A stretch of 64,000 bases of DNA from Planctomycetales bacterium (GTDB lineage: Bacteria > Planctomycetota > Planctomycetia > Isosphaerales > Isosphaeraceae). Location: assembly GCA_027452145.1 (NCBI GenBank), contig DAIDHB010000096.1, positions 1 through 64,000 of the forward strand, given 5' to 3'. Made by a program: the position numbers and the translations under genes. Below are positions 1-64,000 of the stretch, piece by piece. Each line of letters starts with the position of its first letter. Positions within the stretch are counted from its first letter, which is position 1. The notes below the pieces were generated by a model. The model was not told the origin of the DNA. It did not search any database and saw only the letters and a list, made by a program, of their open reading frames with translations.

Positions 1-485
1 GAGGTGGCATGAGGGGGCTCCTTCCGGTGGCTCTGAAGGTCGTTTCCAACCACCAGGGTGCCGGGAGGCCCTCCCATGCTCAAGACGCTACAACTCGTTC
101 ATCGGGCACAGGTTATCACTATCTTCGCGGCATTCGGCTCAGTGCGATTAGAGGCATGAGAATCTCCGGTTGAAGCCTTCCGTTCCTCGCCATCCTAGCT
201 GCCTAAGGTCAGGACGACCAACTCGTGGTCTCTGGCTCCTTCCCATTTCTAGTGATGCCCGTTGTCGGATCGGGGAGTGTCGAAGAGATGGCCGGTTTTT
301 GACAATGCGAGATACGTTGGATGGCTGCTACCCTGTCCGAGAATGTCCGAGAACCCACTGGAAACGGCGCCAAAACACCGTAAAATCTAGACGACCCACG
401 CGCTAGAAAGGCTCGCGGACAGTTGCCGTAAGTCATTGGCGGTGTGGGGTTAAGGCGAGGTACGTGAGCGGCAAGGAATCGAGCA
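1..485. other. left-edge region without a recognisable gene
   Basis: No reading frame here resembles a known protein, and the frames that exist are short and lack a ribosome-binding site. A 9-base direct repeat (tgtccgaga) occurs at 334-342 and 344-352 with a one-base gap. Because the stretch ends at an orphan tRNA 3' half, it may be the decayed end of an integrated element lying to the left. That is inference only. Confidence 0.4.
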
Positions 486-537
486 TTCTCCGGCCTGTCA
501 CGCCGGAGGTTGCGGGTTCGAGCCCCGTCATCCTCGC
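486..537 (+). tRNA. tRNA-Asp (GTC) 3' half, probably a remnant or att site
   Basis: The anticodon arm (stem 490-494/502-506, loop CTGTCAC with anticodon GTC at 497-499) and the T arm (512-516/524-528, loop TTCGAGC) fold perfectly. The 3' acceptor strand CATCCTC (529-535) is followed by G536, the usual discriminator of tRNA-Asp. The 5' part does not match. A partner GAGGATG is needed, but upstream there is only GAGG followed by unrelated bases, and no D arm of normal size can be drawn. A complete tRNA is therefore unlikely. A 3' tRNA half alone is the classic trace of tRNA-targeting integration, although a decayed tRNA gene is also possible. Confidence 0.6.
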
Positions 538-540
538 TAA

Positions 541-992
541 TCTTCTCGCCCTCCCTGCCCTTCGCTTCGCTTCTCTCCGCTTCCCCCCGGCGTCGGCGAG
601 CCGATCCCGAAGATTCCAGGCCGGGTTCCTCTGGGCTCGAATTCGGCAGCAACTCCTCGTCGTTCTCCAGCCGTCGTCGACATCGACTGGAAGCGCATTC
701 GTCGGGCCCCGGTCTTCGCCGCGGGCCCGGTATCTGGTTTACCCCAGTTCACCAGCGGCCGACGAGGAACCAAATTCCCGGAGCCGTAAATTCTTTCGCG
801 GCGGCGGCGCTTCCACCTCCTTCCCGATGGACTTGGTGCGCGGGTGGACTTGATGCACGGTCGAGAATCCCATAATAATTCTGTCTGTGTTTCGGGCGGC
901 GCGCAGCGGCGCATGCTGTTGACGGCGGGAGAACCAGGCCCGGTCTGATCGACGCGATTCGGTCGGCCGGCCACGGAGGTGCCAGGCGCAAG
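541..992. other. intergenic region upstream of pdaD
   Basis: No gene is supported in this stretch; the long minus-strand frame crossing it is an antisense shadow of pdaD. A weak promoter-like pair is present: TTGATG at 850-855 and CATAAT at 871-876, with a 15-base spacer that is shorter than ideal. Confidence 0.4.
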
Positions 993-1538
993 ATGTACGT
1001 ACCCACGAAATTGTTCTTCACGAAGGGCGTCGGGACGCACCGCGAAAAGTTGACCAGCTTCGAGCTGGCACTGCGTGACGCCCGGATCGCCTGCTACAAC
1101 CTCGTCCGCGTCTCGAGCATCTTCCCGCCCAATTGCAAGGAAATCTCGGTCGACGAGGGCCTCAAGCAGCTCCAGCCCGGACAGATCGTCCACGTGGTCA
1201 TGAGCGAGAGCGCGACGGCCGAGCCGAACCGGCTTGTCGCCGCCAGCGTCGGCGTGGCGATCCCCCGCGACCGGAGCCTCTTCGGTTACCTATCCGAGCA
1301 CCACGCCTACGGCCAGACGGCCAAGACCGCCGCGGATTATGCCGAGGATCTCGCCGCCGAGATGCTCGCGACGATCCTCGGGGTCGAGTTCAACCCAAAT
1401 AGCTCCTGGGACGAGAAGCGAGAGATCTGGAAGATCGCCGACGTCTTCTACAAGACCAAGGAGATCACCCAGACCGCCGTCGGCCACAAGGACGGGCTTT
1501 GGACCACCGTCGTGGCCGCCGCCATCCTCCTCCCCTGA
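993..1538 (+). CDS. pdaD: pyruvoyl-dependent arginine decarboxylase
   Basis: This 181-residue protein fits the PdaD/PvlArgDC family, cytosolic enzymes that decarboxylate arginine to agmatine with a pyruvoyl cofactor made by self-cleavage. The processing site is visible as [11 protein letters not shown], with the Ser-Ser pair at residues 41-42. Cleavage there would leave a short beta chain and a pyruvoyl-capped alpha chain. The family motif GVAIPRD and a conserved C-terminal region are also present, and the length is normal. GGAGG lies about 12 bases before the ATG. The next gene, 92 bases downstream on the same strand, is a deoxyhypusine-synthase-like enzyme, so the pair probably forms a polyamine module. 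Pyruvoyl enzymes of this fold can also act on ornithine, so the exact substrate is inferred. Confidence 0.88.
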
Positions 1539-1629
1539 ACGATCCCGCCCCTCCGCTCACGCTCGCCGCCGGCCGGCAGCCGTCGGGACGGCGGCGAGCG
1601 ACAACCCCCCACGTCCTGGCGCCTGCACA

Positions 1630-2769
1630 ATGAATGAAGATTTTCTGAAGACGATCAGCCAGCATCGGATCGCGCCGCCGGCGGTCACTGGCTCCGAGAC
1701 GGTCGCCGACCTGGTCGACGGCGCCTTCTCCAGCTACAATGCCGGCCGGCTCCGCGAGGTGTGCCGCGTCTTCACCCAGAAGCTCCTCCAGCCCGATTGC
1801 ACGGTCGGGCTGACGCTCTCTGGGGCGCTCACGCCCGCCGGGCTGGGGATGAGCTGCCTGATCCCGCTGATCCGGGCCGGCTTCGTCGACTGGATCGTCT
1901 CGACCGGGGCGAACCTGTACCACGACACGCATTACGCGCTCGACCTGCCCCTGCACCAGAGCCGCCCCAACCTCGACGACTACGAGCTCCGGCAGCACGA
2001 CATCATCCGGATCTACGACATCGTCTTCGACTACTCGACGCTGCTCGACACGGATGCCTTCTACCGCGAGTTGATCGCCGACGAGGCCTTTGCGCGGCCG
2101 ATGGGGACCGCTGAGTTCCACCACGAGGTCGGGCGCTACCTCCACGGACGGGCCCAGGCCCTCGGCCGGCCCGCGCAGAGCCTCCTGGCCGCCGCCTACG
2201 AGGCGGACGTGCCGATCTTCACCTCCAGCCCGGCGGACAGCTCGATCGGGATGAACCTCGCGGCCGTGAGCCTCAAGGGCGGCCGGATGCAGATCGACAC
2301 CCTGCGCGACGTGAACGAGACGGCCGCGATCGTGTATGCCGCCAAGCGCGAGGGGGGCAAGTCGGGCGTGCTGATCCTCGGCGGCGGCAGCCCCAAGAAC
2401 TTCATCCTCCAGACCGAGCCCCAGATCCAGGAGGTCCTCGGCCTGGCCGAGAGCGGTCACGACTACTTCCTCCAGGTTACCGACGCCCGGCCCGACACTG
2501 GCGGCCTCTCGGGAGCCACCGCCAGCGAGGCCATGACCTGGGGCAAGGTCGACCCCGACAAGCTGCCCGATTCGGTCACCTGCTACACCGATTCGACCCT
2601 CGCCCTGCCGCTCCTGACCGCCTACGCCCTGGCGCGGCACGAACCCAGGCCGCTCCGTCGGCTCTACCGCCGCCGGGAACAGGATTACGGGCGACTCCGA
2701 TCGGCCTACGAGGAGCGCATCGCCGGCGGCTCGGATCGGCCCACCGAACGCGGCGGCCGGGCAAGTTGA
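1630..2769 (+). CDS. speY: deoxyhypusine synthase-like protein (SpeY type, homospermidine synthase candidate)
   Basis: The 379-residue product belongs to the deoxyhypusine synthase family. The Rossmann-type motifs VSTGANL and LGGGSPKNF and the C-terminal block SWGK-like TWGKV are present, with the lysine that forms the enzyme-imine intermediate at residue 306. Bacteria lack the eIF5A substrate. Family members studied in cyanobacteria (SpeY) make sym-homospermidine from putrescine using NAD. The gene follows the arginine decarboxylase, so both probably act in one route from arginine to a polyamine. No agmatinase is in the window to supply putrescine. ATG 1630 was chosen because the family N-terminus begins there; the frame stays open upstream only because it runs through pdaD in another register. 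Confidence is high for the family and moderate for the reaction. Confidence 0.82.
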
Positions 2770-2805
2770 CGGCCGAGGACCTTGCGTCGTCCCGGAGGAC
2801 CAGTC

Positions 2806-3855
2806 ATGTCCGGCTCTCCGCGCACGCGCGTCATACGCGTCGATCCGGATCGTCCCGACCCTTCGGCCCTCGATGAGGCGGCCGAGATCCTGACGCGAAA
2901 GGGACTCGTCGCATTCGCGACCGAGACCGTCTACGGCCTCGGCGCCATCGCGACCGAGCCGGACGCCGTCGCGCGGATCTTCGCCGCCAAGGGACGGCCC
3001 GCGATCAATCCGCTGATCGTCCACGTGGCGGGAATTGACCAGGCGCGCGTGTGCGTCTCCGGCTGGCCGGACGAGGCCAGCGTCCTGGCATCGCGGTTCT
3101 GGCCTGGCCCGCTGACGATGGTGCTGCCGCGGTCAACCCTCATCCCCGACGTCGTGACGGCCGGCCGATCGACGGTCGGCCTGCGGTGCCCGGCGGAAAA
3201 GGTGGCGCTCGGCCTGATCGAACGGTGCGGCCGGCCGCTCGCCGCCCCGAGCGCGAACCGATCGAACCGGATCTCGCCGACCCGGGCCGAGCACGTCCTC
3301 GCCGACCTCGACGGCCGGGTCGACCTGATCCTCGACAGCGGGCCGACGGCGCTAGGCCTCGAGTCGACGGTGCTCGACCTGTCGGGTGCGTCTCCCCACC
3401 TGCTGCGGCCGGGTCCGATCGCGATCGCCGAGATCGAGGCGGCGTTGGGGGGCAGTCGCGTGACCGCTCTGTCGGCGGGCGCCGCGGCGGAGCGCCCGCT
3501 GAGCCCCGGCCAACTGGCTATCCACTACGCGCCTCGGACCCCGGCCTATCGGATCGATTCCACCGGCGAGCTGGCCGGATTGCCCGCCTCGCTCGACCCC
3601 CTGGCGTTGATCCTCGTCGGGCCGGCCGAAGCTCCGGACACCGACCGCGCCAGAGCCTGCTTCGTCCTGGAATCGCCCGCGACCGCCTCGCGCCGGCTGT
3701 ATGACGTTCTGCACCATTGCGACGCGATGCAACCGGCCGGGATCGTCGTGGTCATGCCTCCCGACCGGCCGGAGTGGCTGGCTGTCCGCGATCGGCTGAT
3801 CCGGGCCACACGACCGCTCGCCGATCGCGGGACGACGGACGACCTATTCAAATAG
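2806..3855 (+). CDS. tsaC: L-threonylcarbamoyladenylate synthase (Sua5/YciO/YrdC)
   Basis: This is a 349-residue Sua5-type protein, which makes threonylcarbamoyl-AMP from threonine, bicarbonate and ATP for the t6A37 tRNA modification. The YrdC domain fills roughly residues 10-205, with KGRPAINPLIVHV, the LAAPSANRSN motif and GLESTVLDLSG. The smaller Sua5 C-terminal domain follows from about 225, so this is the long Sua5 form and not the short TsaC. GGAGG at 2794-2798 sits before ATG 2806, which favours this start over an in-frame codon at 2782. The 3' end overlaps the convergent ruvB by 12 bases. Confidence 0.9.
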   Translation: MSGSPRTRVIRVDPDRPDPSALDEAAEILTRKGLVAFATETVYGLGAIATEPDAVARIFAAKGRPAINPLIVHVAGIDQARVCVSGWPDEASVLASRFWPGPLTMVLPRSTLIPDVVTAGRSTVGLRCPAEKVALGLIERCGRPLAAPSANRSNRISPTRAEHVLADLDGRVDLILDSGPTALGLESTVLDLSGASPHLLRPGPIAIAEIEAALGGSRVTALSAGAAAERPLSPGQLAIHYAPRTPAYRIDSTGELAGLPASLDPLALILVGPAEAPDTDRARACFVLESPATASRRLYDVLHHCDAMQPAGIVVVMPPDRPEWLAVRDRLIRATRPLADRGTTDDLFK

Positions 3856-4947
3856 CCGGCGCTGGGGGTCGAACAGGGGAAATTCCTCCTGGACCGGCGG
3901 TGGCGCGGGGAGCCCGAGATGCAGGTAGGCGGCCGCGGTGGCCTGTCGGCCGCGGGGCGTCCGGACGACGTATTCCCGCCGCAACAGATAGGGCTCGACC
4001 TCGTCCTTGAGGGTGTCGACGGCCACGCTCATCGTTGCCGAGAGGGCTTCGACGCCGGTCGGGCCGCCGTTGAATACCCGGATCAGGGTCTCCAGATAGC
4101 GACGATCCTGCCGGTCGAGCCCCTCAGCGTCGACCTCCTGCATGTCGAGTGCGTCGCGGGCGACCGACAGGCTGATGTGCCCGTCGGCGCGGGCGAGCGA
4201 GTAGTCGCGAACCCATCGCAGGCGGGCGTTTGCGATCCGCGGCGTCCCCCGGCTGCGGGCGGCCAGCTCCCAGGCGGCCTCCTGGACGATCGTGGCACGC
4301 AGCTTCGCCGCGTTGGTGGTGATGATCATCGCCAGGTCGTCGGTGTCGTAGAACTCCAGGTGCTCGTGGATGCCGAAGCGCTCACGGAGCGGGGCCGAGA
4401 GCATCCCGCTCCGCGTCGTGGCGCCGATGATCGTGAACTTCTTGAGCGGCAGGTTGATCGTCCGGGCCGACATCCCCTCGCCGAGGACGACGTCCACCCG
4501 GAAGTCCTCCATGACCGGGTAGATGAACTCCTCGACGGCGCTCGGCAGGCGGTGGATCTCGTCGATGAAGAGGATGGAGCCCTCGGCCGCGTTGGTCAGG
4601 TAGGGCATCACGTCCATCTTCTTGTCGAGCGCCGCCCCGCTGGTGATGTTCAGCTCGACCCCCAGCTCGTTGTGCAGCACGGTGGCAAACGTCGTCTTGC
4701 CCAGCCCCGGCGGGCCGTCGAACAGGATATGGGGCAGGGGCTCGCCTCGTTTGCGGGCGGCCTCGAGGCTGATCGCCAGCCGCTCGGCGACCCCGCGCTG
4801 GCCGACGATCTCCTGGAGCCGCTGGGGACGCAGCTTCTCGTCGGGGTCGACGGGCAGCTCGGCACGCGCCGCGTCCGGAGACGGGCCGCCCCTTTCGGGC
4901 CCGTTGTCATCGCGATCCGGTGTCCCTCGAATGATCGCCTCGCGCAT
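3844..4947 (-). CDS. ruvB: Holliday junction branch migration helicase RuvB
   Basis: RuvB is the hexameric AAA+ motor that drives branch migration of Holliday junctions bound by RuvA. The 367-residue protein shows Walker A GPPGLGKTT (lysine 84), Walker B FIDEIHRL, sensor motif GATTRSGMLSAPLRERFG and the C-terminal winged helix ending in RTPRGRQATAAAY. ATG 4947 was chosen because GAGGG lies nine bases upstream; a TTG at 4962 is also in frame. It follows ruvA by 49 bases on the same strand, the usual ruvAB order. No ruvC is in the window. Confidence 0.95.
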   Translation of the reverse strand: MREAIIRGTPDRDDNGPERGGPSPDAARAELPVDPDEKLRPQRLQEIVGQRGVAERLAISLEAARKRGEPLPHILFDGPPGLGKTTFATVLHNELGVELNITSGAALDKKMDVMPYLTNAAEGSILFIDEIHRLPSAVEEFIYPVMEDFRVDVVLGEGMSARTINLPLKKFTIIGATTRSGMLSAPLRERFGIHEHLEFYDTDDLAMIITTNAAKLRATIVQEAAWELAARSRGTPRIANARLRWVRDYSLARADGHISLSVARDALDMQEVDAEGLDRQDRRYLETLIRVFNGGPTGVEALSATMSVAVDTLKDEVEPYLLRREYVVRTPRGRQATAAAYLHLGLPAPPPVQEEFPLFDPQRRLFE

Positions 4948-4996
4948 CGGTCGGTCCCTCAAGACTGGCTCGGTGCCCGGCCCGCACCGTCGGGGT

Positions 4997-5647
4997 TCAT
5001 CGGCTCTGCTGGTAGATCGCTTCGATCATATCGGCCACGGACTTGAACTTCTTCTTCCCGGCGAGGGCGCGGTCGATCGCCGCCCGGGCCTGGCTCTCGG
5101 AATGGCCGACCGACAGCAAGGCGGCATAAGTGTCGCGGATCACGTCGGGCTCGGCGTTCTCGGGTGCGCCGTTGGCCTGGGCGGCCGTGGCCGTCGAGGT
5201 CGAGTCCTGGCCGACGATCAGCGCGTACTTGCCGACCTTGCGGCGGAGCTTGGCGACGATCCGCTCGGCCGTGGCCTCGCCGATGCCCGGGAAGGTCGCG
5301 AGCAGCTTCACGTCCTGATCCTGGATCATCCGCGCCAGCTCGCGCACCGGCCGCACCATCGCCCGCAGCGCCTTCCGCACGCCGACGCCGTCGACCGAGC
5401 AGAAGACGTCGAAGAACTCGCGATCGATCGGCGAGAGGAAGCCGATCAGCCGCGGGATCATCCGGCCCACCATCCCCCCGCCCTCGATGTAGAACAGCGT
5501 GTGCAGTTCCATCGGCTCGCCGAGCCGGGACTGGATCGTCCGGCGCGTGTGCTCCGGGATCAGCACCTCGATCTCGAACGGGTCGACTCGCAAGGTCACC
5601 GCCTCGTCGGCGACTGCCTCGACGATGCCCCGGATCTTCGTCAGCAT
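4997..5647 (-). CDS. ruvA: Holliday junction DNA helicase subunit RuvA
   Basis: RuvA binds the four-way junction as a tetramer and recruits RuvB. The 216-residue product starts [12 protein letters not shown], has the OB-fold N-terminal domain, a helix-hairpin-helix centre ([17 protein letters not shown]) and a C-terminal domain III that contacts RuvB ([16 protein letters not shown]). The start at 5647 agrees with the family N-terminus and has GGAAAGGA about a dozen bases upstream. The open frame runs further upstream without homology. It heads the ruvAB pair. Confidence 0.93.
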
Positions 5648-6276
5648 CGCTACGACCGTCCTTTCCCGCAGGCCGATGGCTTCTGATACTTTGTTCAGGT
5701 ATTTTGCCCGATTCCCATCGCCATTGCAAGGGAGATGGGGATTGCCCGACAGGGGTCGAGACGAGTATACCTTCCTCGCGATGCGGAGAGGCCGTCGTCC
5801 CGACTTCGCGATGACGCCGCCCCCCGCATCAAGTCGCTCTCGGATCGCCCCCGAGGCGGGGCCGCGGACAGGCTGGACGATTCCGACCACCCCCTCGATG
5901 CGGGCCGCTTCTGCCTCCGAGAGCCTCCGGACGCCGCGCCCACTCCCGACCCGACGCGCGGGCGGTGCGCCGCTCCTCGGAATTCGACGAGGCCGACGTC
6001 GAACCCGAGGTCATCGCGAAAAAATCGTGAAAACCCTCGGGATTTCGTCGGTAGTCATCACTGTAATTTACACATCCCGAATTATCAATATCATAACTTA
6101 ACGGCCATCGAGTTCGCCGATCGTCCCGAATCCTCCCGAAAATACGAGAAAAAAAGGCGATTCGCACCAAAGGATCTCTTCCAAAAGCATGAAGAACTGG
6201 TATGAATTGACGAAGGGACCGGTTGACTCATGCCGGTCGGACTCAAGCGTAGATGTCTTGGAGTGAGGTGAGACCG
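5648..6276. other. divergent intergenic region with an AT-rich core
   Basis: No gene is supported here. Roughly 6030-6210 is clearly richer in A and T than the surrounding DNA and includes a promoter-like pair listed separately. A small inverted repeat (GACCGG 6217-6222, CCGGTC 6232-6237) flanks TTGACT just ahead of the H1-like gene. Confidence 0.5.
6067..6094 (+). promoter_or_regulatory. candidate promoter of the H1-like gene
   Basis: TTTACA (6067-6072) and TATCAT (6089-6094) are separated by 16 bases, each matching five of six bases of the housekeeping sigma consensus. The pair lies in the AT-rich core, and a start near 6101 would give a leader of about 175 bases before ATG 6277. Confidence 0.4.
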
Positions 6277-6741
6277 ATGGCGGTGAAGAAAGCCTCGACA
6301 CCGAAGACCAGCAGCACGCCGAAGGCCGCAAGCACCAAGAAGGCCGCGGCAACCAAGAAGACCACGACCACCAAGAAGGCGCCTGCCGCCAAGAAGGCGC
6401 CCGCCGCCAAGAAGGCACCTGCCAAGAAGGCGCCTGCGAAGAAGGCCGTCGCCAGCAAGACTGGCACGGTGAAGCTGTCCGATGCCCAGACCCGCGTCCT
6501 GGGCGCCGTCCAGCAGGCTCCCGAGGCGGGCTACGCGGCCGGCAAGGGAGAGGCCAAGATCCTGGAGTCGCTCCTCAAGAAGAAGCTGATCAAGCGGGGC
6601 AAGAAGGTCGACGGCGCCGCCCGCTACCTGGCCACCAAGGCTGGCGCGAAGCACGTCCCCGCGGCCGCCGCCCCGAGCATCCCCAGCCCCCCCGCCGCGC
6701 CGGAGGCAACCGTCACTCCGTCGGTCGTCGCCCCGGCCTGA
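6277..6741 (+). CDS. lysine/alanine-rich histone H1-like DNA-binding protein
   Basis: This 154-residue protein has two parts. Residues 1-60 are low-complexity and strongly basic, built of repeated KKAPA/AKKAP units like eukaryotic H1 tails and chlamydial Hc proteins. Residues 63-130 form a compact region (LSDAQTRVLGAVQQAPEAG, then SLLKKKLIKRGKKVDGAARY) that reads like a small winged helix. A proline/alanine-rich tail ends the protein. The likely role is nonspecific DNA binding and nucleoid compaction, inferred from composition. ATG 6277 was chosen over 6253 because GAGGTGAG lies just upstream. The repeats are also visible in the DNA as gccaagaaggcgcc-like units. Confidence 0.75.
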   Translation: MAVKKASTPKTSSTPKAASTKKAAATKKTTTTKKAPAAKKAPAAKKAPAKKAPAKKAVASKTGTVKLSDAQTRVLGAVQQAPEAGYAAGKGEAKILESLLKKKLIKRGKKVDGAARYLATKAGAKHVPAAAAPSIPSPPAAPEATVTPSVVAPA

Positions 6742-6764
6742 TCGAGGTGGACCGCACGGTACGC

Positions 6765-6810
6765 CCGCCGTCCCCCGGGTTCGCCCCTCGGCGCCTCCGG
6801 GGGACGGCGG
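6765..6810 (+). terminator. strong hairpin terminator after the H1-like gene
   Basis: A perfect 14-bp stem (6765-6778 with 6797-6810, CCGCCGTCCCCCGG) encloses an 18-base loop 24 bases after the stop codon and is followed by a C/T-rich run. It fits an intrinsic terminator. The rest of the 337-base gap to the next gene (6811-7078) shows no gene. Confidence 0.6.
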
Positions 6811-7078
6811 TCACTTCTTCCCCGGCCGAACCTCCTCCGATCGATCGCAACGTCCTCCGTCGGCTCCTTTCCTCTCGCTCGCGGCTCAGGTCGACTTGGC
6901 GGATCCGCCAGTGCCGGATAAGATCCCGCCCGGCGTTCAGTCCCTCTCGGCCGCGAACCGCGGCTGATCGACCACTCGACCGACGGGATGGATCCCGACC
7001 TCGGTCATCTCCCCGGGTGGTACGGAAAGGGCAGACGCGACAAATTCCACGTCCTTGCCAGGAGCGGGTCACTCAGAC

Positions 7079-7807
7079 ATGGATGTCGAGTCGCCTCGAA
7101 AATCTCGACGCCAGGGTCGTCTGAGGCCGCTGGTCACCGCGCTCGTGATCGCTTGCGCTGGCTGCTCGACGTACATCGGCACCACGCCGAGGAGCTTCCT
7201 GCGCCACGCCAAATCCAACCCCGATCCAAATCTGCGATACATCGCCTACGCCAGGCTCGGCGAGTCCGAGCGGTATGACGACGACGAGGAAAAGTCGGAG
7301 GCGATCCGGACGCTCGTCACCAAGCTCGAGGAAGGCCGCGAGCCCATGGCGACGCGGATGGTGATCATCCGGAGCCTGGGACGGCTCGGGGATCCCCGGG
7401 CGCGCAACGCTGTCGCGAAGGTGGTGAACAACGCGAACGCCGAGCCGATGCTGCGCGTCGAGGCCTATCGGGCTCTCGGCCGGGTCGGATCGTCGGAGGA
7501 CGCCATGACCCTGGTGCGGATCATGAACACCGACCAGCTCGAGGATTGCCGGATCGCCGCGATCGAGGGGATCGCGGCGCTTAAATCGCGCGATCCTCGG
7601 ATCTACGACGTCCTGATCGAGGGGATGGAGAACGAGGACCCCGCCATCCGGCTTCAGTCCTATCGCGCCCTCAAGTACATCACCGAAAAGGACCCGGGCA
7701 ATCGCCCCGAGGACTGGCGTCGGGCGCTCAAGCCCGAGCTCCAGCAGGCCGCGAAGCCGGCCGTCGCAGCCGGGAACGCACCAGCCCAGTCGCCCGGCCC
7801 GCGCTGA
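7079..7807 (+). CDS. HEAT-repeat lipoprotein, function unknown
   Basis: The 242-residue protein begins with a basic stretch and a hydrophobic segment ending in a lipobox-like site (ALVIACAGCS, cysteine near residue 29), so it is probably a lipoprotein. The rest is a string of about four HEAT/PBS-lyase-like helical repeats, for example TRMVIIRSLGRLGDPRARNA, LRVEAYRALGRVGSSEDA and IRLQSYRALKYITE. The C-terminal 25 residues are alanine/proline rich. Such repeats usually form a protein-binding surface; no enzyme motif is seen. ATG 7079 has GGAG upstream at the usual distance. Neighbours give no clear functional clue. Confidence 0.7.
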   Translation: MDVESPRKSRRQGRLRPLVTALVIACAGCSTYIGTTPRSFLRHAKSNPDPNLRYIAYARLGESERYDDDEEKSEAIRTLVTKLEEGREPMATRMVIIRSLGRLGDPRARNAVAKVVNNANAEPMLRVEAYRALGRVGSSEDAMTLVRIMNTDQLEDCRIAAIEGIAALKSRDPRIYDVLIEGMENEDPAIRLQSYRALKYITEKDPGNRPEDWRRALKPELQQAAKPAVAAGNAPAQSPGPR

Positions 7808-8022
7808 GATGCGGCGGCACGTCCGTTGCGATTGTTCGATGGCGTGCGACCTCATGCGCCGAGGCTGCCGGCCTGTCGTCCCGGCCGCGCCCGGGGTTAA
7901 GATGCTGGTTTGCTCCGCATCGGGGACGAACCGCGAGCGGGCCGCAAGTGTCGAAAAGGGGCGCGCCGTACGCCCCGGCGGCCTGCGCCTCGATCACCTG
8001 ATTCAGCCGTTAATGTGAATCC

Positions 8023-10107
8023 ATGGATCGCCATACCCTGGAACTCCTTGAGTTCGACAAGATCCGATCGCTCATCGCGGCGCGCGCGGCGTGCTCGCTG
8101 GGGAAGGCCGGCGCCTCGGGCCTCGAGCCGGGCGTCGACCCGGGGGCCATCCACGACCGGCAGTCGCTCACGACCGAGATGGTCGAGGCGATCCGCGCCG
8201 GCGTCCGGCCCTCCTTCGGCGGACTGCACGACATCCGCGGGCTGGTCCGGCGCACGCAGGTCGGCAGCCCGCTCGAGGCCGAGGAGCTCGCGGAGACCGC
8301 CGAGACCCTCCGGGCGATCGGCGAGCTCGACCGCTGGCTGAACCGGATCGGCGACCAGTTCCCCCGGCTGGGCTCGCTCCGACGCGGGGTCGGCGAGTTC
8401 TCGGGCCTGGTCTCGGCCATCGACGGCTGTCTGGACAGCCGCGCACGGGTCCTCGACACCGCCAGCCGGCGTCTTTCGGCGCTCCGGCGCGAGATCGCCC
8501 AGGTCGAGGAGCGTATCCAGGAAACCTTGCGGGGCATGCTCCGCTCGGCCGAGGTCCGGCGCGGCCTGCGCTTCCCCAACTTCACCATGGTGGGACATCA
8601 CTACGTGCTCCCGGTGTCGAAGGACCACCGCGGCGAGATCGAGGGCGCGGTGCTCCGCACCAGCGCCAGCAACGAGACCGTCTACATCGAGCCCCGGGCG
8701 ATCGGCGAACGGTCGGCCCAGCTCTCATTCCTGCGGGCGCGCGAGGCCAAGGAGGTCCGCCGCATCCTCCGATGGCTCAGCGCCCAGGTGGGCCAGGTGG
8801 CCGACAGCCTGCTCGCCACGCTCGAGATCATGGCGGAGCTCGACCTCCTCCATGCGCAGGCCCGGCTGGCGATCGACTATCAGATGACGGCACCCCGGAT
8901 CAACAACGAGGGGCGCCTGGTGCTCCGCGGTGCGCGACATCCCCTGCTCGAGGCCCTTTTTCGCGAGGATCCCGCGATCGTCCGACCCAACGGCGAGGTG
9001 GAGGATTCGGCCCGCGAAACACCGGCGGCCGAGACGCCACCCGTTGCCCCGCCGCCCGCGAAGGCCGAGCCCCGGTCCGTCGTGCCCATCGACGTGAATC
9101 TGGGGCTGCGCTTCCATCTCCTGGTCATCACCGGCCCGAATACCGGCGGCAAGACCGTGGCGCTCAAGACCGTCGGGCTGCTCGCGATGATGGCCCAGTC
9201 CGGGCTGCACGTCCCGGCCGACGAGGGCTCGGATTTCCCCGTCTTCGACGACATCCTCGCCGACATCGGCGACGAGCAAAGCCTTGAGCAGTCCCTCTCG
9301 ACCTTTTCGTCGCATATCCGTCGGATTGGCGAAATCCTCGGAAAGGCAACCGAGCGGTCGCTGGTCCTGCTCGACGAGATGGGAGCCGGGACGGATCCGG
9401 CCGACGGGGCCGCGCTCGGGCGATCGATCCTCGACGAGCTCACGGCGATCGGCAGCCGCGCGATCGTCACCACGCACATCGGCGACCTGAAGACCTACGC
9501 CCTCTCGACACCGGGAGCCGAGAACGCCGCCGTCGAGTTCGACGACGAAACCCTCCAGCCGAAGTACCGCCTCCACATCGGCGATATCGGACAGTCCAAC
9601 GCGCTCAAGATCGCCCGCCACCTCAAGCTGGCCGAACACCTGATCGCCCGCGCCGAGGGATACCGGGCGGAGCGGCGGAGCGGCGAGATCCCCGAGCTCG
9701 AGATCCTCCAGCAGATGCGGAAGGAGGCCGAGACGGCCCGAGAGCAGGCCCTGCGCGCCCAGGCCGAGGCCGAGCGCACGCGCGAGGCCCTCGCCCGCCG
9801 GCTCGCCGACCTCCAGGACGAGACCCGCCAGCTCGAGACGATCGCCGAGGCCCGGGCCAGGCTCCAGCCCGGCGATCGCGTCGTCGTCCCGCGGCTTGGC
9901 TACGATCGTCCGGGCCGGCTGGTCAAGGTCGATCCTCGCAAGAAGACCGCGACCGTCGCCATCGGCCACGTCACCTGGGACGTCTCCATCGACGAAGTCA
10001 TCCCGCAGGTGCTCCGCTCGGCGGCCCCACGTACCGCGCCTGCCCCGGCCGGAAAGCCCGTGCAGGGACGGCCAGTCGTCCCGCTGGATGACTTCCAGGA
10101 GGTGTGA
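8023..10107 (+). CDS. mutS2: MutS2-family ATPase lacking the Smr nuclease domain
   Basis: The 694-residue protein has the MutS2 layout: an N-terminal core from residue 1 (LLEFDKIRSLIAARA), a clamp/lever region, then the ATPase with Walker A GPNTGGKT (lysine 377), LLDEMGAGTDPADGAAL and TTHIGDLK. A coiled coil (about 560-620) and a KOW-like segment (GDRVVVPRLGYDRPGRLVKV) follow. MutS2 acts in recombination control and ribosome rescue. Typical MutS2 proteins run to about 780 residues and end in a Smr endonuclease domain; here the chain stops after a short proline-rich tail, and no Smr motif follows in any frame. An extra Pro/Ala-rich insert lies at about 325-350. No ribosome-binding site is evident. 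Confidence 0.88.
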   Translation: MDRHTLELLEFDKIRSLIAARAACSLGKAGASGLEPGVDPGAIHDRQSLTTEMVEAIRAGVRPSFGGLHDIRGLVRRTQVGSPLEAEELAETAETLRAIGELDRWLNRIGDQFPRLGSLRRGVGEFSGLVSAIDGCLDSRARVLDTASRRLSALRREIAQVEERIQETLRGMLRSAEVRRGLRFPNFTMVGHHYVLPVSKDHRGEIEGAVLRTSASNETVYIEPRAIGERSAQLSFLRAREAKEVRRILRWLSAQVGQVADSLLATLEIMAELDLLHAQARLAIDYQMTAPRINNEGRLVLRGARHPLLEALFREDPAIVRPNGEVEDSARETPAAETPPVAPPPAKAEPRSVVPIDVNLGLRFHLLVITGPNTGGKTVALKTVGLLAMMAQSGLHVPADEGSDFPVFDDILADIGDEQSLEQSLSTFSSHIRRIGEILGKATERSLVLLDEMGAGTDPADGAALGRSILDELTAIGSRAIVTTHIGDLKTYALSTPGAENAAVEFDDETLQPKYRLHIGDIGQSNALKIARHLKLAEHLIARAEGYRAERRSGEIPELEILQQMRKEAETAREQALRAQAEAERTREALARRLADLQDETRQLETIAEARARLQPGDRVVVPRLGYDRPGRLVKVDPRKKTATVAIGHVTWDVSIDEVIPQVLRSAAPRTAPAPAGKPVQGRPVVPLDDFQEV

Positions 10108-10135
10108 AGTCCGGGACCGGAATGAGCACCCGGTT

Positions 10136-10151
10136 ACCGTCCATGGACGGT
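10136..10151. terminator. palindrome between convergent mutS2 and glgB
   Basis: A perfect 16-base palindrome (accgtccatggacggt) sits in the 61-base gap between the two convergent stop codons. It could act as a two-way terminator, but it has no T run and no loop of normal size, so this is tentative. Confidence 0.3.
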
Positions 10152-10168
10152 CGATCGGGTCATGAAGT

Positions 10169-12418
10169 TCACGACGACGTCGGCACCTTGAGGAACACCG
10201 CGCCCAGCGGGGGCACCCGCAATGACAGGTGAAACGGCCGGCCGGCGTGCTCGCCGGGGATCGCCCACGCTCCCCCGTGATTGCCGACGTTCGAGCCGCC
10301 GTAGAATTCGGCATCCGTGTTGAGCAGCTCGCGGTAGTATCCGCCCGACGGGACGCCGATCCGGTAATTCTCGCGGACGACCGGGGTGAAGTTGCACACG
10401 ACCACGACGGCGTCCCGCGGGTCGCGCGCCCGCCGCAGGAAGGCCACGGTGCTGTTCTCCCAGTCGTGCAGCTCGAGCCACTCATACCCCTGCCAATCGA
10501 AGTCGACCTGGTGCAAGGCCGGCTGATCGCGGTAGAGCGCATTGAGGTCGCGAATGAGCTGGAGGATTCCCTGGTGATCGCGCCACTGGAGCAGGTGCCA
10601 GTCGAGGCTGGTGTCGTGGCCCCACTCGCGCCACTGGGCGATCTCGCTCCCCATGAAAAGCAGCTTCTTCCCGGGGTGGCCGTACATGTAACCATACAGC
10701 AGCCGGAGATTGGCGAACTTCTGCCAGAGGTCGCCCGGCATCTTGTCCAGCAGCGATCCCTTGCCGTGGACGACCTCGTCGTGCGACAGCGGCAGGATGA
10801 AGTTCTCGGTGAAGGCGTAGATCATGCTGAAGGTCAGCGCCCCGTGCTCGTACTTGCGATAAACGGGGTCCTTCGCCATGTAGCGGAGGGTGTCGTTCAT
10901 CCAGCCCATGTTCCACTTGAGGCTGAAACCCAGGCCGCCGAGGTACGTCGGCCGCGAGACCCCCGACCAGCTCGTCGATTCCTCGGCCACCGTCAGGATC
11001 CCGGGGTGCTCGCGGTGGCAAAGCTCGTTGAGCCGCTTGAGGAAGTCGATCGCCTCGAGGTTCTCGTTGCCGCCGTGGACATTGGGAATCCACTCCCCCG
11101 CTTTCCGCGAGTAGTCGAGATACAGCATCGAGGCCACCGCATCGACCCGCAGGCCGTCGAGGTGGTAGCGGTCCAGCCAGAAGAGCGCGTTGCCGAGCAG
11201 GAAGTTGCGCACCTCGGGCCGGCCGTAGTTGAAGATCTTGGTGCCCCAGTCGCGGTGCTCGCCAAGCCTCGGGTCGGAGTGCTCGTAAAGGTGGGTACCG
11301 TCGAAATAACCCAGGCCGTGGACGTCGCTAGGGAAGTGGGCTGGCACCCAGTCAAGGATCACTCCGTAGCCGCGCGCATGGAGGTAATCGACGAAATACG
11401 CGAAGTCGTCGGGCGTCCCGTGCCGCGAGGTGGGCGCGAAGTAGCCGACCGGCTGATACCCCCAGCTCCCGTCGAACGGATGCTCCGTGATCGGCAGGAG
11501 CTCGATGTGGGTGAAGTTGGTGTGCTCCAGATGAGCCGCCAGTTGCTCGGCCAGCTCGCGATAGCTGAGGAACCCGCCGCCGTCCTCGCCTTTCCGCTTC
11601 CACGAGCCCAGGTGGACCTCATAGATCGCCACCGGCCGGTCGAGCCCCTGCTTTTCGGCCCGGTGCGTCATCCATTCGTCGTCTTTCCAGCGAAAGCGGC
11701 CGATATCCCAGACGATGGACTCAGTCCTCGGGCGTAGCTCCGCCGCGAAACCATAGGGGTCGGATTTCTCGACGAGATAGCCATTCTGCTGGCTCTTGAT
11801 CTCGTACTTGTAGACCTCGCCCTGCCCGAGGTCCGGGATGAAGATCTCCCAGATGCCGCTCGACCCTCGGCTGCGCATCGGGTGGCGACGGCCGTCCCAG
11901 TGGTTGAAGTTCCCGACGACGCTCACCCGCTGCGCATTCGGGGCCCAGACGGCGAAATGAACGCCCCGGAACCCCTCGTGCTCGCGGATATGGGCCCCCA
12001 GACGCTCGTAGTTGCGGTAATGGGTGCCTTCCGAGAGCAGGTGCAGGTCGAAATCCGTCAGCACCGGCCCGAGCGCATACGGGTCGACGAACTCCCAGGA
12101 ATGGCCCTCGTGGTTCTCGACGCGCAGGCGATAGGGGAAGGCCGCCGTCCGGCCGGTGAAGACCGCCGTGAACAGCCCGTCGGGATGGATTCGTTCCATC
12201 GGCACCGGCTTGCCCGGCTCGCCCCCGGCCAGGTCGACGACCCAGGCCGCCCGTCCCTCGGGCAGGAACGCCCGCACGATCCACGACCGACTCGCATTCC
12301 CCTCGCCGGGCGCCTCGTGCAGCCCCAGGATCGAGAACGGGTTCCAGTGCCCCGCATGGACGATCAACTCGACGTCGTTCGCCGAGGTCGTCGGCATCGC
12401 CTTCGTCTTCACTGCCAT
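10169..12418 (-). CDS. glgB: 1,4-alpha-glucan branching enzyme
   Basis: GlgB transfers alpha-1,4 glucan segments to make alpha-1,6 branches in glycogen. The 749-residue protein has two N-terminal beta-sandwich regions ([35 protein letters not shown]), then the GH13 barrel with the nucleophile in [10 protein letters not shown] (Asp426), the acid/base in TVAEES (Glu479) and [15 protein letters not shown]. The 53-residue spacing of the two catalytic residues equals that of E. coli GlgB. ATG 12418 begins MAVKTKAMP; a TTG at 12454 is also in frame. No glycogen synthase or other glg gene is adjacent. Confidence 0.95.
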
Positions 12419-12472
12419 GGTCTTCGACTCGCTGTGATGCCACCACCGAAGCAAAACCTGGCCCCCGCCGCG

Positions 12473-13594
12473 TCAATTCACCTCCAGCATCCGCTGAAGG
12501 GCCACGCGGGACCAGTGGGCCGTCTCCGGATCCACCCGGATGCGGTTCACCGGCGTATTCCGTGCCAGGTTCTCCAGGCACCACGCGAGGTGCGGCAGGT
12601 CGATCCGATACATGGTGGCGCACATGCAGACCATCGGCGACAGGAAGTGGATGGCCTGATCGGGGTGCTCGTGTGCGAGGCGGTTCACGAGATGGAGCTC
12701 GGTGCCGATGCCCCAGATCGAGCCGGCGGGGGCCTGCTCGACGGTCTTGATGATGAACTCGGTCGAGCCGACGAGGTCTGCGGCGTCGACAACCTTCATC
12801 GTGCATTCGGGGTGGACGAGGATACGGCTGCCGGGGAAGCGCTGGCGAAACTGTGCGACATGCTCGGGCCGGAACATCTGGTGGACCGAGCAGTGGCCGC
12901 GCCAGAGGAGAACCCGGCTCGACCGGATCGCATCGGCCGTGTTGCCGCCCAGGGGCAGCCGGGGATCCCAGACGGGCATCTGCTCGAGCGGCACACCCAT
13001 CTTGCGGGCCGTGTTGCGGCCGAGGTGCTGATCGGGGAAGAACAGCACGCGACCGCGCCGGGCGAACGCCCAATCGAGCACGGCGCGGGCGTTGGAGCTG
13101 GTGCAGACGATCCCGCCATGCCGGCCGCAGAACGCCTTCAGGTCGGCCGAGGAATTGATGTAGGTGACCGGGGTGATATCCTCAGTGTCGATCAGCTCCG
13201 AGAGATCCTGCCAGGCCGCCTCGACCGATTCCAGATCGGCCATGTCGGCCATGCTGCAACCGGCGGCGAGGTCGGGCAAATACACAGCGACCTCGTCGCG
13301 CGACAGGACGTCGGCGGTCTCGGCCATGAAGTGAACGCCGCAGAAGACGATCGACCGGCAGGACTGGCTCTGGGCGGCGAGCTGGCTGAGCTTGTAGCTA
13401 TCGCCCCGGAGGTCGGCGAACTGGATCACCTCGTCCTGCTGGTAGTGGTGGCCGAGGATCAACAGGGCATCGCCCAGCTCCTCCTTGATCTCCCGGATGC
13501 GCGTGCGCAATTCGTCGTCCGAACGATCGCGGTAGGGCTCGAAGGGCAGGGGGGTGGTGCCGGTGGCGGGCCCGAGCGTGGCCGTGGTAGACAT
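12473..13594 (-). CDS. nadA: quinolinate synthase NadA
   Basis: NadA condenses iminoaspartate with dihydroxyacetone phosphate to quinolinate in de novo NAD synthesis, using an oxygen-sensitive 4Fe-4S cluster. The 373-residue protein has the three-fold pseudo-symmetric architecture, with LGHHYQQDEVIQFADLRGDS near the N-terminus, FCGVHFMAETADVL (Cys85), CTSSNA, FPDQHLGRNTA, HPECTMKVVDAAD and CMCATMYRI. ATG 13594 (MSTTATLG) has AGGAAG about 14 bases upstream. nadB and nadC are not in the window. It is transcribed divergently from a sensor-kinase operon and ends 54 bases before glgB starts. Confidence 0.94.
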   Translation of the reverse strand: MSTTATLGPATGTTPLPFEPYRDRSDDELRTRIREIKEELGDALLILGHHYQQDEVIQFADLRGDSYKLSQLAAQSQSCRSIVFCGVHFMAETADVLSRDEVAVYLPDLAAGCSMADMADLESVEAAWQDLSELIDTEDITPVTYINSSADLKAFCGRHGGIVCTSSNARAVLDWAFARRGRVLFFPDQHLGRNTARKMGVPLEQMPVWDPRLPLGGNTADAIRSSRVLLWRGHCSVHQMFRPEHVAQFRQRFPGSRILVHPECTMKVVDAADLVGSTEFIIKTVEQAPAGSIWGIGTELHLVNRLAHEHPDQAIHFLSPMVCMCATMYRIDLPHLAWCLENLARNTPVNRIRVDPETAHWSRVALQRMLEVN

Positions 13595-13701
13595 CGCGGT
13601 GAGAGATCTTCCTGTGAAGACGGCCGGAAAGCCTTCGTCCGGGTCGCTCGCCATGCGACGCCTGCGCCCCGGAAATCGTCCGGCCGTCGAGTCCGGTGCA
13701 A

Positions 13702-13733
13702 TTGTCACTGTACGGGAGCCTGCCCATATTATA
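13702..13733. promoter_or_regulatory. candidate divergent promoter region, nadA / sensor kinase
   Basis: In the 193-base divergent gap, TATAAT reads on the minus strand at 13733-13728, facing nadA with a leader of roughly 130 bases. On the plus strand TTGTCA (13702-13707) is followed by CATATT at 13725-13730 with a 17-base spacer, facing the kinase operon. The minus-strand -35 is poor, so this rests mainly on the -10 match. Confidence 0.35.
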
Positions 13734-13787
13734 CCGTTGAATCGGGATCGGCGGAATCGCCCCGATAGGGCTGCGGAGCGGCGGACG

Positions 13788-14924
13788 ATGAACGGAACGG
13801 TCTTGATCGTGGACGACAGCTCGGCCGATCGGGCGTTGTTGAGGACGATCCTGTCCCGCGCCGGGTACGCCGTCCACGAGGTCGCTCGCGGCCAGGAGGC
13901 CATCCACCAGGCCCGCCAGCTCCGGCCGCATGTCGTCATCCTGGACGTCAATCTCCCCGACATGAGCGGATTCGACGTCTGCCGGGCGGTGCGGTCGGAG
14001 CGCGAGATCTCGAACGTGCCGGTGCTGATGCTGACCGTGCGGCACGACGACCGGGACGTCGTGGCCGGCCTGGACGCCGGGGCCGACGACTATGTCGCGA
14101 AGGACTCGGCGAGCGAGATCATCCTGGGCCGGGTGAAGCGGCTGATCGAATTCCGCCAGATCTCGGGGCTGGCGATGCTCAATCAGCAGCTTGCGCAGGT
14201 CGGCCGCCTGCTGACGGGGATCGTGCACGAGATCCGGGGCCCCCTGTCGGTGATCCGCGGTAATGCCGAACTCCTGAAGATGGACGCCGGGGCCGAGGGC
14301 GAACCGGCCCAGTGGATCGACTCGATCATCCGGAGCACGCGGCTGCTCCAGGTCCGGCTCGATCACCTGATGGCGGCCGTCCGCGACTCGTCCGGCGAGA
14401 TGCGGCTCATCGACCCGGCGGCCGTGGTGCGGGAGGCGGTGGACCTGTTCGTGAAGGGGATGCCGCCCGGGGACAGGGCCGTCCCGGTCGACCAGGAATG
14501 CGAACGGCCGCTCCCGCCGGTGCGAGGTGACGCCGGCAGGCTGATGCAGGTCCTGCTCAACGTGCTGGGCAACGCCCGCGAGTCGATCGCGCGGGGCGGG
14601 CAGAAGGGCCGCATCCTCGTGCGGACCGGCATCTCGCGCGATGACGAGGGTTCGTGGGTCACGATCGAGGTTCTCGACCAGGGGACGGGAATCCCCGAAG
14701 CCTTCCTGGAGCGGATCTTCGAGCCGTTCTTCACCACGCGCGAGGAAGGCACCGGGTACGGGCTTTACCTGGCCGCCCAGATCGTCAGGGAGCAGTCCGG
14801 GCGGATCACGGCACATAACAATCCCGACGGCGGCGCCACCTTCACGATCTGGCTTCCCGAAGCGGAGGCCACCGAAGGCCAGGGACAGGCCGGCGGCGGG
14901 GAAATCTCGGGAGAAGCCGGTTGA
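13788..14924 (+). CDS. hybrid sensor protein: N-terminal receiver plus histidine kinase
   Basis: The 378-residue protein starts with a receiver domain (acidic pair Asp9-Asp10, phosphoacceptor Asp53 in VVILDVNLPD, Lys105). A HisKA/HATPase kinase follows, with phosphoacceptor His147 in TGIVHEIRGPL, an N-box around LMQVLLNVLGNARESI and G-boxes DQGTGIP and GTGYGLYLA. No membrane segment or sensor domain is seen, so it should be cytosolic and may pass signals from another kinase. ATG 13788 follows GGAG and begins exactly at the receiver. Its stop overlaps the next kinase by four bases, so the genes are translationally coupled. Confidence 0.87.
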   Translation: MNGTVLIVDDSSADRALLRTILSRAGYAVHEVARGQEAIHQARQLRPHVVILDVNLPDMSGFDVCRAVRSEREISNVPVLMLTVRHDDRDVVAGLDAGADDYVAKDSASEIILGRVKRLIEFRQISGLAMLNQQLAQVGRLLTGIVHEIRGPLSVIRGNAELLKMDAGAEGEPAQWIDSIIRSTRLLQVRLDHLMAAVRDSSGEMRLIDPAAVVREAVDLFVKGMPPGDRAVPVDQECERPLPPVRGDAGRLMQVLLNVLGNARESIARGGQKGRILVRTGISRDDEGSWVTIEVLDQGTGIPEAFLERIFEPFFTTREEGTGYGLYLAAQIVREQSGRITAHNNPDGGATFTIWLPEAEATEGQGQAGGGEISGEAG

Positions 14925-16690
14925 ATCGGCCGTCGAGCCATCCTCGGACCCAGGCGCGGCTCCGGCGTCCCGGCCGATGGATCGCCCCGGCCATGGTCAG
15001 CGTGATCTGGCTGACGCTCCTGGCGGTGGCGATCTCTCGGCTCCGGCAACTTGAGGGCCTGATGCTGGCGCTGGCGGGCTTCTGCGCCGCGGGGCTCACC
15101 TTCTTCGCCTGGCAGCGTGCGGAGTTCACCCGCTGGTATCGGCCCATCCGGGACCTGGCGCTGGCCCTCCGGTCCGCCCGCAAGTCGGGCCTGTCGCATC
15201 CCTCCCGCGAGTTCCCCTCGGCCCTCGGCTTCCTCGCCGTCGAGGTCACCGCACTCTACGAGGCCGCCCAGCAGGCGGCCGCCGCCGCGGCCCGCGGCTC
15301 CTCGGCCAATCCCCAGCCGGCCGCCCAGGAAGCCCTGATGACCCGAAGCGGGCTCTTCGCCTCCCCGACGAGCGACGGGACCTCCGTCGCGAGCCACCAG
15401 CTCTCCGGCGATTACTCGACGACCGACATGGTCAACCGGCTCGCCCCCGAGACCTGGCGATGGATCGAGTCCAGCCCGGCCGAACAGGAATTCCTGGGCT
15501 GGAATCTCTCGGAGCTCCGCGAGAAGTCGTTCCTCGAAATCGTCCATCCCGACGACCGCGGGCTCGCGCACGAGACGTTCCTCCAGGCCCTCGAGCGCGG
15601 CGAGGCGCTGGGACTCGTGCTCCGCATCCGAAACGCACGGGGGAAGCTGAAGTCGATCGAGATCAACGCCGGCGCTCGCTACGGGACGAACCAGCGCGCG
15701 ATGCACCTACGCTGCCACGTCGCCGACATCACCCCGAAGGTCCGCGCCGAGCGGGCGCTGCGGATCCGCACCCGCGAGCTGACCCTGGCCAACGAACGGC
15801 TCCGGCTGGTCAATCGCGAGCTCCAGGCCCTCGAGACCGAGCTCCACGAGAAGAATCGCTGGCTGGCCCAGGCCAACGACGAGCTGATTCGCAAGAATCA
15901 GGAGCTCGACGAGTTCGCCCACGTCGTCTCGCACGACCTTCAGGAGCCCCTGCGGACGCTCATCGCATTCTCCGACTTCCTCCTCAAGGACTACGGCGAC
16001 CAGCTCGATGGCGAGGGGCAGGAATTTGTCCGCTACCTGGTCGACGCCTCCCGGCGGATGAGGGCGATGATCCTGGGGATGCTCACCCTCTCGCGGGCCG
16101 GCAAGGTTATCGGCGAATTCCACCCGGTCAACCTGGACGACCTGGCCTCGACGATCCGGACCGATCTCGGTGAGTTGATCCGGGACAAGGACGCCGAGGT
16201 CCGGATCGCCTCGCCGTTGCCCGTCGTCTGGGGCGACCGCGACCGTCTGGGCCAGCTACTGGCAAATCTCATCACAAATGGCCTAAAATACAATTCGAGC
16301 GATCGGCCCGTGGTCGAGGTGCGGCAGGTCGCCGCGCCGTCGCGGTCCGAATCCTCCGGCCAGCTCGTCGACCCTGAGCGCGAGGCCGTCATCGCCGTGC
16401 AGGACAACGGGATCGGCATCGATCCCGAGTTCCATGCCTCGATCTTCCAGCTCTTCCGTCGCCTGCACACGCGCGAGGAATACGAGGGCACCGGCGCCGG
16501 CCTGGCCATCTGTAGCAAGATCGTGCGGGCCCACGGCGGATCGATCTGGGTCGAGAGCGAACCCGGGCGGGGTGCAACCTTCTTCTTCCGCCTGAATCGC
16601 CCGCCCCGGTCCCCGAGCAACGTGCCGGCCCAGGCCGAACCCGAAGAACAAAGGACCCAGGTCCCCGCCGATGAGCACGGCAGCCGGTGA
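14921..16690 (+). CDS. membrane-anchored PAS histidine kinase
   Basis: The 589-residue kinase has two hydrophobic segments near the N-terminus (about residues 23-42 and 46-66), then an alanine-rich linker, a PAS domain (about 165-280, with FLEIVHPDDR), a coiled coil (270-325) and HisKA with FAHVVSHDLQEPLR. The HATPase domain carries LLANLITNGLKYNSS, DNGIGIDPEF and GTGAGLAICSKIV. The HDLQEPLR-type H-box is that of the phytochrome-like kinases that work with Rcp1-like response regulators, and such a regulator is the next gene. The start is a TTG that overlaps the previous stop (TTGA); later ATG codons would cut the first membrane segment. Confidence 0.85.
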   Translation: MNRPSSHPRTQARLRRPGRWIAPAMVSVIWLTLLAVAISRLRQLEGLMLALAGFCAAGLTFFAWQRAEFTRWYRPIRDLALALRSARKSGLSHPSREFPSALGFLAVEVTALYEAAQQAAAAAARGSSANPQPAAQEALMTRSGLFASPTSDGTSVASHQLSGDYSTTDMVNRLAPETWRWIESSPAEQEFLGWNLSELREKSFLEIVHPDDRGLAHETFLQALERGEALGLVLRIRNARGKLKSIEINAGARYGTNQRAMHLRCHVADITPKVRAERALRIRTRELTLANERLRLVNRELQALETELHEKNRWLAQANDELIRKNQELDEFAHVVSHDLQEPLRTLIAFSDFLLKDYGDQLDGEGQEFVRYLVDASRRMRAMILGMLTLSRAGKVIGEFHPVNLDDLASTIRTDLGELIRDKDAEVRIASPLPVVWGDRDRLGQLLANLITNGLKYNSSDRPVVEVRQVAAPSRSESSGQLVDPEREAVIAVQDNGIGIDPEFHASIFQLFRRLHTREEYEGTGAGLAICSKIVRAHGGSIWVESEPGRGATFFFRLNRPPRSPSNVPAQAEPEEQRTQVPADEHGSR

Positions 16691-17159
16691 ACTCCACATC
16701 CTGCTGATCGAGGACAGCCGCGCCGATGCGAGGATCATCGAGCGGGCCCTCCGCGAGGGCGCGGTCCCGCACCGGCTCACCGTCGTCACCGACGGCCGGC
16801 AAGCCCTCGATTACCTCCACGGCCTGCTCGACGACGGCGCCGCGCCGGACCGAACGCCCGACCTGATCCTCCTGGACCTCAACCTGCCCGGCATCGACGG
16901 CCACCAGGTGCTCGCCCGGATCAAGAACGACAGCCGGCTGCGGGTCCTGCCGGTCGTCGTCCTGACGACCTCGTGCCGCGACGAGGATGTGATCCAGACC
17001 TACCAGGCCGGCGCGAACACCTACATCGCCAAGCCGGCCGAATTCGCGCACTATCTCGTGCTCGTCTCGACGCTCCGGGCCTACTGGTTGGAGACGGCGC
17101 TCCGGGCCCCGCGGCTCCCGGCCCGAACCCGGAGTCAACCCGGCGCCCCCGGCCCGTAA
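16671..17159 (+). CDS. single-domain response regulator (Rcp1-like)
   Basis: This 162-residue protein is a stand-alone receiver with Glu14-Asp15 (LLIEDSRADA), the phosphoacceptor in LILLDLNLPGIDG and the lysine in YIAKPAEF. The wording RADARIIERAL and the insert before the phosphoacceptor are typical of the Rcp1 class paired with phytochrome-like kinases. There is no output domain, so it acts through protein contact or phosphotransfer, perhaps with the N-terminal receiver protein two genes upstream. It overlaps the kinase gene by 20 bases. A proline/arginine-rich tail ends the protein. Confidence 0.85.
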   Translation: MSTAAGELHILLIEDSRADARIIERALREGAVPHRLTVVTDGRQALDYLHGLLDDGAAPDRTPDLILLDLNLPGIDGHQVLARIKNDSRLRVLPVVVLTTSCRDEDVIQTYQAGANTYIAKPAEFAHYLVLVSTLRAYWLETALRAPRLPARTRSQPGAPGP

Positions 17160-17169
17160 TGCGGGAATC

Positions 17170-18009
17170 CTAGCGGTTCCCCTTCAAGCTAAGCCCCACG
17201 AACTCGCTCACCTGTCGCGCGATGGCGATCTCGGTCGGCAGCCGCTCCATCGAGCTGGCCCCATAGAAGCCATCCACGCCCGGCACCCGGTCCAGGATCG
17301 ACTGCGCATCGGCCGGATCCGCGATCGGGCCGCCGTGGCAGAGGACCAGCAGGTCGGACCTTACCGCCTTGCCCGCCTCGGCGATCGCGGCAACCTCGCC
17401 CACGCAGTCATCGAGCGTCTTCGCGGTCTTCGCGCCGATGGTCCCCTTGGTGGTCAGGCCCATGTGCGCCACGACGACGTCGGCGCCGGCCTCCGCCAGC
17501 AGCCTCGATTGCTCGGGATCAAAGGCATACGGCGTCGTGAGCATGTCGAGCCGGTGCGCCGCGGCGATCAGGTCGATCTCCAGGCCGAAGCCCATGCCGG
17601 TCTCCTCGAGGTTGGCGCGGAACATCCCGTCGATCAGGCCGACCGTGGGGAAATTCTGGATGCCGGCAAAGCCCATGTCCTTCAGCTCGCGGAGGAAATG
17701 GTCGCGAAGCATGAACGGATCCGACGCGCACACGCCCGCCAGCACGGGCGTCTGGCGCACGGCCGTGAGGACCTCGCGTGCCATCTCCTTGACGATCGCG
17801 TTGGCGTTGCCATAAGGCATCAACCCGGCCATCGACCCGCGGCCCGCCATGCGGAACCGGCCCGAGTTGTAAATAACGATCAGGTCGATGCCGCCAGCCT
17901 CCTCGCACTTGGCGCTGATGCCGGTCCCAGCCCCGCCGCCGATGATCGGCCGGCCCGAGGCGACCTTCTTCCGAAGACGCTCCACGATCGCCGCGCGTGA
18001 TTCCGCCAT
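17170..18009 (-). CDS. phosphoenolpyruvate hydrolase-like TIM-barrel protein
   Basis: The 279-residue protein belongs to the TIM-barrel family annotated as PEP hydrolase-like, which is the C-terminal half of the plant Tm-1 protein. Visible motifs are [19 protein letters not shown], the glycine-rich loop [18 protein letters not shown] and [10 protein letters not shown]. The biochemical role in bacteria is not settled. Its start codon overlaps the stop of the upstream Tm-1-like gene (TAATG), so the two products are made together and may form a complex. The stop lies ten bases from the convergent response-regulator stop. Confidence 0.8.
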
Positions 18010-19259
18010 TACCGAGATTCCTCGTGGGTTGGGCTTGCCGCCTTCGGGTCCAGCTCGAGATAGGCCGCGACCAGGGCCTGGGCGAAGGCGGGGTCGTTGA
18101 TGTTCCAGGGCAATCGCCGGATCGAGCGGCCGGGTCGTGGTTCGATCGCCGATTCCAGCTCGTCGATGAGCGCCGCGTCGGCCTCGGGGTCGAAAAACGC
18201 CCCTCCGGGCGCGTCGAGGGCCGAGACGCCGCCCTCGGGGACGAGCAAGGTGAACGGGGCCTCGGCCCGGTTGAGCTTCGCGGCGATCCAGCGGGCGATA
18301 CGGCGGTTCTCGTCGGGCGTCGTGCGCATCAAGGTCGCCTGGGCATTGTGGACGTGAAGTTTGCGCTGCCGGAACGCGACGGGGACCGTGCCGATCGCGC
18401 CGAAGTTGACCATGTCGAGCGCCCCCAGGCTGAGCACGTAGGGCACCCTCGCCCGGAGGATCGCCTCGAACCGCGCCGGGCCGGCAGGCAGGATGCCGCC
18501 GACGACCTCGTCGGCGACCTCGGTGGTGGTAATATCCAGCACACCCTGGACCAGCCCGGCCTCGACGAGCTTTTCCATCGCGCGTCCGCCCGTCCCCGTG
18601 GCGTGGAAGACCAGGGCGTCGAATCCGCGGGCCTCGAGCGCCTCGCGGACGGCCGTGACGCAGGGCGTTGTCACGCCGAACATCGTCATCGCGACGGTCT
18701 GCTTCTCGCCGGCGGTGGGAATTGCGTGCGCGACCATCCCGGCCATCGCGTGCGCCGCGTTGCCGAGGACGCGTCGCGAGACGGCATTGATCCCTGCGAC
18801 GTCGACGACCGGGTAGAGCATGAAGATGTCGCTGGAGCCGACGTAGGGCGCGACATTCCCGCTAGCGATTGTCGAGACCATCAGTTTGGGCATGCCCACC
18901 GGCAGCGCCTGCATGGCCGGCGCCAGAAGCGCCGTATTGCCGCTGCCGCCGATGCCGATCACGCCGGCGACCTTCCCGGCCCGGTGCTCGCCGACGAGGA
19001 AGCCCGTGAGGGCCTCGCTCATGGCGGTGATCGCCACGCCCCGGTCCGAGCGGCCGAGCGCCGCCGATCGGCCTGAAGCAGTCGGATGACAGCTCACGAC
19101 CGCCTCGCGACTCACGTCGGGCGGCTCGACCGGCGGCTCCAGCGTCCCGACGTCCACGGTCACGACCCGGATGCCGGCCGCTCGCAGCCGCCCGGCGACG
19201 TACGCTAGCTCGTGCCCCTTCGTATCCATCGTGGCGACGGCGTAGACTGATCGACTCAT
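18009..19259 (-). CDS. Tm-1-like ATP-binding domain protein (UPF0261)
   Basis: This 416-residue protein matches the UPF0261 family, the N-terminal half of tomato Tm-1, which binds ATP in the plant. It starts [20 protein letters not shown] and has [55 protein letters not shown] and a C-terminal [18 protein letters not shown] block. ATG 19259 fits the family N-terminus; the frame extends further without homology. It is coupled to the TIM-barrel gene and follows the zeta-toxin partner by 34 bases on the same strand. The metabolic role is unknown. Confidence 0.82.
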
Positions 19260-19293
19260 CGTTCTCGCTCCGTCGCGCCGCCGGGTGCCCGCA

Positions 19294-19494
19294 TTACGAC
19301 CCGACGTCCTCTCGGGGGACCTCGATCTCCTCGGCCGGGATCCAGACGACCTTGCCCTCGCGCCAGACGACGATGGGCTGGCCGAGGCGCTTGTGGCGAT
19401 CAATAGCCCGGACGGCCGCCCTGTGAATCGCCTGCTCCACCAGGTCGGTCTCGAGCATGAGCGATTTCAGTTCTTCGCTCTTTTCAACCTTCAT
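19294..19494 (-). CDS. small acidic/basic protein coupled to the zeta-like kinase
   Basis: The 66-residue product begins with a mixed-charge helix (MKVEKSEELKSLMLETDLVE), continues with HRAAVRAIDRHKRLGQP and ends in a short strand region (VVWREGKVVWIPAEE). I do not recognise a named family, but small partners of this kind are common next to zeta-toxin-like kinases. It overlaps the kinase gene by 11 bases, which suggests co-translation. An antitoxin role is possible. Against it, the gene is downstream of the kinase, whereas epsilon antitoxins are usually encoded upstream. Confidence 0.6.
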   Translation of the reverse strand: MKVEKSEELKSLMLETDLVEQAIHRAAVRAIDRHKRLGQPIVVWREGKVVWIPAEEIEVPREDVGS

Positions 19495-20080
19495 GGTGTG
19501 AGCCTTTCTGAATCCGCTCCCACGTCAGCGAGTCCGCGACCTCGGTAACGAATTCGTATTCTCCAGCGGCGATGAGCCGCACCCGGGATGCCTCGGAATT
19601 ATCGCAGAGTTTCCAGGTGCGTGCCATCGGCTGATAGAGCTCGAAGAAGTTCCTGAACCCCGCCTCATAGCGCCGGCGGATCGTCGCCTCGGGTACGTCA
19701 TGCCCGCCATCTCGAACCCTCGCGGCCACCCGGGCCACGGCGAGATCCGGATGCGGTAGCCAGAGAAAGACCAGATGGAACTGATACCCGTCCCGGATCA
19801 GTCCCGCGATCCAGGGCGCAAACGATCGGCTGGCCAGCGTGGTCTCGAACGCGAAGCTCACCCGCCGCCGTGCCAGCTCCTTCACTCGCGCGAGCATGAT
19901 CCGCCCCGCCGCCAGTCCGGCACGCTCGGGCTCGAAACCTGATAGCCCCCGAGCAATGACATCGGCGTTGACGAACTCATCGACACCGAGGGCGTCCCTT
20001 AGGATCGCCGACGCCGCCGTCGACTTCCCGGCGCCGTTCGGGCCGGCCAGGACGACGAGGTTCGGCGACGAGTCGGCCAT
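19484..20080 (-). CDS. zeta-toxin-like P-loop kinase
   Basis: This 198-residue protein has Walker A AGPNGAGKST at residues 12-21, NADVIARGLSG, the FETTLASRSF segment and FLWLPHPDLAVARVAARVRDGGHDVPE, which match the zeta-toxin/UDP-GlcNAc kinase-like group. Classical zeta toxins phosphorylate UDP-N-acetylglucosamine, but many chromosomal relatives have unknown substrates. ATG 20080 has AAGGGGA upstream and lies only three bases after the oleD stop, so it is probably co-transcribed with the ole genes. A small partner gene overlaps its 3' end. Confidence 0.78.
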   Translation of the reverse strand: MADSSPNLVVLAGPNGAGKSTAASAILRDALGVDEFVNADVIARGLSGFEPERAGLAAGRIMLARVKELARRRVSFAFETTLASRSFAPWIAGLIRDGYQFHLVFLWLPHPDLAVARVAARVRDGGHDVPEATIRRRYEAGFRNFFELYQPMARTWKLCDNSEASRVRLIAAGEYEFVTEVADSLTWERIQKGSHHEG

Positions 20081-20083
20081 TTC

Positions 20084-21106
20084 TTAATCCCCTTCGCCGC
20101 CATGGAGCCACCGCTCGAGCCGCGCGAGCCCCTGGGCGATGCTGACGCGCGGCTCGTAGCCGAAATCGCGGCGGGCGGCGTCGATGCGGAACCAGTGCGT
20201 CGTCGAGAGCTGCCGGGCCAGGAACCGGGTCATCGGCGGCTCGCCGCCGCGGCCCGAGAGGCGATAGAACGCCTCGAGGCTCCCCGCGCCGACCAGGGCG
20301 AGCGGCCGGCTGATCGTCCGCCGCACCGGATCCATGTGTGCGGCCTTCAACAGGGCATCGATCATATCCCACACGGCGATCGTCTCGCCCTGGGTGAGGA
20401 AATACGCCTTCCCGGCCACCGGCGAGCCGGGGATCAGCCGATCGGCGGCCAGGACGTGGCCCTCCGCGGCGTTATCGATATACACCGGGTCGATCAGGGC
20501 GTTCTTGCGGCCGATCCTGCGCAACCGGCCGCTCCGCGCCCGCGCGATGATGCGGGGCAGCAGGTTGTTGTCGCCGGGTCCCCAGATCAGGTGCGGGCGC
20601 AACGACACGGTCGCCAGGCGGTCGGAATTGGCGGCCAGGACGAGCTGCTCGGCGATTGCCTTCGTCTCGGGATACGCCGCCTCGAACCGGCCGGAATACG
20701 GCGCCGATTCGTCGGCACCGGCGAGGTCCTGGCCGTTGAACACCACGCTCGGCGAGCTGGTGTAGACCAGCCGAGGCGCCCCGGCGGCGAGGCACGCCTC
20801 GACGACGTTGCGAGTGCCGTCGACATTGGCCCGGCGATACTCGTCCTCGGGTCCCCAGAGCCCCGCCTTCGCGGCGGTGTGAAAAACGGTCTGGCATCCC
20901 TCGACCGCGCGCGAAACGGCCGATGCGTCGGCCACATCGCCCGCGACCTGTTCGATGCCCATCGTCTCCAGGTGGGAATAATGCCGCCGCGAGAGGCTGC
21001 GTACCGGGAGCCCGCGGGCGTGCAGCAGGCGAATGATGCCCGTTCCCAGGAATCCCCCGCCGCCCGTCACCAGCACGCGGCCCAGCGCCCCGCTCGCCTC
21101 GCTCAC
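20084..21106 (-). CDS. oleD: OleD, NADPH-dependent 2-alkyl-3-ketoacid reductase
   Basis: OleD reduces the beta-keto acid made by OleA to a beta-hydroxy acid in head-to-head olefin synthesis. The 340-residue protein is an extended short-chain dehydrogenase of the 3-beta-HSD type, with the nucleotide-binding VLVTGGGGFLG near the N-terminus and the YPETK catalytic motif at about residue 150. Alone it could be any NAD-dependent epimerase/dehydratase; the assignment rests on its place after oleC, oleB and oleA. It starts with GTG overlapping the oleC stop (GTGA), with GGAGG five bases upstream. Confidence 0.85.
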   Translation of the reverse strand: MSEASGALGRVLVTGGGGFLGTGIIRLLHARGLPVRSLSRRHYSHLETMGIEQVAGDVADASAVSRAVEGCQTVFHTAAKAGLWGPEDEYRRANVDGTRNVVEACLAAGAPRLVYTSSPSVVFNGQDLAGADESAPYSGRFEAAYPETKAIAEQLVLAANSDRLATVSLRPHLIWGPGDNNLLPRIIARARSGRLRRIGRKNALIDPVYIDNAAEGHVLAADRLIPGSPVAGKAYFLTQGETIAVWDMIDALLKAAHMDPVRRTISRPLALVGAGSLEAFYRLSGRGGEPPMTRFLARQLSTTHWFRIDAARRDFGYEPRVSIAQGLARLERWLHGGEGD

Positions 21107-22809
21107 GACACCCTCCTGCCGGCCCAGTCGGCGAGCTTCTCGCGAAAGATCTTGGAATTGTGGCGGATATCCACCGGGAACGACGGATGAAAGAGCAGCG
21201 TGCGAATCCGCCGCGTGTGGGCGAACCCGGCGGCGTGCCCGAGCAACTCGCCGCGCAGCCGGTCCCGCTCCCCTTGTGTGAGCCGCCGCACCGTCTCGAT
21301 GCAGATCACCGGTATCCTTTCGCCGCCGACCTCGACGCCCACCAGCGCCGAGCGGTGGACATCCGGATGCGTGTTGAAGATCGCCTCGCAGGGGATCGTG
21401 AACAGCGTCTCGTCGGCCAGGATCACGCGATGAGCCTTGCGGCCGCAGAACCAGATCCGGCCGCGATCATCGAGATAGCCCAGGTCGCCCATGCGATGCA
21501 GGACGCCCTCGCGACGGCGGTCCACGATCTTCGCCTGCGCTGTAGCCTCGGGGCGCTCGAAGTATTCGCGCGTGACGACCGGCCCGGAGACGACGATCTC
21601 GCCGATCGTGCCCGGCGGGACGAGCCATTCGTCGGACCACTCGGGGATCGGCCCGTCGTCGATGCGGATGATTCTCACCTCGATCCCCTCGACCGGCAGC
21701 CCCACGCAGACGCCGAGGCCCCGGTCGGTGGCGTGCCGCGTCTCGCCCAGGATCTCGTCGCTGCCGATCGAGGCGACCGGCAGGGCCTCGGTCGCTCCGT
21801 ACACGGTATGCACCTGCGCTGGTGGCGAAAGCCGAGAAGCCATCCGCTCGATCGTTCGCGCCGGAACCGGTGCGCCGGCCGAGACCACCCGCCTGAGGCC
21901 AGGCAGCCGCTCCAGGCGATCGCCCTCGCCCCGCACGAGCTGCCGCAACAGAGCCGGCGAGCCGAACAGGTTGGTCACGCCAAATGCGTTGATGGCACCG
22001 ACGATCCGCTCGGGATTGGCCCGGGCCGGCCGCGTCGGGTCCATCTCGGGGACGATGGCCGACATCCCGAGCGCCGGCGCGAACAGGGCGAACAGGGGGA
22101 ACGTGCAGAGATCCACCTCGCCCGGCCGGATGCCGAACATGGCGCGGATCATGGACACCTGCGCGTCGAGGATCCGGTGCGTGTACACCGCCCCCTTGGG
22201 CGGGCCGGTGCTGCCACTGGTGAACAGGATCGCGGCCGGTTCGTCGGGTGCGAGCGGTTCGAAATCGACCGGGCCGGCAGGCCGTCGCTCGTGCGCCTCG
22301 CGACCCAGCCGCACCACGGCGGCGAGCGGGACCGCGGGCAGCGAGCGGCCCAGCAGGCCGTCACCGACGACGATCCGGCGCCGGACGGTCGCGCGTCCCC
22401 AGCCGAGCACCAGCCCGGCCGCGATCGCCTTCGGGATGCCGATGAAGACCTCGGGCCGGGCCTCGCCGCAGCACTGTTTCAGGTTGCGCGGGCCGATCCC
22501 CGGGTCGATCAGCACGGGCACGATCCCGGCCTTCAGGACGCCGAACACCAGCGCAAAAAGCTCCACGCCCGGCCCGACCATCAGCACCGCGCGCGTCCGG
22601 GGCACGATGCCGATCGCCCTGAGCCCCAGGGCGATCTCGTCGCTGATTTCGTCGAGCTGACGGTAGGTCAGCCCGGCGCCCAGGGACCCGGCATTTCGTC
22701 CCCGACGCGCCGGGTCATGGACCGCCGGGGTATCCGGCTGCCGGCCGGCCGCCTCGGCGAGCCATCGGGCGATGTTCGGCGAATCCGTCCTCGCGAATGT
22801 CGGGGTCAA
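21103..22809 (-). CDS. oleC: OleC, AMP-dependent beta-lactone synthetase
   Basis: OleC uses ATP to close the beta-hydroxy acid from OleD into a beta-lactone. The 568-residue protein is an adenylate-forming enzyme with the P-loop ILFTSGSTGPPKGAVYTH, VYGATEALPVAS, the aspartate in HRMGDLGYLDDRGRIWFCGR and the C-terminal lysine in HNSKIFREKL. The FGSPALL and GAPVP wording is that of OleC rather than general acyl-CoA ligases. A TTG start at 22809 overlaps the oleB stop (TTGA) and has GGAGGT six bases upstream, so it is preferred to the longer open frame. Head-to-tail overlaps with oleB and oleD indicate an operon. Confidence 0.87.
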   Translation of the reverse strand: MTPTFARTDSPNIARWLAEAAGRQPDTPAVHDPARRGRNAGSLGAGLTYRQLDEISDEIALGLRAIGIVPRTRAVLMVGPGVELFALVFGVLKAGIVPVLIDPGIGPRNLKQCCGEARPEVFIGIPKAIAAGLVLGWGRATVRRRIVVGDGLLGRSLPAVPLAAVVRLGREAHERRPAGPVDFEPLAPDEPAAILFTSGSTGPPKGAVYTHRILDAQVSMIRAMFGIRPGEVDLCTFPLFALFAPALGMSAIVPEMDPTRPARANPERIVGAINAFGVTNLFGSPALLRQLVRGEGDRLERLPGLRRVVSAGAPVPARTIERMASRLSPPAQVHTVYGATEALPVASIGSDEILGETRHATDRGLGVCVGLPVEGIEVRIIRIDDGPIPEWSDEWLVPPGTIGEIVVSGPVVTREYFERPEATAQAKIVDRRREGVLHRMGDLGYLDDRGRIWFCGRKAHRVILADETLFTIPCEAIFNTHPDVHRSALVGVEVGGERIPVICIETVRRLTQGERDRLRGELLGHAAGFAHTRRIRTLLFHPSFPVDIRHNSKIFREKLADWAGRRVS

Positions 22810-23717
22810 TGCGCGACCTCCAGCGCCAGGGGATGGGCCAGCAGGAACGAGCGGACCAGCGGATTGACGGCCTCCGGCACGTCCTCCAACAGAAGGTGCC
22901 CGGCCTCGGGAAACCGATGGACCTCGGCATCCGGGAACCGTCGCACCCACTCGTCCAGCACCGGCTCGTCGAAGACAAAGTCGAGCAGGCCCCAGGCGAT
23001 CATCATCGGAACGCCCCGGAGCAGCGGCAGCCGCCCCTCGAGCCACGAGATCAGGGCGAACGACCGATCGCCGGGCCGGAGCGGGATGTCCTGGACGAAC
23101 CGGTGAATGGCGATCCGGTGCTCCCAGGAATCATAGGGGGCCGCGTAGGCTGCGCGGATATCCCCGGGCAGCCGCCGCGTCTTGCAGCCGATCCAGCTCG
23201 TCCCGCGGACGAACAGGTTCATCCCCCGCGCCAGCCAGGCGCCGACGGGCGAGTCGCGAAACAGCGACAGGGCCGACGGAAACGACTTCCCGGCCGGCTT
23301 TTGGAATGCCGCCGTGTTGGTGACGACCAGCCGTGCGATCCGCTCGGGATACCGGGCCGCGTAGGTCATCCCGATGATCCCGCCCCAGTCGTGCAGCACC
23401 AGGGTCAAATCGCGGTCGAGGCCCAGCCCGTCGAGCAGCGCCTCCAGGTCGTCCACTCGCGAGTTGAGCGTGTAGTTGTATCGCGAGTCATCCGGCTTGT
23501 CCGAGAGCCCGCATCCGATGTGATCGGGGACGATCACCCGGTACTCCTCGCGCAGGTCGTCGACCAGGTGCCGGTAGTAGAACGACCAGGTCGGATTGCC
23601 GTGGAGCATCACCACCGGCTCGCCCGCGCCCTCGTCGAGGTAATGCAGCCGCAGCCCGTCGCGGTCGAAGTCGCGACCCGGGTGATCGGCCAGGAATTGC
23701 TGCAAGATTCGGTTCAT
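22806..23717 (-). CDS. oleB: OleB, beta-lactone decarboxylase (alpha/beta hydrolase)
   Basis: OleB removes carbon dioxide from the cis-beta-lactone to leave a cis-olefin. The 303-residue protein is an alpha/beta hydrolase of the haloalkane-dehalogenase type, with MLHGNPTWSFYYRHLV (oxyanion region), the nucleophile Asp110 in LVLHDWGG, the acid region LLDFVFDEP and the histidine in PEAGHLLLED. The aspartate nucleophile and the HGNPTWSF motif are shared by OleB and dehalogenases; the gene context decides for OleB. It starts with ATG 24 bases after the oleA stop and overlaps oleC by four bases. Confidence 0.86.
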   Translation of the reverse strand: MNRILQQFLADHPGRDFDRDGLRLHYLDEGAGEPVVMLHGNPTWSFYYRHLVDDLREEYRVIVPDHIGCGLSDKPDDSRYNYTLNSRVDDLEALLDGLGLDRDLTLVLHDWGGIIGMTYAARYPERIARLVVTNTAAFQKPAGKSFPSALSLFRDSPVGAWLARGMNLFVRGTSWIGCKTRRLPGDIRAAYAAPYDSWEHRIAIHRFVQDIPLRPGDRSFALISWLEGRLPLLRGVPMMIAWGLLDFVFDEPVLDEWVRRFPDAEVHRFPEAGHLLLEDVPEAVNPLVRSFLLAHPLALEVAH

Positions 23718-23741
23718 CGTCGGGTCGCTCCGTTGGGCGGA

Positions 23742-24794
23742 CTACCAGTCGAGTCCGAGCATCATGCAGTTGAGCCCGCTGCCGATCCCCAGGAAGGCGA
23801 CCCGGTCGCCCCGCTCGAGGAAACCGCGGTCCTCGGCCAGGCCCGCGGTCAGCGGCAGCGAGACCGTGCCCATGTTGCCCAGGTACGGGAACGTGGGGAA
23901 ATCCTTCGTCTCGGGGATGCCCAGCAGGCGGAGGATCGTGTCGCGGTGCGACGTGCCCACCTGGTGGCAGATCACCTTGTCGACGGCGTCGGCCGACCAG
24001 CCCAGTTCCTGCAAAAAGGCCCGCCAGGTCTTCGTGCCCAGCTCGACGCCGTTGGACAGCACGGCCGCCGCGTCCGTCGCGGTGAATTGCTGGTAGGACC
24101 GCGACCCGTTCGAGCCGACCGCGTCGATGCCCCAGCGGCACAGGTCGTGGAACTCGGGCGCCGTGCGCCAGACGCCGCCCTTGAGCTTCCGCGCCTCGCC
24201 GCCGCCGAACGATCCATCCGTCAGCAGCACAGCCGCGGCACCGGACCCGCCCGTGAGCGTCGCGAGCGACGTCTTGAAGAACTCCATCGTCGGGTTCTGA
24301 AGCAACTGGCCGATCACGATCTCGTTGATCTCGCGCGACGCCTCGCAGGCGACCACCATCCCGGCCCGCGCCTGGCCCCACTCGATCCGGTTGGCGATCT
24401 CGAGCACCCCGTTGAGCAGCCCCAGGCAGGCGTTGCTCACGTCGTACACCGCGGCCTCCGGGCCGACGCCCAGCGACGCCGCAACCCGGCAGGCCGTCGC
24501 CGGCTCGAAGTACTCGCGGCAGACGGCGCCGTAGATCAAAACGTCGAGCTGGTCGGCACGCAAATCGGCCGCCTCGAGCGCCCGACGCCCGGCCGCGATC
24601 GCACCGTCCGACAGGCGATGCCCGTCCTCCCACCACCGCCGCTCGGCGATCCCGGTCAGGGCCTCGAGCTGCCCCTCGCCCAGGTGGAGCGCCGAGTACA
24701 CCCCGGCAAGCTGCCGCTCCAGCTCCAGCGACGTCACCACCACCGGCGCGATCTCGTAGCCGATGGCGTCAATGTAAACCTTGCTATAATTCAT
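23742..24794 (-). CDS. oleA: OleA, thiolase-fold acyl condensing enzyme
   Basis: OleA joins two fatty acyl thioesters head-to-head by a non-decarboxylative Claisen reaction, giving a 2-alkyl-3-keto acid. The 350-residue protein has the FabH-like thiolase fold with active cysteine 123 in SNACLGLLNG, a CREYFEPATA segment with the conserved glutamate, CHQVGTSH and GNMGTVSLPL. It lies 59 bases after the stop of the KS-CLF-AT-DH-DH megasynthase gene on the same strand and heads the oleABCD set. The ATG at 24794 has no strong ribosome-binding site, which is odd for the head gene of a coupled block. Confidence 0.9.
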   Translation of the reverse strand: MNYSKVYIDAIGYEIAPVVVTSLELERQLAGVYSALHLGEGQLEALTGIAERRWWEDGHRLSDGAIAAGRRALEAADLRADQLDVLIYGAVCREYFEPATACRVAASLGVGPEAAVYDVSNACLGLLNGVLEIANRIEWGQARAGMVVACEASREINEIVIGQLLQNPTMEFFKTSLATLTGGSGAAAVLLTDGSFGGGEARKLKGGVWRTAPEFHDLCRWGIDAVGSNGSRSYQQFTATDAAAVLSNGVELGTKTWRAFLQELGWSADAVDKVICHQVGTSHRDTILRLLGIPETKDFPTFPYLGNMGTVSLPLTAGLAEDRGFLERGDRVAFLGIGSGLNCMMLGLDW

Positions 24795-24853
24795 GATGCG
24801 ATGGAATGCTCAGTCGATCGATCCGGAGGCGGGATGGACCACGAATTCGGTTT

Positions 24854-27800
24854 TCAGCGGACGGAGGGCTGCATCTGGCGAGAGTCGGCCCAGAGGGTTT
24901 CCAGCTCCTCGCGCCGCGTCCCGGATAACTGGAGCGCCAGGTCGGTGACCGAGACGATCGGCCGGCCGTCGGCGATGATCAGGGCATCGGCGATCGCGTA
25001 AGGCTCGGGCCGATAGCCTCGCTCCTTGATCGCGACCTCGTAGGTCACCCGGCGGGTCGATTCGGTGATCTGGCCGCGACATTTCAGGCGGTTGGCCACG
25101 CCGGGGACGGGCTCGAAGGCCGCCTTCTCCCTCGAGCCGACCCAGCCCAGCCGCATCATCAGGATCCGCAGCGAATGCAGGCAGCACTCGTACATCAGAG
25201 TCCCCGGCATGACCCGGTCGTCTACGAAGTGGCACACCATGTACCAGTCGCCCGGCCGCACGTCGGCCTCGGCCCGAATCAGGCCGAGCCCGGCCGGACC
25301 GCCCGAGGGGTCGAGCACCTCGACGCGCCGGAGCATCGCCATCAGTCCGCCGGGAAGTCCGACAACTTCCGCTAGCCGCAGGCGATCGAACGGGGCGCCG
25401 AAGACCGCGCCCAGCTCGCCCCGGCGCAGCGCCTCCACCGCCGCCTCGTCAAGGCGCGACGGCGACGACGACGCCGGCACCAGGTCGTCCGGCCGATCGA
25501 TCGCGAACGACGCGGCCCGTCGCGAGTCGAGCCGAGCAGGCGTGATCCCCTTGCCGGAGGCGAGTTCCTCGGCCGTGAAGAAGCCGGCACAGCCGTCCCG
25601 CATCGTGATCAACGGCTCGCCCGCCACGGTGGCATCGTACTCGAAGCGGAACAGGATCGTCGTCCCCTGGCGGAAGAACTTCGTGATCCGGATATCATAG
25701 CGCAGGACGTCGCCGACCACGGGCAGCCGTCGGTGGAAGGTGACAGTGGCATCCAGCAGGCGGTAGACGGACTGGCCCTGCGTCAGAAAATCGACGCCCA
25801 GGTATCCGCTCAGCACGAGATCGGCCTGGCCGGCCTCCATCGCGACGCAGGGCGCCACGCGGCCGCCCTCCACGTACCAGGCGCCCGGCCGCACGTCGTG
25901 CTCGGTGACGATCCGCCCCTCGGCCATCGAGCGCGGCCGACCCTCCAGCGCGGTGATCCGGTCGACGAACATCAACGGCTCGTCGGGCAGCCGGACCCGC
26001 GTCGGCAGCCGGTCGACCTCGGCGAACTCGGGCCCAAACACCGCGGCGACCGAGCCAACGGCCAGCTCGAGACATTGCCGGCGATCGTGGAGCACGGGCG
26101 AGGCGTCCAGGAGCACCGTAAAGTCGTCATCCACCGGCTCCCTCGAGTCGATCTCTTCGTCCTGTGCCGATGATACCGAGCCAGCCCGGGCGATCAGGTC
26201 GAGCTGTTTCGCGATCTGCCGGCCGATGAGGTCGGCGGCGTCCTCCGCCAGTTTCAGATACGCGCGATGGGCCTCGATCCGGGCCTGTTCGGCGGCGGCC
26301 ACCCGTCCGGCGAGGCCGGGCAGAACCACCGCTGGGAGGTCGTCCCCGGCCTGCGCCATGGCGGACTGATCCTCGGCTTCGATCCGATGAGTTCCGTTGA
26401 GCTGGAGCATGCTGGGCACCGTGGCCTTCGCCGGCGCCTTCCGGCGCGAGGGCAGGGGGGTTACATGGAATTCGCCGGGCCCGATCGCGACGCGCACGAC
26501 CGGCCGCGGCCGCGCATCGGTTCCGGGCGCCTCCGCGTCGGGCGGCCCATAGATCGTAGAGAGGTCGACCGGCCGTCGCGCAGCGACCGAGGCGGCGAGC
26601 ACATCCAGGACCGCCCCGTACGCGTCCCGGTCCGGCCGGCACGCCGAAACGGCCGTGTGCGGCCGCTCCCCGAGGATGCGGCCGATCAGCCGCGTGCAGG
26701 AACTTCCGGGGCCTGCCTCGATGAATAGCCCGACGCCATCGGCGTAGGCGGCCTCAACGGTCCCCGCGAAGTCGATCGGACGGGTCGCCTGGGCCGCAAT
26801 CGCGTCGGCCGCCGTCGATCGGTCCAGCGCATAACGGCTGGCGGTCACACCGCTGTAAAACGCGATGCCCTCGGGCGCGGCGGTCGCGACGTCGTGCAGC
26901 TCGCGGTACTCGGATTTCACGGACCGCCCGATCTCGCAATGGACCGTGCCGACCGCCGGCAGCTCCAGCCACGGACATCCGATCCGGCGCACCAGCTCGA
27001 CGACCTCGCCGCGCTCGCCGCCGATCACCGTCTCATCCCGGGTGTTGCGAATCAGCGAATAGACCCTGGTCAATCGGGAGGCCTCGATCGCCGTGCGCAC
27101 GTCCTCGATCGCTCGCGGTACGATTCCCGCGGCCCAGTCCGCAGCACGGTCGGCAGGCAGGCCCCACGCTCGCCTCGCGGCCTCGCAGGTCCCCGAGAGC
27201 TCCGTGGCGAAGAGGCGCGAGGAGAGCAGCCGTCCCGCCAGCTCGTCGCGGTCGCTCCACGCCCGAAGCGCCACGAGAGCGGCCGATTCGCCCATGCTGT
27301 AGCCGATCGCCGTGTCCGGAACGATCCCGAGCGATCGCAAGATATCCGTCACCTGGCTGCCGACGGCCACCTGGCCCAGGATCGGGGTTCGATGATCGGC
27401 GAAGCGCGGCAGGTCGCCGCCGCCCCACCAGACCTCCGGCGGGAGCTGATCGTGCAGGCGACGGCTCTCGCGCTCCTGCCGGCGCACGACCTCGGGCCAA
27501 AGCAGCCCCAGCTCTCGCCCCATGCCTGCGAAGAAGTTACCGAGCCCCGGATAGACGAACGCCACGCCGCGCGGCTGGCCCGGTTGCGGCAGGTAAACAG
27601 TGCCTCCCTCGCACCGGCTTGCATCGGTCCGGCCCGCGCGAATGGCCGACCGGGCGGCGTCCAGCAGGCGTTCGAGAGCGTCAATCCCGTCGGCGACGAC
27701 CGCGAGGCCTATCGGCTGCCGATGGTCGCCCGGATGGAGTCGCCACCATCGACGCGCCAGGTCGTGGACCCTCAATCCCGAAGCGTCGCGAGCCAGGGCT

Positions 27801-30364
27801 GCGAGCTCGTCGATCCGCTCCCGCAGGGAGTCGGGCGAATGCCCCTCGATTGCGAACAGGCCGGAGCGGCGAAGCCGATCCACCGAGACCAGGCGCTCGC
27901 TCGCCTGCAATTCTGGACGCGCTCCTCGGGGTCTTTCCGCAACCTCGACCCGCGTCAAGCGCCGCGCCTGGTTCGTGTTGACGACATCGAGTCGCAACGG
28001 CGGATCGCCCGGTGCCCTTAGGAAGAGCTGCGCCGGCACATGCACACCCTGGGGCCAGACTCCATCCGGCCTGACCTCATCGTGGAGGCAAGCCACGATC
28101 CGGACAACCTCGAGCAGCCCGGTTGCCGCTCCGGCCGGCCCCGGAATCGAGCTCGGAGCGCCCGCGGTCGAGTCGACCCGGTGAATGACGGCGAGGATCC
28201 GCCGATCCTCACGGATCGCGTCATCGAGCCGGCGAAGGACCAGGCAGACCGCGGCATCCTCGCCATCGTCGGGGGAGCCGCCGAGATGCTGCCGCGCGAG
28301 CGCCGCGCGGGGATCGCCGGCCAGGTCGATCGCCCCGACGATCGCGGCGTCGACCTCGCCCCGGCGAAGCCAGTCGACCGCGATCGCCGCCGCCTGGAGG
28401 CCCGAGGTCTCGTCGCACGACACCGAGAGACTGGGCCCGCCAATGCGGAGCTCGCGGGCGACCCGGCTGGCGACCACCCCGCCCAGCGAGCCCATCGTCC
28501 GGTCCGCGGAGAGCGCCGGGCCCGCGGCCTCGCGCAGCTCGCCGGCCCACGAGGCCAACTCGTCGTGGGATAGTCCCAGGTCCAGCTCGTCATTCCAGCG
28601 CCGGGCGCTGTCCGCGATCGACCACCGCAGGTAGAAGTTCGTCGTGTTCAGGTCGAGCCCCGTCCCGATCACCACGGCCGTCCTCGGACCGAGCCCCGCG
28701 TCCCAGCCCGCGCCCTGGATCGCGTCGCCGGCCACTCGCAGCATCAGCGACTGCTGGGGCAGCATCGCCGCAAGCTCCCGGGGCGGGATGCGGAACTCGC
28801 CCGCCTCGAATTCCAGCGTCCGGAGCCGCCGGCCGCCGCTCGAAACGGGCTCGCCCAGGACAAGGTCGCCCAGCACATCGGAACCGCGCCCCTGCCCGAG
28901 CTGAATCCCCAGGCCGACGATGGCGATCGGACAGCCTTCCCCAGCCGAGGAAGGAGCCGAACCATGCGGCCGCTCGGTCACCGGCACCACCGCCGAGTTC
29001 ACCCTCGATGGCACCCATTCTTCGACCAGGACGTGGGCATTCACGCCGCCGAAGCCGAATCCGCTGATCGCCGCACGGCGAGGCCGGCCGGGTCCGCGTG
29101 CCGGCCAGGGCTCCGAGGCGCCCAGCACCCGGAACGGCGTCTCTCCGGATTCCAGGCCGACACACGGACGGTCGATATTCGCCGTCGGGGGGAAGGTCTG
29201 GTGCCTCATCGCCATCAGGACCTTGATCAGCCCGGCCGCGCCGGCGGCTGTCAGCGGGTGTCCGATGTTCCCCTTCACCGAGCCGATCACGCACTCCCCG
29301 GGCCGACCTTCCCCGTGCTCCCACAGCGCCGTCAGGCTCGCGATCTCGACAGCATCGCCCCGCGGCGTCCCGGTGGCGTGGCATTCGATCAGGTCGACAT
29401 CGCGCGGGTCCCAGCCCGCCTGTTCATAGGCCCCCCGCATCGCCCGGAGCTGCCCGTCGCGATCGGGAGCCATCAGGTCGCCCTGACCGTCGTTCGACAG
29501 GCCGATCCCGGCGATCACGCCGTGAATGCGATGGCCGTCTCGCACCGCGTCGGCCAGCCGCATCAGCACGAACATGCCGGCGCCCTCGCCGACGATCAAT
29601 CCGTCGGCACCGGCATCCAGCGGCGCCGCGCGGCCCTTCGGCGACAGGGCCCGAAGCTGGCAGAAACCCATCTGCGTGTAGAGCGAGTCGGGCCGCGAGA
29701 CGCCGCCGGCGATCATCGCGTCGGCCCGCCCGGCGATCAGCTCGTCCGAGGCCAGCTTCAGGGCATACAGCGACGATCCGCAGGCCGCGTCGAGCGCGTA
29801 AGCGACGCCCCCCAGGCCGAACGCCTCGGCGACGATCGCGGCCGACATCCCGGCCAGATGGAGGTCGGCCGGATGAAACCGTCGTTCCTCTCGCGCGGCA
29901 AGCCCGAGCGCCCGCTCGAACTCGTTTCCGAGCAAATCCAGCGACACCGACGAGGCGGCCTGGGTTGGCAACAGGATGTTGCCGAGAATCACGCCCGTCC
30001 GGCCTCGGTCGAGCGAGCCTGTGGCCGCGTCGTTCCACGCCTGCGACGCCGCGCACAGGGTCAGGTGGAACATCGGGTCGAGCTGCTCGATAAAATCAGG
30101 GTCGAGCCGCGTGCCCCGTGGGTCGAACCGCACGGGATCGACGAACCCGCCGCGCGTGGTGTAGACCCGGTCCGGCTCGGCGATCCGGGTGTCGAGCACC
30201 TCGCCGGAATCGACAGGCCAGCGATCGCGCGGGACCTCGCGAGTGAGGTCCCGACCGGCAAGGACGTTCGCCCACAGCCGGTCGGGACAGTCCGAGCCGG
30301 CGAAGATCCCGCCCATCCCGACGATCGCGATGGCTCTACGGCTCGATGGAAGATCGAAAGCCAT
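24854..30364 (-). CDS. polyunsaturated-lipid synthase subunit, KS-CLF-AT-DH-DH (Pfa3/PfaC-like)
   Basis: The 1836-residue protein is a multidomain fatty acid/polyketide synthase. In order: an active ketosynthase (1-460; Cys195 in DAACGSS, ECHATGT, GNIGHPLTAAG); a second KS-like domain (about 480-830) with VSCDETSG around Cys650 but no catalytic histidines, a chain length factor; an acyltransferase (about 920-1250; Ser1023 in GYSMGES); and two FabA-type hotdog dehydratases (about 1420-1590 and 1620-1830). The second dehydratase keeps the His motif (VCHFVDDRVMPG, His1712); the first has lost it. This order matches myxobacterial Pfa3 except that the C-terminal glycerolphosphate acyltransferase is missing. 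It starts three bases after the upstream megasynthase stop. Heterocyst-glycolipid-type synthases are the main alternative relatives. Confidence 0.88.
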   Translation of the reverse strand: MAFDLPSSRRAIAIVGMGGIFAGSDCPDRLWANVLAGRDLTREVPRDRWPVDSGEVLDTRIAEPDRVYTTRGGFVDPVRFDPRGTRLDPDFIEQLDPMFHLTLCAASQAWNDAATGSLDRGRTGVILGNILLPTQAASSVSLDLLGNEFERALGLAAREERRFHPADLHLAGMSAAIVAEAFGLGGVAYALDAACGSSLYALKLASDELIAGRADAMIAGGVSRPDSLYTQMGFCQLRALSPKGRAAPLDAGADGLIVGEGAGMFVLMRLADAVRDGHRIHGVIAGIGLSNDGQGDLMAPDRDGQLRAMRGAYEQAGWDPRDVDLIECHATGTPRGDAVEIASLTALWEHGEGRPGECVIGSVKGNIGHPLTAAGAAGLIKVLMAMRHQTFPPTANIDRPCVGLESGETPFRVLGASEPWPARGPGRPRRAAISGFGFGGVNAHVLVEEWVPSRVNSAVVPVTERPHGSAPSSAGEGCPIAIVGLGIQLGQGRGSDVLGDLVLGEPVSSGGRRLRTLEFEAGEFRIPPRELAAMLPQQSLMLRVAGDAIQGAGWDAGLGPRTAVVIGTGLDLNTTNFYLRWSIADSARRWNDELDLGLSHDELASWAGELREAAGPALSADRTMGSLGGVVASRVARELRIGGPSLSVSCDETSGLQAAAIAVDWLRRGEVDAAIVGAIDLAGDPRAALARQHLGGSPDDGEDAAVCLVLRRLDDAIREDRRILAVIHRVDSTAGAPSSIPGPAGAATGLLEVVRIVACLHDEVRPDGVWPQGVHVPAQLFLRAPGDPPLRLDVVNTNQARRLTRVEVAERPRGARPELQASERLVSVDRLRRSGLFAIEGHSPDSLRERIDELAALARDASGLRVHDLARRWWRLHPGDHRQPIGLAVVADGIDALERLLDAARSAIRAGRTDASRCEGGTVYLPQPGQPRGVAFVYPGLGNFFAGMGRELGLLWPEVVRRQERESRRLHDQLPPEVWWGGGDLPRFADHRTPILGQVAVGSQVTDILRSLGIVPDTAIGYSMGESAALVALRAWSDRDELAGRLLSSRLFATELSGTCEAARRAWGLPADRAADWAAGIVPRAIEDVRTAIEASRLTRVYSLIRNTRDETVIGGERGEVVELVRRIGCPWLELPAVGTVHCEIGRSVKSEYRELHDVATAAPEGIAFYSGVTASRYALDRSTAADAIAAQATRPIDFAGTVEAAYADGVGLFIEAGPGSSCTRLIGRILGERPHTAVSACRPDRDAYGAVLDVLAASVAARRPVDLSTIYGPPDAEAPGTDARPRPVVRVAIGPGEFHVTPLPSRRKAPAKATVPSMLQLNGTHRIEAEDQSAMAQAGDDLPAVVLPGLAGRVAAAEQARIEAHRAYLKLAEDAADLIGRQIAKQLDLIARAGSVSSAQDEEIDSREPVDDDFTVLLDASPVLHDRRQCLELAVGSVAAVFGPEFAEVDRLPTRVRLPDEPLMFVDRITALEGRPRSMAEGRIVTEHDVRPGAWYVEGGRVAPCVAMEAGQADLVLSGYLGVDFLTQGQSVYRLLDATVTFHRRLPVVGDVLRYDIRITKFFRQGTTILFRFEYDATVAGEPLITMRDGCAGFFTAEELASGKGITPARLDSRRAASFAIDRPDDLVPASSSPSRLDEAAVEALRRGELGAVFGAPFDRLRLAEVVGLPGGLMAMLRRVEVLDPSGGPAGLGLIRAEADVRPGDWYMVCHFVDDRVMPGTLMYECCLHSLRILMMRLGWVGSREKAAFEPVPGVANRLKCRGQITESTRRVTYEVAIKERGYRPEPYAIADALIIADGRPIVSVTDLALQLSGTRREELETLWADSRQMQPSVR

Positions 30365-30367
30365 CGC

Positions 30368-33300
30368 TCAGCTCGCGTTCACGGGGATGGAGTCAACCAG
30401 GCGATTGCGGCGGAATGCCCGGGCGAGCGAGGCATCCACCACACACTCGTACGACTCGATGCTGGCCACGACCTCGCCGCGGGCGTCCAGAATCTGGATA
30501 TCGGCCACCGCCCGCGACGGGCTCGCCTCACGAATCTCGGCCGCGACCCGGACCTGCCGGCCGCCGAAGTCGGGCCGGTACTGACGGTAGCGCCCGACCG
30601 CCGTCGGCAACGAGCTGGCGCCAAGCTGCTCGTGTGTCCAGAGCACCACGAGCTGGAAGGCGCAGTCGATCGCCAGCGGGTCGGTAATCCACCGCGAGCG
30701 CAGCGGCCGGTCGACCCACCGCGACGGCGACGGTGCGGTGAGCACCTGCCCGGTGATCCCGCGCTCGCCCGCTCCCTCCACCGCCTGAATTCCCTGCATC
30801 GCCGGGCCGTGGAACAGGGTCTTCGTGTAGATGCGGTCGACCTCCCAGCCGCAAGGCGGAAGTTGAAGCCCTTCGGCGCGGCGAGGCGGCGCGGGATGCC
30901 GCGCCGCCAGCAGGACATTCGCCCGGCAGTGCAACGACTCGCGCCCTTCCGGCGTGACGCTGCGCAGCTCGACGGGCACGCGATAGGTATCGCCCTCCCG
31001 CAGGCACTTGCCCGCGCCGACCTCGAGCGTCACCCCGTCTCGCTCGCCGTCGCCCAGCACCAGCCCCTTGAACAACCGCAGGTCGTCGACGCCGCACACC
31101 ACGAGGCCGGGGTTGCGCTGGAGCGCTCCCTCGGCGCACCACTCGAGCAGAATCGCCATCGGCACGACCGGCCGGCCGTCGATTACGTGGTCAGCCAGTA
31201 CGGGCATGGACGACACATCCACCCGTCGACGATGGACCGTCTCGAGCCTCTGGGCGGCCGGCGCGACGGGCGTCGGCGCCTCCGCGACGCGATGCTCCGC
31301 CGGGACCGCGATCGGCGCCGCCGGCAAATCCCCGGCCAGAACGACGACCTCCACCGGACCGGGCCCGGAATGCTCGGCGCGGATCTCATCGACCACGAGC
31401 TGTGCCCCCAGCTCGGTCGGAATCAGTCCCAGCCCTTCCTTCTCGAAGACCGTCCGGAGCGCCGAGTCCACCATGCCGCCGGCCCAGGGGCCCCAGTTGA
31501 ACGATACGACCCGGCAATCCGGCCAGCGGACCGCCGCGCGCTGGGCCCACTTGTTGAGGTACTCGTTGGCCGCCGCGTAAGCCACCTGGCCGGCACGCCC
31601 GTACCGCGCCGTTGACGACGAGAACAGCCCGAGGAAGGTCAGCTCCTCGGGATCGATCGCGTCGAAGAGGTTCTGAAGGCCCGCGACCTTCGTCCGGTAG
31701 ACCAGCGCGAACTGCTCGTCGGTCTGGTCGAGGATGCGACGATCGGCCAGCACGCCGGCGCCGTGGATCAGCGCCCGCACGGGACCCCACTCGGCGCGGG
31801 CACGAGCGATCAACTCCGCCACAGCGGCGCGGTCGCGGACGTCCACCGAGCGATATTCGACCCGAGAGCCGGCCGCCGCCATCCGCGCCAGGTTCGCGCG
31901 AACCTCGCGGGCCGCCAGGATGCGTCGGGCCGTCTCGCCGATGACCTGAGGCGACCGGCCACGCTCGGGCCCCGTCGAGAGGTAGCGCCGGAGCGCCGCC
32001 TCGTCGCGACAGGCGAGCAGTTCCGCATCCTCCTCGGCCGCCGGCGCCGCGCTCCGGCCCAGAAGCAGCAGGCGGACCCGGAATTCCCGCGCCAGCGCGA
32101 CGGCCACCTCGGCCGTGATCCCCCGCGCGCCACCGCTGATCACGACCAGATCATCCGGGCCGAGCCGGGCCCTGCCGGCATCCGAACGACGCGGCCGGAC
32201 CGCCGGGACGACTTCGACCGCCAGGCGCCTCTCGCCATCAAGGCCGACCTCGTCGGGCCCGCAGATCACGAACTCGTCCGCGATCGCCGACGCGGCCTGA
32301 CGGACCGGTCCGAGGCCGCTTCCCAGGTCAAGCGCCTTGCACGCCACGGACGGCCACTCTCGCGCCGCCGTCTTCGCCAGGCCGGCCATCGCCCCCGAGG
32401 CCACGTCCACTTCGGGCCGCAGCCCCTCGATCCCGAACCGGCCGTCCAGCCGCGAGACCGTCACCAACGACGCGCACCCGGCCCTCGCGGCCCGCTCGAG
32501 CGCCGGGCCAACCGCGCGAATCCAGCGGAAGCCCTCGCTCGCCAGGTCCGCCGATCCGGCCCTCGCCAGCACGATCAGGCCGCAGAAGGCCTCGTCCGCC
32601 AGGATGTCCGGCGTGTCGTGGCCCCGGATCACGCGCGAGCGAAAACCCCTCGCCTCCAGCTCCGACCGCAGCGCACCGGTCAATTCGGTTCCGTCGTCGA
32701 GGATTCCGACCATGCCGCCCGCGGGCAGACCGAGCGTTTCGCGTGCATCGTGCCGCGGCAATGTCCGGATCCGCGGCACAAGGAGCCGGAGCGCGACCCC
32801 GTCATCGGCGGAGACCTCTCCCCGTGCGGCACACCCACCATCGTTCGCCCCCGGAATACACCGGCCGGATTCCTCCACCTGCGACCCGGAGAGGAACACG
32901 ACGATGTCGCCCAGCGTTTGCAAGGCTCCGGCCTGATCGGGGCCGATCGCCTGTGTTTCGGGCAGGCGATCCTGCACCGCCGAGAGGATCTCGACCCGTT
33001 TGATCGAGTCGATGCCCAGATCGTCGTCCAGCCGCATCCCCAGCTCGAGCATCTCGACGGGATAGCCTGTTTTCTCCGCCACGGCCTCCAGCAGCACGCG
33101 GGCGACGGCCGCCTCCCCGGCGGCATCACGGCCGTCGGGAATCGACGCCGCGACTTCCGGCGCGATTCGCGCTTCGTCGAACCGCGACTGCCTCGCCCCG
33201 ATATCGCCGTTTGATGGCTCCCCGCCCCGCGACAACCGGACGGTCGCCGCGACGTCGCCGAGCGTCCGGAGCGTCCCGATCACGTCCGGCCCGAGGTTGG

Positions 33301-36300
33301 TGCTCCACGGCAGCCGTTCCTGGAGCGCCGAGAGGATCTCGACCCGCTTGATCGAGTCGATCCCCAGGTCGTCGTCGAGCTTCATCTCCAGCTCGAGCAT
33401 CTCGACGGGATAGCCTGTTTTCTCCGCGACCGTGGCGAGCAGCGTGCGCGCCACCTCATCGTCGCCCTCGCTCTTCGCCGCAACAACCGCGGTCCCGACC
33501 GTGACCTTGACCTCGGCCTCGCTCGCACCCTGGAGATACTCGCCGATCGCCCCCAGCGTCCGGAACGACGCGAGCCGCTCGGGTGACGGCGAGGGCAGCC
33601 CGGGATACCGTTCCTGGAGCGCCGAGAGGATCTCGACCCGCTTGATCGAGTCGATCCCCAGGTCGTCGTCGAGTCGCATGTCAAGCCCGAGGACTTCCGC
33701 CGGATATCCGGTCTTCTCGGAGACGACCTCCAGCAACGCGGCGACCGCCTGTCCGCTGGTGGCAGAGCCAGCGCTCGGGGCGGCCACGGCGCGAACCTCC
33801 GCCTGCGCGACGACCTCGGGAGTTCGGCGCTCCGCTGGTGCGGCCGGCGGAGATCCATGCCCATTCGCCGCCGCCGAATCGGGACGGGGCCGGACCGGCG
33901 AAGGCGCCGCGTGAGGTTCCTCCGCCCCGTTCCTCAAAACGGCCGATTTCCCGGCCGCCACCGGTGCGCCCACCCGAGCGTGCGCCGGCTCCGGCCTCCC
34001 ATTCACGGGCTGGATTCCCGCACTCGACCCATCGGCCTCGACAAAGGCACGACTCTCACGGGTCAGCTCCTGGCGCTGCTCGAGAAGGCGCGCGAACGTC
34101 TGCTGGACCTTCTCCTGCCCCTGGAGGAACAGGCGATGCAGCTCGGCGGTGTGTTCAGCCAGGCGCTGGAGTGCCTCGAGGTTCTCCTGGCCCTCGCGGA
34201 TCGCCCGATGCAGCTCGTCGGGCCGGACCTTCGCCGTTGCGTCGAGCCGGTCTGTCACTCGAGAGCCCGGCGGGCCCGCGGGCTCCGCGATCGCCATCGT
34301 GCCGGCGGGAGCGTGCCCGTTATTCCGAGGTGGACAAAGCGGCCCCTGGACAGGATTCGTCATTCGATCGTTCCCGGCGTGATATCGTGGCGGGAGGGCG
34401 AGAGCACTGGCACCGCTGTCTTCCTCCGACTCCCCGGCGGGCAGACGGGCCGCGATCGCGGGCGGAACGCCGGCGCGCCGCGGGGTAGGCAAGACCGACT
34501 CGAGCTCGACCGCCCGCGGCCGCGGCTTCTCTGCGTCGCGCACCGTCGGACGCAAATTGGCACCCGAGATGGACACTGTCGGCCCCGGCCTCCGGGGCGC
34601 CACGGGTTCCGCAGCCCCCCCAGCATCCCAGCGGCTCAGGTCAACAGCATACCCCAGCGCGGCGAGCGTTGCGAGCGCGCAGGCCAGGTCCACAGCGTTG
34701 CCGCGTGCCCCGCTCGACGCGTCCACCGAGAACGCGGCGTGGGCGCGCCCTTCGAGCGTAGCACGGACGAGGCCCGTGAGCCGCGCGCCGGGGCCGACCT
34801 CGAGGAACGTGCGGGCGCCGGCCCGGTACATCGCCTCGACCTGTTCGACGAATCGGACCGGACGGGCGAGCTGTTCGGCCAGCAGGTCGCGGGCCAGCTC
34901 GGGCTCGGCCGGATAGGCCTCCGCGGTCGAGTTGGCGAAGACCGGGATGGCGGCAGGACGCAGGTCGGCGGCCGCAAGCTCGCGGCGAAATGGCACCCGC
35001 GCCGACTCGACGAACCGGCTGTGAAAGGCCGCCGACACGGGGAGCACCCGCGTCCCGATTCCGCGCTCCGTCAGGACCTTTCCGGCCCGCTCGATCTCGG
35101 GCGACGGTCCCGACAGCACGCACTGCGCCGGGGCGTTCCGGTTGGCGATCACCAGGTCGAGCCGATGTTCGCGGAGCGCGGCCTCGACCCGATCCGCCGC
35201 GGCGAATGCCGCCAGCATCCCGCCCGTCCCGGCCGCGGCACAATCTCCCATGAGGGCGCCCCGGACTCGCGCCAGCCGCCAGAATGTCGCATCGTCGATC
35301 CGGCCGGCGGCGCGGAGGGCCGTCAGCTCGCCAAAGCTGTGGCCGCCGACCAGATCCGGCCTCACGCCGAAGTCATCGAGGACTCCCAGCAGACCCAGGC
35401 TGATCGCCCCGATCGCGGGCTGGGCAAATCTCGTGTCGCGCAGCGCCGCCTCGTGCGCGTCGCGCGCCCGGTCGTCGAACGCCGACGGCGGATAGATCCG
35501 ATCGGACAGCCGACGAGAATCGGCGGCGTTCAGCTCGCGATCCGCCGCGCCGAGCGCGGACTGCATCCTGGGGAACTGGCAGGCCAGTTCCCGGAGCATG
35601 CCGACATACTGGGAACCCTGGCCGGGGAAGAGCAGGGCCAGGCTCCCCGGCGTTGAGCCCGACCCGGCGAAAACGCGGGCCTCCCCGCCCTCCGGCCGCG
35701 ATCGCTCATACCTCCGGCCGTTCGCCCCATCTGCCGCCGTCGCCTCAACCCGATCACGCGCCTCCGCAATCAACGCCGACAGGTCGCGACCGCCCCGCTC
35801 GACGACGACGAGCAGCCGATACCGGCCCTCAACCCGGAAGTCCGCCCGCGTCCTCGCGCAGATCGTCCGCACCTCCGGCCATCGGACCGGGTCCGGCAGG
35901 GCGTCGAGCTGGCGGACAAGCGCCTGCGGATCGTCGGCCGAGAACGCCAGGATCTGAACGTCCCCGTCCCAGTCGGCGGCCAGCTTCTCGGGCTCGGCCT
36001 CCTCGAGGACGCAGTGGAAGTTGCTGCCGCCGAAGCCGAACGCGCTGACCGCCGCCCGCCGCGGCGCGTCGGCCGAGGCCGGCCATGGGCGAGCCGCGTC
36101 ATTCAGGTAGAACGGCGAGTCCTCCCGCGCGAGCGCCTCGGCCGGGCGGCGGACCTTCAGGGTCGGCGGGAGGACCTTGTGATGCAGCGCCAGCGCGGCC
36201 TTGATCAGCCCCGCCGCCCCGGCCGCCGCCTTGGTGTGTCCCACCTGCGACTTCACCGAACCGATCGCGCACCACGGGCCGCCCTCGCGCCCGCCCCGAT

Positions 36301-37399
36301 AGACCTCGCCCAGGGCCTCCAGCTCGGTCGCATCCCCGACCCGCGTCCCGGTCCCGTGCGCCTCGACCAGACCCACCGTCGCCGGCGAGACCCCCGCCAG
36401 CCGATAGGCCTCGCGCAGCGCCCTCGCCTGGCCCGCCGCGCTCGGCGCATACACCGCCTGGCCGCGGCCGTCGCTCGACGTCCCCATCGACCGGATCACC
36501 GCGTAAACCCGGTCGCCGTCCCGCCTCGCGTCGTCCAGCCGCTTCAGCACCAGCACCCCGAGCCCCTCGCCGAGGATCGTCCCGTCGGCCCCCGCGTCGA
36601 ACGGCCTCGCCTCGCCCGTCGGCGACAACGCCGGCGTCTTGCTGAAGCACATATACATAAATATATCATTGAACGTATCCAGCCCGCCGGTGACGACCAT
36701 GTCGGAGCGGCCGGAGGCCAGCTCGAGCAGCGCGAGGTTGACGGCGGCGAGCGAGCTGGCGCAGGCGGCGTCGACGACGCAGTTGGTGCCGCGCAGGTCG
36801 AGGCGGTTGGCGATCCGGCCGGCGGCGACGTTGCCGAGCAGGCCAGGGAACGAGTTCTCCTGCCAGCCGACGTACGAGTCCGAGATCCGCCGGACGACCT
36901 CGTCGGCCGTGCTCTGGTCGACCCCCGAGTCGCGCAGCGCCCGGCGCCAGATCGGGTGGCCGAGCCGCGCGCCCAGGGGGATGACCAGCTCGAGCGTCCC
37001 GGTGACGCCGAGGATCACGCCGACGCGGTCCCGATCGAGGGCCTTTCCGGCCTCGCCGTACCCGGCATCCTCGAGGGCACGGCGCGCGACCATCAGGCCC
37101 AGGAGCTGCGTCGTGTCGATCGCCTCGATGGCGTTCGGGGTGATGCCGTACTCCATCGGCGGGAACTCGACCGGGTCGAGGAACCCGCCGCGCCGGGCGT
37201 AGGTCCGATCGGGCGCCTTCGGGTCGGCGTCGAAGTAATCGTCGGCCGCCCAGTGGCTCTCGGGCACGTCGCCGATCGCGTCGACGGCCCGGCGGATACT
37301 GGTCCAGTAGCGGGCCAGGCCATCCGCACCGGGGAACAGGCAGCCCATGCCGACGATGGCCACCGGGGTGGGAACGGGCGAGGGATCGGACCGATTCAA
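30368..37399 (-). CDS. polyunsaturated-lipid synthase subunit, KS-AT-ACPx3-KR-DH (Pfa2/PfaA-like)
   Basis: This 2343-residue megasynthase has, in order: a ketosynthase (10-470; Cys213 in DAACASS, EAHGTGT, GHTKAAAG), a malonyl-type acyltransferase (about 590-890; GQGSQYVG, Ser688 in GHSFGE), a coiled coil (about 1067-1115), three acyl carrier proteins (phosphopantetheine serines 1251, 1349 and 1465 in LGIDSIKR), a ketoreductase (nucleotide loop SGGARGI at about 1755, YAAANEY at about 1940) and a C-terminal hotdog dehydratase (LADHVIDGRPVVP at about 2066). The order is that of PfaA/Pfa2 in polyunsaturated fatty acid synthases. Tandem ACPs are typical of this class. The start is a TTG with AAAGGG upstream; the KS begins within 12 residues, so no shorter start fits. 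It is 196 bases after the enoyl reductase gene. Confidence 0.9.
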   Translation of the reverse strand: MNRSDPSPVPTPVAIVGMGCLFPGADGLARYWTSIRRAVDAIGDVPESHWAADDYFDADPKAPDRTYARRGGFLDPVEFPPMEYGITPNAIEAIDTTQLLGLMVARRALEDAGYGEAGKALDRDRVGVILGVTGTLELVIPLGARLGHPIWRRALRDSGVDQSTADEVVRRISDSYVGWQENSFPGLLGNVAAGRIANRLDLRGTNCVVDAACASSLAAVNLALLELASGRSDMVVTGGLDTFNDIFMYMCFSKTPALSPTGEARPFDAGADGTILGEGLGVLVLKRLDDARRDGDRVYAVIRSMGTSSDGRGQAVYAPSAAGQARALREAYRLAGVSPATVGLVEAHGTGTRVGDATELEALGEVYRGGREGGPWCAIGSVKSQVGHTKAAAGAAGLIKAALALHHKVLPPTLKVRRPAEALAREDSPFYLNDAARPWPASADAPRRAAVSAFGFGGSNFHCVLEEAEPEKLAADWDGDVQILAFSADDPQALVRQLDALPDPVRWPEVRTICARTRADFRVEGRYRLLVVVERGGRDLSALIAEARDRVEATAADGANGRRYERSRPEGGEARVFAGSGSTPGSLALLFPGQGSQYVGMLRELACQFPRMQSALGAADRELNAADSRRLSDRIYPPSAFDDRARDAHEAALRDTRFAQPAIGAISLGLLGVLDDFGVRPDLVGGHSFGELTALRAAGRIDDATFWRLARVRGALMGDCAAAGTGGMLAAFAAADRVEAALREHRLDLVIANRNAPAQCVLSGPSPEIERAGKVLTERGIGTRVLPVSAAFHSRFVESARVPFRRELAAADLRPAAIPVFANSTAEAYPAEPELARDLLAEQLARPVRFVEQVEAMYRAGARTFLEVGPGARLTGLVRATLEGRAHAAFSVDASSGARGNAVDLACALATLAALGYAVDLSRWDAGGAAEPVAPRRPGPTVSISGANLRPTVRDAEKPRPRAVELESVLPTPRRAGVPPAIAARLPAGESEEDSGASALALPPRYHAGNDRMTNPVQGPLCPPRNNGHAPAGTMAIAEPAGPPGSRVTDRLDATAKVRPDELHRAIREGQENLEALQRLAEHTAELHRLFLQGQEKVQQTFARLLEQRQELTRESRAFVEADGSSAGIQPVNGRPEPAHARVGAPVAAGKSAVLRNGAEEPHAAPSPVRPRPDSAAANGHGSPPAAPAERRTPEVVAQAEVRAVAAPSAGSATSGQAVAALLEVVSEKTGYPAEVLGLDMRLDDDLGIDSIKRVEILSALQERYPGLPSPSPERLASFRTLGAIGEYLQGASEAEVKVTVGTAVVAAKSEGDDEVARTLLATVAEKTGYPVEMLELEMKLDDDLGIDSIKRVEILSALQERLPWSTNLGPDVIGTLRTLGDVAATVRLSRGGEPSNGDIGARQSRFDEARIAPEVAASIPDGRDAAGEAAVARVLLEAVAEKTGYPVEMLELGMRLDDDLGIDSIKRVEILSAVQDRLPETQAIGPDQAGALQTLGDIVVFLSGSQVEESGRCIPGANDGGCAARGEVSADDGVALRLLVPRIRTLPRHDARETLGLPAGGMVGILDDGTELTGALRSELEARGFRSRVIRGHDTPDILADEAFCGLIVLARAGSADLASEGFRWIRAVGPALERAARAGCASLVTVSRLDGRFGIEGLRPEVDVASGAMAGLAKTAAREWPSVACKALDLGSGLGPVRQAASAIADEFVICGPDEVGLDGERRLAVEVVPAVRPRRSDAGRARLGPDDLVVISGGARGITAEVAVALAREFRVRLLLLGRSAAPAAEEDAELLACRDEAALRRYLSTGPERGRSPQVIGETARRILAAREVRANLARMAAAGSRVEYRSVDVRDRAAVAELIARARAEWGPVRALIHGAGVLADRRILDQTDEQFALVYRTKVAGLQNLFDAIDPEELTFLGLFSSSTARYGRAGQVAYAAANEYLNKWAQRAAVRWPDCRVVSFNWGPWAGGMVDSALRTVFEKEGLGLIPTELGAQLVVDEIRAEHSGPGPVEVVVLAGDLPAAPIAVPAEHRVAEAPTPVAPAAQRLETVHRRRVDVSSMPVLADHVIDGRPVVPMAILLEWCAEGALQRNPGLVVCGVDDLRLFKGLVLGDGERDGVTLEVGAGKCLREGDTYRVPVELRSVTPEGRESLHCRANVLLAARHPAPPRRAEGLQLPPCGWEVDRIYTKTLFHGPAMQGIQAVEGAGERGITGQVLTAPSPSRWVDRPLRSRWITDPLAIDCAFQLVVLWTHEQLGASSLPTAVGRYRQYRPDFGGRQVRVAAEIREASPSRAVADIQILDARGEVVASIESYECVVDASLARAFRRNRLVDSIPVNAS
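33040..33673. repeat. near-identical DNA blocks in the three ACP domains
   Basis: Within the megasynthase gene, a 66-base block at 33608-33673 (first ACP) is identical to 33314-33379 (second ACP). A different 40-base block at 33388-33427 (second ACP) is identical to 33040-33079 (third ACP). The linkers between the carriers are not alike. Patchwork identity of this kind suggests recent gene conversion or unequal crossing-over among the carriers. Confidence 0.85.
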
Positions 37400-37595
37400 A
37401 GTCTCTGCCCTTTCGAGGGTGCCAGTTCGGGTTCACAGGGTCGAGCGACGGCCCGATGCCGCCCGCGGCGCGGGCCGGCGGGCTCGGTTCGCCCGTCGAG
37501 GCTCGGCGGGATTCTCCGTCCCGATGGCGATCGGATCCCGCCGATCGCCCCTTCGGTGGAGAGCGTGACGCGGATTCGATTGCGAGGGATCTATG

Positions 37596-39179
37596 TTAGG
37601 CGCCGGAGCATCGGTTCTCAATCTCGGATAGCTCGAGCGGCCTCAGTCCCGGCACGCCCGGCGGCAGCGGCACCCCCTGTGCCGCCAGCACCCGCGCGCG
37701 GATCAGGACGGCCGCTCCGTACAGGATGTTCGCCGTCACGCAGGCCGCCTGGCGATTCTCGAACGGCTCGAGGAATGACCCGCGCACCCAGTCGTTGAAC
37801 GCCGCCATCGCCGGGCCGCACCACACCTGGTAGTCCACCGTGCGCGACGCGTCGCCCCCGTTGGCCCACTGCGACGACATGCCGAGATACCAGCGAAACA
37901 CCAGCGCCATCTTGAGCTTCGGCTCACGCTCGGCCCGTTCGATCCGCCCCGGGTCGCGCTCGTGGAAATAGGCCCGCGTCTGCTCCCAGACATCCTCGAT
38001 GGTCGCCCGGAAGATCGTCCTCTCCAGATTGGACCGCTCCGCCGCCGGGATCGCCTCCAGCGCGTCATACGTCCGATAAAGCTCATACAACCGCGCCGCC
38101 CGCATGGCGAATAGCGTGCCTCGCTTCAAGACCTGGACCTTGACCCCCATCTCGAACATGTCGGCCGCGGGGGCCATGGTTACATCCGCCTGCTGAGCCT
38201 GCGCGAGCATCCGCCGCACGGCGTCCGAGGTCCCCGCCTCGACGCACGACTGGTTCACCGAGCCGGTGACGAGGTAGGCCGCTCCCATCGCCAGCGCCGC
38301 CGCGGCCGCCCACGGCGTCGAGATGCCCCCCGCCGCCCCCACTCGGATCGGTCGCTCGTACTGATGCTCCGCCTGCATCCGATCCCGGAGCGCCAGCATG
38401 GTCGGCAGGAGCACGATCGCCGGCTGATTGTCGGTATGGCCCCCCGAGTCGGCCTCCGCCGTGATGTCCTGGGCCACCGGAATCCGCGATGCCCACCCGG
38501 CCTGCTCGGGACTGATCTCGCCCGCGGCCACCAGCTCGCGGAGCAGCTTCTCCGGCGGCGGCGCCATGAACTTCGACGCCACCTCGACCCGCGATACCTT
38601 CGCGATGATCCGATTCGGCGCGACGATCCGCCCCGACTCGTCCCGCCGGATCCCCGCCACGCGGTAGCGGACGACCGGCAGCGTCAGGTTCAGGAAGGCC
38701 GACGCCTCCACCAGGCGCACCCCGCGCCGCAGGTACAGGTCCACCGTCGCCGATTCCAGGCCCGGCTCGCTGGGGCTGTGGATCAGGTTCATCGCGAACG
38801 GGATCGAATCGCCGAGGCTCCGCTGCAACCGGTCGATCGCCCGCTCCACCGCGGATGGCGACAACCCCGCGGCCCCGAACGACCCGAGAGACCCGGCCCG
38901 GCCCATCGCCTCGACCAGCTCGACCGACCCGATCCCATTCGCCATCGCGCCCGACAGGCACGCATGGCGAAGCCCGTGGTCCGCCCGGAAACCGGCTTCT
39001 CCGAGGTTCTCCATCGAGCAGGCCGGCACCAGCCCGACTCGCTCGACGCCCCCATCACTCCGCCCGGCCCCGATCGGTCGTATCCTCAGCCCCGCCGATT
39101 CCTTCACCACCTCGTGGGTCTCGCCGATTCGCCCGAGGGCCCGCTCCCAGGAGTCGATCTGACCCGAGTCGCCTACCAC
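37596..39179 (-). CDS. pfaD: PfaD-type trans-acting enoyl reductase (Pfa1-like)
   Basis: The 527-residue protein belongs to the PfaD branch of the 2-nitropropane-dioxygenase-like TIM barrels, the flavin enoyl reductases that serve PUFA synthases and some polyketide synthases in trans. Visible features are HACLSGAMANGIGSVELVEA, the ITAEADSGGHTDNQPAIVLLP flavin region, VGAAGGISTPWAAAAALAMGA, and the C-terminal RWYLGMSSQWANGGDASR and YQVWCGPAMAAFNDWVRGS blocks characteristic of PfaD. The length fits. The GTG start has GGAG about ten bases upstream. It is the first enzyme gene of the minus-strand lipid cluster, the place pfa1 holds in myxobacterial clusters. Confidence 0.9.
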   Translation of the reverse strand: MVGDSGQIDSWERALGRIGETHEVVKESAGLRIRPIGAGRSDGGVERVGLVPACSMENLGEAGFRADHGLRHACLSGAMANGIGSVELVEAMGRAGSLGSFGAAGLSPSAVERAIDRLQRSLGDSIPFAMNLIHSPSEPGLESATVDLYLRRGVRLVEASAFLNLTLPVVRYRVAGIRRDESGRIVAPNRIIAKVSRVEVASKFMAPPPEKLLRELVAAGEISPEQAGWASRIPVAQDITAEADSGGHTDNQPAIVLLPTMLALRDRMQAEHQYERPIRVGAAGGISTPWAAAAALAMGAAYLVTGSVNQSCVEAGTSDAVRRMLAQAQQADVTMAPAADMFEMGVKVQVLKRGTLFAMRAARLYELYRTYDALEAIPAAERSNLERTIFRATIEDVWEQTRAYFHERDPGRIERAEREPKLKMALVFRWYLGMSSQWANGGDASRTVDYQVWCGPAMAAFNDWVRGSFLEPFENRQAACVTANILYGAAVLIRARVLAAQGVPLPPGVPGLRPLELSEIENRCSGA

Positions 39180-39446
39180 TGAGGATGCTCCGCAAACCGC
39201 CCATAGCCCCGGGCTTCCGCTCTTCGGAACGCGGCAAATGCCCGAAACCCCGTTGAGGTTATTTCATAATCGGCCGCATGCTGGCAAGAGCCTCGCCGCA
39301 AAAGCCGCATCCCTCCGACTCGCCAATCCGGCGCCGCCGCGATCCCCTGCTCCTTCACGCAGGCCCGATATCCGGCAGACCGCTCACGCACATGATCTCA
39401 GGCGACCATGCCGTCAAACGGGGCTCGTTCCCGCCCGGACGGCGGG

Positions 39447-40025
39447 TCAGTCGCGCCTTCGGGGTCGGGACCGGCCGATCGGCACCCAGGCGAGGTCCAT
39501 CGACATCCGGCCGATCGTGCCGTCGAAGGCGTACTCGTAGACATCCGGCTTGCGGTCCGCGGCGCGCTTGAGGAAGTCGGGGATCGTCCAGAGGCAGGCC
39601 TCGAGGAGCTCCAGTTCCCAGGCCGCCGGCTCGCGGAAACGCCGGCCGGTCTCCATGCGGAAGGCCAGGGGATAGGCGTTAGGGCCGGCGATCTCGAACC
39701 CCTGCTCCCGCACCAGGGCGACGCTGCCGGGATCGGCCCCGCGAGCGTCCTCGAAGTGGACGCCGATCGTCTGGAGCCGGTCGGCGATGAGCTCGTACTT
39801 CACGCGCTGCATCAGCCGACGCCCCTCGAGATCGTCGTAGAGCATCAGGCCCTGGGTGTCGATCACCTTCCCGAGGATCACGGCATACCAGGGCCCGCCG
39901 CCGAGCTGCTGGCACGCGACCCGGATGGTCTCGGCCTCGCTGGCAATCCGCCACGGCGACTGGCGGTAAAAGCTCGCCGCCGCCCGGTAGAAGTCGCGGG
40001 TCTGCTCGCGGCTCACCGTTCCCAT
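39447..40025 (-). CDS. conserved-looking protein of unknown function at the head of the lipid cluster
   Basis: I cannot name this 192-residue protein with confidence. It opens with a helical segment (FYRAAASFYRQSPWRIASE), then has GGGPWYAVILGKVIDTQGLMLYDDLEG, which resembles DUF6930-like domains found in small cytosolic proteins, and a second half with FEIAGPNAYPLAFRMETG. There is no signal peptide, membrane segment or enzyme motif. The start is taken as ATG 40025; a TTG at 40067 would add 14 residues. It ends 267 bases before the enoyl reductase start on the same strand, so it may or may not share its transcript. It is clearly not a phosphopantetheinyl transferase. Confidence 0.6.
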   Translation of the reverse strand: MGTVSREQTRDFYRAAASFYRQSPWRIASEAETIRVACQQLGGGPWYAVILGKVIDTQGLMLYDDLEGRRLMQRVKYELIADRLQTIGVHFEDARGADPGSVALVREQGFEIAGPNAYPLAFRMETGRRFREPAAWELELLEACLWTIPDFLKRAADRKPDVYEYAFDGTIGRMSMDLAWVPIGRSRPRRRD

Positions 40026-40164
40026 GGCGGCGACTCGATTCTCGACCGCCGGTGTTGCGACCGGCAATCAAGCGGGTCGACAGCCGCCGGCCGGCGCGCA
40101 GCAGGTCGCGCGGCGGATGCGGGGCCGGTGGTCTCTCTCACCCGGCGCCGACGCACATCGGCGC

Positions 40165-40878
40165 TCAGCCCTCCGCACCCGGCACCGGAGCACCCGCCGG
40201 AACGCGGAAATGCGGCGGCGGGATCATCGGCACCGGCTCGGCGGCGACCCCCTCGGTGAGGAGGAAAGGCGCGAGCGGCCGATGCCTCTGCTGCGAGATC
40301 GCCCCGAGGCCCGCCTCCGTCATCAGCTCGCGCAATCGGCGAGCCGACGCGTGATGCACCTGCCCCTCCACGGCCGCGACGCAGACGTCGAAGATGAACC
40401 AGCCCCAGAGGCTGTCGCGATATCCGTCGACGATCATCAGCCGCCCGCCCGGCCGCAGCACCCGGCGCATCTCCCGCACGGCCCTGTCCTGGCGCGGGTA
40501 GTGGTGGAAGCTGTTGGAGCAGGTGACAACGTCGAACGAGCCCTCGGGGAACGGCAGCCGCTCGCTGTCCCCCTGCACCGGCAAAACATGAGCGTGGTGC
40601 AGCCGCCAGCGAGGTTTCCCCTGCTGGAGCATCTCGGAGACCAGGTCGACGCCGTACGCCTCGACCCGCGGCAACGCCGCCCGGACCCGCGACAGGAACA
40701 CCCCCGTCCCGCACCCCACGTCCAGCAGCCGGGCAGGCCGGTCGCCGACCGCCTCCCCGATCCGGCGAATGAGCGCCCGGTGCGAGGGTCCGAAGATGAC
40801 CCATTGCAGGATGTTGCGGTCGTAGCTCCTGCTCCAGCGGACGAACTCCTCGGTCGCCTGATCCTTGTCGTAACCCAT
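40165..40878 (-). CDS. class I SAM-dependent methyltransferase
   Basis: The 237-residue protein carries motif I LLDVGCGTGVFLSRV, the acidic residue of motif II in YGVDLVSEML, and GSFDVVTCSNSFHHYPRQ, so it is a UbiE/Coq5-like methyltransferase of the methyltransf_11 type. The substrate cannot be read from sequence; members act on quinones, lipids and small metabolites. An AAGGAGG lies ten bases before ATG 40878, the best ribosome-binding site in this neighbourhood. It is on the same strand as the lipid cluster, 139 bases upstream of the unknown protein gene, so a role in that pathway is possible but unproven. Confidence 0.8.
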   Translation of the reverse strand: MGYDKDQATEEFVRWSRSYDRNILQWVIFGPSHRALIRRIGEAVGDRPARLLDVGCGTGVFLSRVRAALPRVEAYGVDLVSEMLQQGKPRWRLHHAHVLPVQGDSERLPFPEGSFDVVTCSNSFHHYPRQDRAVREMRRVLRPGGRLMIVDGYRDSLWGWFIFDVCVAAVEGQVHHASARRLRELMTEAGLGAISQQRHRPLAPFLLTEGVAAEPVPMIPPPHFRVPAGAPVPGAEG

Positions 40879-41060
40879 GATGGCATCGCCTCCTTGCTGC
40901 CCGCTCACCGACCGGCCCCGCCTCTCCGGGCCCGGGGGTCGTACTCGCCGGATCCTTCCATCCTGTGGTCTAACCAATTCCCGGCCATCGGGCAATCCGG
41001 GTTTTCGGCGAACGGCGAGCGCAAGCGCAATCGCAATCGCAAGCAATCGCCTCCCCGCCG

Positions 41061-42407
41061 TCACGACCCGCGATAAGCCCGGTCGAGCAGGTCGATCGGA
41101 TGCACGACCTCCATCGCGCGCCCTCGCTCCTTGACCTTCCGCGCGATCTGGAGGATGCACCCGACGTTCCCCGTCACCACCATCTCGGCCCCGGTGGCCT
41201 CGATGTGGTCCATCTTCCTCCGGCCGAGGCGTTCCGACATCTCCGGTTGCGTCAGGTTATAGGTCCCCGCGGCTCCGCAGCAGATCTCGCTCTCCTCCAG
41301 CGGCACGAGCTTCAGCCCCGGGATCAGGCCCAGTAGCGCCCTTGGCTGGCTCCGGACCTGCTGCGCGTGGCAGAGGTGGCAGGCATCGTGATAGGTCGCG
41401 GTCGCCTCGATCGGATGCTTCGGTGGGATCGGACCGAGCGCCGCCAGGAACTCGGACACGTCCTTGACCCGCGCGACGAACCGCGCGGCCCGATCGTGCT
41501 CCGCGGCCGGGAGGACGTGCGCATAGTCCTTCAGCATCGCCCCGCAGCCCGCCGCATTCACGATGATCGCATCGATCCCCTCTGCTGCGAAGACCTCGAT
41601 GTTGCGCCGGACCAGCTCCAAAGCCGGTCCTTCCATTCCGGAGTGATAGTGGATCGCCCCGCAGCAGACCTGCTCGCGGGGGACGACCACCTCGCAGCCG
41701 TTCTGCTGGAGGACCCGCGCGGTCGCCGCGTTTGTTTCGGGGAACATCGCATCGGTAACGCACCCGGTGAACAGCGCCACCCGCGCCCGCTTCGGACCGA
41801 TCGGAGGCAGGACCTCGGGCAGGCGGGGCGGCCGGCGGCCCAGCCGCGGCAGCATCGCCTGCATCCGCCGCAGGGTCGGCGGCAGCAACCGGGTCAGACC
41901 GGTCCGCTCGGCCAGGTCGACCAGCCCGAGCCGCTGCAAGATCCGCGCGGGCGCCAGCGCCGCCCGAACTCGACCCGCGTAAGGGAACAAATGCCGCAGG
42001 ATCAGCCGCTGGAGCAGGCTCAGTCCCTCGCCCGTCCGCGCCGAATTCTGCATCGCGATCTTGAACGGCTCGATCATCCGGCCATACTGCACGCCCGACG
42101 GACACGCCGACTCGCAGGCCCGGCAATCGAGGCACAGCTCCAGATGCTCGCGCACGCCCGGCCCCATCTCCAGCCGGCCGTCGGCCACCGCCCGCATCAG
42201 GTAGATCCGGCCCCGCGGGCTGTCGTTCTCGTTCGATGTCTCGACGTAGGTCGGGCAGCTCGCCGTGCACAACCCGCAATGCACGCATTCCTGGTATCTG
42301 CGGTACGGGATCTTGTCCGAGAGCCATTCGAGATCGATCGGGCCGGCGGAGGCCGGGGTGTCGGCCGCCGTGTCGCCGGTCGGAGCGTGCGCCGTCGTGG
42401 TCTGCAT
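41061..42407 (-). CDS. glcF: glycolate oxidase iron-sulfur subunit (GlcF/LutA-like)
   Basis: This 448-residue protein has two N-terminal 4Fe-4S motifs (CVHCGLCTASCP and CLDCRACESACP) and two C-terminal CCG domains (CCGAIHYHSGMEG and CCGAAGTYNLTQPEMSERLG, each with its preceding Cys motif). This is the layout of the GlcF subunit that passes electrons from glycolate oxidation to the membrane. LutA-like lactate proteins share the domains but are shorter. GlcD and GlcE are not beside it, so they must be elsewhere or the partner differs. ATG 42407 (MQTTTAH) has AGGA seven bases upstream. Confidence 0.86.
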   Translation of the reverse strand: MQTTTAHAPTGDTAADTPASAGPIDLEWLSDKIPYRRYQECVHCGLCTASCPTYVETSNENDSPRGRIYLMRAVADGRLEMGPGVREHLELCLDCRACESACPSGVQYGRMIEPFKIAMQNSARTGEGLSLLQRLILRHLFPYAGRVRAALAPARILQRLGLVDLAERTGLTRLLPPTLRRMQAMLPRLGRRPPRLPEVLPPIGPKRARVALFTGCVTDAMFPETNAATARVLQQNGCEVVVPREQVCCGAIHYHSGMEGPALELVRRNIEVFAAEGIDAIIVNAAGCGAMLKDYAHVLPAAEHDRAARFVARVKDVSEFLAALGPIPPKHPIEATATYHDACHLCHAQQVRSQPRALLGLIPGLKLVPLEESEICCGAAGTYNLTQPEMSERLGRRKMDHIEATGAEMVVTGNVGCILQIARKVKERGRAMEVVHPIDLLDRAYRGS

Positions 42408-42901
42408 CAGGTCCTGGCCTCGGTCAACGGAGGGGGGGGTGAGATCAGCTCGGGCGGGTTCCGCTGTCCAGTCGTTCCTGTCTATTAGAACATCCGTCGT
42501 CCCGTCGGGCCAGCCTGCGGCACGCGCCCTTTGCGACGGCCCCCGACGTGCTTCCAGCTCACCCGCCTTGTAGCTTTCGCCTCGATTCACCGATCCGGTT
42601 TGTAAGAAGCGGACATTTCGGGCCAGCACCGTTCCCGGGGAATCCGCCTCACCCGATTCTCAGGAAAAAAAATTCCAACCTCCGAGATCCCCTCAAAATC
42701 AGCACTTCCGGCAAACTCGCCCAGGGCTATTTCGAGAATCGCCCGGCCACGACAGAAAGCCGGCACGGCAGGTGCTATCTACCGGGTCATTCCCCTCAGT
42801 CTTTTCCTATCTGCCCCCAGACGAGCCCGATCCCGGCCAGCCACGGCGGCCTCGCGTCGAGCCGTCCCGCGTCCGGTGATCCATTCATGGTCCGCCTCGC
42901 T
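42408..42901. other. divergent intergenic region
   Basis: No gene is supported between glcF and the PEP-CTERM protein gene. The stretch has a few A-rich runs (an eight-base A run near 42664) and ends at a palindrome described separately. Confidence 0.45.
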
Positions 42902-42920
42902 CGTGATCAGGATGATCACG
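42902..42920. promoter_or_regulatory. 19-base palindrome, operator candidate upstream of a PEP-CTERM gene
   Basis: CGTGATCA and TGATCACG form perfect 8-base arms around GGA, ending 36 bases before the GTG start and close to where RNA polymerase would bind. The symmetry and position fit a dimeric repressor site. No -10/-35 pair is clear. Confidence 0.4.
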
Positions 42921-42956
42921 ACGACCTAACTAGTCGGCGAGAACAGGAGGTCCGCG

Positions 42957-43739
42957 GTGAACGTAACCAGAGCCTTGGCCTTGGGTGTGCTGATCACGAT
43001 GATCCCTGGCACCGCGGCTCTGGCCGATCCGCTTGGCCCCGCGCCGACGACCGACGCATTCCTGAACCTCGGCACCTCCCCTTATACCGGCTCCGACCTG
43101 ATCGCCTCGGGCTCGCCCCAGGCCTGGTACAACAGCCCGGCGGTGGTTCGGCTCTTCGGCGGCGTGCCGACCGCACAGCAGCAGCAGAGCTTCGACCAGG
43201 CGGTCCTCCAACGCGTCCAGCAGACCTTCCAGCTCAGCGGTATCAACGTCAACCTCACCGAGAACCCCAGCGCCCCCGCGGCGCACACGCTCAGCCTCGT
43301 CTCCAACGCCTCCAGCGCGCCGTTCCCCGGCGCCATCGGCACCACCGAGCTCGGCGGCAACGGCCTGAGCTTCATCGACCCGATGGCACAGGCCGCCAGC
43401 TCGGTCAACCAGCTCGAATGGATCGTCGCCCACAATATCTCGCACGAGCTGATGCTCGCGTTCGGCGTGAGCGAGAACTACGACACCACAGGCAACTACA
43501 TCGACGCCCGCAACGCCAACATGGCGATGCTCCTCAATCCCAACGCCTCCTTCAGCACGAACGCCGCCCAGGCCATCAAGTCGCAGCTCCCCTCATCCGA
43601 TCCCTTCACCCCGATCCTCCAGCCGGGCGCCCAGTCGGTCGACCTCGTCCCGGCCCCCGAGCCTGCCACCGTCGCCCTCTGGGGTTTCCTGGCCGCCGCC
43701 GGCCTGGTCGTCGCCCGCCGCCGCGCCGCTGCCCGCTGA
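42957..43739 (+). CDS. exported PEP-CTERM protein with a degenerate metallopeptidase-like motif
   Basis: The 260-residue protein has a signal peptide (cleavage near GTAALADP, about residue 24) and a C-terminal PEP-CTERM sorting signal: PEPAT, a hydrophobic helix and an RRR-containing basic end. It should be exported and processed by an exosortase-type system. The middle has WIVAHNISHELMLAFGV, which looks like a zinc site of the type HExSHELMHAFG in which Glu and one His are replaced by Asn and Leu. Peptidase activity is therefore doubtful. The start is GTG 42957, supported by AGGAGGT six bases upstream. Confidence 0.75.
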   Translation: MNVTRALALGVLITMIPGTAALADPLGPAPTTDAFLNLGTSPYTGSDLIASGSPQAWYNSPAVVRLFGGVPTAQQQQSFDQAVLQRVQQTFQLSGINVNLTENPSAPAAHTLSLVSNASSAPFPGAIGTTELGGNGLSFIDPMAQAASSVNQLEWIVAHNISHELMLAFGVSENYDTTGNYIDARNANMAMLLNPNASFSTNAAQAIKSQLPSSDPFTPILQPGAQSVDLVPAPEPATVALWGFLAAAGLVVARRRAAAR

Positions 43740-43799
43740 GCGCTGCTTCCGTCGAGCGCTCGCGCGATCGGCCGGCTCAGCGATCGGGATTGGAACCCA

Positions 43800-43823
43800 C
43801 GCCCGCCTTCAACTCGGCGGGCG
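43800..43823 (+). terminator. hairpin after the PEP-CTERM gene
   Basis: An 8-bp GC stem (CGCCCGCC 43800-43807, GGCGGGCG 43816-43823) encloses an 8-base loop, 61 bases after the stop. No T run follows, so it is only a possible terminator. Confidence 0.35.
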
Positions 43824-43978
43824 ATTGACTCGATGGGCTCCCCTACCGACGACCAGGCTACCGGAAAACGACCGCTTGAATCTCGACGGACGATCCGCTC
43901 GAATGGGCCGGGTGTCCGCCGAGCTCGCCACGGTCGCCGACCGGGCCTCGCCGGCCATCGCCTCCGGAGATGTCCATC

Positions 43979-45208
43979 GTGAAGTACGGCGTACCGATCG
44001 CGCTACTGTCCCTCGCCATCACGGCCTCGCCCGTCTTCGCCGACGAGAAGGCCGGCGGGCTCCCCGGGCTCGACGTCCGGGTCGCTTTCCCCGACCTGCG
44101 GTTCGACCGACCCGTCGCGATGGCCGAGCCCGGCGACGGCAGCAACCGCCTGTTCGTCGTCGAGCAGCACCAGGCCAAGATCTGGTCGTTCCCCAACGAC
44201 CGAAATGCTCGCTCGAAGGACCTGTTCCTCCAGCTCCCCGACCCGATCAATCGGGGTAACGAGGAGGGCCTGCTGGGCCTGGCGTTCCACCCCAACTTCA
44301 AGCAGAACCGCCAGTTCTTCGTCTACTACTCGGCCAATGACAACGGCTCGCGCCGCTCGGTCGTCTCGCGATTCGTCGCCTCTCCCTCCGACCCCCACCG
44401 CGCCGACCCGTCCAGCGAGCAGCGGATCTGGGTCTCCGCCGAGGATCCGTACGAGAATCACAACGGCGGCACGATCGCCTTCGGCAAGGACGGGTATCTC
44501 TACATCACGCTCGGCGACGGCGGCGCGGCCGACGACCCGCTGAATTCCGGCCAGAATCCCCGCGACTGGTTCGCCTCGATCCTGCGGATCGACGTCGACC
44601 ACCCCGAGGGCGGCCGCGCCTACGGCATTCCAGCCGACAACCCGGCTCGCCGGGCAGGCGGACACGCCCACTGGGCGCCCGAGGTCTACTGCATCGGCCT
44701 GCGGAATGTCTGGAAGTTCAGCTTCGACCGCCAGACCGGCGACCTCTGGGCCGGCGACGTCGGCCAGAACCTCTGGGAGATGGTCCACCGGATCGAGAAT
44801 GGCGGCAACTACGGCTGGAGCCTCCGCGAGGGCTTCCACCCCTTCATGCCCCAGCGCCGCCGACGCGCCGACGCCGCCGGACCCATCAAGCCCCCGCTCG
44901 CCGAGTACCCCCACGCCCCGACGGCCAGGCGACCCGACAGCGGCCTCAGCATCACCGGCGGCTACGTCTACCGCGGCACGAAGATCCCAGCGCTCCAGGG
45001 TGTCTACGTCTACGGCGACTACGACACCGGCCGAATCTGGGGCCTGCGCTACGCCGATGGAAAGGTCGTCGCCAACGGCGAGATCGTCGACGTCCGCAAG
45101 CACCCGAAGCTCAACATCGCCTCCTTCGGCGAGGACGCCCAGGGCGAGCTCTACATCCTCGCCTTCGACGGCCGCATCTACGAGTTCGTCCCGCCGTCGG
45201 GCCGATGA
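43979..45208 (+). CDS. exported PQQ-dependent sugar (sorbosone/glucose) dehydrogenase-like protein
   Basis: This 409-residue protein has a signal peptide ending near VFADEKAG and a six-bladed beta-propeller of the soluble glucose dehydrogenase/hedgehog-interacting type: GLLGLAFHPNFKQNRQFFVYY, GTIAFGKDGYLYITLGDGG, EVYCIGLRNVWKFSFD, LWAGDVGQNLWEMVHRIENG and GVYVYGDYDTGRIWGLRY. The usual activity is oxidation of sugars in the periplasm with PQQ, but many planctomycete members are uncharacterised. GTG 43979 is preferred to ATG 43970 because CGGAG lies at normal distance from it, while it abuts the ATG. It is followed by a large ACGAAA hairpin. Confidence 0.82.
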   Translation: MKYGVPIALLSLAITASPVFADEKAGGLPGLDVRVAFPDLRFDRPVAMAEPGDGSNRLFVVEQHQAKIWSFPNDRNARSKDLFLQLPDPINRGNEEGLLGLAFHPNFKQNRQFFVYYSANDNGSRRSVVSRFVASPSDPHRADPSSEQRIWVSAEDPYENHNGGTIAFGKDGYLYITLGDGGAADDPLNSGQNPRDWFASILRIDVDHPEGGRAYGIPADNPARRAGGHAHWAPEVYCIGLRNVWKFSFDRQTGDLWAGDVGQNLWEMVHRIENGGNYGWSLREGFHPFMPQRRRRADAAGPIKPPLAEYPHAPTARRPDSGLSITGGYVYRGTKIPALQGVYVYGDYDTGRIWGLRYADGKVVANGEIVDVRKHPKLNIASFGEDAQGELYILAFDGRIYEFVPPSGR

Positions 45209-45255
45209 AACCTCGGTGCCAGGAACCTCCGCGACGGCATTCGGTCCAAAAGAGG

Positions 45256-45364
45256 AACCACGAAAAACACGAAATCTCACGAAATAGACGCGATCGAGCA
45301 ACCGCCCGAGGTGGGACGCTCGTCAGGTCGCATTTTTTCGTGTAATTTCGTGTTTTTCGTGGTT
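45256..45364. repeat. large inverted repeat of ACGAAA units between convergent genes
   Basis: The left arm (45256-45285) reads AACCACGAAAAACACGAAAT, then a further CACGAAA. The right arm (45333-45364) is its near-perfect reverse complement, ending TTTTTCGTGGTT. About 47 bases separate the arms. Each arm is itself a short array of CACGAAA units. It lies between two convergent genes and would give a long hairpin followed by T-rich DNA on either strand, so it probably ends both transcripts. It may also belong to a dispersed genomic repeat family. Confidence 0.75.
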
Positions 45365-45415
45365 AAGTCCGAAATCCATTCGCCATACCGTCCTTCCCTC
45401 GTGTTGTTCCGTGGC

Positions 45416-46606
45416 TCATTCCGGAAATCCAAGCGCCGTCCGGAACTCATCCCAAAGGTCCTCGGGATCCTCGAGGCCCACCGAGATCCGGACCAGTCCG
45501 GGCGTGATCCCCTGTCGCGCCCGGGCCGCCTCGTCCAGTGCGCGATGGCTGGTCGTCACCGGGTGGCTGAGCGTCGTCTGGACATCGCCCAGGCTCGGCG
45601 CGAATGGGATCGACTCCGCCAGGCCGCGGATGAGCGCGTCCGCACGCTCGCGCGAGCCCACGTCGATCGTGATCATCGACCCGCCCGAATTCCCCAGCAC
45701 CCGCGCGGCCAGGGCCCGGTCCGGGTGCGACTCCAGCCCCGGATAATGCACCCGGACGACCCCCGGATGCGCCTCCAGCCGCCGGGCCAGAGCCATCGCG
45801 GTTGACGAGGCGCGTTCCATCCGCAATGCCAGGGTCGCCAGCCCGCGCATCGCCAGCCAGCTCTCGAACGGGTTGCCGGTCTGCCCGAGCGTCGACGCCA
45901 GCACCCGGGCCGGCTCGACCAGCCGCCGCTCACCCAGGATGGCGCCCAGCGTCACGTCGCTGTGCCCCGCGATCATCTTCGTCACCGAGTGAACGACGAG
46001 CCCGGCCCCCAGCTCGACGGGCCGGCAGATAAGCGGCGCGAACGTGTTGTCCACGATGAGGGGGATTGCCGCCTCCCGCGCGACCCCGGCCAGCCCCGGC
46101 AGGTCGGCGACGCGGAGCAGGGGGTTCGAGATCGTCTCGGCCAGGATCGCACGGGTGTTCGGAGTCATCGCCGCACGGGCCGAGCCGGCATCGGCCGGGT
46201 CGAATGTCGCGTGGTCGATGCCCCACCGCGACATCTGCCGCTCCACCAGCGCAGCGGTCCGGCCGTACATCCCCTCGGCGATCAGCACGCGATCCCCCTG
46301 GCCGAGAATCGACAGGAGCGCCGCGGCGATCGCGCCCATCCCCGAGGCACAGATCCAGCCCGCCTCGGCCTGTTCCAGTCGCGTGAGCTTCTCGGCAAGC
46401 TGCGCGGCATTCGGATGGCCGTCGCGCGCGTAGATGTACCCGGTCGCCGAGCCGTCCGATAGCCCGTCGACGTGCGACAGGTCGTCCGGGCAATAAACAA
46501 CGCTCAGGTCGAGCGGCGGGACGAGCGGCCGGCTGCTCGAGCGGGCCGGCCGGGGCGCGCGGGCGCACAGGGTCGCGGGGTCGGGGTCGGTGGGTTCAGT
46601 CGCCAT
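45416..46606 (-). CDS. trans-sulfuration PLP enzyme (cystathionine gamma-synthase/lyase family)
   Basis: The 396-residue protein is a Cys/Met metabolism PLP-dependent enzyme with YARDGHPNAAQLAEKLTRLE, ICASGMGAIAAALLSIL, the phosphate-binding IVDNTFAPLICRP, the PLP lysine 210 in VHSVTKMIAGHSDVTLG, and a C-terminal HPVTTSHR followed by GLVRISVGLEDPEDL. The family includes cystathionine gamma-synthase, cystathionine gamma-lyase and methionine gamma-lyase; motifs alone do not separate them. ATG 46606 (MATEPTDP) has GGAG upstream. The PP2C gene lies 119 bases upstream on the same strand. Confidence 0.83.
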   Translation of the reverse strand: MATEPTDPDPATLCARAPRPARSSSRPLVPPLDLSVVYCPDDLSHVDGLSDGSATGYIYARDGHPNAAQLAEKLTRLEQAEAGWICASGMGAIAAALLSILGQGDRVLIAEGMYGRTAALVERQMSRWGIDHATFDPADAGSARAAMTPNTRAILAETISNPLLRVADLPGLAGVAREAAIPLIVDNTFAPLICRPVELGAGLVVHSVTKMIAGHSDVTLGAILGERRLVEPARVLASTLGQTGNPFESWLAMRGLATLALRMERASSTAMALARRLEAHPGVVRVHYPGLESHPDRALAARVLGNSGGSMITIDVGSRERADALIRGLAESIPFAPSLGDVQTTLSHPVTTSHRALDEAARARQGITPGLVRISVGLEDPEDLWDEFRTALGFPE

Positions 46607-46695
46607 CGACGAGGCTCCGAGCAAGGGCAAGGGCCGGTGCGTGTTCGGTGGGAAGTTCGGCCGGCCACTTCGCCTCGATGCCATGCGAAGAGACC

Positions 46696-46715
46696 CGACG
46701 CGACGCGACGCGACG
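46696..46715. repeat. CGACG tandem repeat, four units
   Basis: Four exact CGACG copies lie between the PP2C and PLP-enzyme genes. The array is too short to imply function, but it could vary in length between strains. Confidence 0.5.
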
Positions 46716-46725
46716 CGGCCGCCGA

Positions 46726-47883
46726 TCAGGTCGAGCTCACGGCCTTGCGGTGGAACCGCGCGCCGACGCCCAGCAGGCTGATGATCTCGCCGATCTTGCG
46801 CAAGGCCGCCCAGTTGTTGCCGGCCGTCCGGGCGTCGGCCTGCTGGCGTCGCAGCGTCGCCAGCAAGGTCCAGTCGATCGACCAGGCCTGTTCGATCGCC
46901 TGCTCCTGCGCGGCGCGGGTCAATTCGTCCAGCCGGATGATAAGATCCTCGCTGATCGGGCAATCGGCGGAGCGGTAGAGGTGCTCCTCGACGGGTGCCG
47001 CGGCCGCACGCCTGCGGGACGTGAGCATCCCCAGCAGCCGCCTGGTCCACCCCTCGCCGGTCCCTCCATCCTTCTTGTGGGGCCGATCCGCCTGCCGGTC
47101 GACCTCGCCCGACTCGGGGTCGACCCACTCGCCGATCCGGACGATCACGACGGTGATATTGTCCAGGCCACCCCGGAGGTTGGCCAGGTTCATCAGGTCC
47201 CGGCAAGCTTCCCTGGGGTGGAGGTTCCCCGCGAACGCCCCCAGCTCGTGGTCCTCGACCGGCCCCGAGAGGCCGTCCGAGCAGAGCAGGAACACATCCC
47301 CCGGCTCGACCGGCAGCGGACCCTCGATGTCGACCTCGATCTCGGCCTCGGGCCCCAGGCTGCGGGTGATGACATTCTTCGGCACCGAGAGCTTCGCCTG
47401 CTCGGATGTCAGGTGATTGCGCCGCACCAGCTCCCACACCAGGCTGTGGTCGAACGAAAGCTGATCGATCCGCGTCCCTCGGATGCGGTACACCCGCGAA
47501 TCGCCGACGTGCGCGATCAGCGCGCCCTCGGGGAGCAGCAACAGGGCCGACGAGGTCGTGCCCATCCCCTGGAAATCGCGATTCGCCGTCGCCCGGCTGT
47601 GGATCAGGGCGCTGACGTCGCGGAACGTCTTGGTGATCGCCTCGCTCGCGCTGCCCGCCTTCGTCTTCATGTAAGTGTGCGGGATCAGGTCGCAGGCCAT
47701 CTTGCTGGCCAGCTCGCCCACCGCGTGCGCACCCATACCGTCAGCGACCAGGAAGACGTGCCCTCGCTGGCGCCATGCCTCGGCGTGCGGGGCCCGGACG
47801 ATCGAGTAGCTGTCCTGGTTATTCGAACGACGCATCCCCGTGTCGGTCGCGGCTGCGTCGATGATCACGTCATCCCAGTTCAC
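46726..47883 (-). CDS. PP2C-type Ser/Thr protein phosphatase
   Basis: This 385-residue protein has the metal-dependent PP2C fold in the first 245 residues: GMRRSNNQDSYSI, LVADGMGAHAVGE, IAHVGDSRVYRIRG, LLCSDGLSG and GGLDNITVVIV. All metal-binding aspartates are visible. A positively charged linker and a helical C-terminal domain follow (SADCPISEDLIIRLDELT onward), with no membrane segment. It presumably reverses phosphorylation by Hanks-type kinases such as the two encoded near the right end of the window. ATG 47883 begins MNWDDVIIDAAATD. Confidence 0.87.
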   Translation of the reverse strand: MNWDDVIIDAAATDTGMRRSNNQDSYSIVRAPHAEAWRQRGHVFLVADGMGAHAVGELASKMACDLIPHTYMKTKAGSASEAITKTFRDVSALIHSRATANRDFQGMGTTSSALLLLPEGALIAHVGDSRVYRIRGTRIDQLSFDHSLVWELVRRNHLTSEQAKLSVPKNVITRSLGPEAEIEVDIEGPLPVEPGDVFLLCSDGLSGPVEDHELGAFAGNLHPREACRDLMNLANLRGGLDNITVVIVRIGEWVDPESGEVDRQADRPHKKDGGTGEGWTRRLLGMLTSRRRAAAAPVEEHLYRSADCPISEDLIIRLDELTRAAQEQAIEQAWSIDWTLLATLRRQQADARTAGNNWAALRKIGEIISLLGVGARFHRKAVSST

Positions 47884-48320
47884 AATCCGGCCCTGCTCTC
47901 ATTCCCCGGCCGCGGCCTTGATCTCGCGTCGACCGCCTGTCACCGCTCGTCGGCCGCCATGCGTTGTCCCATGATCCGGCTCGTCCCCGCGCGACTCAAG
48001 GGCATTCCCTCGGAAAATCCCGCGACAGAAGCATCTGCGCCCGTCATCCGGTCCGATTATCGGACCATCCGCCTCTGACCATCATTCTAACGCACGGCTC
48101 GTCCGAGAGGGCTACCCCGCGCGGACGACGCCGGCCCATCTCACCCACAATCCCCTCGATCGACCGCTCGGCCACCTCCCCCGGACGAGCACGACGACCC
48201 GCGACCGGCCGAAATGCGAAGACTGGACTCGCGAACTCCAGCCTCCCTCCCTAATACTAGGACGTTCGTCAGCCTGTGACCCGGATGCGTCCCCTTACCG
48301 AAATCCCGGCGGCGCCCCCA
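47884..48320. other. divergent intergenic region between PP2C and M16 genes
   Basis: No gene, hairpin or clear promoter is visible in this stretch. In-frame alternative starts of the M16 gene (GTG 48276, ATG 48285) fall at its right end. Confidence 0.4.
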
Positions 48321-50981
48321 ATGACCGACTCCGACCCGCTCGACCGCTTCCGCTTCACCCGAACGACCCTCGCCAACGGACTCGACGTCATCGTCCGACA
48401 TCAGCAAGGCCCCCCACTCGTCGCCGTAAATCTCTGGTATCACGTCGGTTCCAAGAACGAGGAACGCACCCAGCGCGGCTATACCCACCTCTTCGAACAC
48501 CTCATGTTCGAAGGCTCCCTCCATTATCCCGGTGATTTCTTCAAACACCTCCAGCCCCTCGGCGCCAACATCAATGGCTCCACGTCCTCGGACCGAACGA
48601 ACTATTTCGTCGATCTGCCGACGCCCCACACCGAGCTCGCCCTTGCCATGGAATCCGACCGCATGGCCAACCTCCTGGGCGCACTCGACGACCACAAGCT
48701 CACCATTCAGAAAGGCGTCGTCACCAACGAATACCGTCAGAATTACGCCAACCGACCCTACGGAATGGCCGGCAGCCTCATTGCTGAGGCCCTCTACCCC
48801 CCACAACACCCCTATAGCTGGCTCACGATCGGAAACATGGAGGACGTTGCCCGCGCATCAATGGATGATGTTACGGCGTTTTTCCGGCGGTTCTACGTCC
48901 CCAGCAACGCCAGCCTCGCCCTGGTCGGCGATCTCGACGAGGATGGCGGGCTCGCGCTGGCCGAGAAGTATTTCGGCGGCATCCCGGGCGGGACGCCCGC
49001 GCTGCGGCCGATCGCCGACGGGCCCCGGCTGGTCGAGGATCGGTCGATCGTGCTCCGCGACCGCGTCGAGCTTGATCGGATGTACCTGACCTGGCCGACG
49101 GTCCCGCACTTCCACCTGGACGACGCCGCGCTCATCCTCCTGGGCGACATCCTGGGCCGCGGCCGGGCCAGCCGGCTCTACAAGCGGCTGGTCATCGAAG
49201 AGCAGGTGGCGCAGGACGTCAACGCGCACCAGTCCGGTCGCGAGCTGGCCGGCTCCTTCGGCGTGGTCGTCACCCTCCGCCCCGGACAGTCGATCGACCG
49301 GGCTCGAGAGCTGGTCGACGCCGAGCTGACCGCGCTGGCGGCCGGCGAGGCCACGGGCGAGGAGCTGGTCCGCGTGCAAAACATGCGCGCCGCCGGCTTC
49401 TACTTCGCCCTCGAGCACATCGGCGGATTCGGCGGCGTCGCCGACCGGCTCAACGCCTACAACACCTTCCGCGGCGACCCCGCCCTGATCGCGACCGACC
49501 TGAAGCGCTTCCGCGACACGACCCTCGACGAGATCGGCGAGGCCGTCCGCCGGCATCTTGCCGGACGGCCGCGGGTCGACCTCTCGGTCGTCGGCGGCAA
49601 GAGCCCAGGTGCCGGCGTCGCCGCCGCGACCGACCGCGCGCACCCGCCCCGGCCCGGCGATCTCGACCGCTTCGCCGTGCCCATGCCGCAGGTCTCTCAG
49701 CTCGGCAACGGCATGCCGCTGTGGTTCTTCCCGCGTCCCGAGCTCCCCACCGTGGCCGGCTCGATCGTGATCCCGGGCGGCGGCGTGCTCCACCCGCCGG
49801 GGCAGGGGGGACTGGCCCAGTTGACCGCCGACATGCTCGACGAGGGGACAAAGAACCGATCGGCCGCCCAGCTCGCGCTGGAAGTCGAGGCGATGGGCGC
49901 GTCGATCTCGGCGAGTTGCGGCTGGGACGGCATCTACATCGGCTTCCGCTGCCTCAGCTCCGACCTCCCGCAAACGCTCGACATCGCGGCCGACATCCTC
50001 CTGAACCCGTCCTTCCCCGACAAGGAATTTCGCCGCGTCCACGGCCAGACCCTCGCCGCACTCAGGTCCGAACGCGACAGCGCCGACGCGCGCGCCTACC
50101 GGGCGCTTCTCCGCCAGCTTTATGATTCAGAGCACCCCTATCACCTCCCGCTCGCCGGCACCGAGGCGACCGTGGCCGGGCTCTCGGCGGTCGACCTCCG
50201 CGCCTTCCACTCGCGCGGCCTGCTCGGGCGCCGGGCGTCGGTCATCGTCGCGGGGGACGTCGATCCGTCGGCCCTCGCCGCCGAGCTCGATCGCCGCCTG
50301 TCCGCCTGGAACAACGCGAACGGCGACCTGCCCCAGTTGGCCGATCCCGGCCACCTCGACCACCCGTTGATCCTCCTGCTCGACCGCCCGGGCGCGCCGC
50401 AGGCGGTGATCCGCGCGGGGCACCGCGGCATCCACCGCCTCGACCCGGCGTTCGACCCGATCGTCCTGTTCAACCAGGTCCTCGGCGGCCAGTTCACCTC
50501 GCGGCTCAATGAGAAGCTGCGCGAGGAGCGCGGGTTCACCTACGGGGTCCGCAGCCAGTTCGAATGCCGACGCTCGGCCGGCCCGTTCTCGATCGGCTCT
50601 TCGGTGCAGAGCGACCGCCTCGCCGAGGCGATCGAGGACATCCGCGCCGAGGTCAGCGACATCCTCACCGCGCGGCCGCCCACGCCCGAGGAGCTGGACA
50701 AGGCCCGCCGTTCGCTGATCGAGGGCCAGCCCCGCTACCTCGAAACGCCCTCGGCTCTGGTCAGCCGCTTTGGCAGCCTGCTCGTCCACGGCCTGCCGCC
50801 CGAGCACGAAGCCGGCTTCGCCGACCGCCTCGCCCGGGTCGACCGCGACGCCGTCCTCGAGGCCGCCCGGGCACGAGTCCATCCGGATTCGCTGGTCATC
50901 GTGGTCGTCGCCGACGCCGCCCAGGTCCGCGCAGGTCTCGAGTCCCTCGCCTGGGCTGAGACCCGGCTGATCGAGGATTGA
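48321..50981 (+). CDS. M16 family zinc peptidase, two M16 units fused
   Basis: The 886-residue protein has two M16 units in tandem, like PqqL-type or fused processing-peptidase proteins. The N-terminal unit holds the inverted zinc motif HLFEH (His56, Glu59, His60) and the downstream glutamate region [10 protein letters not shown], so it is the catalytic half. The C-terminal unit (from about residue 460, with [12 protein letters not shown] and [23 protein letters not shown]) lacks the motif and is the usual inactive partner. No signal peptide is seen from this start. ATG 48321 begins directly at the domain, but none of the possible starts has a good ribosome-binding site. The first 550 bases use more A/T-ending codons than the rest. 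Confidence 0.85.
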
Positions 50982-51088
50982 CGACCCGAACGGGCTCGAC
51001 TTGCCCGCAACGACCTCCTCGGCTATTCCCATCTGGCGGTCGGCGCTCGCGTGTTGGCCCGGTCCTATCCGAGATGCGGAGTCAGGCG

Positions 51089-52075
51089 ATGATCGACGGA
51101 CTCTCTGCGACGAGGGACGGTCGCATACCCCGCGGCCGTCGGGGCTTTACCCTGGTGGAGCTGCTGGTCGCGCTCGCGATCCTGGCGCTGCTGGTCGCCC
51201 TGGTGCTCCCGGCGATCCAGGCGGCCCGCGAGGCGGCTCGCAGGACCTTCTGTGCGAACAATCTCCGGCAACTGGGGCTGGCCCTCAACCAGTACGCCGA
51301 TTTGCATCAATCGTTCCCGCCCGGTTCCACCGCGCGGGGCTACTCGCATCTGGCGAGCCTGAGCCCCTTCCTCGAGCAATCGGCCCTCTTCAATCAGCTC
51401 AACCTCGGCCTGCACGCGCCAGTCGCCTGCCTCCCCGGCGGTCCGAACTGGACCGCCGCCACCACACCGGTCTCCGCGTTCCTCTGCCCGTCCGACTCCG
51501 CGCCGTCCGTCGGCAACCTGGGTGTCACGAACTACGCCGGAAACGGCGGCTACGGCAACCAGGCGTTCGGCTTCAACGGCCTGTTCTTCGACCGCTCGGG
51601 CCCGGCGAGTCCCGTCTCCTTCGCCGCAATCGCGGACGGCACCTCACAGACCGAGGCGATGACCGAGTGGGTCGTCGGCGCCCACCTGTCCGCGACCCGG
51701 GACCAGGCCATCGCGCTGTTCGACACGAGCCAGCTTCTCGTCCTGCCCTGGCAATTCGGCGAGTTCGTCAGTCTCTGCCAGGGTCTCGACACGGCGACCG
51801 CCACGGTCCACGGGCGCAAGCGGTGCGGCTGGATCTACGGGGAGTTCGGCGACTCGCTGCTCAACCACGACCTGCCGCCGCGCGGACACATCTGCCTGAA
51901 CGGCGGCAGCATCAACTACGGTTCCTGGCCGGCCGACAGCCGCCACCCGGCGGGCGTGAACGTCCTCTTCCTCGACGGCCACGCGCGGCTCGTCGCGGCC
52001 TCGGTCGCCCTGACACCCTGGCGTGCGATCGCCACCCGTCAAGGCGGCGAGTTGCTCGGCGAATCGAGCTTCTGA
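51089..52075 (+). CDS. DUF1559 protein with prepilin-type N-terminus
   Basis: The 328-residue protein has a type IV prepilin leader, [19 protein letters not shown], with cleavage expected between Gly19 and Phe20 and Glu24 at position five of the mature chain. The DUF1559 domain follows, ending in the signature [17 protein letters not shown]. Planctomycetes carry dozens of such proteins; their function is unknown, but the leader implies processing and assembly by a type II/IV pilus-like system. ATG 51089 has GGAG seven bases upstream. It starts 107 bases after the M16 gene on the same strand. Confidence 0.88.
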
Positions 52076-52079
52076 CGCC

Positions 52080-52118
52080 CGCCCGTCCGCTCCCGAGGTG
52101 TTCCGCGATCGACGGGCG
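52080..52118. terminator. hairpin between convergent DUF1559 and unknown-protein genes
   Basis: CGCCCGTC (52080-52087) and GACGGGCG (52111-52118) form an 8-bp stem around a 23-base loop, starting five bases after the DUF1559 stop. It could serve either strand. No T run is present. Confidence 0.4.
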
Positions 52119-52148
52119 CCTCCGCGGCTCGCTCGTCGTTCGATCGCT

Positions 52149-53387
52149 TCAGGTCTCGTCGGCGTCCCCGAGGTCCTCGTCGAATTCCAGCTCGAGCAGG
52201 ATGTCCAATCCCCCGGAATCGACGACCTCGACGCCGTCGATCACGAGGGCACAGCCGTGCTCCTCGTGGCCGTAAACGGATTCGAGCGAGATCCCGATGC
52301 GATCCCCCGACTCCGGCAGGATGATGCTCTCGATGCGGAAATAGTCGAGAGGAACTTCGGAGTTCGACGAGTCCTCGGGGAACAGCACGCGCTCCCTCGG
52401 GCCGCCAACGCTCAGGTCCTCGGCGGCCTCGGCGTGCAGGGCACGCAGGGCCCGCTCGACGTTCGCGGCCAGCTCCTGCTGCGACTTGACCAGGCGGTCG
52501 AATAGACGCTTCTGGTGTTTGGTCGGCCGCCGGACCCCACCGCAATGGAAACGGAACCGACCGGGCGGCAGCGGGCTCTCCTCCTCGTCATCACCGGCCT
52601 CGTCCTCCTCGGCGCCCGCGGTCAGATCCGCGGCGAAGCCCGCGGGATCGGCGAGCATCCGCTCCATCTCGTCGAGCTGGTTCCGCATGACGGCCGCGAT
52701 CTCGGGATTCGTCCCCTTCAATTGCTCCATCGCCCGCCGCTGATCGTCGAAGACCTGCTGCCCCTGGGGCGACTGGGCGAGGCCCTTCAGGCGATCCGCG
52801 TCGGGCGGCCCGCCCCCGAGCCGGCCGGCCAAATTCGCCAGGACGCTGGCGATCTGCCCGCCCACCACGGGGTTGATCGCCTTGAACGCCTCGAGCGGCT
52901 CGCCGATTCCCGACGACTCGAGCAGATTCACGGGCAGCTCCGGCTGCCATTCGGCTGCCGCCCGGACGGCCGGATCGTCGAGCGCGTCCGAGTCGCCGGC
53001 CACGCGTGCCAGCGTGCTCCGAGCCGACGTAACAAGCATCTCGAACACCTTCGCCGCGCCGACCGGCGAGGCCTCAGCGGATTTCAGGAACAGGCCGGGT
53101 ATCCCCAGCCTCAGCCTCCGGAACTTCTCTCCAAAGCGGCCCTCCAGGTCCGCGACAAGCTCGCCCCAGCTCGATTGACCCGCCGCGGCCCGCGCGCGGG
53201 CCTCCTCGATCGCCGCCACGAATGCCTGCTCCGCCGACACATGCTCGCGACTGTACCGGAATCCGTGGTACGCCCGGGCCAGCTCGTCGAATCGCCGGCC
53301 GATCCCGATCAACGAGGGCAGGTCCGCCTCGAACACAGTGGATCCGCCCGCCCGATGGAAGCTCTCGTACGGCTGCGCTGACGACAT
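52149..53387 (-). CDS. acidic protein of unknown function
   Basis: I do not recognise this 412-residue protein. It has no signal peptide or membrane segment. Residues 1-250 are mostly helical with a Gly-rich stretch (LAGRLGGGPPDADRLKG). A very acidic patch follows (GAEEDEAGDDEEESPLPPG, about 272-290), then RRPTKHQKRLFDRLVKSQQE, a coiled-coil-like segment. The C-terminal 95 residues look like a separate beta-rich domain (IGISLESVYGHEEHGCALV) reminiscent of DUF6985-like domains. An AAGGAGA eight bases before ATG 53387 supports expression. It is convergent with the DUF1559 gene and has no obvious functional partner. Confidence 0.65.
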   Translation of the reverse strand: MSSAQPYESFHRAGGSTVFEADLPSLIGIGRRFDELARAYHGFRYSREHVSAEQAFVAAIEEARARAAAGQSSWGELVADLEGRFGEKFRRLRLGIPGLFLKSAEASPVGAAKVFEMLVTSARSTLARVAGDSDALDDPAVRAAAEWQPELPVNLLESSGIGEPLEAFKAINPVVGGQIASVLANLAGRLGGGPPDADRLKGLAQSPQGQQVFDDQRRAMEQLKGTNPEIAAVMRNQLDEMERMLADPAGFAADLTAGAEEDEAGDDEEESPLPPGRFRFHCGGVRRPTKHQKRLFDRLVKSQQELAANVERALRALHAEAAEDLSVGGPRERVLFPEDSSNSEVPLDYFRIESIILPESGDRIGISLESVYGHEEHGCALVIDGVEVVDSGGLDILLELEFDEDLGDADET

Positions 53388-53892
53388 GGCTGGATCTCCT
53401 TCCGTCTCTCACCCTGCCGATTCCCTCGATCGGCTGGATTCGCCGACGCGGCCCCGCGATTCTACCCGTTCGCCAGCTCAGCCGCCGGCAGGTCGGAGTT
53501 CCTCCAGAAAAATATCGAGCCGTCCGGTCTTTTTCGGGGACAGCTTGCCCGAGACGCCGCATATACTCTTAATCAGTTAGGCCGCTGGCCCTCCAGATGG
53601 GCCTGTTGATCGTCTGCGCGCGTAGGTTTCCAGACCGTTTCGAGCGGCCTGGCCACCGGATCGCAACACGCACTGACTCGGACCGACGACCTCGAGAGGG
53701 ACCGCGCGACCAGGAAGGGACGCCGTCCGTCGACCAGGACCTGGAATCCGTCGCCCGCGCTCGAACGGCGGGGAGCGGCGGCTTCGTCCTCGAGACGCTC
53801 GGCGGCCAGTACGAACCGCTCGATCGACTATCGAATCTTGTGAAGACCGGCGCGACCATCGCGTTGCCGCGGGCGCCCGGAAAGGGGATTTC
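53388..53892. other. divergent intergenic region
   Basis: No gene is supported. A TATACT hexamer at 53562-53567 reads on the plus strand, but no -35 sits at proper distance. Frames here are antisense or lack ribosome-binding sites. Confidence 0.4.
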
Positions 53893-56286
53893 ATGCGCGC
53901 ACGCTGGCGACTGGCGGCTGTGCTGACCGTCTGCCTGGCCCTTGCGGCCGGCGTGGCCGTCGGGCTGGGCTGGCCGCGGATGAACCGCTCGTCGGGGAGC
54001 AGTCCTCCCACCCTGCTCGAGCGCGAGGTTCACCCAAACCTCATCTGGTTCGCCGATCCGAATGCGCCTGATCGCACAAACGACACGCGCGTGTACGTCG
54101 ACCGCCGCACGATCGACGACGCCGTCGGGAGCCTCAATCCCTACTCCGACATGATCAAGGACCCGACCTCGCTCAGCGAGCTCCGCGACGCCCTGCGCCT
54201 GCGCGAGTCCCGCGAGATGGTCTCGCTGCGCATCCGGTTTGACCGGCTGAACCTGGGATCGGCCCCGACGCCCGAGCAGGCGATGCAGGCGATCCCGCTG
54301 TTCCGGTCGATCGCGTATTCCTGCATGCGCGACGGCTCCTTCGACGAGGCCGCGCGCTGGCTCGAATCCGGTCTCGAGCTGAGCCGGATGAAGGAGTTCC
54401 CCCCCAATATCCGCACCGAGTTCCAGGCCCTGCTCGGGATCAACGCCCTGCGCCGGGGCGAGATCGAGAATTGCATCGAATGCGCCGGACCGTCGAGCTG
54501 CATCCTGCCGATCGCCGCCGAGGCCGTCCACCGCCGCAAGGATGGCTCGCGCGAGGCCATCCGCCGGTTCGCCGAGTGCCTGGAGGCCGAGCCCGGCGAC
54601 CTGCGGATCCGTTGGCTGCTCAACGTGGCCCACATGACGCTCGGCCAGTATCCCGACAGCGTCCCGCGCGAGTTCCTCGTGCCGCTGGCCGGCTACCGAT
54701 CGAAGCTTGCCGTCAGCCCGTTCGAGAACGTCGCCAGCCGCGTCGGACTCACCACCCGCGGCCCGAACCTCGCGGGCGGCAGCATCCTCGACGACTTCAA
54801 CGGCGACGGCCTGGTCGACGTCTTCGCCACCTCGATCGACTTCGACCGCGGGGCCTCGCTGTTCCTCAACTCGGGCAACGGCGCCTTCCGCGACCACTCG
54901 GCCTCGGCCGGGCTGGACCTCCAGATCTATGCGCTCAACGCCGTCCGCGCCGACTTCGACAACGATGGTGACCTCGACGTCCTGCTACTCCGCGGGGCAT
55001 GGGACGTCCCGGCTCCCCTGAGCCTCCTGCGCAACCGGGGCGACGGCACCTTCGACGACGTCACCCGCGCCAGCGGCCTGGCCGAGCCGACCTCCAGCGA
55101 GTCCGCCGCCTGGGGTGACTACGACAACGACGGTTGGCTCGACCTGTTCGTCTGCGGCGAGTTCCACAGCAAGGATCCCGACCCCGCCGCGCGCAAGCTC
55201 GTCAGGACCGGGCGATGTCGCCTCTATCACAACGAGCGCAACGGCACCTTCAAGGACGTCGCCGCCGCCGCCGGAGTCACCGACGAGCGCGTGGCCAAGG
55301 GATCGGCCTGGGGCGACTACGACGGCGACGGCCGGCTGGATCTCTTCGTCTCCAACATGCGGCAGGACTGCCGGCTCTATCACAACGAGGGCGACGGCAC
55401 CTTCAAGGACGTCGCACGCGAGCTGGGCGTCACCGGTGGCCCGGCCAGCTTCTCCTGCTGGTTCTGGGACTACGACAACGACGGCCGGCTCGACCTGTTC
55501 GTCAACGACTACAACGGCGCGCTCGCCGACGTCGTCGCCCACTACCTCGGCCACGACGTCCCCGCGGCCGGACATCCCCACCTCTATCGCAACATGGGAC
55601 CCTCGGGCTTCCGCGACGTCAGCAAGGACGTCGGACTCGATTGGACCATCACGGCGATGGGCGCCAACTTCGGCGATATCGACAACGACGGCTATCTCGA
55701 CGCCTATTTCGGGACCGGCCGGATGACCTTCTCCGAGCTGGTGCCCAATGTCATGCTCAAGAACGTCGAGGGCCGCCGCTTCGAGGACGTCACCGAGTCC
55801 TCCCGCACCGGCCACCTCCAGAAGGGCCATGGCGTCTCGTTCGCCGACTGGGACAACGACGGCGACCTCGACCTGTTCGCCGTGATGGGAGGCGCCTTCC
55901 CTGGCGACCGCGCCTCGAACGTCCTCTTCCAGAACCCCGGCCACGGCGGCCACTGGCTCAAGGTCAAGCTGATCGGCACGCGCACGAATCGCTCGGCCCT
56001 GGGTGCCCGCATCCAGGCCGAGCTGAAGTCGCCGGACGGCAAGGTCCGCTCCATCTACCGGACAATCGGCAACAACGGCAGTTTCGGCGGCAATCCGCTC
56101 ACCGAAACCATCGGCCTCGGCAATGCGACGTCCGTCGCCCGCCTGGTCATCACCTGGCCCACGAGCGGCACTCGCCAGGAGTTCCTCGACGTCGCCTCCG
56201 ACCGCCTCATCGCCATCACCGAGGGCAAGGGCACCTTCGAGGTAATCCCCCAGCCCGTCCTCAAGCCCCCGGCCGCCACACACTAA
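53893..56286 (+). CDS. FG-GAP/VCBS repeat protein with ASPIC-UnbV C-terminus
   Basis: The 797-residue protein has an N-terminal membrane or signal segment (residues 8-26), a TPR-like helical region (about 110-250), then a beta-propeller with seven calcium-binding loops of the form D-x-D-N-D-G-x-x-D starting near residues 301, 354, 409, 475, 526, 595 and 652. The C-terminal ASPIC/UnbV domain (about 690-780: GHWLKVKLIGTRTNRSALGA) completes the common planctomycete architecture. It should face the periplasm or cell surface and bind calcium; the ligand is unknown. AGGGGA lies upstream of the ATG. Confidence 0.83.
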   Translation: MRARWRLAAVLTVCLALAAGVAVGLGWPRMNRSSGSSPPTLLEREVHPNLIWFADPNAPDRTNDTRVYVDRRTIDDAVGSLNPYSDMIKDPTSLSELRDALRLRESREMVSLRIRFDRLNLGSAPTPEQAMQAIPLFRSIAYSCMRDGSFDEAARWLESGLELSRMKEFPPNIRTEFQALLGINALRRGEIENCIECAGPSSCILPIAAEAVHRRKDGSREAIRRFAECLEAEPGDLRIRWLLNVAHMTLGQYPDSVPREFLVPLAGYRSKLAVSPFENVASRVGLTTRGPNLAGGSILDDFNGDGLVDVFATSIDFDRGASLFLNSGNGAFRDHSASAGLDLQIYALNAVRADFDNDGDLDVLLLRGAWDVPAPLSLLRNRGDGTFDDVTRASGLAEPTSSESAAWGDYDNDGWLDLFVCGEFHSKDPDPAARKLVRTGRCRLYHNERNGTFKDVAAAAGVTDERVAKGSAWGDYDGDGRLDLFVSNMRQDCRLYHNEGDGTFKDVARELGVTGGPASFSCWFWDYDNDGRLDLFVNDYNGALADVVAHYLGHDVPAAGHPHLYRNMGPSGFRDVSKDVGLDWTITAMGANFGDIDNDGYLDAYFGTGRMTFSELVPNVMLKNVEGRRFEDVTESSRTGHLQKGHGVSFADWDNDGDLDLFAVMGGAFPGDRASNVLFQNPGHGGHWLKVKLIGTRTNRSALGARIQAELKSPDGKVRSIYRTIGNNGSFGGNPLTETIGLGNATSVARLVITWPTSGTRQEFLDVASDRLIAITEGKGTFEVIPQPVLKPPAATH

Positions 56287-56831
56287 ATCGGCACCCGCAA
56301 GGGGAAAAGTCGCGCAGGCGTCCCCCTCCTGTCGACACCGTCGCCCCTGGTCCATACCCACCCTGCGCCATCACGCGACATCGCGACGTTCGATCCAGGC
56401 GTCCGCGCTTCCTGGCCAGGGGCCGCCGTACTCAAAGGGCCCGGACAGATAGGCCCGGCCATCGCCCGCAACAACACGGATACCTGCGACCTCGCCGCGC
56501 CCAGCGACGTTAGCCTGGAAGCACCGCCACTGAGCCGGCCAAAACACAGATTACCACCCCAAGGAACCCAGATAGAAACTGATTCCCAGGCATTACGGAG
56601 TCAGTTTGATTAAAAACCGATCCAAACACACTATAATAGTTCTAAACGCTGCATTCCAGCCCTCACATCTGGCAAGATTTATATTTCTTTTGATGCTCGT
56701 CCGCTGCTTTTTGTCGTCGTTTTTTCTCTATATTCTTGACTCCAACTTCGAGGCGGGGTTAGGTTCATGCATCGTGCGTGATAAAGGACATCGGCATCTG
56801 CGATGTCGGTCTGAGTCCGATGGAGGATTGA
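56287..56831. other. intergenic region, GC-rich left half and AT-rich right half
   Basis: No gene is supported. From about 56580 to 56750 the DNA is strikingly AT-rich for this genome and holds the promoter-like pair listed next. The short frame crossing it has no homology and low-complexity hydrophobic content. Confidence 0.5.
56610..56637 (+). promoter_or_regulatory. candidate promoter with consensus -10 for the second PEP-CTERM gene
   Basis: A perfect TATAAT at 56632-56637 is preceded by TTAAAA at 56610-56615 with a 16-base spacer; TTGATT four bases further left is an alternative -35. Transcription from here would give a leader of about 190 AT-rich bases before ATG 56832. Confidence 0.45.
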
Positions 56832-57578
56832 ATGAGGCGCGTTGTCGGCGTTTGTGTGCTCGCGTTGCTGGGGGCCTTTTTCGTGAACCGTGAAGCCGTT
56901 GCCGGTAACATCACGGTCTACACCGACCGGTCGTCGTTCGACACGGCCATGAATGTGCCGCTCAGCGTCGAGGATTTCACCAGCGGGACCCACTACCCGA
57001 TCACCACGGGGGTACTCAACTCGAAGACGAACTTCACGCCGGCAAACGGAACCCCCATCAAGCCGGGGGATATCCTGCCTGGCGTCACCTACTCGACGCC
57101 GATCCCCCCATCACCGTTCAATAAAGATAATTTTTTCAACATTGATTCAGATGGAGGCAAGTATTTCCAGGGAGGATTCCTGGATAGCAGCATCGGCGGC
57201 GTCCCCACGGGCGGGGCTCTAACGACCGCCTTCGACAACCCGATCGCTGGATTCGGCTTCGATACCAGCCCCGAGATGGGAACCACTCTCACGATATCGA
57301 TCACGTTCAAGTCGGGGCCGGACTATACCAATAATTCGCTGTCCATCAACACCTCCGGACTGACCTTCTTCGGATTCGTCAGCGACGCGACGGACATCGT
57401 GTCGGCGACGATGTACGGCAACGACTCGGAGCATTCGTTCGCCATCGACAATTTCACCTTCCCGGTCTCGGCGGCGTCCGTGCCCGAGCCCTCGTCGATC
57501 GTCGGGGCGAGCCTGGCAGTTCTCATCGGCGCCGCCGGCACATGGCGCCGCCGCGCCCGGCGAGCACGCTCACGATAG
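56832..57578 (+). CDS. exported PEP-CTERM protein
   Basis: The 248-residue protein has a signal peptide (cleavage near NREAVAGN, about residue 24) and a C-terminal sorting signal: VPEPSS, a hydrophobic helix, then WRRRARRARSR. The body is rich in Thr, Ser, Asn and Gly, with alternating strands (TTLTISITFKSGPDYTNNSL, FAIDNFTFP), suggesting a beta-sandwich domain like other PEP-CTERM matrix proteins. No enzyme motif is seen. GC content and codon use are somewhat lower than in the neighbours. GGAGG lies six bases before the ATG. Confidence 0.78.
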   Translation: MRRVVGVCVLALLGAFFVNREAVAGNITVYTDRSSFDTAMNVPLSVEDFTSGTHYPITTGVLNSKTNFTPANGTPIKPGDILPGVTYSTPIPPSPFNKDNFFNIDSDGGKYFQGGFLDSSIGGVPTGGALTTAFDNPIAGFGFDTSPEMGTTLTISITFKSGPDYTNNSLSINTSGLTFFGFVSDATDIVSATMYGNDSEHSFAIDNFTFPVSAASVPEPSSIVGASLAVLIGAAGTWRRRARRARSR

Positions 57579-57798
57579 TTTTTTTCCGACCGAGGTCGCG
57601 AGCCGGCGATCGAGCGCCGACCGTCGACCAGATGTCGCCCGACAACGACCGGATCCGGGGCATGGCCCCTGACCAGGGAAAGTCAGGAGTCATGTCCCCG
57701 GACCTCCTCGCCCGTGATGCCCCGGATCTCGATCCCGCCGAGGATTCCATCGACGAGGACGGGGTCGAGGGTGCTACGAGCCCCGGATACCTGGCGGG

Positions 57799-60700
57799 CT
57801 ACCTTGCCGGGGCGAACGGGTCATCCGGCATCGCCATGTCCTGGATCAACACCCGGAAATCGTCCCGATCGCGCAGCGCGCGGAAATCCGGATCGGTCTT
57901 CAGATCTTCCATGCCCTTGTATCCGCCCTCGACGGCCTGTCGAAGCCATTTCATGGCCTCGTCCGCCTCGAGACGGGCCGACTCGGCGGAGACGCCCGAC
58001 TCGCGAGTCCCTGCCAGCGTGGCCAGGAGCGCATGCGAGCGGCCCTGGTCGAACTGATCGTCGTTCTCCACGGATGGCAGGGCATTGCGGAGGGCAATCG
58101 ACCGTCGCAGCGACTTCGCCCCGTCGGCCGCGCGACCGGCCCGGACCAGGGCCTTGCCGAGTCCCGCGAGATCATCCGCCAGCCATCCCGAGTAGAGGGT
58201 GACGTCCGGGTGGTCGCGAGCCAGAGGCTCGTAGATCGCGCGGGCCTCCTCCAGCTTCGCGATCGCGCCAGCGATGTCCCCGGTCTCCATCCGCACGCGA
58301 CCGAGATTCTCCAGGCAGTTGGCCAGGTCCGCCTGGTGTTCCGGGACGTTCGGGCGAGCCTCCGCCACGCGATGAATGGAAACCAGGGCCCGTTCCAATG
58401 CCTCGCGGGCCTCTCCTGGTCGTTTCATCATCATGAGCGTCCAGCCGAGGTTGCCGTCGGCTTTTCCCAGATCGCTCGCGAAGCCGATGACAGCCGGATA
58501 GGCCCGGACCAGTTGCTCCTGAGTGGACCGCGCGTGCTCGAATTCCTCGATCGCCCGCGGCAACCGGCCCATCATGGCGCAGACCGTACCGACGTTGAAG
58601 TCAGCGGCGGCCAGGTCGCGGCGAAACTCCTCGACCTCCGCATGTGCGTCCGAGATCTGCTTTTTCAGCTCACGCGACCTGAGCAACGATTCCAGAGCGC
58701 CGGCCAGGTCGCCTTTCTGCGTCAGGAGCATGCCCGCGTCGTTGAAGCACCAGGACAGGAGTCGCTGGTAGTTCACCACCTCGGGATGAGCCGCCGCGAG
58801 CGGCTCGACGAGCGCTCTCGCCCGCTCATAGTTGGTCCGGGCCTCCTGCGTCTTGCCGGTACGAAAGTACGCCACGGCCGACCAGTATTCGAGGCGAGCC
58901 AGCTCGCCCTGGATCGCGTCCGCCCGCGAATCCTCGGCCAGCAGCCGCGAGAGGACCGTTCGTGCCTCTTCCACGGCCGCCATCGCCTCGTCCGTCCGGT
59001 CCATCTTCTCGAGCAGGATCGTGACGTCGACCAGGCTCCGCGCCAGGTCCGCCCGCGTTTCGGAGTCGGCTGAGGGTTCACTCGCCAGCGCGCGCCGCAC
59101 GTCCAGCGCCTTGCGGTGCATGCCTAGGGCCTCGGGCACCTTGCCGATCTTCTCGGTGAGCTCGCCGACCTCCGCGTACGCGTTGCCCAGCGCGCGTCGC
59201 GACGCGGGATCGGACCCGCCGCCCAGCAGGACCTCGAGCTTGCGGTAGAAATCCACCGCGCCGCCCAGCAGCCGGCCGCGCAGCTCCCGGAACTGTTCCT
59301 CCTTGAGCAGCAGGTCCTCGCTGACACCCGTGTGGAACGTCCGGATCGCCGCGATCGCCAGGTCGAAACGAGCCTGGGCCGCATCCCGGGCGACGACCAG
59401 CGCCCGATTCGCGTTGGCCAGCTCCTGCTTCGCCGCAGTCTCGCGGTGCAGCGAGTCGAACAGGTCCGCATTTGCCTTCGTCTGCACGACCAGGACGGCC
59501 GCCAGGCCGACGATCCCCGCGAGCAGAGTGGCCGCCACCGACGTGACCAACGTCCGATGGCGGCGCATCGATCGCCGGGCCCGACGGAGGAACGGCTCAC
59601 GCCAGGCCGAGACCGGCTCGTCGGCCATCCACCGCTCGATGTCGTCAGCCAGGGCCCTCGGCGTGGGATAGCGGTCGGCTGGCCGTAGCGCCATCGCCTT
59701 CAGGCAGATCGCCTCGAGCGCCGCGTCCAGGAACGGCCGGAGCTGGCTCGGCCGGGGGAATTCTCCCTCACGGACGCGCTTCAGGATCGCGCCGAGGTCG
59801 TCTTCCTCGAACGGCGGCACCCCCGTGACGAGACAGTAAAGGGTCGCGCCGAGGCTGTAGACGTCGCTCCACGGCCCCATCTTATCGATCTCGCCGGCCG
59901 CGGCCTCGGGGCTCATGTAGGCCGGCGTCCCCAGCGCGCTGCCCGGCTGGGTCTCCGACGAGCTGCCCGCCCCGCTGGGAACTAGGGTGCGCTCGCCCGA
60001 CGCCGGATCCGACCGGCCCAGCGTCTTCGCCAGCCCCCAGTCGACGACCAGCGTCTCGCCGTGGCGGCCGACGATCACATTGCCCGGCTTGATGTCCCGA
60101 TGGAGAACACCCCGACTGTGCGCATAGTGGATCGCGTTGCAGATGTCGACGAACCGCCTCAGCAGCTTCCGCAGCCCCAGCGATCGCTCGCCCTCATCGG
60201 CCTTTGCGGCGGCCTTATCATGGAACCGCCCGATCGCCTCCTTGAGGCTCTCACCCTCCACGAACCGCATGGCATAGAACGGACGACCGTCGGAGTGCGT
60301 CCCAAGCCCGTAGACCGGCACGATCCCCGGGTGCTCCAGGCTGCCGGTGATCTCGGCTTCGAGCAGGAACCGTCGGCGACAGACCGGGTCGTCGGCGTGC
60401 CTGTCGAGGATCTGCTTGAGGGCGACCTCGCGGTGCAACTCCTCATCGAGGGCAACAAACACGGCCCCGAGGCCCCCTTGCGCATGCGGCCGGAGCACGC
60501 GAAACCGCTGCCCCTCGCTGGTGGACTCGCCAACCGCGTAGCTCAGCGTGCCCTCGTCCCTCGGCGTATCGTCGAGCAGGCCGACCCCTTGCAAGGTCGA
60601 CTCGACGTCAGAGTCGCCCAGCGACCTGATGGCCTCGCGGGCTGACCGACCGGTGGCCATAGCGGCGAGGCTCTTCTCCACTCGCCCGTCGTGCTTCGCC

Positions 60701-60903
60701 ACGTGGAGCACCACCAGCGCCTCGACCGCCGATCGCTGGGCCGAATCGAGATACCCGAGGTCGACGAGGTGATCGGCGATCGGTCGGCACTTTTCCCGGG
60801 CCCACGCGTGAAAGGCCGCCAGCAGCTCCGTCTGTCCGATCAGACCCGTCTGAAGGGCGAGCAGCCCGAATAACAGGTCGCCATCGAGGTTCTCTCTCGC
60901 CAT
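57799..60903 (-). CDS. Hanks-type Ser/Thr kinase with membrane segment and TPR tail
   Basis: This 1034-residue protein has an N-terminal helical region (1-125), a kinase domain (about 132-400), one membrane segment (about 462-482) and a long TPR-rich C-terminal part (about 540-960). Catalytic residues are present: Lys163 in VALKQI, Asp270 in HRDIKPGN, and Asp288 in a DWG motif in place of DFG, as is usual in planctomycete kinases of this type. The activation segment ends GTPAYMSPEAA. The TPR part should lie outside the cytosol if the single membrane segment is real, and would sense or bind partners. ATG 60903 begins MARENLDGD. Confidence 0.88.
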   Translation of the reverse strand: MARENLDGDLLFGLLALQTGLIGQTELLAAFHAWAREKCRPIADHLVDLGYLDSAQRSAVEALVVLHVAKHDGRVEKSLAAMATGRSAREAIRSLGDSDVESTLQGVGLLDDTPRDEGTLSYAVGESTSEGQRFRVLRPHAQGGLGAVFVALDEELHREVALKQILDRHADDPVCRRRFLLEAEITGSLEHPGIVPVYGLGTHSDGRPFYAMRFVEGESLKEAIGRFHDKAAAKADEGERSLGLRKLLRRFVDICNAIHYAHSRGVLHRDIKPGNVIVGRHGETLVVDWGLAKTLGRSDPASGERTLVPSGAGSSSETQPGSALGTPAYMSPEAAAGEIDKMGPWSDVYSLGATLYCLVTGVPPFEEDDLGAILKRVREGEFPRPSQLRPFLDAALEAICLKAMALRPADRYPTPRALADDIERWMADEPVSAWREPFLRRARRSMRRHRTLVTSVAATLLAGIVGLAAVLVVQTKANADLFDSLHRETAAKQELANANRALVVARDAAQARFDLAIAAIRTFHTGVSEDLLLKEEQFRELRGRLLGGAVDFYRKLEVLLGGGSDPASRRALGNAYAEVGELTEKIGKVPEALGMHRKALDVRRALASEPSADSETRADLARSLVDVTILLEKMDRTDEAMAAVEEARTVLSRLLAEDSRADAIQGELARLEYWSAVAYFRTGKTQEARTNYERARALVEPLAAAHPEVVNYQRLLSWCFNDAGMLLTQKGDLAGALESLLRSRELKKQISDAHAEVEEFRRDLAAADFNVGTVCAMMGRLPRAIEEFEHARSTQEQLVRAYPAVIGFASDLGKADGNLGWTLMMMKRPGEAREALERALVSIHRVAEARPNVPEHQADLANCLENLGRVRMETGDIAGAIAKLEEARAIYEPLARDHPDVTLYSGWLADDLAGLGKALVRAGRAADGAKSLRRSIALRNALPSVENDDQFDQGRSHALLATLAGTRESGVSAESARLEADEAMKWLRQAVEGGYKGMEDLKTDPDFRALRDRDDFRVLIQDMAMPDDPFAPAR

Positions 60904-61508
60904 GGAATTCGGCTCCTCGCGGATCGTCAGGTCTCGACGACAATCTCGCCCAGCCCGGCCATCTGACCCGGATCCTCAGCGGTGACCGCGATTATCGCTG
61001 TCATGATCGTCGACGGCACCCAGATTCCCGCTCCACTGCCGAGATTCCGTCCTCCAAGGACGCACCGACCCGATCTGCGCAAGCATGGACGCAAACACGC
61101 ACGAGCGCCGGATACGGAGCCCGAAGCACCGTTACTCCATGACCATCGAGGTCCGAATTGAGCCACGAGCCTCATGTCGCGGAGCGACACCCATACCGAT
61201 GAAAGGGCCACATCGCGTGCGTGCACCCACGAATGGTTCTCGCATTATCAGCGCAATTCAATCGACGCGGCTTCTTCGTCATGATGCTGCCGGTTTGCAT
61301 GCCCAGCCGCCACCGCTCCAGGTGGAAACGCGACGAACAAACCCGACGCCGACGGGTTCCGCGATCCTCGGTCGGACCTCTCACCCGCTCGGGGTGGAGA
61401 ATCGACGAACGAACCCGAGGGGCGCGCCGACGCCAGCAAGCATGCGACAGCCGCTCGCGCCGATGGAAGGGGATGGATTGGCGGTGCCGATCGGGCCAGT
61501 GATTCCGA
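60904..61508. other. intergenic region with an imperfect direct repeat
   Basis: No gene is supported. Two imperfect 27-base copies (61321-61347 and 61393-61419, core GACGAAC[A/G]AACCCGA) lie 72 bases apart. If translated in one frame they would read ETRRTNP and ENRRTNP, but nothing indicates translation. Confidence 0.45.
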
Positions 61509-62345
61509 TCAGCGAACCGCCGGGTTGAACTGGCGGAAGGGGATCTTCTTGTAGAGGACGAGCTGGGCCAGGATCAGCCCGCGCTGGCCGATCTGCTGGG
61601 GCATCATGAAGGCGTAGTCGCCCTTGCGGACCTGGTTGATGTTGCCCCGGGTGACCTGGGTGATCGTGAAGCCGTCGGGCCCGAGGGCGCCGATCGTCGC
61701 GATGTTGTTTCCCGGCAGGCCGACCTGGAGTGGAGTCCGGTTCACCGCGATGCCGACCACATGCAATCGCGACGGAATTCCGAGCACGCCAGAGTTGACG
61801 GGATACGCCCAGCCATACAGGAGGTTCTGCCCGCCGTAGTCCCAGGGGCTCATGTACCGGTTGAAACCGGGGTCGATCGTCGTCACCAGCGCGTTGTTGG
61901 GCAATACGCTGTTGTACGTGGGGGAGACCAGGTTGCGATCGTTCCCCTCGAAGACGTCGATGTGATCGGTCTGGAGGGTGTTGTTCCCGATGTCCTGCCC
62001 CACGGCCTCGACGACCGACTGGTTGGTCAGGGCGTCGAGGGCCATCGGCCATCGGATGAGGAACTCGCCGAGGTCGTCGACCGCGACGGGATACTGCTGG
62101 CCGCTGTGGTTCTGGATCACGATCCAGCGCGAGGTGACGTTGATCACCTCGCCCCAGGCGCCTTGCGGCGGCAGGTGCGGGAGGCCGACCGGCTGGCCGA
62201 CGACCTGCTCAAAGGAAAGCGGCTGGCCGGCCTGCTGCGGGAAGGCCAGCGCCCCGCCCGGCCCGGACGCGACCGCGGCCAGGACCGCCAGGCCCGTTGC
62301 AATCGACGCCGCCAGACGGGCACCCAACCGGGGCGATCGGCGCAT
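61509..62345 (-). CDS. exported protein of unknown function
   Basis: The 278-residue protein has a signal peptide (basic start, hydrophobic run to about residue 32, cleavage near GGALAFPQQ). The mature part starts with FEQVVGQPVGLPHLPPQGAWG, then ITSRW-like beta strands (NVTSRWIVIQNHSGQQYPVA), ending with YAFMMPQQIGQRGLILAQLV and FRQFNPAVR. I do not recognise a named family; it looks like a periplasmic or surface beta-rich protein. ATG 62345 is chosen because GGAGGTGG stands directly before it; a GTG at 62360 is in frame but would place that site inside the gene. Confidence 0.68.
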   Translation of the reverse strand: MRRSPRLGARLAASIATGLAVLAAVASGPGGALAFPQQAGQPLSFEQVVGQPVGLPHLPPQGAWGEVINVTSRWIVIQNHSGQQYPVAVDDLGEFLIRWPMALDALTNQSVVEAVGQDIGNNTLQTDHIDVFEGNDRNLVSPTYNSVLPNNALVTTIDPGFNRYMSPWDYGGQNLLYGWAYPVNSGVLGIPSRLHVVGIAVNRTPLQVGLPGNNIATIGALGPDGFTITQVTRGNINQVRKGDYAFMMPQQIGQRGLILAQLVLYKKIPFRQFNPAVR

Positions 62346-62684
62346 CTCCCACCTCCGCACTTACCAGCTTCGGCCATGCCGCCGCGAATGGAAGGCCACG
62401 CGAAGGGAATCGCCCGGCCGGTCGGGTCTCGACCGGCCGGATCGAGTCCCGGTCGCCACCTTCACGATAACCCGCCGGACGATCCCGGACAACGCCGTCC
62501 TGGCCACTTCTGTCGGACGCGGACCACCGGACGCGGCTTCCGAGGAGCGACGAACCTCCGGCCGCGGCCGCTTTGCCCTTTGCCCGGCATTTGTATTTGC
62601 CGTAAACTGGGTTCTGAGGATGCGAGGTCCCGCACTCGACGCCGATCCAGGAGTCCCCGCTTCGCCAGCAGGCGGACCGTGACC
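62346..62684. other. divergent intergenic region
   Basis: No gene is supported. A short inverted repeat (CGGC ... GCCG around ATTTGTATTT, near 62585-62602) lies about 85 bases before the kinase start and might be part of its control region. Confidence 0.4.
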
Positions 62685-64000
62685 ATGAGCCCCGTCGATC
62701 GTCAGACTGCCGCCGGCGAAGATACGCTCGCCCACGTCCCGGGCGCGGGCGGGTCGGCGTCGGCCGACCTGAGCGGCACGACGCTGGGCGACTTCCAGGT
62801 CGAGCGCCTGCTCGGCCGCGGCGGAATGGGCGAGGTCTACCTGGCCACCCAGCTCAGCCTCAATCGACCGGTGGCCCTCAAGGTCCTCCGCCCCGAGGTA
62901 CTGGCGAAGCCGGGATACCTCGACCGCTTCATGGCGGAGGCGATCGCCGTCGCGAAGCTCAACCACCCGAGCATCGTCCACGTCTACGCCATGGACGAGA
63001 TCGAGGGGATCCACTTCATCGCGATGGAGTACGTCGAGGGGACCAACCTGCGGGAGTACGTCCGCAAGCGCGGAGCGCTGGACCTCCAGCAGGCCCTGGC
63101 CATCATGAAGCAGACCGGCCAGGCAATCGGCGCCGCCGGCGAGGCCGGGCTGATCCACCGCGACGTCAAGCCCGAGAACATCCTGATCGCTCGCCGCGGG
63201 CGGGTGAAGGTCGCCGACTTCGGCCTCTGCCGCCAGATGGATGAGGATTCCGCGCACCTGACGCAGGCGGGGACCACGATGGGCACCCCGGCCTACATGA
63301 GCCCCGAGCAGGCTCAGGGCCATCCCCTTGACCATCGCAGCGACCTCTACTCGCTCGGAGCGACCTTCTATTACATGCTCGCCGGCGTCCCTCCTTTCCG
63401 CGCCGACTCGCCGGTTGCTCTGGCGCTGAAGCAGGTGCGGGAGATCCCCAGCAGCCTGCTGATCCACCGGCCCGACCTGCCGCTCGAAATCGACCGGCTG
63501 GTGATGAAGCTCATGGCCAAGAACCCCGCCGACCGCTTCCAGTCGGCGGCCGAGATGCTGGCCGAGCTGGCGAGGATCCGCGAGACGATCCAGATCCCGC
63601 CATCCGCGTCCGGCGAGCCGGCGGACGGGCCCTATGCCCGCACCGAGGAATTCCCGGCCCCCGCACAATCGGCGAACGCGCCGACGCCCGCGACCGCAAC
63701 CGCGCCCACGGCCGCGACCCCGCGTGTCGCCCCGGCCCGGGCCCCCGCGCCGATCGAGGAGCGCCGGGGAAAAAGCCCGCAGCCCGCCGCCGCGGGACGG
63801 GACATCCCCGTCCCGGCGGATCCCGCGGGACCGGACGACGCGGCGGAGGGCCCACGTTCCGCGTTCAGCGGCTGGATTGCCACGGCCGCGGCCGCGGTGG
63901 GATTGCTGGCGGGCGGCCTGTCGGGATGGGCGGCCCGGTCGCCAGACGTCATGGCCCTTCCCGAGGGCTCGACGCGCCATGCCCCTGGCCTCTGGATCGA
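62685..64000 (+). CDS. Hanks-type Ser/Thr protein kinase, 3' end outside the window
   Basis: The frame is open from ATG 62685 to the window edge (438 codons seen). The kinase domain spans about residues 36-300, with the glycine loop LLGRGGMGEVYLA, Lys66 in VALKVL, Asp160 in HRDVKPENIL, Asp178 in ADFGL, and GTPAYMSPEQAQG. A proline/alanine-rich linker follows, then a membrane segment (WIATAAAAVGLLAGGLSGWA, about 398-417). The extracytoplasmic part is mostly missing. Unlike the neighbouring TPR kinase it has a normal DFG motif. No clear ribosome-binding site is seen. Confidence 0.87.
   Translation, partial: MSPVDRQTAAGEDTLAHVPGAGGSASADLSGTTLGDFQVERLLGRGGMGEVYLATQLSLNRPVALKVLRPEVLAKPGYLDRFMAEAIAVAKLNHPSIVHVYAMDEIEGIHFIAMEYVEGTNLREYVRKRGALDLQQALAIMKQTGQAIGAAGEAGLIHRDVKPENILIARRGRVKVADFGLCRQMDEDSAHLTQAGTTMGTPAYMSPEQAQGHPLDHRSDLYSLGATFYYMLAGVPPFRADSPVALALKQVREIPSSLLIHRPDLPLEIDRLVMKLMAKNPADRFQSAAEMLAELARIRETIQIPPSASGEPADGPYARTEEFPAPAQSANAPTPATATAPTAATPRVAPARAPAPIEERRGKSPQPAAAGRDIPVPADPAGPDDAAEGPRSAFSGWIATAAAAVGLLAGGLSGWAARSPDVMALPEGSTRHAPGLWI

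Follow-up and report, generated by a model that had tools for sequence, protein, structure and literature searches.

A Pfa3-type synthase subunit that ends shortly after its dehydratase region, with oleA as the next gene, raises the question of which part of the subunit is missing and how the finished acyl chains leave the synthase. The earlier note on this DNA had taken a terminal acyltransferase to be lacking and had proposed that OleA replaces the usual release step. Here the locus is analysed within the whole stretch of DNA of 64 kb, referred to as the window, and in its relatives.

Organization of the pfa-ole cluster

The cluster belongs to the known Type I "secondary lipid" clusters (pfa1-pfa2-pfa3-oleABCD), here from a member of the Isosphaeraceae, and is a variant with a single dehydratase. 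It comprises the following features:

37596-39179, minus strand: pfa1, a pfaD-type enoyl reductase gene, first in the cluster (PF21607 and PF03060)
30368-37399, minus strand: pfa2, a pfaA-type gene encoding KS-MAT-3xACP-KR-DH, the DH being of the PKS type (Pfam domains)
24854-30364, minus strand: pfa3, a pfaBC-type fusion (ORF, 1836 aa) encoding KS-CLF-AT-(pseudoDH1-DH1), without DH2 unit and without AGPAT
24795-24853, minus strand: intergenic stretch of 59 bases between pfa3 and oleA
23742-24794, minus strand: oleA, a thiolase-fold acyl condensing enzyme (structure matches and catalytic residues)
22806-23717, minus strand: oleB, an alpha/beta hydrolase and, by position and family, predicted beta-lactone decarboxylase (order conserved)
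21103-23046, minus strand: oleC, an AMP-binding enzyme and predicted beta-lactone synthetase (order conserved), the true start of which probably lies below 23046
20084-21106, minus strand: oleD, an NAD(P)-dependent reductase of the 3-beta-HSD/epimerase type (order conserved)

The same gene order is common to Isosphaeraceae, other planctomycetes, Geobacter/Geomonas, an Acidobacterium, and Uabimicrobium. In relatives, the pfa1 homologues are 70-74% identical and precede pfa2. Pfa2 carries three LGIDSIKRVEIL carrier sites near aa 1250, 1348, and 1464, and the motif HVIDGRPVVP is kept in its PKS-type DH. Complete oleABCD is situated directly downstream of pfa3, with the spacing of 59 bases already given in the earlier note; the span 23742-30364 highlighted there includes pfa3, but covers oleA as well. 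For 62 of the 66 listed loci with enough sequence, oleA is located directly downstream of pfa3 (58 within 300 bp), and a 4-base overlap of the two genes is common among the listed loci. Loci with this adjacency occur in Isosphaeraceae, Geobacter/Geomonas, an Acidobacterium, a Lentisphaeria bacterium, and others. The family assignment of the cluster is based on named relatives. Outside the Planctomycetota, the nearest relatives of the Pfa3 DH1 among the matches listed belong to Geobacter and the Desulfuromonadales.

In two members of the window's genus, the stop codon of pfa3 overlaps the start codon of oleA as ATGA (L081:9203-9300, L082:4023-4120), which suggests translational coupling in these genomes, while the window has the 59-base spacer.

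The sources for Type I clusters are Shulse and Allen 2011 (PMC3098273) and Yoshida 2016 (PMC4882568). In Geobacter bemidjiensis and Gemmata obscuriglobus, the cluster resembles that of the window in that the ER gene comes first, a KS-MAT-ACP-KR subunit, a fused KS-CLF-AT-DH subunit, and tandem oleABCD are present, and an AGPAT is absent. Unlike in these two organisms, the second FabA-type unit is absent from the window and the PPTase gene is unlinked.

Domain composition of Pfa3

Within Pfa3, the following features were identified:

29000-30337, minus strand: ketosynthase (PF00109/PF02801; active-site Cys194; HATGT/KGNIGH motifs)
27965-28954, minus strand: chain-length-factor domain (SCDETSG)
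26669-27559, minus strand: internal acyltransferase of the PfaB type, Ser1023 (GYSMG) and His1142 (PF00698)
24890-26179, minus strand: sole FabA-type dehydratase unit (PF07977, FabA alignment, double hot-dog model)
25616-25990, minus strand: pseudo hot-dog (weak PF07977 match, 22 bits)
24947-25357, minus strand: catalytic hot-dog (DH1), His1712 (strong PF07977 match, 103 bits)
24854-24889, minus strand: short C-terminal tail with the stop codon; at this point Pfa3 of relatives runs on into a second dehydratase unit

Pfa3 thus is a pfaBC fusion in which KS-CLF-AT is followed by a FabA-type DH region made of two hot-dogs. The active-site Cys of the CLF appears to be replaced by Glu within SCDETSG. 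As the earlier note had observed, the protein stops soon after its last hot-dog, namely 30 aa past the last FabA match. The order KS-CLF-AT-DH-DH, likened there to myxobacterial Pfa3, is correct in its coarse outline, but the second "DH" does not correspond to DH2 of PfaC or Pfa3. Pfam detects four FabA matches in the proteins of the relatives G030, G027, and G032 (pseudo, DH1, pseudo, DH2) versus two in the window, an AlphaFold2 model of Pfa3 aa 1396-1825 (mean pLDDT 86) contains one double hot-dog with FabA among the nearest folds, and the catalytic His of DH1 aligns with that of FabA. Therefore, the pseudo and the catalytic hot-dog together are one FabA-type unit, and Pfa3 of the window has one such unit where Type I clusters have two.

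A single loss of the second dehydratase unit

In relatives, the Pfa3 frame extends approximately 365 aa beyond the window's stop and encodes a second pseudo plus catalytic FabA unit with the motif AHFxxDPVWPGSLGLE. A family search with DH1+DH2 as query against 45 family genomes gave matches in 30. In all five genomes of the window's genus (G000-G004) and in the sister genome G008, the DH1 half alone was matched, and the DH2 sequence is present in the other 24 of the 30, among which G014 is counted by a contig-edge fragment only. Among the matches listed, the DH2 unit occurs in 75 of 79 resolvable named loci and is absent in L080-L083, which belong to the window's genus and the Isosphaeraceae MAG Centralia_MAG_412. 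This listing of 80 matches covers loci of Planctomycetota and of the Geobacter type besides a few others, and it overlaps partly with the 45 family genomes, so that the two counts are not independent. Due to the two FabA-type units of these 75 relatives, most of which have the same gene order, the cluster is filed as a variant of the Type I pfa-ole cluster.

In a tree of OleA, an independent gene, the genomes without DH2 (four of the five members of the window's genus were included) form one clade with a support of 99/96, in agreement with one change. The DH2 unit was lost once, namely in the clade that the window's genus forms with its sister, where all 6 genomes lack it. Except for G004, the six genomes are drafts with a completeness below 90% or a contamination above 5%; the pfa3 ends are nevertheless internal to contigs, and in each genome the DH2-less Pfa3 ends cleanly 8-11 aa past DH1. 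Nine residues of DH1 are specific to the DH2-less clade. Val1710 beside the catalytic His was considered as a compensating change in DH1 and rejected, as it is also present in DH2-bearing near relatives. No mention of a single-unit Pfa3 was found in the open-access literature. We regard this lineage-specific loss as real, clean, and modestly interesting.

The disappearance of a whole catalytic unit from a domain set that the 75 listed relatives keep could be read as the sign of a decaying, non-functional synthase. Given the long stop-free frames in the genus members with their catalytic residues kept, the protein identity of 64-80% over the matched length between the window and these members, and the clean ends described above, decay is quite unlikely, although a DH2-less synthase could be impaired. 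Replacement of DH2 in trans by a stand-alone FabA/FabZ enzyme is hardly more probable. Four further PF07977 genes are indeed present in the window's genome, but none is linked to the cluster and the relatives that keep DH2 have a matching set outside Pfa3; furthermore, no stand-alone DH2-like sequence was found elsewhere in genomes G000-G004.

In the absence of DH2, all dehydration and isomerisation is left to DH1 and the PKS-type DH of Pfa2. That both suffice is plausible, because in Thraustochytrium a synthase mutated in DH1 failed, while a DH2 mutant still made DHA (as cited in PMC9667614). It may be proposed, if only tentatively, that a PUFA-type synthase operates here on a single FabA-type unit, that the DH2 loss alters the number or position of double bonds, and that the OleA olefin differs from hentriacontanonaene. 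Close relatives with and without DH2 at the same cluster represent a natural experiment on the separate roles of the two FabA-type units, and their comparison could reveal the part of DH2 in double-bond placement.

Acyltransferases and chain release

The terminal acyltransferase that the earlier note had taken to be lacking is represented by the AT inside Pfa3, with Ser1023 and His1142 as its catalytic dyad; what is truly missing is the DH2 unit of about 365 aa. The best PDB match of this domain by sequence is PfaB of Shewanella baltica (9ry8, E 5e-23), which is also the best fold match of its AlphaFold2 model (mean pLDDT 86, E 6e-27), and the domain is thus nearer to PfaB than to malonyl-CoA transacylases. 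Similar to S. baltica PfaB (PMC12895367), it has the AT fold, a GxSxG motif (GYSMG) with Tyr before the catalytic Ser, and the catalytic His. It differs from S. baltica PfaB in being fused inside Pfa3 and in the His motif, GTVH/STVH versus [NT]A[IM]H. The catalytic Ser and His are invariant in 29 sequences. PfaB is described as the terminal acyltransferase that decides the final product and also transfers acyl groups to the carrier (PMC12895367), and long acyl-ACP/CoA is hydrolysed in vitro by AT domains of PfaB/OrfB, long acyl-ACP by the thraustochytrid AT (PMC9702510); whether PfaB serves in hydrolytic release or in acyl transfer is still debated in the literature. Since a PfaB-type AT with its Ser-His dyad is present, release chemistry is not absent, and judging from motifs and model, this release-type acyltransferase kept inside Pfa3 is predicted to act in off-loading.

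An AGPAT (PlsC) domain, PF01553, was found neither in Pfa3 nor elsewhere in the 64-kb window, in agreement with the earlier note, which had found no such gene nearby. The look-up of AGPAT and thioesterase genes suggested there reveals five PF01553 genes in the window's genome, all on other contigs. DH2-bearing relatives have 4-6 each, none of them on the pfa contig, and the five genes thus represent an ordinary complement. Thioesterases of the hot-dog (4HBT) type, PF13279 and PF03061, are likewise absent from the window, with all genomic matches on other contigs. In those listed named loci that include the stop codon, the tail after DH1 does not exceed 414 aa and is occupied by the DH2 unit, which leaves no room for an AGPAT tail in any of them.

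The myxobacterial clusters of Aetherobacter and Minicystis share with the window the order ER - KS/AT/ACP/KR/DH - KS/CLF/AT/DH. Unlike in the window, their Pfa3 contains two FabA-type DHs and a C-terminal AGPAT, in M. rosea a further PKS-type DH4 as well, and a linkage to ole genes, as given by oleABCD in the window, is not described for them in the accessible parts of PMC6731297 and PMC4882568, on which this comparison is based. An AGPAT-tailed Pfa3 is exclusive to the myxobacterial cluster type according to PMC4882568.

A tempting assumption is that Pfa3 originally ended in an AGPAT and that, once this terminal acyltransferase was gone, OleA became the release step instead. It would account for the lack of an AGPAT domain or linked AGPAT gene next to an adjoining oleA, and OleA of Shewanella can take chains from the Pfa carrier (PMC6463001). 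However, the sampled Type I relatives are AGPAT-less too, even where the dehydratase set is complete and oleA lies directly downstream, so that the adjacency of oleA predates, and is independent of, the loss in the window's lineage. The lost piece is a dehydratase unit, while the PfaB-type AT retains its catalytic dyad, and in G008 the DH2-less pfa3 and the ole operon are located on different contigs, from which it follows that the DH2 loss does not depend on adjacency. Taken together, an exchange of AGPAT for OleA is highly improbable. There is no sign that the Pfa3 lineage of the window ever had an AGPAT; Type I Pfa3 ends after its dehydratases. By the literature, AGPAT tails are peculiar to the myxobacteria, and Pfa release is assigned to the PfaB-type AT, which is still present here.

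OleA and the fate of the acyl chains

OleA aligns over its full length to the X. campestris-type OleA structures 3fk5 and 3row (E 1e-55) and keeps Cys123, His277, and Asn307 as well as the partner Glu97 of the thiolase fold. On this basis, it should condense two acyl thioesters head to head. The pfaABCDE and oleABCD genes of Shewanella/Photobacterium resemble the window in that OleA couples Pfa chains to a long-chain hydrocarbon (PMC6463001), and the catalytic Cys of OleA is at position 123 in both. Unlike in the window, pfaB and pfaC are separate and both DH units are present, and in most of these species a pfaT thioesterase gene is linked to pfa or ole (PMC6463001). In vivo support for a passage of chains from the Pfa carrier to OleA came from an E. 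coli fadD mutant carrying the Shewanella genes (PMC6463001), and a supply of the ole pathway by the Type I pfa clusters of Geobacter and Gemmata was put forward in 2011 (PMC3098273). By analogy, OleA of the window probably draws its acyl chains from the Pfa carrier domains. The earlier note was probably right in this point, but the idea is not new and this transfer replaces nothing that was lost.

As a whole, we consider the following explanation likely: a Type I pfa-ole cluster without AGPAT loss, with one DH2-loss event, carrier-to-OleA transfer, and off-loading by the AT. The product of Pfa1-3 would be a long acyl chain, probably polyunsaturated, assembled on the three carrier domains of Pfa2, with DH1 and the Pfa2 DH covering the dehydration and isomerisation steps. 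Two such chains, most likely received straight from the carriers, would be condensed head to head by OleA, and OleBCD would finish the olefin. Chains unused by OleA may be off-loaded by the PfaB-type AT inside Pfa3.

Alternatively, the cluster may be a dedicated olefin synthase, in which OleA is the sole exit, the AT serves chain-length control or starter handling, and no free polyunsaturated fatty acid is made. The near-universal coupling of pfa3 and oleA among the listed loci, often with overlapping frames, is consistent with this assumption, as is Geobacter bemidjiensis, which has the same gene order and makes C31:9 (PMC4882568); moreover, a PfaB that determines which product is finally made, and that also moves acyl groups onto the carrier, would fit (PMC12895367). 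Hydrolysis of long acyl-ACP/CoA by PfaB/OrfB AT domains in vitro (PMC9702510) argues against a sole exit, and in 4 of the 66 listed relatives pfa3 occurs without oleA in the available stretch, so that the synthase can exist apart. A dedicated olefin synthase is therefore quite possible, if short of probable. Concerning long-chain alkenes of planctomycetes, nothing usable was found in the open-access literature.

Additional genes

Phosphopantetheinyl transferase genes of the window's genome are located on contigs 353 and 380, unlinked to the cluster, whereas for Geobacter bemidjiensis the pfa-ole array is reported to close with pfaE. The gene directly following oleD on this strand encodes a small AAA/zeta-toxin-like kinase (19484-20080), and also downstream of oleD are a UPF0261 gene and one for a PEP-hydrolase-like protein (17170-19403). 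A UPF0261-like frame likewise follows the separate ole operon of G008 (L057). Contig 63 of G005 encodes a second, divergent Pfa3 (approximately 40% identical) with both dehydratase units. On contig 275 of the window's genome (L060), a second, different iterative synthase is encoded (KS approximately 40%, AT, KR domain), and G003, G004, and G008 have counterparts of it; it is another secondary-lipid or polyketide system, separate from the pfa-ole cluster.
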